The notes below the pieces were generated by a model, which had not been told where the DNA came from, made no database searches, and saw only the letters and a list, made by a program, of their open reading frames with translations. Below are positions 1 to 27,840 of a stretch of 27,840 nucleotides of DNA, piece by piece. The translations under genes and the position numbers were made by a program. The DNA is taken from IMG/VR virus record IMGVR_UViG_3300032173_000032, positions 1-27,840 of that record. One strand, given 5' to 3'. Each line of letters starts with the position of its first letter. The stretch's first letter is position 1. Source of the DNA: a virus.

Positions 1-495
1 TCACCGGCCCGAAGTTGATCGTAGTCGGGATATTCACCGGCCAGAAGTTGATCGTAGTCGGGATATTCACCGGCCCGAAGTTGATCGTAGTCGGGATATT
101 CACCGGCCCGAAGTTGATCGTAGTCGGGACGTTCACCGGCCCGAAGTTAATCAGTGTTGGAATATTCACCGGCCCGAAGTTGATCGTAGTCGGGACGTTC
201 ACCGGCCCGAAGTTAATCAGGGTTGGAATGTTCACTGGCCCAAAGCTAATCAGGGTTGGAATGTTCACTGGCCCGAAGCTAATCAAAGTCGGGATGTTTA
301 CTGGTCCGAAGTTAATCAGGGTTGGAATGTTCACCGGCCCGAAGTTAATCAGGGTTGGAATGTTCACTGGCCCAAAGCTAATCAGGGTTGGAATGTTCAC
401 CGGCCCAAAGCTAATCAGGGTTGGAATGTTCACCGGCCCGAAGTTAATCAGGGTTGGAATGTTTACTGGTGTGATGGTAATCAGTGTTGGCAAAT
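1..495 (-). repeat. 33-bp tandem repeat array encoding an 11-residue repeat
   Basis: Fourteen head-to-tail 33-bp units occupy 1-462, and a diverged unit follows at 463-495. On the minus strand each reads as I-N-F-G-P-V-N-I-P-T-T/L. Decayed 33- and 36-bp units continue to about 600, so the array grows more regular towards the protein's C-terminus. The leftmost four are almost identical; the unit at 34-66 differs by one base (Gly to Trp). Such near-identity suggests recent expansion or homogenisation. There are no spacers, and the frame is kept throughout. The array continues beyond the left edge, so the total copy number is unknown. Confidence 0.93.
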
Positions 496-1489
496 CAATT
501 GGTGTAATCTCAATCAAAGATGGCAAGCTGAATGGCGTTACAATCTCGATGATCGACGGCAAATTGATTGGCGGTTCAATGACAATGACCGATGGTATGT
601 TAATTGGTCCAATTGGCCCAATGTCTAAACATGGGAATACAATTGGAGGCGGCGTCACAATATTGGACGGCGTTGGTGGTATTGGTGGATTGAAAGGTGG
701 AATGTTCGGGATCGTTGGGATTTTGATCTCGAATCTTGTCGGGCCGCTCTGATTTGGCGGCTCTGTAGCAACTTCTCTTTCAATCGGCGTTTGTACAATG
801 GTACATTTTGAATTAGCAATCGTAATGATTGGGTCAATCGTTGCGTTTGGTGCGTATCGGTGCGTACCTCTGGTTGAGGTAGTTGTAAATTCCCCGTCTC
901 CAAAGTCCAAACGATAACTGGTGAACACTCCATCAATAATAATCGTGTATTGTGCGACAATACCCGTCGCAGGATCGTCGCTAACGATGTAGAAGTCAAA
1001 AGACACGTCAGGACAACTAAAGTCATCAAAAATCACAGGAAGTTGTTGTAGATGGCGAATTCGCCAGTCTAACGTCGCTTGTTCATCTGTGAAGTTGGCT
1101 CCAACGAAGTCTTCGATCTTTACGATTGCATCCACGATTTGATTGTGGTGTTCTGCAATAACAAATCCACGAACTTCCGATCCTGTTCGATTATGCTTTG
1201 TGTGAGTTCCACCGATGTTGCGTGCGCATCTCTTTAACTTGTTGATTTTTCCATAAATGTTATAACCAACATCATCGTAGTAGAACAATTCGCCATCAAT
1301 ATTGGCAAATCCATTGGTCGCCCACAATTCATCCTTATCCGGGGCCACAGGCTTGATGGCAATTTCTGCCGACCAAGGCGCATTGTCCTCGGTCGTGATT
1401 GTTTCGCTGGTGTTGTAGACCAAGAACAGCGTGTAATCACTATCGTAGCTTTTCGGATAAACAGGTGTAGGCGGAAAGTAATTTGCCAC
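1..1489 (-). CDS. PKD-domain tail-fibre-like protein with C-terminal 11-residue repeat array (partial, runs off left edge)
   Basis: The minus frame is open from a GTG at 1489 to the window edge (496 codons, C-terminus missing). The start has a Shine-Dalgarno TAAGGA five bases upstream, overlapping the stop of the HNH gene. The predicted protein begins MANYFPPTPVYPKSY. Residues ~60-130 form a module ending in AEHHNQIVDAIVKIE (HHN at 114-116). A PKD-like Ig fold with LDFGDGE (194-200) and THRYAP follows at ~155-235, then a proline-rich stretch (243-290) and, from about residue 295, tandem copies of INFGPVNIPTL/T. The two genes upstream in the operon have the same HHN-module plus PKD layout, so this is the third member of a paralogous virion set. 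PKD domains in phage structural proteins usually mediate adhesion or assembly. A fibre or adhesin whose repeats form a shaft is inference. The open plus frame over the repeats is a shadow. Confidence 0.82.
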   Translation of the reverse strand, partial: MANYFPPTPVYPKSYDSDYTLFLVYNTSETITTEDNAPWSAEIAIKPVAPDKDELWATNGFANIDGELFYYDDVGYNIYGKINKLKRCARNIGGTHTKHNRTGSEVRGFVIAEHHNQIVDAIVKIEDFVGANFTDEQATLDWRIRHLQQLPVIFDDFSCPDVSFDFYIVSDDPATGIVAQYTIIIDGVFTSYRLDFGDGEFTTTSTRGTHRYAPNATIDPIITIANSKCTIVQTPIEREVATEPPNQSGPTRFEIKIPTIPNIPPFNPPIPPTPSNIVTPPPIVFPCLDIGPIGPINIPSVIVIEPPINLPSIIEIVTPFSLPSLIEITPIDLPTLITITPVNIPTLINFGPVNIPTLISFGPVNIPTLISFGPVNIPTLINFGPVNIPTLINFGPVNIPTLISFGPVNIPTLISFGPVNIPTLINFGPVNVPTTINFGPVNIPTLINFGPVNVPTTINFGPVNIPTTINFGPVNIPTTINFWPVNIPTTINFGPV

Positions 1490-1494
1490 GGCGA

Positions 1495-1500
1495 TCCTTA
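1495..1500 (-). promoter_or_regulatory. Shine-Dalgarno that fixes the GTG start at 1489
   Basis: The minus strand reads TAAGGA, five bases before GTG. Its TAA (1498-1500) is also the stop codon of the upstream HNH gene, so termination and re-initiation are likely coupled. This site is the main reason for choosing the GTG start of the PKD/repeat protein. Confidence 0.75.
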
Positions 1501-2148
1501 TTCCTTGCGGTTGTTCTTAGAACAATAATTGTTGGTCTGACTGTGACAATTTGGACAACAAAATTCGAGATTTTCTTTTTCGTTATCAAGCCAATTTCCA
1601 TTTTTGTGATGCACATGAAGTTGTATTGGTTTTCCGCACCAATTATCAGTTATTGTACATCCGACTCCTTCGCATCTATGTTCTCTTCCAGATTCAATTA
1701 AAGCTCTACGAAGTATGTAAGCCGTTTCTCTGCTTCCTTTTTCTCTCTTGATTAAAACTTCTTGATAAGACCTTCCTTTGTATCCTTTGTGTCTCAAACC
1801 AGAGTTTGCTTTTTGTCCTTGAAAATGAGATGTGTCGATTTCAAAGTTTTTAATTTTTCTTTTGATGAATCCATGCGTCCCACCTCCAGGTTTTTTCCCT
1901 AATTTTTGAATAACCTCTAAAATAGAAACGGAATCTATAACAACAGATTCGAGCAATTCTTTTGTATATTTTTCTTTTGTAAAATGAGAAACATCTATTT
2001 GACATTCTTTGATTTTCTTATTCAAGTTGCTTCTATTGCCCCCGCTAGGTTTTAGGCCAAACGATATCGCAACTTCAGTTATTGATTTTGATTCAAGAAC
2101 TGCTTTAATCATGTTTTCTTTTGAGTATTTCATGAAATAGTTATTCAT
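1498..2148 (-). CDS. HNH homing endonuclease with duplicated N-terminal DNA-binding repeats
   Basis: This 216-residue protein carries a C-terminal HNH nuclease domain: paired cysteines (CEGVGC), the core HVHHKNGNWLDNEKENLEF, then CCPNCHSQ, giving the zinc-ribbon and H-N-H catalytic signature. The N-terminal half contains two copies of a helix-turn-helix-like unit, each with a 'sitEVa..lGlKPsGG..' segment and ending in IDxSHF, probably for target recognition. It lies exactly between two PKD structural genes, 18 bp after one stop, with its own stop inside the Shine-Dalgarno of the next gene. It is visibly more AT-rich than its neighbours, as expected of a mobile free-standing homing endonuclease. 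No good Shine-Dalgarno precedes it. Starts at TTG 2154, ATG 2148 or ATG 2133 are possible; ATG 2148 is preferred. Confidence 0.9.
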   Translation of the reverse strand: MNNYFMKYSKENMIKAVLESKSITEVAISFGLKPSGGNRSNLNKKIKECQIDVSHFTKEKYTKELLESVVIDSVSILEVIQKLGKKPGGGTHGFIKRKIKNFEIDTSHFQGQKANSGLRHKGYKGRSYQEVLIKREKGSRETAYILRRALIESGREHRCEGVGCTITDNWCGKPIQLHVHHKNGNWLDNEKENLEFCCPNCHSQTNNYCSKNNRKE

Positions 2149-2166
2149 TGGCAATGATAATTTGAA

Positions 2167-4437
2167 TCAAAAAATACACATTTGCCACTGCGTCCCCGCT
2201 GGACGTGAAGTGACCCCACTAAATGTGGTGTCTGACTCATTGAATTTAATGAATGCCTTCGGGCTGTAATCAAAGCTCAAATACGCCGTGCGATCCCCGT
2301 CTGAAGCCGCCAGGAATGTTTGAGTTGGCTCATCAAAGCCAACAACATCAGTGTCTTGTAGTAGTCGGAATGATGAAGAATTGACTCCTGGACCGCCAGT
2401 CGCCCAAATTCCACTTGTCGGGTTGTAAGCAGCCACAGCACCAGAATTACTGAAGAAATACACGCCTTGGCTTAAAGACAACAATTGTCCTTCCACCTTG
2501 GCAGAGCCAATCATGTCAGGCAATTTTCTAATGTCTTGGAATGGTTCGGCTGAATTTCCGCTGGTTTTGTAAAAGCTCTTGATTCTGAAGAAATCGCCTA
2601 CCCCCTCATTTCGCAAAAAATATCCTGTCTCTCCGTGCCACGTTGAACGATATACGCTCATGTGTCCTTGTTCTGGCTCGGCAGAAATATTGTATGTGAC
2701 CTCATTATTCATCAATTCATCAGCACCGTTTTTGTAATTGGCGTTTGCTAATGTCGAAGAAGAAACAGAAAGATCATTTAACAGCATTCTATTTTTGACT
2801 TGGTTTGTCGGAGATGTAAGTGGAGAAATAGCACCAGTTACTCCACCTAAAAAGAAATAAAGACTGTCTGTTGATACAAAGCTGATCCAATTCCAAGGAC
2901 GTGAAATAGAAGGTCGAGATGTGTATGTTTCAACAAATCCGTTGTATTCAGACATTAGTATTTCTTCAGTCGTTGGGCTGTCAACGCTGCTTCTGCCACT
3001 GGCCCAATATAGCAGTCCCACACCACCAGCCCCCGATGCTGCCGACCCTCTTTGTGCGAATCCATTATTTCTGTGGAACTCACGCTTCTGTTGTGTTTCG
3101 TTTAATTGCCCTGTCAGGAACGAATCATCAACGCCCAATGAAAGACTACCTGCGCCTTTTGCTTTGAATGTTTCGCTTACCATTCCGAATTCAGAAGATG
3201 ATACAGAATTAGCGTTGTTGTAAGTCCACAACCAAAGGTTTACTTTTTCAACAACGTCAAAGCTGTCTTCATAAGTTGTGATTCTGTAAGCGCCAAATTC
3301 TGTATCTACTCTTAGATTTAAGTCATAGACTCCACCAACACTGAATACCGCTCTTGCACTTGAGGCGTTATTGTGAATTAAGTCGTCAGACAAGGACCAT
3401 GTGTAGTCATGAATGGGATCAATCGGAGTGTTTGTTCCATCTACTGCTTCTCCACCGTATGTTCTTCCTGTAAATGAATTTATTCCAGGAGAGATGGTCA
3501 AATCAATAATGGTGTTGGCTGCTGCACGAATTTTTGGCGGTGTTGTTGTGTATGGTCCACCAGTTGGTGATCCAGGAGTAACTATCTGTCCTGCTCTTTG
3601 AACAAAATTAACGACTGCGTAATCTGGGGCTGGGAACCGAGCCGTGATAATATCGTCAAATGTAACACTGTCTGAACCGAAATTATTTGTGACGGTCAAA
3701 GTCACAGTGTAAATTCCAGGTCTTGTGTATGTTTTTCTGATTGTTCCACCATCCGTGTCTTTCACTAAGACATCATTGATGTTAGATGGAACTTCTGTAT
3801 CTTCATTGATGGTGATAATAGAAGGCCCACTGTTGTCGCCAAAGTCCCATAGATGTTCAATTGCGTGTGAAGTGCCATCGCCACCCAATCGGAAGCTCTG
3901 GTCTTCAAACTCCACAGTTAAGGGGGCAAGTCCTATGGTCTTATTTACTCTGAACCACGCCTTCGGAGCCAAAGCCAATTTGCGAAGGTAATTGATTCTT
4001 TGCTCCATTGTTCCTTCTAATGGTCGCAAAGCCACTTCGCCCTTTTTGCCAGCAAAGTGTTCAATGGCAATCAAAGCATCCTTCAGAGAGTTGTGATGCA
4101 CCGACATGACGTTCTGCGTCACATCTGTCAAACTCTTTGGTTTTGCTACATCCACGAACCCAGGCAACAACTCTAGTTGATCGAATGTGGTTAATGTCCT
4201 AGAACCATAGTAAAAGGAAATGGCTCTATATTCTGGCTCGCTGCATTGTTCTGTGAGCGTAATAATGCCAGTAGCATTAAATGCACGCATAGTAGGTTCG
4301 TCGCCGAACACAGTGATTGAAGTATCGCCTGGGTTATAGTCTTCGATTAGACGCACCCTGAGCGAGTCATGAACTTGATATAAGTTCTGATTGGTGTCAA
4401 CTGTGGTCGGATATGTAGAGGCTACTGGTATTGTCAT
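2167..4437 (-). CDS. PKD-domain virion protein with probable beta-propeller C-terminus
   Basis: This 756-residue protein is a likely tail or baseplate surface component. Residues ~40-130 match the N-terminal module of its two neighbours, ending VHHNSLKDALIAIEHFAG (HHN at 114-116). A PKD domain follows at ~160-268 with HLWDFGDNSG (195-204) and the closing strand GIYTVTLTVTNNFGS. A second PKD-like domain lies at ~342-400 (YTWSLSDD ... GGVYDLNLRV). From ~400 to the end the protein is rich in Ser, Gly and aromatics, with repeated short beta motifs, ending AGTQWQMCIF; this resembles a propeller-type module, though I cannot define the blades. The ATG overlaps the upstream gene's TAA by one base (TAATG), implying translational coupling. 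Function is inferred from domains and context only. Confidence 0.82.
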   Translation of the reverse strand: MTIPVASTYPTTVDTNQNLYQVHDSLRVRLIEDYNPGDTSITVFGDEPTMRAFNATGIITLTEQCSEPEYRAISFYYGSRTLTTFDQLELLPGFVDVAKPKSLTDVTQNVMSVHHNSLKDALIAIEHFAGKKGEVALRPLEGTMEQRINYLRKLALAPKAWFRVNKTIGLAPLTVEFEDQSFRLGGDGTSHAIEHLWDFGDNSGPSIITINEDTEVPSNINDVLVKDTDGGTIRKTYTRPGIYTVTLTVTNNFGSDSVTFDDIITARFPAPDYAVVNFVQRAGQIVTPGSPTGGPYTTTPPKIRAAANTIIDLTISPGINSFTGRTYGGEAVDGTNTPIDPIHDYTWSLSDDLIHNNASSARAVFSVGGVYDLNLRVDTEFGAYRITTYEDSFDVVEKVNLWLWTYNNANSVSSSEFGMVSETFKAKGAGSLSLGVDDSFLTGQLNETQQKREFHRNNGFAQRGSAASGAGGVGLLYWASGRSSVDSPTTEEILMSEYNGFVETYTSRPSISRPWNWISFVSTDSLYFFLGGVTGAISPLTSPTNQVKNRMLLNDLSVSSSTLANANYKNGADELMNNEVTYNISAEPEQGHMSVYRSTWHGETGYFLRNEGVGDFFRIKSFYKTSGNSAEPFQDIRKLPDMIGSAKVEGQLLSLSQGVYFFSNSGAVAAYNPTSGIWATGGPGVNSSSFRLLQDTDVVGFDEPTQTFLAASDGDRTAYLSFDYSPKAFIKFNESDTTFSGVTSRPAGTQWQMCIF

Positions 4438-5504
4438 TATGTCACCGTAATTTTGTCTTTCAAGAACGCTCTTTGCAATCTCTGGCTTTCAAATAAGATC
4501 AACAAAGAAGGCTCATAATCTCCAGGACTGTCATATACAAAACTGGTTGTGTGAATGTTCGGGTCGTATTCTGGAATGCTCTGAGTAGGAACATCTTGCC
4601 CATCATGTTTTCCCGGACCATCGAAAATCCAATATCTTTGAATGATGTCGCCGTCTGTTTGATCCACATATGTAAATACAGTCGGATCAGTTGGGTTTCC
4701 ACCAGCAGTCATTGCTTCTGCTTTTTGAACTGAATATCCCTGGTTCGGCGTCACATAGAAAAAAGGCTGTTTTTCTTCTTCAGACACAGTGATATAGTTA
4801 GTCTTCGTAATGACGCCCTGCGCACCCAGAGACGTGATAATATTCAACTTGACCGTGTATATGCCCTCTTTTTGGAAGGTGTGAGTCGGCGATTTCTCGA
4901 TTGAGGTTGTACCGTCTCCAAAATCCCACAAATATCGAATCAGTGGCCCCGTGCTGAAGTTTTGAAATCTAACCTTCAGCGGCGGTTCGCCTTTGAATGG
5001 ATATGCACGGAACAAAGGCCGAGGAGACAAAAAACGATTCTCCTGGGCCTTCAGAATGCCGTTAAGTGACAATGGGTCCGGCAAGCCCTCCGTTCCCAAA
5101 TCTCTCTCAATCTGAATTATCGCATCTTTGGTGGCATTGTGATGCTCCGCAAAGACGGCATTTGTGACGTAACTTGTTACAGGCCAAGGGTTTTGACGTG
5201 ACCCGGCAAAGCCTCGAATAAGGTTACGAAATACACCAGCGGTTTTTGTTTCATAATATATCATCTCCGCAGCACCTGGTTTTCCAGGCGGCGGTCCAAC
5301 TCTCAATATTCCACTGTCGGGAAATAGGCTGTTATCTTCTACTACGATATATTTGCCAGCATAAGTGAGGCTTTGCTTCAATGTCGTCTGGCAATTGTTG
5401 CTCGCCTGATATAGCTGGAATTTCGAGTCTTTAGCTTGTGGGAATAACGACAATGATCCGGTCGTATATCCTGTATCGGTAGATGCAACTCTTGTGACGG
5501 CCAT
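4437..5504 (-). CDS. PKD-domain virion protein (short paralogue)
   Basis: This 355-residue protein is the simplest member of the three-gene PKD set. The N-terminal module runs to AEHHNATKDAIIQIERDLG (HHN at 121-123). It includes a 'FPDSGILRVG ... EMIYYET ... FRNLIRGFAGS' pattern like the turn-rich modules of large-phage fibre and baseplate proteins. A clear PKD domain occupies ~165-240 (YLWDFGDGTTS, 191-201; EGIYTVKLNI), then a weaker second Ig-like domain to the C-terminus (RYWIFDGPG ... SPGDYEPSLL). It has no propeller or repeat tail, so it may be the base to which the longer paralogues attach (speculative). Its ATG overlaps the TAA of the coiled-coil gene by one base, and its own TAA overlaps the next ATG by one base. 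Confidence 0.82.
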   Translation of the reverse strand: MAVTRVASTDTGYTTGSLSLFPQAKDSKFQLYQASNNCQTTLKQSLTYAGKYIVVEDNSLFPDSGILRVGPPPGKPGAAEMIYYETKTAGVFRNLIRGFAGSRQNPWPVTSYVTNAVFAEHHNATKDAIIQIERDLGTEGLPDPLSLNGILKAQENRFLSPRPLFRAYPFKGEPPLKVRFQNFSTGPLIRYLWDFGDGTTSIEKSPTHTFQKEGIYTVKLNIITSLGAQGVITKTNYITVSEEEKQPFFYVTPNQGYSVQKAEAMTAGGNPTDPTVFTYVDQTDGDIIQRYWIFDGPGKHDGQDVPTQSIPEYDPNIHTTSFVYDSPGDYEPSLLILFESQRLQRAFLKDKITVT

Positions 5505-6208
5505 TAGTTCTCCTTATTTTTTTCCTCTTGTTTGCTGTCGATTGCTTCGATATGCTGCATCGTCGATTTCAATTGATGAACCATATTGGCGTGTCGCAGT
5601 TCCAGCGTTCCAAGAGCTTGTTTTTTGATGGGCATGTCATCTGGCAAGGCGACAATGGTTTCCACCAGTTCGGTATCTAGTTGATTTTGGGTTAACATCT
5701 TGAGGTTAAGTTTCTGAGCCAGTCGCTCGCCCCAATATTGTTTCTGGGAGTCGAGATCATCAAAGTGCTTCAGAGGCTCAATCCGTAGAAGGTTTTTGTA
5801 TGTTTCCAAGAAGAATCGGGATTCCTCCTCCAGCCATTTTTTACGTTCGGCGAGTTGTAGTAGGTTCGCCTGAGCAGCCTTCTTCTGCCTCTCGATCTGT
5901 CGAATTCTGATGTCGCTCTCCCGCTGGGTGAGTTCGTCGGTGTTAGGACGTGCGAGATCAATCTTTTCGATGGAAATATCTAGTAGTTCCAGCTTGTCTT
6001 TTGAGTCTTCTACCTCAAGTTCAATAGCGCCCAGGGACTCTCGGCGTGACTTCAATTCTCGAAGACACTGCCACATTTTTGACTGTACAGTAGGCTCTTT
6101 GCCTATTACGAAGTATTTGAGTTGGAAATAGCTGTGCCTTTGTGCTACTTCATTCTTCAAGACTTCATCCATTTCTGCGAACAATTTGTTGTTGTTTTCG
6201 ATTGACAT
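5504..6208 (-). CDS. Coiled-coil hypothetical protein
   Basis: This 234-residue protein has no family I recognise. It is highly charged and mostly helical. A conserved-looking N-terminal block (FQLKYFVIGKEPTVQSKMWQ, ~27-46) precedes long heptad-rich helices at ~50-160 (ELEVEDSKDKLELLDISIEKI ... RQIERQKKAAQANLLQ), and the C-terminus is very acidic and basic (KQEEKNKEN). The ATG at 6208 has an ideal AAGGAG five bases upstream. The frame is open further to 6334, but that stretch has no ribosome site and would overlap the divergent gene. It is the first gene of the leftward group with the PKD proteins and is coupled to the next by a TAATG overlap. It may be an assembly factor or minor structural protein, which is a guess. 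Confidence 0.78.
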   Translation of the reverse strand: MSIENNNKLFAEMDEVLKNEVAQRHSYFQLKYFVIGKEPTVQSKMWQCLRELKSRRESLGAIELEVEDSKDKLELLDISIEKIDLARPNTDELTQRESDIRIRQIERQKKAAQANLLQLAERKKWLEEESRFFLETYKNLLRIEPLKHFDDLDSQKQYWGERLAQKLNLKMLTQNQLDTELVETIVALPDDMPIKKQALGTLELRHANMVHQLKSTMQHIEAIDSKQEEKNKEN

Positions 6209-6209
6209 A

Positions 6210-6238
6210 TTGGCTCCTTTTTGTAAAGCTGCTATAGT
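6210..6238 (+). promoter_or_regulatory. Candidate sigma70-type promoter for the rightward gene
   Basis: In the 54-bp divergent gap there is TTGGCT (6210-6215), a 17-bp spacer, then TATAGT (6233-6238), preceded by TG one base upstream (6230-6231) as in an extended -10 site. The rightward ATG lies about 25 bp downstream with AGGA eight to eleven bases before it. The only rightward gene in the window needs its own promoter, which supports the call. The -35 part overlaps the Shine-Dalgarno of the leftward coiled-coil gene. A weaker opposing candidate (TTGTAT, 18-bp spacer, TACTAT) can be read on the minus strand. Neither is proven. Confidence 0.35.
6214..6219 (-). promoter_or_regulatory. Shine-Dalgarno that fixes the start at 6208
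   Basis: AAGGAG on the minus strand sits five bases before ATG 6208. It excludes the longer in-frame start at 6334, which would place 126 bases of coding sequence over the divergent gene's promoter and 5' end. Confidence 0.8.
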
Positions 6239-6262
6239 AGAGTTTCCAATAGCGAGGATACA

Positions 6263-6784
6263 ATGAAAATAAACCCATTGAAAGATGCCCGATGTTATTT
6301 GGGCGGGCCTATAGAGAACGACTCCACCCACCATAACTGGAGGACGGAGCCGACGAAGGTTCTAGTTGAGAGATTTGGGGTCAATCTATTTGACCCTTTT
6401 GCGGACTCTAAACAACAATGGGTTCCGACATTAACGGAAGCTCGTGACAGGTGCGACTTCGAGACGATGACCAGGATCGCTAAGGATTTTGTCTCCAAAG
6501 ACCTGATTATGGTCGAACGGTCAGATTTCTTGGTGTCATATTTGCCTAAAGGGGTGCCGACAACTGGCACTCACCATGAGATCATCTTTAGTAGTAACAA
6601 CAAAAAACCCACCCTACTGGTTTGTCCACAGGGCAAGGCGCAGGTTCCACTGTGGTATTATGGGTTTATTCCACATACCTGCATGTTCGGATCGTGGGAA
6701 GATTTGTACGTCTATCTACAAGAGGTAGCAGACTGGAAGCATACCGAGAATCGTCGGTGGCGGTATCGGTATGGCCTAATCTAG
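6263..6784 (+). CDS. Nucleoside 2-deoxyribosyltransferase-like protein
   Basis: This 173-residue protein looks like a member of the nucleoside 2-deoxyribosyltransferase superfamily, which moves or hydrolyses the deoxyribosyl group of nucleosides or nucleotides in salvage. It shows an N-terminal CYLGGPIEND (Tyr-Leu-x-Gly-Pro-Ile as in the family), LFDPFAD, a central acidic/hydrophobic strand KDLIMVERSDFLVSYLPKG, then TTGTHHEIIFS. In the last, the glutamate in G-T-x-x-E matches the family's catalytic Glu region. Length fits the family (about 140-180). It is the only rightward gene here and has a Shine-Dalgarno GAGGA. It ends convergently on the glycosyltransferase-like gene, both stops lying in one CTAG. 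It is probably an accessory (moron-type) metabolic gene for modified or salvaged nucleotides; the substrate cannot be told. Confidence 0.72.
   Translation: MKINPLKDARCYLGGPIENDSTHHNWRTEPTKVLVERFGVNLFDPFADSKQQWVPTLTEARDRCDFETMTRIAKDFVSKDLIMVERSDFLVSYLPKGVPTTGTHHEIIFSSNNKKPTLLVCPQGKAQVPLWYYGFIPHTCMFGSWEDLYVYLQEVADWKHTENRRWRYRYGLI
6781..6784. other. Palindromic CTAG serving as both stop codons of a convergent gene pair
   Basis: The rightward gene stops at TAG 6782-6784 and the leftward gene stops at TAG read from 6783 to 6781. The four-base palindrome CTAG supplies both stops with no intergenic DNA between the genes. No hairpin terminator separates them, so each transcript would be antisense to its neighbour. 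Confidence 0.9.
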
Positions 6785-7317
6785 CAGACTTTGCTGCCTG
6801 CGATGGCTTTGAATTTGACGCCCTTATCAATGGCTTCTAAGGCCCACATGATTTTGATTTCCTCAAACGTGCCTTCATTAGCCATATCGCCTACTTCCTT
6901 CCAGGTCTTTTTGTTAATGAAAAGACCATTGAGGGTAGCGTCAACGAAGTGGGCCTTCTTTTCGACAATCGGAAACAAGATGTCTTTTTCGCTCTCTGTG
7001 AAGTAGGAGAATCGTTCGTCCATTTTCCAGTTTACGGTAACTCCAGCACAGAGGATGAAACTCCATTCGGCTGGGGCATGTCTCATTCCAACATTGATAA
7101 GAGACGAGAAGGTTGATTTGCCCTTGTAGGTTGGGCAAATGGCCTTCATTTCTTTCATGTCTGCGGCGGTCGCTGAGTCATCTGTAACGCATACCATTGG
7201 TAGGTCTGGGTAGCGACACTTGATTGAATTCACAGTGCATTTAAGTAGCCCTACGGTATGCTCAGGGCAGAGTATCACAAAACCACATTTAAGGTCTTTG
7301 TGGCTATACATTTTCAA
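6781..7317 (-). CDS. Glycosyltransferase-like (GT-A fold) protein
   Basis: This 178-residue protein has the layout of a short family-2-type glycosyltransferase: GFVILCPEHTVGLLKCTVNS as a first strand and helix, YPDLPMVCVTDDSA as the second strand with acidic turn, and LINVGMRHAPAEWSFILCAGV near the position of the sugar-nucleotide/metal motif. The usual DxD is not obvious (Cys-Ala-Gly instead), and the protein is shorter than typical enzymes, so activity is uncertain. It might be a divergent or sugar-binding relative. The start is TTG 7317, chosen because AGGAG lies seven bases upstream; an ATG two codons later is too far from it. It sits downstream of fibre genes, so it may glycosylate virion or host surface components (inference). 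Confidence 0.55.
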   Translation of the reverse strand: MKMYSHKDLKCGFVILCPEHTVGLLKCTVNSIKCRYPDLPMVCVTDDSATAADMKEMKAICPTYKGKSTFSSLINVGMRHAPAEWSFILCAGVTVNWKMDERFSYFTESEKDILFPIVEKKAHFVDATLNGLFINKKTWKEVGDMANEGTFEEIKIMWALEAIDKGVKFKAIAGSKVC

Positions 7318-7324
7318 ATTGATT

Positions 7325-7329
7325 CTCCT
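7325..7329 (-). promoter_or_regulatory. Shine-Dalgarno supporting the TTG start at 7317
   Basis: AGGAG on the minus strand lies seven bases before TTG 7317, but 13 bases before the in-frame ATG at 7311. The spacing favours the rare TTG start. Confidence 0.6.
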
Positions 7330-7338
7330 GATTGGAGA

Positions 7339-8190
7339 TTAGGTTAAGGCTTTATCGAAGTCGATCTGGATAATATCCGCATCGGTAATTGGATTGCTCA
7401 GGGTGAACAAACCGTTTGTGGCATCAGCGGCGAAAGAATTCAAGCTCCATGTTGAAATGGGATTGCTTGGATAATAAACGCTGTAGTTGCGGTTCAATCG
7501 AACTCCGTTAACATATACCCGAAGACTGTCTTCAATATATGGCGTAGCCGTTGAAGTAACCTTGAAGAGTTTGTAGTCAATAGGCACCAAATCATCTGTC
7601 GGTAGCATTACCGGCGTTAGATCGTAATAGTGTCGGTGGGCAAACTCGGTCGAGACTGTCAGTACAGCCTTGACCTTGTTTGGTGCTTCGACTTCCCAAT
7701 TAACGCTTTGTGAAGATACAAGTTCTATTGTGCCTTCTTCAAAAAGTATAATATTCGATATTGTCTCAACTGACATCATCAAATTTGTAGCTTCATCAGC
7801 GATCAGAGCCAGCTTGTCTCGCTCTGAAGCAAGCATTCTGACAAAGCTCACAGGGTTCGTTAAGGCGGGAAACCCTAGAGCAATATAGTCAGCTAATTCT
7901 GGACCTGAGACGCTTTTCGTGCCGTCTGTATGTTCGGCAATATTATGCAATGCCTGATCTATAGCGTCAGGAATCAAATTGCCATCTTCATCAATGGATT
8001 GAGCCAAGCGATTGGCCAATGTACCCTGTGTACCTGCGGTTTCACGCAGAACCGCTCCTTGGACATCGACTTCAGCGTTGATGATTAAATCTCTGTCTGC
8101 CAGAATCTTCAACGGTAAATTGTCATATTCCCAATGGTACGGCTGATCTGCGTTATATTGCGGTACTGGTAATTGGCTTAAATCTGGCAT
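7339..8190 (-). CDS. Virion structural protein, probable tail-fibre or baseplate component
   Basis: This 283-residue protein has an N-terminal segment (QPYHWEYDNLPLKILADRD, ~16-34) like one seen at the start of many large-phage virion proteins. It is followed by a helical region with LIPDAIDQALHNIAEHTDGT (~77-96) and a beta-rich C-terminal half with YVNGVRLNRNYSVYYPSNP (~228-246), a typical fibre 'parameter' motif. The ATG is preceded by AAGGAG four bases upstream. The neighbours are small baseplate/fibre-type genes, so a structural role is likely, but no specific assignment is possible. Confidence 0.68.
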   Translation of the reverse strand: MPDLSQLPVPQYNADQPYHWEYDNLPLKILADRDLIINAEVDVQGAVLRETAGTQGTLANRLAQSIDEDGNLIPDAIDQALHNIAEHTDGTKSVSGPELADYIALGFPALTNPVSFVRMLASERDKLALIADEATNLMMSVETISNIILFEEGTIELVSSQSVNWEVEAPNKVKAVLTVSTEFAHRHYYDLTPVMLPTDDLVPIDYKLFKVTSTATPYIEDSLRVYVNGVRLNRNYSVYYPSNPISTWSLNSFAADATNGLFTLSNPITDADIIQIDFDKALT

Positions 8191-8218
8191 GGCTCTCCTT
8201 GATTATCGTATCTATTGC

Positions 8219-8686
8219 TTAAACGTCTAAAACCCAACCTTCGGCTTCGACACGTTCTGATTCTTTCTGAAAAGATACGTCTGTAGCCAGTAAAAAGCTG
8301 GAAGAAGACAACATCGACAACATCGCCCACCTGTCTGTCATTTGTGGGCTACAAGTAGTCATTGTGTTGCTCGCATCTCTTGGAAAGCCATCCGTGTCAA
8401 TTGATGCAACCACCGTGTCAATTGATGAACCATAGCTCGTTGCCAAGTGTGAGTGTCCTGTATCAATAATGATTGTGCTACAGGGTCCACAGGCATCCAT
8501 AGTCAAGGTGTAACTTAAATCTTTGTCTGTGATTTTGACACTTGGACTAATTGTGTTGGAAGGGGGAAATTCCTTCAACAGTCCGATTGTGGCATACAGA
8601 ACGTAATTACTGAGAATGTTCTCAAGGCTTCGTTCTATCGCTGCGGCTTCTTTCTTCTCTGCTCTTTCTAACCAAAAATTCTTCAT
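8219..8686 (-). CDS. Hypothetical protein, probably virion-associated
   Basis: This 155-residue protein begins MKNFWLERAEKKEAAAIERS. The start at 8686 is preferred to an upstream in-frame ATG at 8728 because AGGA lies six bases before it and it avoids overlapping the next gene. The N-terminus is a charged helix. The rest is rich in Ser, Thr and Asp with alternating hydrophobics (TIIIDTGHSHLATSYGSS; SIDTDGFPRDASNTM) and two cysteines in ACGPC. I recognise no family. It lies inside the late structural operon between two fibre-type genes, so a small structural or accessory role is plausible. Confidence 0.68.
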   Translation of the reverse strand: MKNFWLERAEKKEAAAIERSLENILSNYVLYATIGLLKEFPPSNTISPSVKITDKDLSYTLTMDACGPCSTIIIDTGHSHLATSYGSSIDTVVASIDTDGFPRDASNTMTTCSPQMTDRWAMLSMLSSSSFLLATDVSFQKESERVEAEGWVLDV

Positions 8687-8692
8687 TTTTAT

Positions 8693-8696
8693 TCCT
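8693..8696 (-). promoter_or_regulatory. Shine-Dalgarno that fixes the start at 8686
   Basis: AGGA on the minus strand lies six bases before ATG 8686. It supports the shorter reading of the 155-residue gene over the in-frame start at 8728, which would overlap the upstream neighbour's 3' end by 28 bases. Confidence 0.7.
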
Positions 8697-8700
8697 GTGT

Positions 8701-9180
8701 TTATACAAAAGTTAATCGCCAATTCCAAGTGATCTGCATTTGCGCAGTCTTGGTTAAGTCCGGGAATGTCACCATGCTGTATAGATTCCCACTTGCCATT
8801 TGTAGTGCCATTTCGTTAAGAACCGCACCATTGGCTTCTGAGAAGGCAATTACAGATGTGAAAATCACTTGCGAAGGAATATTGGGATCAACTGAGGCCA
8901 CAACTGGTTTGCTGGCTTGGGTAATTCCAAACAAACCATTTCGACTGGTCGCCACAAATTTGGTGGAACCGTCTGCTGTGCCGCCGTCGCCAAATAACAT
9001 TCGATTGACGTAGAAGTTGAATCCATCACCGATGTCACGAGCCAAACAAGAAGCTAGGGCCTCTCGCCCTTTCGTCAATACAGTATTGGGGAATTCAACG
9101 ATCTTTCGTTCGCCGGACTCATAATCAATTATAGCTTGGACGAACCCGCAGGGTTTCAACCCGTCAGTAATTTCTATCAT
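8701..9180 (-). CDS. Tail-fibre/baseplate-associated structural protein
   Basis: This 159-residue protein has a layout common in large-phage tail proteins: an initial beta strand pair, FPNTVLTKGREALASCLARDIG (~30-51), FNFYVNRMLFGDGGT (~54-68), then ANGAVLNEMALQMASGNLYS (~118-137) and the C-terminal FPDLTKTAQMQITWNWRLTF. Such proteins are usually annotated only as virion structural proteins. ATG 9180 overlaps the TGA of the tail protein I gene (ATGA, 4 bp) and has AAGGAG upstream, so the two are translationally coupled. Position directly after tail protein I matches where P2-type tails place fibre-attachment genes. Confidence 0.72.
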   Translation of the reverse strand: MIEITDGLKPCGFVQAIIDYESGERKIVEFPNTVLTKGREALASCLARDIGDGFNFYVNRMLFGDGGTADGSTKFVATSRNGLFGITQASKPVVASVDPNIPSQVIFTSVIAFSEANGAVLNEMALQMASGNLYSMVTFPDLTKTAQMQITWNWRLTFV

Positions 9181-12100
9181 ATCTCTCCTTGTTCGGTAGT
9201 TCCGTCAGCATATTCAATGCTAAAGGCGATCCCCTCAGTTTGTTGAACGAATTCGTTAATTTGATTCCCTTCAGGCAGACTTAATCCAGTCACCGTCCCG
9301 TCTTGATCCACTCGATCAATCACAGGGCGTCCAGCCCGATCCAATGTACGAAAAGTATGTGCAGGCAAATTGAATTGCTGTCCAGCTATAGTTGCACCAT
9401 TCTTTGTGTATTTGTAAATAGTCACGTTGACGGATGTTCCACCTAAATTTAATGTTTTCCACCAATAAGGGTTGCCAGATAATGTAAAGGTCGTAAATCC
9501 TGATGGATTATCTCCGTCGATTTGATCCATGAAGTAGCTGTCAGACCCAATAACAACAATGAAATTCTCTCTGAATTCATTATTTTCAATGCCTTCGTCC
9601 ACAACAACAAGAGAGTTAGCACCGTTTTGGATTCCCAGACTGGACTCTAAATTGCCTGCCATCTGTAGCTTTAAGCCTCGATAATGTAGATAACCAACTT
9701 GTTTTTCGGCAACTTTTTGGTTGACCCGTAAGTTGGTGTTGTTGATGTCGCCTCGATTGTTGCCCATATTGTCATAATATTTGCCGATGTAATACTGGTC
9801 AGTTGTCCCATCTACAAATTCAAGAATTGGGTATTCTTCCAAGTTGATCTTTTGGAATGTATTATCCAGTCGTATTGCATTGCGAATTGGCAGCACCGAA
9901 CCACTCAAAGCAGTCACACGACCACGCTTGGTGACGTTAAACTCACCAACTGTACTTGTGACAATTGTTGTCAAGTTGCGAATCAAACTATAGGTTACAT
10001 TGGAAGCATTGTTGCTAGACAATGTGCCATCGTTGGTCAAAACCAAACTTCCATCTGGCTGTATGTCTTTAATCACATATGGCGTGCCGCTATAAGCCGG
10101 AATCAAAACTTTCCATGCAGTTATTGCAGTCCCTTGATCTACGTCAAACGTAGATTCAGTTCCCAGCAATCCAAAATCTTTAGTGGAATCTGAAATGACA
10201 AAGATGTTGTCTTGAGCAATGTTACACAATGTTCCATCCAACACCAAATTGTCGATGTCAAAAGTGAAAGCCTGATTGCTTGTCACCATCAAGTTTACAT
10301 TGATTACGCCAGTAACCGACGCCGCATTGCCCCTCGGATTGTCTACTGTGTATCCGCCAGAAAGAATAGAGGGAGCAAACACAGTCATTGTGGCGCTGCC
10401 ATCTAATGCCATGCCGATGCGATCCAATTGCAAGTCAGGACAGAACAATACAACTTCATCGTTGTACGCCGTGCCAGTGGTAGTTGTCACAGCAACCGTT
10501 TTGTCTGCCAGTTCATCTCTAAGAATACCAGTCGTCTCAACCAATCTCATGATTCGATTGAAGTATTGTTGGCCCTCACCCGCAATGACAAACTCGCTGC
10601 CCTGCATTGATACTAATGCTTCTACTTCTTCGAGTGGAGATTCAACGAATTCGTTGATGCCACCAATAAAGTTGAAGGTGTGCAATACGGCATGGAAAGG
10701 CGAAAACTCTCGAAGAACTTCTTTTGCTTCAAGAATGCGATCATCTGACAAGTTTTCAATTTCTAAGTCGATGTTGTAATTGCTGCTAATGCAGGCGGTG
10801 CATGGATCAACGAAGTTGCGGTCAATATCACAAGGCAACTTAGAGTTACGAATGCTGCCGTTGTACTCTTCCATGTTGTAGATGTTTTCACTATATGGGA
10901 ATTCAGTTCGTACTTTTCCGTATACCAAAAATTCATGGTATGGGTGGCGAGTTGGAATCACCAAGTCAAACATCGAATCATTTTCAGGGATTACTCGAAC
11001 ATTCCAATTCTTCAAAGGATAAACTTGATCTCGTTCATCTCGTTGGTCCATTAAAGGCAATGACCTAACATAGTTTTCTATTGCTTGTGTGGTCGGATCA
11101 ATAATTTCTGAATATTTGTACAATACTCTTATTTCATCGCCGTCAACAAGGTCGATTGGTTCAATAGACAGGCCACTTCCCGCCCATGTCATATAGGTGA
11201 TGCCATCACTGGTCAAAAATTCAACATAATCTGAACTTAACGCAACCCAAGTTAAACTGTCCGCAGGTCTTAGCCACAATTCAAAATTGTCGTAATCAAT
11301 AGGCAATGCGACCTTTTCAAGCTCAAATGTGTCGCTCGTTCCATCGAATTTGACCACTTCTTGCCATGTATAAGATGAAGTGATCTCCCACAATTGGGTC
11401 AATCCCATCATGGTGATAGCCGCATGTTCTAACGCTTCGGCCAACCCCTTCTTCGTTCCTTTCATTTTGTACAACGGAACGGCACGTTTGATTTGACCTC
11501 TCCAACGTGTAGGGTCGTCTGTCTTCAGTTTGAGATCAAACAAATTGGACAAATACGGGATCAAGGCTTCATGGATTGAGTTAGCGTCTTGGAGATCGAC
11601 AATCTGATTGCCCAGGTCTTCTAAAGTATTGAATCCCAAAGCAACTGCTTTGTTGAACTTGTCCAATACGTCAGGCGTGCGGTCGTTTTCTGACATGACC
11701 ATCTTGAACATATCGGGAGTGTACCGCTCAAGCAGCGTTTCGTATTTATCTGGATTGGTAAAGTGCGATGGAATACTGGTGGTGGTTTGTGTGTCGCCCT
11801 TTAGGGTGAACCTAGCATGTGCCGACAAGCTATCGCCAGCAATTAACGGCGTCCAAGTCCAACAGATGAAATAGTCACCTTCACGCATACCTTGTGGTTG
11901 CCATGTGTAGGCGTATTGACCAAAAACGCCATCTACCAAATCAACAAATGCGTTGTCCAGATCAGTGGTAAGCCACGCTGGGAAGCGATCATTGCCTACG
12001 ATGTGAACTGGAGATGCTTCGTTAAAGAAGAATGGGGAAACCGCCACATTGCTTTCTGCAATAGATCGAAGTCTTTTGGCCTCTGCTATGTTTGCATCAT

Positions 12101-12341
12101 TTGGCGTGGCGCAAGCTGTGGCCTCGGCAACTTCAGCGGCCTTCAGTTTTTCCAAGTCATAGGTTTTGTTTTGATACTCATTTAAGTTGCCGCTGGTGAA
12201 ATCACGTTCTACATAATAGATGACAAGACGATTGACTTTGTAAGGATTAGACGTGAAGCAGCCTTGAGCATCTGGTGTATGCAAAGTGAATACAATCGTG
12301 TCCGAAATAGACGGGTTGTCATTTATTGTCAGTGTCGCCAC
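9177..12341 (-). CDS. Tail protein I-like baseplate wedge protein with large C-terminal extension
   Basis: This 1,054-residue protein starts with GTG, with AAGGAG six bases upstream. Residues ~190-320 contain a recognisable tail protein I (P2 gpI) core: ERYTPDMFKMV, the segment TRWRGQIKRAVPLYKMKGTKKG and LAEALEHAA. This core bridges gpJ/gp6 wedges to the fibres. An N-terminal beta domain (1-185) precedes it. A long beta-rich C-terminal part (~330-1054) includes a cysteine cluster (CDIDRNFVDPCTAC) and is rich in Thr/Asn/Gly, suggesting several Ig- or fibre-like domains. P2 gpI is only about 180 residues, so this is greatly expanded and may combine wedge and fibre-anchor roles, as T4 gp7 (about 1,000 residues) does. 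The gene follows the gpJ/gp6 homologue, as in P2. Confidence 0.82.
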   Translation of the reverse strand: MATLTINDNPSISDTIVFTLHTPDAQGCFTSNPYKVNRLVIYYVERDFTSGNLNEYQNKTYDLEKLKAAEVAEATACATPNDANIAEAKRLRSIAESNVAVSPFFFNEASPVHIVGNDRFPAWLTTDLDNAFVDLVDGVFGQYAYTWQPQGMREGDYFICWTWTPLIAGDSLSAHARFTLKGDTQTTTSIPSHFTNPDKYETLLERYTPDMFKMVMSENDRTPDVLDKFNKAVALGFNTLEDLGNQIVDLQDANSIHEALIPYLSNLFDLKLKTDDPTRWRGQIKRAVPLYKMKGTKKGLAEALEHAAITMMGLTQLWEITSSYTWQEVVKFDGTSDTFELEKVALPIDYDNFELWLRPADSLTWVALSSDYVEFLTSDGITYMTWAGSGLSIEPIDLVDGDEIRVLYKYSEIIDPTTQAIENYVRSLPLMDQRDERDQVYPLKNWNVRVIPENDSMFDLVIPTRHPYHEFLVYGKVRTEFPYSENIYNMEEYNGSIRNSKLPCDIDRNFVDPCTACISSNYNIDLEIENLSDDRILEAKEVLREFSPFHAVLHTFNFIGGINEFVESPLEEVEALVSMQGSEFVIAGEGQQYFNRIMRLVETTGILRDELADKTVAVTTTTGTAYNDEVVLFCPDLQLDRIGMALDGSATMTVFAPSILSGGYTVDNPRGNAASVTGVINVNLMVTSNQAFTFDIDNLVLDGTLCNIAQDNIFVISDSTKDFGLLGTESTFDVDQGTAITAWKVLIPAYSGTPYVIKDIQPDGSLVLTNDGTLSSNNASNVTYSLIRNLTTIVTSTVGEFNVTKRGRVTALSGSVLPIRNAIRLDNTFQKINLEEYPILEFVDGTTDQYYIGKYYDNMGNNRGDINNTNLRVNQKVAEKQVGYLHYRGLKLQMAGNLESSLGIQNGANSLVVVDEGIENNEFRENFIVVIGSDSYFMDQIDGDNPSGFTTFTLSGNPYWWKTLNLGGTSVNVTIYKYTKNGATIAGQQFNLPAHTFRTLDRAGRPVIDRVDQDGTVTGLSLPEGNQINEFVQQTEGIAFSIEYADGTTEQGEI

Positions 12342-12351
12342 AACCTTCTCC

Positions 12352-13908
12352 TTACTCGTATGTGAATGTAATATCCGTTGTGTCGGGCCGGATAATTTCG
12401 TAGAACTTAGTCGTCACTCTATTCCCGCCATTAGCGGCATCATTCGTAATGAAATTGACTTCGTATCTCTGAATCTCTTTCAAGTCGGAAAGAGACTTAA
12501 TCATGTCTGAATCTCTTAGGGTCTGACCGTATTCCCAATTATTCAATGCAAAGAAAGAATCAAGTCTTCTTTGAATTTTGATTCTCAATTCATCTTCAAA
12601 CTTTCGGTAGAACCGATCCATCACAACATCAAGTCCTGTATCGACAACCACCACTTGCCCATCACGAATGCAGACGTGATCTGTAAACATTTTCAAGGAA
12701 TCTATGTAGTTCTCTAATTCTACCTTTAGCTCATTGCTTGCCTCTTGGAGTTTTTCGTTTCCATTCAATGCCAAAATATACAAGTCAACAATGTTGCCTG
12801 AGCAACCATAGTTTCTTAATACTGCTGTGGATTTGCCGATTTGACCCTGGTAAGCCGTAGCAAATTGATCGGTCAACGTCTTGTAATCTAATCCGGTGAC
12901 TGCTCGATTTTGTACTCTTACCCAAGCTGGCAATTTATTTCTGATGTCTTCAATCGTGTCGCCGTCATAACCAAATTCACCCTTGGTGTAGTTTCTCAAT
13001 CCAATAGGCACACTGAAAGATAGTCCGGGAACATTGACAATGGTTTGTTTTTCAATGGTTCCACTAACTACATTTCCAATTGAACCTCCACCTTTACGGT
13101 AGGAAATAAAAATCTTACTTCCTTGAGATGGAATCAATCCGGCTCGATTGTTTCCAAAAATCACAAATGCTTTATAATTGGAATTGAACTCCAGTCGGTA
13201 TTCTCGTCTTGGTTGAGAATCGGTGAAGTAATCAACTTGAGTCCATAATACTCCATCAACTTCCACTCTTACGGAATCGTAAATTACAGGAAATTCATTC
13301 AAGGCGATTGTCTGAGCTACAGTACCATTGCCACTTGATTCTGAAGAACGAGTAATTCCTTCTAGTCCAACAATACTTGCATTTACCACACCACCGGCAG
13401 GAATCACAATGTCTTGGTCGAATATTGGGTTATTGTCAGCATCAGCAGGGAACAACTCAATAGACAATTGTTTATTTCCAGTGCTGATTTTTAAGTCAAA
13501 CGGAGCAGGTATTACCACATCAGTTAAAACCGGATTGTTCAGACTCGCAGTCCATAGCGTTCTTGCAGCAATAGGCGGTTGTGGCTTAAAGCCAACTAGC
13601 TTTGCTAACCGAAATGCGTTTTCTGCTTCTGTAACGGTGTCAATGAATACTTCATTGGCAATTTGGTCCATTTTGAAAGACAGAGTATCAGCCAAAAATG
13701 CCCAATTTTCGATGAGCATAATGGCAAGCGACGACTCTACGAAGTCTGAGAATTCCTTGTCAAACTTCTGTCTTGTAAATTCAATCAGTCGGGTTTTCAT
13801 CGACCAGAAATCTTGATTTGTATAGTTCAAATTAAAGATGTTCGGAGTCGTGATAATCTGCGACTGAGTGTATGGTGTAATATCAAACGGACAGTTATTG
13901 GTCGCCAT
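12352..13908 (-). CDS. Baseplate wedge protein, gpJ/gp6-like
   Basis: This 518-residue protein matches the baseplate J family (P2 gpJ, T4 gp6), which forms the inner ring of wedges around the hub and holds the baseplate in its high-energy state. Visible family features are an N-terminal helical region with SSLAIMLIENWAFLADTLSF and AENAFRLAKLVGFKP (~60-115), central beta segments, and GEFGYDGDTIEDIRNKLPAWVRVQNRAVTGLDYKTLTDQF. In this family the last region is typically 'R...R.P..lR...RAVT..DYe.l'. It ends in a helical domain and the 'eIqryevnFitnd' strand. Length is close to the family norm. ATG 13908 overlaps the gp25-like gene's TAA by one base and has AGGGGG upstream. Confidence 0.93.
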   Translation of the reverse strand: MATNNCPFDITPYTQSQIITTPNIFNLNYTNQDFWSMKTRLIEFTRQKFDKEFSDFVESSLAIMLIENWAFLADTLSFKMDQIANEVFIDTVTEAENAFRLAKLVGFKPQPPIAARTLWTASLNNPVLTDVVIPAPFDLKISTGNKQLSIELFPADADNNPIFDQDIVIPAGGVVNASIVGLEGITRSSESSGNGTVAQTIALNEFPVIYDSVRVEVDGVLWTQVDYFTDSQPRREYRLEFNSNYKAFVIFGNNRAGLIPSQGSKIFISYRKGGGSIGNVVSGTIEKQTIVNVPGLSFSVPIGLRNYTKGEFGYDGDTIEDIRNKLPAWVRVQNRAVTGLDYKTLTDQFATAYQGQIGKSTAVLRNYGCSGNIVDLYILALNGNEKLQEASNELKVELENYIDSLKMFTDHVCIRDGQVVVVDTGLDVVMDRFYRKFEDELRIKIQRRLDSFFALNNWEYGQTLRDSDMIKSLSDLKEIQRYEVNFITNDAANGGNRVTTKFYEIIRPDTTDITFTYE

Positions 13909-14330
13909 TATGTTCCCCCTAGTGGCACTTCGAGCAGTAGTTCTTGCACTTCTTTAATGTTTTGTGGGTCTACGAAGATGATTCGGATGAACAAAATATG
14001 CTCAAGGTCTTGTTTTTGATCTGCTTTATTCAAGGAATCCTTGTCAACCTTCGAGTTAACCTCAATGTTTGTGACGGCAATTCGTGGTTCCCATCTCTTA
14101 ATTGAGTTGATTATCATGTTTTTTGCCTGAAGTCTTAGTGCAGCATCATTAGGTTCAAAAATCAACTTGCGCAGCGGAGTACCGAAATCCGGGTTCATCA
14201 CCCGTTCGCCTGGGTTGGTCAATAAAAGAACCAACATATCGGATTTAATCTGGTCAATCCCATCCTGAGAATAAAGAAAGCCCCTTGCATTCTTTACGAC
14301 GGGATATGGCACACCGAGGAATATTCTCAT
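13908..14330 (-). CDS. Baseplate wedge protein, gp25/gpW-like
   Basis: This 140-residue protein is a clear member of the gp25-like family (T4 gp25, P2 gpW, T6SS TssE), which links the wedge to the first sheath ring and helps trigger contraction. The hallmark is LLLTNPGERVMNPDFGTPLRKLIFEP (residues ~36-61): 'GER-x-x-x-P-x-x-G' followed by a downstream helix (ALRLQAKNMIINSIKRWEPR), then the paired strands with VTNIEV and LFIRIIFVD. Length matches the family (about 130). GGAG lies five bases before the ATG. The presence of this protein is the strongest single sign that the tail is contractile. Confidence 0.95.
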   Translation of the reverse strand: MRIFLGVPYPVVKNARGFLYSQDGIDQIKSDMLVLLLTNPGERVMNPDFGTPLRKLIFEPNDAALRLQAKNMIINSIKRWEPRIAVTNIEVNSKVDKDSLNKADQKQDLEHILFIRIIFVDPQNIKEVQELLLEVPLGGT

Positions 14331-14340
14331 TTAATCTCCA

Positions 14341-16515
14341 TTAGCATGGCGGGCATTTCATGAACGGTGCCAACTGGAAGATTGACAATTGCTGTGCCTT
14401 TCCAGATGTACTGGCAAACACACGGTCACTAATCCTCACGCAGCCAGTACAGAAGTCGTAAACAATAACGGCTCCGAAGCACGGGTCTGGACCACCACAA
14501 CCGCCGCAACCCGGAGGAGGACTACAATCCTCTCCAGCCAGCAGCAATATGACTTCCTTGGCATAAAACAGATGGAGTTTATCGGTGATGTTGAGGTACA
14601 CATCTTTGGTATATACGAGGTTGGTTCTGGTTACTATCTCCATCAAATCTGATGGATTTTTCTCTTCGTCGCCCACAATAGTAATGTGGTTGTCGTAAGT
14701 TGAAACAATGTAGTTTCCACCCACACGCAGGAACACAAGACCTGGACCCGATGGGGCCTCCTGATACCTGTGAATGTGTGGGCCACGTTCTTCGTTGTCC
14801 TTTTGAGGACAGAATATTTGAATGTATTGTTGCTTTGTCTCTTCTTGGCTATCATCATCATGATACATCATCTCCAGGCCATACCCTGTTCGGATTTTAA
14901 CGAAAGCCTTCTTCGCCTTCGGAATCGGCACGCCACCTTCCATACGGCATGGGGCGCATTGCTCATTCGTCTCGTCCACCATATCAATTGTGTGATTACT
15001 GGTGCTTTTTAGGTGAATGCCACGTTCAGAACCGGCAATGTTTGGCGGGCAACCAGGGCAATCCTTCTGGGACTCTGTGTGATCGTTTAACTCGATTTTG
15101 TTGCCAGTGGCAGTCAAAATCTTGATATAGTTGTCTTTGCCACGCAATTTGGCCCCATCATCGCCTGGAGGACTTTCCACATCACTCATCTCAATGAGAT
15201 GGCCCGTGGCAGACTTCCAATACGTTCGGCCCACATAATGGTCATTACAACCAAAATCAAACTCTCTATCCCAGGTAGGTTCTCCTGATGGCTCCTCAAC
15301 AGAATCGTCCATGACGAACGTATGTCCGCTAATAGACATAATCTGAATGCCGGTTTGAGGTAAATCACAAGTATTGTTCTGTGGAGTTGGCGGTCCCTTG
15401 TATGGACGACATTCTTGGCTATGCTTGAAGAATGGATTTGCTCCAACCTGAGACTTATAGTGTTTCGTATTCGGCGCACCAGTAGAAGGATGTCCACCAA
15501 TAATCTTGCTGTTGCTCTTTTTGCCCTCGCAAGGAACCTCTTCTTTCTTCTTTCCTTGTTTTGGCGTTATGTCTGGTGTGTTGGCTATCGCTTGAGCAAG
15601 CGGGTTGACCGTGTCACCCAGAGCCAGCGGCAGACTTGTAAACACAAATCCGTCCTTCAGTTTGTCTTCTTGAGAGCTATTGGCAGCGTCTTCTACGCAA
15701 CTTGTTTCTCCATCTGGAACTCCGCACTGTGGGTGCGACCACTGACCTGCATAATGCAGGTGATCGTCTTTAAGCATGATCCAGTTTCCGCAACTGGACA
15801 TGATTTCAAACCGCTTCCATTTTCTATTGCACTTAGGATCGCCATCCACCATCTTGATGTAATGCTTCTCTGGCGTCTTAATGCCAAAGATGTTTGGATA
15901 GGTGATTAACTTCTGTGCTTCAGGATTGTCAGCAAAGTCAACAAGAGATGACAGATCGAACCCGTTATAGTTTTCTGTATTCCACGGTGGAAACACCTGA
16001 GAACCATCATTGGGTCCGACTAAGTATCCTTTTCTTTTACCTTCCCAAATTTTATAGTATTCTTCAATGTTATATCCCCAATTGTGTCCTCCATCGGGGC
16101 CACGGTTTCTATGCCATGTTGTGCCAATATAATATGGTGACGCACGGTTGCCGTTTTCAAATATGATGCAAAGAGTACATCCAGCAGGAGGAACCCAAGT
16201 TGCACCACAATCATCAAAGCCTCCTAAGTTAGAAACCGGACTGGCCCACGGTAACTTTTTAATGGTCATTTTTGGATCATGAAACAAAGGAGAAAAGAAA
16301 CGAACTCGACTCTGCTTCCAAATGTCAATTGTTTCTATACACAAAGCTGTGTACATGCCAAATTGCATTTCTGCTTGTTCCATAACAGAAGCATTAGCAA
16401 CAAGCTCTTGTCTAGCAACAGATTTCATGTTGTAAGCTACGCCGCCAATTTGATTCTCAAGCGAAGCAATCCGACGCTCTAGCAATTCTACATATTCTTG
16501 TCTTGCTACCGACAT
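14341..16515 (-). CDS. Baseplate spike protein, gp5/gpV-like, with cysteine-rich tip
   Basis: This 724-residue protein starts with a coiled coil holding two copies of SVARQE (2-7 and 32-37). An OB-fold follows at ~50-135 (TIDIWKQSRVRFF ... KKLPWASPVSN ... GCTLCIIFENGN ... PYYIGTTWH), as in T4 gp5 and P2 gpV. No lysozyme domain is visible. The middle and C-terminal parts repeat a 'GHxIxMxD' strand motif (SGHTFVMDDS, TGHLIEMSDV, TGNKIELNDH, SNHTIDMVDE), expected of the trimeric beta-helix needle. The last ~65 residues hold eight cysteines (CGGCGG, CFG, CTGC, KCPPC). These could bind metal at the tip, replacing the separate PAAR cap not seen in this window (inference). It lies directly downstream of the hub gene, as gpV follows gpD in P2. 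Confidence 0.9.
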   Translation of the reverse strand: MSVARQEYVELLERRIASLENQIGGVAYNMKSVARQELVANASVMEQAEMQFGMYTALCIETIDIWKQSRVRFFSPLFHDPKMTIKKLPWASPVSNLGGFDDCGATWVPPAGCTLCIIFENGNRASPYYIGTTWHRNRGPDGGHNWGYNIEEYYKIWEGKRKGYLVGPNDGSQVFPPWNTENYNGFDLSSLVDFADNPEAQKLITYPNIFGIKTPEKHYIKMVDGDPKCNRKWKRFEIMSSCGNWIMLKDDHLHYAGQWSHPQCGVPDGETSCVEDAANSSQEDKLKDGFVFTSLPLALGDTVNPLAQAIANTPDITPKQGKKKEEVPCEGKKSNSKIIGGHPSTGAPNTKHYKSQVGANPFFKHSQECRPYKGPPTPQNNTCDLPQTGIQIMSISGHTFVMDDSVEEPSGEPTWDREFDFGCNDHYVGRTYWKSATGHLIEMSDVESPPGDDGAKLRGKDNYIKILTATGNKIELNDHTESQKDCPGCPPNIAGSERGIHLKSTSNHTIDMVDETNEQCAPCRMEGGVPIPKAKKAFVKIRTGYGLEMMYHDDDSQEETKQQYIQIFCPQKDNEERGPHIHRYQEAPSGPGLVFLRVGGNYIVSTYDNHITIVGDEEKNPSDLMEIVTRTNLVYTKDVYLNITDKLHLFYAKEVILLLAGEDCSPPPGCGGCGGPDPCFGAVIVYDFCTGCVRISDRVFASTSGKAQQLSIFQLAPFMKCPPC

Positions 16516-16525
16516 TTAATTATCC

Positions 16526-17992
16526 TTATTCATTAGCATCGGTTGGAAGTGAAGCTCCCAAGCCATCCACGAATGTTTCTGTTCCGCAATCTTCGCCACC
16601 AAGCGGAAGATCGTAATCTTGGTCTTTGTTGGGCTGATACAAAAATAATTGCAATGTGGTTACATAACTTCCACCAGAAATCTGGTGATTAACACCTTGT
16701 ATCATGTAATTTTTATTGCTCATAATTGGATTGCAAGTTGGTCCCACAACCCATTGACATTGATCGTCAATATGAAATGGGTTTATAACAATAACGCCAA
16801 CTGATTTTCCGATCATATCAATTGGATCAGAAAATTTAGGATTTCCATGAATTTTTAGTTGTGCGCTAAATCCAGGCAATACTTCTACAGTTCTATTTGT
16901 TTCTAATTGAGCAGAATGTCCTTCAGAGGCTCCACTTGCTAAAGATTCTGGATGTCGATATTGCCATTCATGTTGTTGAATGGCTGGGCTATCTTGAGTG
17001 CCTGCTAATTGCACATCAACAGTTGGCTCTACTATGGCAGTTTGATCGCCACTAGCACTACTGCCGGACGGTGCGCCGGTACTAGGAATTCCCAAAGGCC
17101 CCCATGTTAGAGTAGGATTAAATTCCAGAACTGGCGAACAATTTCCACCATTCACAATATATGTTCCTACTGGATTGATGCAACACCCTCTTTCTGATTT
17201 GTCTTCTTGAAAAACAATTGAATTAGTTGTAGGGTTATAACAAATCAAAATTCCTTTGCCATCTTTTGATGTGATAGCACTCAACCAAGTTCGAGCAACA
17301 GATAGTGGGTTTTGTTGATTGTGTGGCCAAGAAGACTTAGGCCCTAGTGCGCCACCATCGGAATTTTTGAATTCAAGGTCTCCACCATCTTTGTTCTTAA
17401 ATTCAACAGAACTGAATTTGGGATGATGCTCTGTAAACAGTGCTGTTAGTGCTTCCTTCAGCGTGATCTTTTGAGCTTCATCACCTTCGGTATCATCATG
17501 TCTAACTTCTGGAGTTGTTGCTGATGATGGAGCCTCTACAGTGAATGTAAGTTTACTTTTTCCACCTTCATAAGTTTGTTCTACCTTCATAATCATTCCA
17601 TGTAATTTTGCCGTGGTTAATTTAGTGGCCGTCAAGAACTCTGTAGTTCCATCGCATGTTTTTATGATCCATCCAAAATCAAAATATGTCTGCATTGTTT
17701 CATTTGCAGCCAATGTTGCAGTTTTATTGATAGCCTTGATAATGTCTTTCGACATTACGCCGCCTTGGTCAATTATTTCAAACTTAGCACCATAACCTGT
17801 TGATCCTGGCATGAAGCCAAATTCAAAAGAACTAATGGTTGCATGATTGTTGGGTGGTGCTGAATTGTTTCCAACTGTGATTCTTTTCCCGCCGAAATTT
17901 AATTCAACATAAGGCGCAAAGATAGCGCCGGGGAAGGCTTCCAGTAAGTCCCCGCATTTGTATGCGTCAATACAATTTACTAAACAAGGCAT
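16526..17992 (-). CDS. Baseplate hub protein, gp27/gpD (late control D)-like
   Basis: This 488-residue protein sits between the LysM gene and the spike, the position of P2 gpD. T4 gp27/P2 gpD form the trimeric ring that joins the tail tube to the spike. Supporting features are SSFEFGFMPGSTGYGAKFEIID in the first domain, a LysM-like charged helical region (KITLKEALTALFTEHHPKF), SVARTWLSAITSKDGKGI, and a C-terminal tube-like domain with VLPGFSAQLKIHGNPKFSDPI (~384-404) and NKNYMIQGVNHQISGGSYVT. The N-terminus is cysteine-rich (MPCLVNCIDAYKCG), which is unusual. A serine/glycine linker (~305-325) separates domains. Hub and spike are separate genes here, unlike the fused VgrG of T6SS and eCIS. 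The ATG has GGA five bases upstream. Confidence 0.85.
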   Translation of the reverse strand: MPCLVNCIDAYKCGDLLEAFPGAIFAPYVELNFGGKRITVGNNSAPPNNHATISSFEFGFMPGSTGYGAKFEIIDQGGVMSKDIIKAINKTATLAANETMQTYFDFGWIIKTCDGTTEFLTATKLTTAKLHGMIMKVEQTYEGGKSKLTFTVEAPSSATTPEVRHDDTEGDEAQKITLKEALTALFTEHHPKFSSVEFKNKDGGDLEFKNSDGGALGPKSSWPHNQQNPLSVARTWLSAITSKDGKGILICYNPTTNSIVFQEDKSERGCCINPVGTYIVNGGNCSPVLEFNPTLTWGPLGIPSTGAPSGSSASGDQTAIVEPTVDVQLAGTQDSPAIQQHEWQYRHPESLASGASEGHSAQLETNRTVEVLPGFSAQLKIHGNPKFSDPIDMIGKSVGVIVINPFHIDDQCQWVVGPTCNPIMSNKNYMIQGVNHQISGGSYVTTLQLFLYQPNKDQDYDLPLGGEDCGTETFVDGLGASLPTDANE

Positions 17993-17994
17993 AG

Positions 17995-18321
17995 TTATCC
18001 AAATAATGCGTCAGGAATTTTAATGTTGAGTCCAGCTTTGAAGTCAAATACATCTTTGATGTTATTGGCTTCCATAATTTTCCACCACAAATCAACTGTT
18101 CCATAAGCTGTGTGTGAAACCAAATCAGGTCGGTACTCCGTGCCAGATGTAACGATGTAATATTTGTCGCCCGGTTTGATTTTTTCTTTTTCTTTTTTGT
18201 AAATTGGAAAGGTGAGAATTTTATTCTCTGTGTAGTAAATTACAGGCATGTCAGCATAGCGACTTGTGATTGGCACAAATCTTCTAGTATCAATTCTTGT
18301 GGATGTCGTATAATTTGCCAT
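17995..18321 (-). CDS. LysM-type baseplate protein, gp53/gpX-like
   Basis: This 108-residue protein has the C-terminal pattern YYIVTSGTEYRPDLVSHTAY (~55-74) and LWWKIMEANNI (~79-89). It then has FKAGLNIKIPDALF, as in T4 gp53 and other LysM-type baseplate proteins. In P2 the matching gene is X, and in eCIS the LysM protein next to VgrG. These proteins clamp the hub to wedges or the tail tube. A strong AGGAGG precedes the ATG by four bases. It lies between the gpU-position gene and the hub gene, which agrees with that assignment. Confidence 0.88.
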   Translation of the reverse strand: MANYTTSTRIDTRRFVPITSRYADMPVIYYTENKILTFPIYKKEKEKIKPGDKYYIVTSGTEYRPDLVSHTAYGTVDLWWKIMEANNIKDVFDFKAGLNIKIPDALFG

Positions 18322-18333
18322 ATTTCCTCCTGA

Positions 18334-18867
18334 TTAACTTCCATCACTCATGATTTTTTCAAAGCCCGGCAGTTGAGATTGGTTATAGACAACTTCAAAT
18401 TGCATATCCACATCTAATTTGTAAGGAATGTATCCATCATCATCCCAAGGCACACTTGTATCGAACTTAACAGAGTAGCTTTTCATCACAGCACATACGG
18501 GTTCAAATTCTGATAACAATCTTCCACATTTCAATTTACAAATAGGAGGTGGCGAATAAGGTGCGCCACCTGTATTTTCAGTCATTGGATATGTACAAGC
18601 CTCAAAAAGTCTAAGGGTTTGGATAATATCCTCTCGATCTTCTTCTTTGCACATGACAAAGTGAGCCGTCCAAGAAATCGACCTGTTCTCAGAGTTTTGA
18701 AAACTCTTGAATGGCATCGACCTACCAATAGCGTTTTCATCAGGATAACTCACGCTCTTAGAGTCGGATATATCTGGCATAATTTTCATTATGACTTTTG
18801 TATTTTCAATTTCAATGTAACAATCTTGGATTGGTACTAAATTACCTGCTGGTAATGTTGCTTTCAT
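18334..18867 (-). CDS. Putative tail-tube initiator / baseplate protein (gpU position)
   Basis: This 177-residue protein lies between the tape measure and the LysM gene, exactly where P2 places gpU, a tail terminator/initiator-type tube protein of about 160 residues. The sequence is beta-rich and typical of tube-like folds: VIMKIMPDISDSKSVSYPDE, SISWTAHFVMCKEEDREDII (family-like charged helix), then PICKLKCGRLLSEFEPVCAV and YKLDVDMQFEVVYNQSQLPGF. Its role is inferred from position and this fold-like pattern; direct homology to gpU or to T4 gp48/gp54 cannot be shown here. AAGGA lies six bases before the ATG and just after the tape-measure stop. Confidence 0.75.
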   Translation of the reverse strand: MKATLPAGNLVPIQDCYIEIENTKVIMKIMPDISDSKSVSYPDENAIGRSMPFKSFQNSENRSISWTAHFVMCKEEDREDIIQTLRLFEACTYPMTENTGGAPYSPPPICKLKCGRLLSEFEPVCAVMKSYSVKFDTSVPWDDDGYIPYKLDVDMQFEVVYNQSQLPGFEKIMSDGS

Positions 18868-18870
18868 TGA

Positions 18871-21800
18871 TTATCCTTTAGGTGTTCCTACGTTTAGGAT
18901 TGCTTTGCCTGGAGTTTGAGTTACTAAACCAACTGGATTTTTGAAAAAGTTAGCTGGTTTGTGTACCACATCGTGAGTTGAAGTGTCACCCTTAACTCCA
19001 CCACCACTTGTAATAGGAGTGCTTGTCGGCTTCAAAGCTGTCAAAACTTGCTGGAATAATGTTATCAATGTATCCAATTTCGCATTGTGGTCCCCTGCTT
19101 CAGATGCAATAGTACCCAATTCAGGAGATGTGATCTCCGTTTTGGTTGGCGACGTTGCTGCTTTGTCGCCAGCAATTGCCGATTGTATGTCTGGAATTGC
19201 TGGAGACGTTTGTGCAATAGGTCGAACACTTGCTGGCGATTCTCCGGCTCCCGCCACAGACATCGGCTCAACACTCATTGGCCCCTGAGCAATCATGCCA
19301 CTAGCAGATGTTGGCTGGTTGACCAATCTGCTCAAAGCCGATAGAGCATCTGTTTCAGATGTTCCCATCTGAGGAGCGCCAATTGAAGGCATCATTCCCT
19401 GGTTTGCAATTTGTTGCGCACTGGCTGCATTGGCCAACTTGTAGCCAATAGGCTGGTCGCCTTGTGCTTCCCTTGCTTGACGCTCCATAGCTTTAGCCAT
19501 AGCTTGCTCAGTCATCAATCCTTGACCATGAGCTTCACCACGAGAGCTACCAACCGAACCACGAACGCTTCCACCTTGCGATTGCATTTTCGCACCGCCA
19601 GTTTCAAATCCGGCTTGTTCTCTTCTGATTCGACGAGCTTCGTTTCTTTCTTTAAGACGATCTGTGGATGGATTGCGACGACGGCGTTCACGAGCTTCAT
19701 CGCCCAAAGCTCTTTGCATCGGCGTATCTCTCATGCTTTCGGCGGCACTACGCATATCAGCATTGCCAGCAGCAGGTTTTGGATTTACCGACTGAATGGC
19801 TGGCTTTAGAGGATTGTTCTTTGCTTGAATACTGCGATGTATAGCGAACGAAGTATTCTTTGCTTGAGCATTCTTTATTGCTTGAGCTTGCTGCGAGCTA
19901 TTGAATTTCTTATTGGACTCTTCAAATCCACTATCTTTAGCAACCTGAGCGGCACTTGGCATCAATGTAGACTTAGCTTCGTCTCGCTGAATCTCAATCA
20001 TGTCGTTTTGAGCCTTGAAATTCAATCTGTCTCGAACAAACAAACCGTCGCCACTCAGGGCCTCAACGACCATTTCGCTCAGAGACTTTGCCATTGTTTG
20101 TTGAGCAATCGCCTGATCTCTCAACAATTGTGTTTCAATATTCTTGTCACTCGGATTGAGTCCAGCACCTGCGCCAGTTGCAGCACTGCCTACACCAGTT
20201 GTGGCAGAAGTCATGTCCTTCATGCCTACATTACCAGTTGTGGCAGTCATGTCCTTCATGGCAGCAGCAAACATCGCCATCTTCTGAATCGGCATCTTAT
20301 CCAATGCAGAGAAGTCTATGTTAGAGTTTGAAATGGACTTCATGGCGATGTCCATAGCACCCAAGACCTCTTCGACCTTGTTAAGTGCCTGAACCATTCC
20401 GTCAAGTTGTTTCACAACTTCATCAATTTCAGAAGATGGTGGCAACAACTTCATTGGTTGAAGAATGCCGTTATTGATGGCATTCGCTATGCCCATAAAG
20501 GCATATCCAAACATTGAAGCCTTCCAGCTTGCCATCATCATCCAGAATGGATTGATCGAAAACTTATTCATTCTCTCTGATACATAAGCAATAATTTGTT
20601 CAGCGGCATCAAGTCCCTTTGACATATTGCTCATTTGGCTCATGCCAGCAGTGATCTCTTCTGCCGTAGGCAGATTGTTCATGATTGGATACAAGATTCC
20701 GTCACGCACGAATGATGTGATGGAATGGAACCATGCAGCAAACATATCTGTATTAGCAGCCAACATTTGAATGGGCGAACTCTTCAAGCAACTGCCAGCG
20801 TCTAACGGAATGAACAGGGCCGACAAGTTAGAAATTATGGTTGGCAACATAGTTATAACACGACTCATGGCAGACAGAATTTGAGCCGCCATCATGATGG
20901 TGCGAGGTTCTGGTAATACTTCTAAAATTGGAGATATAATTCCACTTACCATAAATTCAGCTACGCTTCTAAACCAATCGCCGAACAACTGAGTTTTTCC
21001 TTCTAGCTTTTCTTTCGCTGTGTCTTCCATCGACATGCCAGAGTCAATCAAAGGAATGAGTCCGTTTGCCATGCTGTTGATGACAACAGGAATCAAAGAC
21101 ACAATGCGACTCATAGCAGACAGAATTTGAGCCGCCATCATAATGGTGCGAGGTTCTGGCAACACTTCTAAAATTGGATTTACAATGCCGTCTCTCATAA
21201 AGATGGCAATACTCTTGAACCACAGGGCAAATTCATCCTTGTAGACCATAATCTTGTCAATTGGGAAGTCCGTGTCGAAAAAGCGTTCATCTGGGCTGCT
21301 CATGAGACTCATGGCACCGGACAGATTCTTAATCAAAGGCACAATGTTGGCGGCGATATTGGCCATAGCCGTGATCGTTTTCGCTGCACCAGAGATGTCA
21401 ACTCCAGCCATTTCCTTGTTGACCGGATTTACAATTCCATCTCTCATGAATTCTGCAATAGCATGGAACCAAATGCTAAAGTCGTCTTTACTTTTCAGTA
21501 TTTTAGCAATTGGCGAGTCTGAGAAGAAGCTAGAAGAATCTGTGCCAAGTGCAATTGCAGCAGCCAAATTCTTAATCATCGGGACAATGTTGGCGGCAAT
21601 CTTAGCCATTGCATTGACAATATCTGCCGCAGCTAAAATTTGTGATGGGTCTTTGAATTTATCATTAACTGGGATGACAATCCCAGTGTTAACAAATTCT
21701 CCAATCGCAATAAACCATTTCTTGAACTGGTCCTTGTTTTTAATGATCTTCTCAATCGGGGCATCTTCCCAGAATGATTTTGCTTCCATCAATCCGATCA

Positions 21801-24800
21801 CTGATGCCAGATTTTCTAGTGTTACTTTTGTTCCGCACAACAGTCTTGCTAAGGCTAGTACAATTGTTGAGGCATTCTTTAATTGTGCATCATCAGGAAA
21901 TACGTTATTGATTGGATGAACAATGCCCGTCTTCACAAAATCAGCGATCTGTCCGAAGTAATCGGCGAATTTGGTTTTGTTTTCAATAATCTTGGTGATC
22001 GGCGACTTGGTGAAGAATCCATCGTCCATCAATCCGACCATGCTTGCCAAAGAACCGATGGCCTTGCTGGTCGAATCCAGAACAACAGCCAACATGGTCA
22101 TTTTCTTGGCGGCTTCTTTCAGGCCAGTCGTATCCTTGATCTTTGTCATCGAAGCGACAATCGTATTCACGAAGTCACTAACGGAATCGAAGAATCCGTT
22201 GAACTGAGGAATGGCCGACTTAATTTTGTCAATAGGCGATGCGGTGAAGAATCCACCCTGGGTCAGCGGTGCAATCTTTTCGCTCATGATTGAAATTGAC
22301 GGCATGGCCGCATTCAAAATCATTGCCATTGCATTAAGACTTTTGGCTGCATTCTTCAATTCTTTAGTGTCGCCCATGCTGCCACGAACCTTATCGACAA
22401 TCGTTCTGATAAGGTCAACCATAGCTGGGAAGAACACTTCCATTTGGCCCTTGGCTTTTGTCATCTGCTTGATCGGAGAACTACTGAACCAGCCGCCCTG
22501 TGTCAAAGGCACGATCTTCTCAGACAAGGTGTTTAACACCTTGGAGACAAGTTCAATAATAGTTGATACATCCGTCAGGCTCTTAATCATTGACTTGGCA
22601 GAGCCAACATCTATTGCTTTTTTCATGTTGGCTGCAACGTCAACAATTGTGCTTACAAAAGATTGCACAGGCAGAGATAGCACTTTAAGTGCAGCAACTC
22701 CACCCAACATCAATAGTGCAACAAACGGAGCATATACAGAAAGCAATCCTAACTTGCTCAATCTAGGAATGACACCAATTATTTGATCGGCTACTGCCCC
22801 GCAAGATGCAATAACATTGGCAACGCCATTCGCCATTTCAGCGGCTTGTTTAGGATTAAGCGAAGAACCTATTGATTTAGATATACCAACAATTGTGCTT
22901 ACAAAATATCGTACTGGCCAAGATAGCAATTCAAGTGCGATGACTCCACCCAACATCAATAGTGCAACAAACGGAGCAAGTACAGAAAGCAATCCTAACT
23001 TGCTCAATCTAGGAATGACACCAATTATTTGATCGGCTACTGCTCCACAAGATGCAATAACATTAGCAATGCCATTTGCCATTTCAGAGGCTTGTTTAGG
23101 ATTAAGCGAATGCCCTATTGATTTAGATATACCAACAATTGTGCTTACAAAATATCGTACTGGCCAAGATAGCACTTTAAGTGCAGAAACTCCATTCCAC
23201 ATCAATATTGCAGCATATGGAGCATATCCAGATAGCAATCCCAGCTTGCTCAAATTCTTAACCGAACCAGTTATAGCATCGGATACTTTTCCTGCTGATT
23301 CTAATATTGAAGTCAATCCTTCAACAATTTCTTTTCCATGAGCAGGACTTACACCTGAGTCGATTAAATCACCAGCGATTTTAAGGATCGTATTTGCCAT
23401 ATGCACCACGGCAGGTGTCAAGAACTGAAGTGCTTTAGAACCAAGATACATGGCACCAGTAATCACCCACGCCATAGCTGAAAATCCAGCTAGTAATCCT
23501 AGCACACCTAAAGATGTAGCGCTTTTGATAACCGACCAAGAAATACTTGCAGCACTTGATAGAACTGAAGCAAGCGATTCAGATGTTGCTTTTGCTTCTT
23601 CTGCTCCAACTGATCCTTTCGTTAGAATTTTAGCCATTCCAATTATGGCAACACTCAAAGCAACAACTGCTGGCGTTAAAGCTACTAATGCTACTGCTCC
23701 TAACATTGCCAATGGAACCATTGCCCAAAACAATCCGCTAGTTACAGCAAATCCCAAAACTGCCAATGCAGCGCCCATTCCAATTACAGATAGAGAAATT
23801 TCAGCAGCGGCACCAATTACATCTGATAATGCTTCAGCTACTTTGCCTGCTTCTGATGGGTCAATGACTTTCTTCATTACATATTGAGTTATTTTTATTA
23901 CGCCCACTGCTAATGCGGCAATTGCTGGAGCTAAAATCAACAATGCTATTGCTCCTGTTGCCATTAGAGGACCGGCTACTGCCGCAATAGGTGAACCCAG
24001 AAGACTTCCCAAGGCTACCAATCCTACTGATGCTCCGATAATTGCCAGAGAGATGAATCCTGCCGCTAATATCAATTCACCAATGTTCATAGCCGCTTTA
24101 GCAGCAGTACCAGAGTCCATGCCAAATGCACCCATTATTTTTTGACTTATCCAAACAACGCCTGCTGCCAAAGCGGTGATTGCAGGAGCCATGACTAGAA
24201 GTGCTATAGCACCTTTAATCATGTCGTCTTTCATGCCTTTTGAACGCTCAACAAATTTTCCTAGAGCTTCCAATCCAAAAGATGCACCAATGATAGCACC
24301 GGCTATTGCGCCAGCAGCGACAATCAATCCAGCGACTTGCATGGCAACCTTAACTGCTGTCGAGGCATCTAATCCAGCTACGCTCATGATGATTTGGCCC
24401 ATCTTGACTAAGGCCACGCCCAACAACATGATGACGCCACCAACTAGCACAAGTGCCAAAGCTGCTTTGGCTACTTCTTGAACAATCGCTCCAGGATTAT
24501 CAACTATTTTCTTCCAAGTGGGATTTGTTTTAAGTTCATCAAGACACTGTACAAAAGCCTTGGCTCCTGCTGCCATAGCGCCAGCAACTCCAGCCACAGA
24601 GACGATCACTCCAGCAATTTCGGCTACTGAGCCAATGCTCAATCCCAGCTTAGATAAAATAAGTCCAGTCATTGCCACAACCGCTGCTCCGAGCAAAACG
24701 ATAGCGGGGCCAATCAGCATTAGTGCTGCTGCGGCTTCAAGAACTTGTGGATAAGATGATTTGGCTTTTTCTGTGAAGCCTTTCATTTTGCTAGAATTCA

Positions 24801-27800
24801 GAGCTTCAAAGGCAACAAAACCAGCAGCGGCAATTGCCCCGCCAGCAAGAGCAACTGCTCCAACGACTGCTGCTGTTTCAAGTACAGTCTTGATGTCTAG
24901 TTTGAAAGCCTTCATGATCTTGGATGCCAAGAATACAATAGCCGCTCCAAGAGCAACAACTCCAAGACCTAAAATTGCTACTCCAACAGCAGCCTTGGCC
25001 ATTTCTTTTCCAGAACTCATCATTCCAGCAATGTCGAATCCTTCTGTGCTTGGCGTAGCAGGCATAGGATCAGACTTTGCGGACATCTTTGTTTGACGGC
25101 CCACTAAGGACTGTTGAGCATCTTGAACTTTGTCGCCGACCTTTTGTGACTTGATGTCATTCTTTTGGAGCTTAATATCTCTTTTTTGCACTCTCGTTTC
25201 AGCTTCTTGCATCCTTCTTGCGGTACGTTCTTGTACTTTTTGTTCTGGAGACATAGAAGCAGCCTTGGCTTGGCCTGCTGCCTTATCTGCTGCCCACTTT
25301 GATTTATCTGGAGACGCTGCGGCCTTGGCTTGTCCCGCTGCTTTGTCAGAAACTACTTTTGATTTGTCCGTGCAAACGCATTGGTGAATGGCTTTAAGTT
25401 CATCCAACATTTTTGGGAAGATGTCTTCATCTTTTTTGATTGAATCAAGAGCTTTGTCTAATGCTGAATCGGCTTTAGGTTTAGCTTCTGTTTTTGGCTG
25501 AAGATTTCCAGCCATTTTGTTTTCAGGTGGTTTTGCTGCATCTTCTTTATCTCTAAAGCCCAAAGAACCCTTAATGAGTCCCCAAAGACTTTTCTCCTCT
25601 GTCTTAATGTAACCTTTTTCGTTAGGCATTCTTCCAGATTCATCCGGCACCAGTTTTTTCGAGAGCGTGCCTTTGATTACTTCTAAAAAGCCACCCTTTA
25701 CGTCCATTTCTTTCAACACACGCTTGAATGTGTCTAATTTGGTCAGAAGACTCATGCTTAATAAAGCTAAACCGCCAGTGATGCCAGCGATTGCAGCACC
25801 CATTACAGCAATTTTGCCAATCAAACTATTGAAAAACATTGAAAAAGTTTTATTTGTATAATTTCTAATGTTATCGTTGATTTCACTCAAAGATTGCTGC
25901 ATTTCAGTCAGTGGATCAAGTTGTGACTTTTGAGCGGTCGCAAGTTCCTGTTCTCCTTTGCTGATTTGTGAAGTCAATTCCCGCATTGCCGCAGGGTCTT
26001 TTAATGCCCGCTCAATTTCAGTGGAGTCAATCTTGATTTCCTGCTTGCCAGCCTTCTTTAGACCGGCATTGACACTATCCATAGCACTCTGGATCGCTCC
26101 TCGTGCTACATCGGCTTCGCTAGTCCAGGTTTGGCCCAGAGCATTCAAATCAGCCTCAAACTCGCCCCGGCGTTTGCCGAAGGTGGCGAGGGCCTGATTC
26201 ATGTCTTTAGCACCCTTGGCCGCTTCATCCAAAGCTGTCAATACTTCCAGATTCTTGCTGGTCTTCAGTCTACGCTCATCTTCCATGAGCGTAGCTTTCT
26301 CTTCCAGCGTCAAGTTCTGTTGACGTTTCTTATTGATGTCGGCCAGTCGCTCTGCCATCCCCTTACCGGCTTCATTCAGAGCCTCATATTGAGATCGCAA
26401 TTCCCCAAGCTCGATTCCAAATGTCGATTTTAACTGTATGTTCAGTCGCATCTTGGCATCATCTGACAATTGGTCAATGGCATCCATGCTTTCAACGCCA
26501 AAGCGTTTCAGCATATTGTCCATGCCCTTTGCCATGTCCTTAATGCCAGCTTTGGACCGAAGGATTGTGCCATTCATCAATTCATCAATTCGACCAACGC
26601 TGCTTGCGGCAGATAACAAGAATCCTCTAGTTTGATTTGATGCTTCAAGAATCAAGTGGGACGAACTGCTCATCGCCTTCAGCAAAGGCTGCATTTGGCT
26701 TTCAATACCCAGCTTCTTGGCATTAGCACCAATTTCAATGACGTTTTTTGCGGCTGTTGCAGATAAAGTCGCAGCATTTCTTAAAGAGTCAATAAATTCT
26801 TTGCTTCCTTTGACAACCGTAGCCAATTCATCGCCGGTCATTCCGGTGTTGCGAGCAACTTCTCGCATACCTCGACCCATATCGGCAAGTTGGCCCACTG
26901 ACATGCGACCGGCTTTGTTCCAACTTACAAATTCATCGCCGAGACTTCCAGCTTCCATTCCCAATTGCCTTTCAGTGTTCAATTGGGTTTTGACAATATT
27001 GGAGGCAACCTTTAAGTCTTTAATTCCATGCTTTAGTGCTTTGACGTATGACTTTTGAAATACATCACGATCAACACCAGTTTGCTTAGTAGTCGAACCA
27101 ATGTCTTCAAACGACCTCATTAGGCTATCTGATTCTTTTGTCGCACCGGCTATTTCGTAACTGATGGATCGCATTTCTTGAACAATTTTTCTTTCTTTGT
27201 CAATAACTCCATTGAAGATTTCACCTAAAGTGTTGAAGCCTAATAGGTGCTTTTCAACCATTGCCATTTCATTGGTGATTTGATGGACGAATTGACTCAC
27301 GATGTACAAGTCGTCTGCAATTGGCAAACCGCCCATTGTTCTTGTTTTATCTCTGCCGCCCTTGCCGCCCTTGCCGCCCTTGCCGCCACCTGGGGCTGCT
27401 CCTCCACCGCCTGTGCTGCCGCCCGATCCTCCACCGCCTGCTGCCCCACCGTCATCTGGCGCAGGAGATGGAGTTGAAGGGGGGCTTATTCCCTTGATGC
27501 AACTGCACAAATCACGAATAGCCTTTTCAACATAGATGTCGTGAGTGTAGCCAGAACCCTTCTTGGCGAAAGTCTTGTAAAGACCTTCGCTGCTCTTAGA
27601 CATGGCCTTTTCTTCTTTGCTAACAAAAGGCTTTTCTTTCTTTTCCTTTTTCGGCTGGCCCTTGGATTCAGCTTTTTTAGCCAGTCTTTTTTGAACAAGT
27701 TCTTTTAAGCTATCAACAACATCGGACAAGAAGCCTTTCTGCTCCTGCATATCTTTGGCAAAGTCCTTTGTGTATTGCTCAAGCAATTCACGCACTTTCC

Positions 27801-27804
27801 CCAT
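18871..27804 (-). CDS. Tail tape-measure protein (giant, possibly partial at right edge)
   Basis: This 2,977-residue protein sets tail length. It opens with lysine-rich coiled coil (1-100), then a Cys-x-Cys (100-102) and a glycine-rich linker (119-150). Long helical regions with heptads follow (160-660), then one hydrophobic helix (~665-690). A basic, repetitive hinge with DKAAGQAKAA occurs at ~815-850. From ~930 to ~2490 there are tandem ~82-residue helical units, hydrophobic at first (alanine/glycine/leucine-rich) and later amphipathic. The C-terminal ~480 residues are low-complexity, glutamine- and serine-rich. ATG 27804 is the first visible start and has only a weak AGGG upstream. The frame stays open to the right edge (12 more codons), so the true start may lie outside. 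At ~0.15 nm per residue it predicts a tail near 450 nm. Confidence 0.95.
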   Translation of the reverse strand: MGKVRELLEQYTKDFAKDMQEQKGFLSDVVDSLKELVQKRLAKKAESKGQPKKEKKEKPFVSKEEKAMSKSSEGLYKTFAKKGSGYTHDIYVEKAIRDLCSCIKGISPPSTPSPAPDDGGAAGGGGSGGSTGGGGAAPGGGKGGKGGKGGRDKTRTMGGLPIADDLYIVSQFVHQITNEMAMVEKHLLGFNTLGEIFNGVIDKERKIVQEMRSISYEIAGATKESDSLMRSFEDIGSTTKQTGVDRDVFQKSYVKALKHGIKDLKVASNIVKTQLNTERQLGMEAGSLGDEFVSWNKAGRMSVGQLADMGRGMREVARNTGMTGDELATVVKGSKEFIDSLRNAATLSATAAKNVIEIGANAKKLGIESQMQPLLKAMSSSSHLILEASNQTRGFLLSAASSVGRIDELMNGTILRSKAGIKDMAKGMDNMLKRFGVESMDAIDQLSDDAKMRLNIQLKSTFGIELGELRSQYEALNEAGKGMAERLADINKKRQQNLTLEEKATLMEDERRLKTSKNLEVLTALDEAAKGAKDMNQALATFGKRRGEFEADLNALGQTWTSEADVARGAIQSAMDSVNAGLKKAGKQEIKIDSTEIERALKDPAAMRELTSQISKGEQELATAQKSQLDPLTEMQQSLSEINDNIRNYTNKTFSMFFNSLIGKIAVMGAAIAGITGGLALLSMSLLTKLDTFKRVLKEMDVKGGFLEVIKGTLSKKLVPDESGRMPNEKGYIKTEEKSLWGLIKGSLGFRDKEDAAKPPENKMAGNLQPKTEAKPKADSALDKALDSIKKDEDIFPKMLDELKAIHQCVCTDKSKVVSDKAAGQAKAAASPDKSKWAADKAAGQAKAASMSPEQKVQERTARRMQEAETRVQKRDIKLQKNDIKSQKVGDKVQDAQQSLVGRQTKMSAKSDPMPATPSTEGFDIAGMMSSGKEMAKAAVGVAILGLGVVALGAAIVFLASKIMKAFKLDIKTVLETAAVVGAVALAGGAIAAAGFVAFEALNSSKMKGFTEKAKSSYPQVLEAAAALMLIGPAIVLLGAAVVAMTGLILSKLGLSIGSVAEIAGVIVSVAGVAGAMAAGAKAFVQCLDELKTNPTWKKIVDNPGAIVQEVAKAALALVLVGGVIMLLGVALVKMGQIIMSVAGLDASTAVKVAMQVAGLIVAAGAIAGAIIGASFGLEALGKFVERSKGMKDDMIKGAIALLVMAPAITALAAGVVWISQKIMGAFGMDSGTAAKAAMNIGELILAAGFISLAIIGASVGLVALGSLLGSPIAAVAGPLMATGAIALLILAPAIAALAVGVIKITQYVMKKVIDPSEAGKVAEALSDVIGAAAEISLSVIGMGAALAVLGFAVTSGLFWAMVPLAMLGAVALVALTPAVVALSVAIIGMAKILTKGSVGAEEAKATSESLASVLSSAASISWSVIKSATSLGVLGLLAGFSAMAWVITGAMYLGSKALQFLTPAVVHMANTILKIAGDLIDSGVSPAHGKEIVEGLTSILESAGKVSDAITGSVKNLSKLGLLSGYAPYAAILMWNGVSALKVLSWPVRYFVSTIVGISKSIGHSLNPKQASEMANGIANVIASCGAVADQIIGVIPRLSKLGLLSVLAPFVALLMLGGVIALELLSWPVRYFVSTIVGISKSIGSSLNPKQAAEMANGVANVIASCGAVADQIIGVIPRLSKLGLLSVYAPFVALLMLGGVAALKVLSLPVQSFVSTIVDVAANMKKAIDVGSAKSMIKSLTDVSTIIELVSKVLNTLSEKIVPLTQGGWFSSSPIKQMTKAKGQMEVFFPAMVDLIRTIVDKVRGSMGDTKELKNAAKSLNAMAMILNAAMPSISIMSEKIAPLTQGGFFTASPIDKIKSAIPQFNGFFDSVSDFVNTIVASMTKIKDTTGLKEAAKKMTMLAVVLDSTSKAIGSLASMVGLMDDGFFTKSPITKIIENKTKFADYFGQIADFVKTGIVHPINNVFPDDAQLKNASTIVLALARLLCGTKVTLENLASVIGLMEAKSFWEDAPIEKIIKNKDQFKKWFIAIGEFVNTGIVIPVNDKFKDPSQILAAADIVNAMAKIAANIVPMIKNLAAAIALGTDSSSFFSDSPIAKILKSKDDFSIWFHAIAEFMRDGIVNPVNKEMAGVDISGAAKTITAMANIAANIVPLIKNLSGAMSLMSSPDERFFDTDFPIDKIMVYKDEFALWFKSIAIFMRDGIVNPILEVLPEPRTIMMAAQILSAMSRIVSLIPVVINSMANGLIPLIDSGMSMEDTAKEKLEGKTQLFGDWFRSVAEFMVSGIISPILEVLPEPRTIMMAAQILSAMSRVITMLPTIISNLSALFIPLDAGSCLKSSPIQMLAANTDMFAAWFHSITSFVRDGILYPIMNNLPTAEEITAGMSQMSNMSKGLDAAEQIIAYVSERMNKFSINPFWMMMASWKASMFGYAFMGIANAINNGILQPMKLLPPSSEIDEVVKQLDGMVQALNKVEEVLGAMDIAMKSISNSNIDFSALDKMPIQKMAMFAAAMKDMTATTGNVGMKDMTSATTGVGSAATGAGAGLNPSDKNIETQLLRDQAIAQQTMAKSLSEMVVEALSGDGLFVRDRLNFKAQNDMIEIQRDEAKSTLMPSAAQVAKDSGFEESNKKFNSSQQAQAIKNAQAKNTSFAIHRSIQAKNNPLKPAIQSVNPKPAAGNADMRSAAESMRDTPMQRALGDEARERRRRNPSTDRLKERNEARRIRREQAGFETGGAKMQSQGGSVRGSVGSSRGEAHGQGLMTEQAMAKAMERQAREAQGDQPIGYKLANAASAQQIANQGMMPSIGAPQMGTSETDALSALSRLVNQPTSASGMIAQGPMSVEPMSVAGAGESPASVRPIAQTSPAIPDIQSAIAGDKAATSPTKTEITSPELGTIASEAGDHNAKLDTLITLFQQVLTALKPTSTPITSGGGVKGDTSTHDVVHKPANFFKNPVGLVTQTPGKAILNVGTPKG
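20875..21190 (-). repeat. Second local duplication with 246-bp period
   Basis: A block beginning cagaatttgagccgcc occurs at 20875 and again at 21121, again exactly 246 bp apart, with about 60 bases nearly identical. Both encode PEPRTIMMAAQILSAMSR. This is an independent occurrence of the same 82-codon period and supports unit-wise growth of the tape measure. Confidence 0.85.
22649..23386 (-). repeat. Three tandem 246-bp repeats (82 codons) in the tape measure
   Basis: The copies begin at 22649, 22895 and 23141, exactly 246 bp apart. The first two are almost identical; the third is similar in its left part and then decays. They encode the 'MANGxANVIASCGAVADQ' units of the tape measure. The exact in-frame period and high nucleotide identity indicate a recent duplication in a gene whose length controls tail length. 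Confidence 0.88.
27357..27450 (-). repeat. Glycine-rich linker region of the tape measure
   Basis: The stretch encodes a glycine-rich segment at residues 119-150, including GGK repeated three times from a 9-bp tandem repeat. It follows a proline-rich SPPSTPSPAP. It is a flexible linker between the N-terminal coiled coil and the main body. The G/C run produces a long open plus-strand shadow frame that is proline-rich and not a gene. Confidence 0.85.
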
Positions 27805-27840
27805 ATCGCCCTGTGGTTCGCCTTCTTTTTTGGATTCAAC

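Follow-up and report, generated by a model that had tools for sequence, protein, structure and literature searches.

In this study, we analysed a 27,840-base IMG/VR virus record, called the window here, in which the minus-strand open reading frame (ORF) at 18871-27804 most plausibly encodes the tape measure protein (TMP) of a huge, uncultured phage whose baseplate is of the T4/P2 type. It is likely that this contractile-type huge phage has a TMP whose repeat array is changed unit by unit, setting the length of the tail. Read from sequence, the family has repeated units of two classes, shared ends, 10-33 units per array and whole-unit differences between close relatives.

The probable TMP gene and its baseplate neighbours

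The reading frame of the TMP runs on, still open, to the edge of the window. In L090, L091, and L092, the relatives closest to the window, the TMP starts with MATAIDNLGRK..., ~39 residues upstream of the first in-window codon. Because these relatives start further upstream, the full TMP probably has ~3,028 aa, and its true start probably lies ~39 codons past the window end rather than at the ATG at 27804. The initial annotation had given the protein 2,977 residues. One ORF of 2977 codons at 27804-18871 (-) was confirmed, though the upstream start of the relatives had been missed. The TMP gene is directly followed by a series of baseplate genes.

18871..27804 (-), TMP gene, 2977 codons counted from the first ATG inside the window
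25720..27300 (-), N-terminal TMP domain (ORF aa ~169-695), conserved in all relatives of 929-4983 aa
18871..19260 (-), conserved C-terminal TMP segment (ORF aa 2849-2977)
17995..18321 (-), baseplate wedge-like protein (phrog_7145)
14341..16515 (-), baseplate spike/OB-domain protein (PF04717 Phage_base_V)
13908..14330 (-), gp25 baseplate wedge protein (PF04965)
12352..13908 (-), gp6/gpJ-like baseplate wedge protein (phrog_219)
9177..12341 (-), gpI-like tail protein (PF09684 Tail_P2_I)

The window thus holds a gp25/gp6(J)/gpI-type baseplate, which is a mark of contractile-tailed phages. The adjoining wedge-, spike-, gp25-, gp6- and gpI-like genes support the earlier reading of the ORF as the tape measure of a contractile tail. 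Sheath and tube genes were found in the relatives G032, G034, and G038, and a sheath was present in 3 of 16 relative records. In the majority of relative records, several searches detected no sheath, even on contigs as long as 340 and 381 kb; these records may be incomplete, or the sheath may be divergent. A sheath candidate in G042, a single weak local match (E 0.008) to a sensitive profile, was not accepted. The phage is probably contractile-tailed, and this call rests mainly on the baseplate genes because a sheath gene would lie outside the window and none was detected in most relative records, some of which exceed 300 kb.

Other features were noted in the window. A 33-bp tandem repeat of 14 copies (11-residue unit) at 1-463 lies inside a minus-strand ORF that leaves the low end of the window and likely encodes a surface protein such as a tail fibre. 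Two proteins with PKD domains, encoded downstream of the baseplate set (2167-4437 and 4437-5504), are probably fibres or adhesins. An HNH endonuclease gene at 1498-2154 (phrog_10822, 4e-59), located between fibre-like genes, possibly encodes a homing endonuclease. The sole plus-strand ORF (6263-6784) gave a weak nucleoside deoxyribosyltransferase match and overlaps the ORF at 5504-6334 (-) by ~70 bases.

The repeat array and its units

Self-similarity over TMP residues 930-2490 peaked at lag 82, 8.8 SD over other lags. The best ungapped self-match diagonal, also at lag 82, scored 560, and none of 20 block-shuffled controls scored above 79. No off-diagonal pairs were listed in a self-BLAST of the TMP, and the repeat was seen by diagonal scoring instead. 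Two unit HMMs, one per class, were trained iteratively to count units. They placed 19 units (9 class-1 and 10 class-2) at ORF residues 969-2522 with a spacing of 76-91 residues, which confirms the repeat that the initial annotation had described as a regular helical period of 78-86 residues at 930-2490. The classes succeed each other along the array, class 1 and then class 2, and class-2 units follow the pattern FF..SPI..I......F..WF..I..F...GI..P.

22588..24900 (-), class-1 array part, 9 hydrophobic units (ORF aa 969-1739)
20239..22587 (-), class-2 array part, 10 less hydrophobic units (ORF aa 1740-2522)
22641..23253 (-), tandem duplication in the array (TRF: 2.5 copies, 88%), repeating every 246 bp exactly
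20851..21189 (-), second, partial lag-246 similarity

Positions 22921-23194 match 22675-22948 over 274 nt with 91.6% identity at a lag of exactly 246, with exact runs of 63, 61, and 36. The stretch at 22641-23253 is solidly a recent tandem DNA duplication. The initial annotation had placed near-identical 246-bp duplications at two sites. This held for the first site; at the second, 21097-21189 and 20851-20943 match over 93 nt with 86% identity, which is not near-identical.

Much of the array is strongly hydrophobic; in the class-1 region, GRAVY values per 100 residues range from about +0.4 to +1.6. Transmembrane-like segments numbered 20 in the window TMP and 45 in the relative L099, compared with 0 in lambda gpH, 0 in phage G gp183, and 4 in P23-45 gp96. 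Some arrayless relatives were also hydrophobic. Since arrayless L112 and L105 have 10 and 13 such segments, hydrophobicity reaches beyond the arrays. AlphaFold gave all-helix models in which each unit has roughly two helices of about 35-40 residues separated by breaks, at a confidence too low to reveal the fold of a unit (pLDDT 47.8 and 43.5). A Foldseek search with the pLDDT 47.8 model returned no match, and PDB matches for the TMP were dismissed as arising from its glycine-rich linker. In the pooled autocorrelation, a strong heptad-like lag of 7 was accompanied by a weak half-unit signal at 38-42 and the unit signal at 82. The unit may be a hydrophobic two-helix block of ~83 residues, a fold predicted at low confidence.

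Apparent gain and loss of whole units among relatives

Relatives were gathered by scans with gp6 and with the N-domain, followed by locus extension. This gave 53 related TMP frames, the shortest of 929 aa and the longest of at least 4,983 aa, some of them cut by contig ends. The N-domain is common to the relatives and the C-end to most of them. Array-bearing members hold 10-33 units, and the largest members are L110 (4750 aa) and L109 (at least 4983 aa). Frames of 929-1932 aa are mostly without an array, except for L093, which has 10 units in 1820 aa, and L091, which is cut off. In an N-domain tree of 44 rows, array-bearing tapes fell in one group, though support was not strong (86/81), and arrayless L105 (1925 aa) was nested inside this group at 99/80. 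The position of L105 suggests that the array was gained once and lost at least once. Three members of the group (L094, L154, and L179) have one recognisable unit each. Homologues with the N-domain were found in none of 84,980 prokaryote genomes, and among 50,697 phage records LR756511 (595 kb) alone matched the tape.

Across 24 arrays, 450 unit spacings had a mean of 83.3 residues (SD 3.9, range 74-100), and array length rose with the number of unit intervals with a slope of 83.0 (R2 0.9988). The non-array part measured 1,046-1,800 aa in 18 of 22 complete TMPs. Because four TMPs (L109, L110, L118, and L144) have 2,421-3,391 aa outside the array, the long C-terminal linker is, judged from these lengths, a second route to a longer tape. 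In L109, L110, and L144, whose tapes have 4.4-5.0 kaa, 1.4-2.2 kaa of non-array sequence precedes the C-end, and in L109 and L110 this stretch carries a second hydrophobic patch. In L118 (532-kb contig), tape residues ~3400-4440, past the array, form a linker that is rich in proline and glutamine and contains several short tandem repeats at the DNA level.

Alignments of close pairs were examined for gaps. Large gaps within arrays corresponded to one or two units (86, 91, 88, 76, 176, 82, 84, and 91 residues), some being broken into two pieces by the aligner, and gaps outside the array were of any size. Unit-to-unit comparison showed that the orthologous units flanking new units were 56-97% identical. 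As an example, window units 1-4, 5-6, and 10-19 match units 1-4, 6-7, and 12-21 of L090 one-to-one, a pattern of orthologous units with insertions of single ones. Window units 8 and 9 are 73% identical to each other, as against 40% at best to any L090 unit. L116 and L117 are 99.8% identical save for one 91-aa unit, which has 96% DNA identity to the neighbouring unit. This single-unit difference might reflect an assembly error. Two other length differences were rejected as unit effects. The 411-aa difference between L109 and L110 (5 x 82) lies in the linker past the array, with 20 units in each, and the 161-aa difference between L112 and L113, both arrayless, is the sum of 31 and 130. When further arrays closely related to those of the window, L116 and L101 were scanned for, no additional pair differing in unit number turned up.

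Short-read assemblies may miscount near-identical units. Since five records (L101, L102, L103, L132, and L133) agree on 23 units, assembly can yield reproducible unit counts. In L099, a period of exactly 246 bp is repeated in tandem 11.3 times. One contig, L002, is near-identical (99.9% in the tape) and starts within near-identical units, as if assembly had broken at the repeat. These results favour the unit-wise change of the tape proposed in the initial annotation, as the arrays of relatives appear to gain or lose whole units of about 83 aa (R2 0.999; L116/L117). The accompanying expectation that lengths differ by multiples of 82 was not supported, as units vary from 74 to 100 aa and linkers add unquantised differences.

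Predicted tail length, alternative readings and known tapes

A conserved N-domain (~500 aa) and C-end (~130 aa) flank the array of ~83-residue, probably two-helix units. Recombination between similar neighbours would duplicate or delete whole units, so that the tape would change by one unit at a time. According to established TMP biology, a helical tape, extended inside the tail tube, would set tube length, and each unit should add about 12 nm (83 x 0.15). Inside the tube, hydrophobic class-1 units might pack together, and once ejected they may enter the membrane of the host. Bacillus phage G has a 2893-aa tape and a 450-nm contractile tail (PMC8570332). With this yardstick, ~3,028 aa correspond to ~470 nm, and with 0.15 nm per residue to ~454 nm. 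In TP901-1, 127 aa of the tape do not count to length, and deletion of Tm2-3 cuts the tail from 118 to 107.6 nm, so hydrophobic segments count (PMC5099701). A tail of ~450-470 nm is a fair prediction for the window phage, and an upper estimate because terminal domains and linkers may not count. The ~447 nm proposed earlier is close to this range, but such a length is not singular for a contractile tail, since that of phage G equals it.

It had also been proposed that each unit matches three tube rings. Ring height is 3.8-4.3 nm (PMC9022992), and 83.3 aa x 0.15 nm gives 12.5 nm, which falls within three rings. A lock of units to the tube lattice as length quanta of three rings (about 12 nm) is nevertheless very improbable. 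Unit lengths spread over 74-100 residues, and the pooled autocorrelation showed nothing notable at 27-28 or 54-56 residues, where one ring would leave a mark of ~27. Deviations in array length scaled as independent errors (scaled residual SD 3.80 vs unit SD 3.85), accumulating without register keeping. We give equally little credence to the view that this long, repeat-rich ORF encodes some other structural protein or a secreted one, with the true tape elsewhere in the genome. The window TMP itself had no match in protein family libraries, and no tail-assembly chaperone genes were recognised among the upstream ORFs of relatives, the window stopping at the TMP gene. Against this view, the gene keeps its place before the baseplate genes, PF10145 PhageMin_Tail matches 2 of 22 homologous N-domains (best 5.4e-6), and homologues that have no array and are as long as ordinary tapes (929-1932 aa) share its ends.

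The hydrophobicity of the units raises another reading, in which the array acts chiefly as a module of the ejected tape for entering the membrane or forming a channel. Its helices would fold as hairpins, each unit would span less than 12 nm, and the tail would be much shorter than 450 nm. The abundance of transmembrane-like segments relative to lambda gpH, phage G and P23-45, the two predicted helices per unit with breaks, and the weak half-unit self-similarity are consistent with such a module. We regard it as unlikely, since the strong heptad-like lag is typical of helical tapes, class-2 units are far less hydrophobic, hydrophobic segments count toward length in TP901-1 (PMC5099701), and copy number is apparently free, whereas a channel would have a fixed size. 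Slightly more doubtful is a tape built as a chain of membrane-active two-helix modules, with the unit count setting both tail length and the number of hairpins delivered at ejection. If true, the tape would be a modular ruler that can be expanded and penetrates membranes, and cultured phages would offer nothing comparable. The hydrophobic unit also poses the question of how such a tape is kept packed inside the tube and what role it plays at the membrane of the host.

Repeated tapes are already known (PMC3271669, PMC5099701). Tapes with aromatic-marked repeats of 11 aa (or 11-11-18) were described by Belcaid 2011 (PMC3271669) and in TP901-1, where removing tape repeats shortens the tail (PMC5099701). 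They resemble the window family in having repeated units with a history of duplication and loss, but the family's unit is ~83 aa, two-helix and hydrophobic, and the [FW]-x10 or 11-11-18 pattern (seven marks) was found in none of the 53 TMPs. A literature search of limited breadth found no precedent for an array of 10-33 such units. Phage G gp183 (PMC8570332) comes from a huge phage, is of near-equal length (2893 aa) and also has baseplate genes after the tape gene. Unlike the window TMP, it lacks the 82-residue period (top lags 14, 11, and 10) and is hydrophilic throughout with no transmembrane-like segment; the unit HMMs gave no convincing match to it. Thermus phage P23-45 gp96 (PMC10770324) is a giant 5002-aa tape with a membrane domain, near the size of L110 and L109. 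It differs in that the tail is non-contractile, the tape is fused to an RNA polymerase, and autocorrelation detected no array. The uncultured huge phage LR756511 is similar in gp6 (46% identical), gp25 (37%) and a 1641-aa frame with an N-domain alignable at ~30%, but it is without the array. Tape evolution has so far been seen mostly through small 11-aa units. Here, one phage lineage has tapes of ~1,000 to ~5,000 residues with related ends, a countable array and a near-identical pair one unit apart. If confirmed, it would offer a natural ladder for tail length per unit, and its largest members would be predicted to have contractile tails of ~700 nm or more, exceeding that of phage G.
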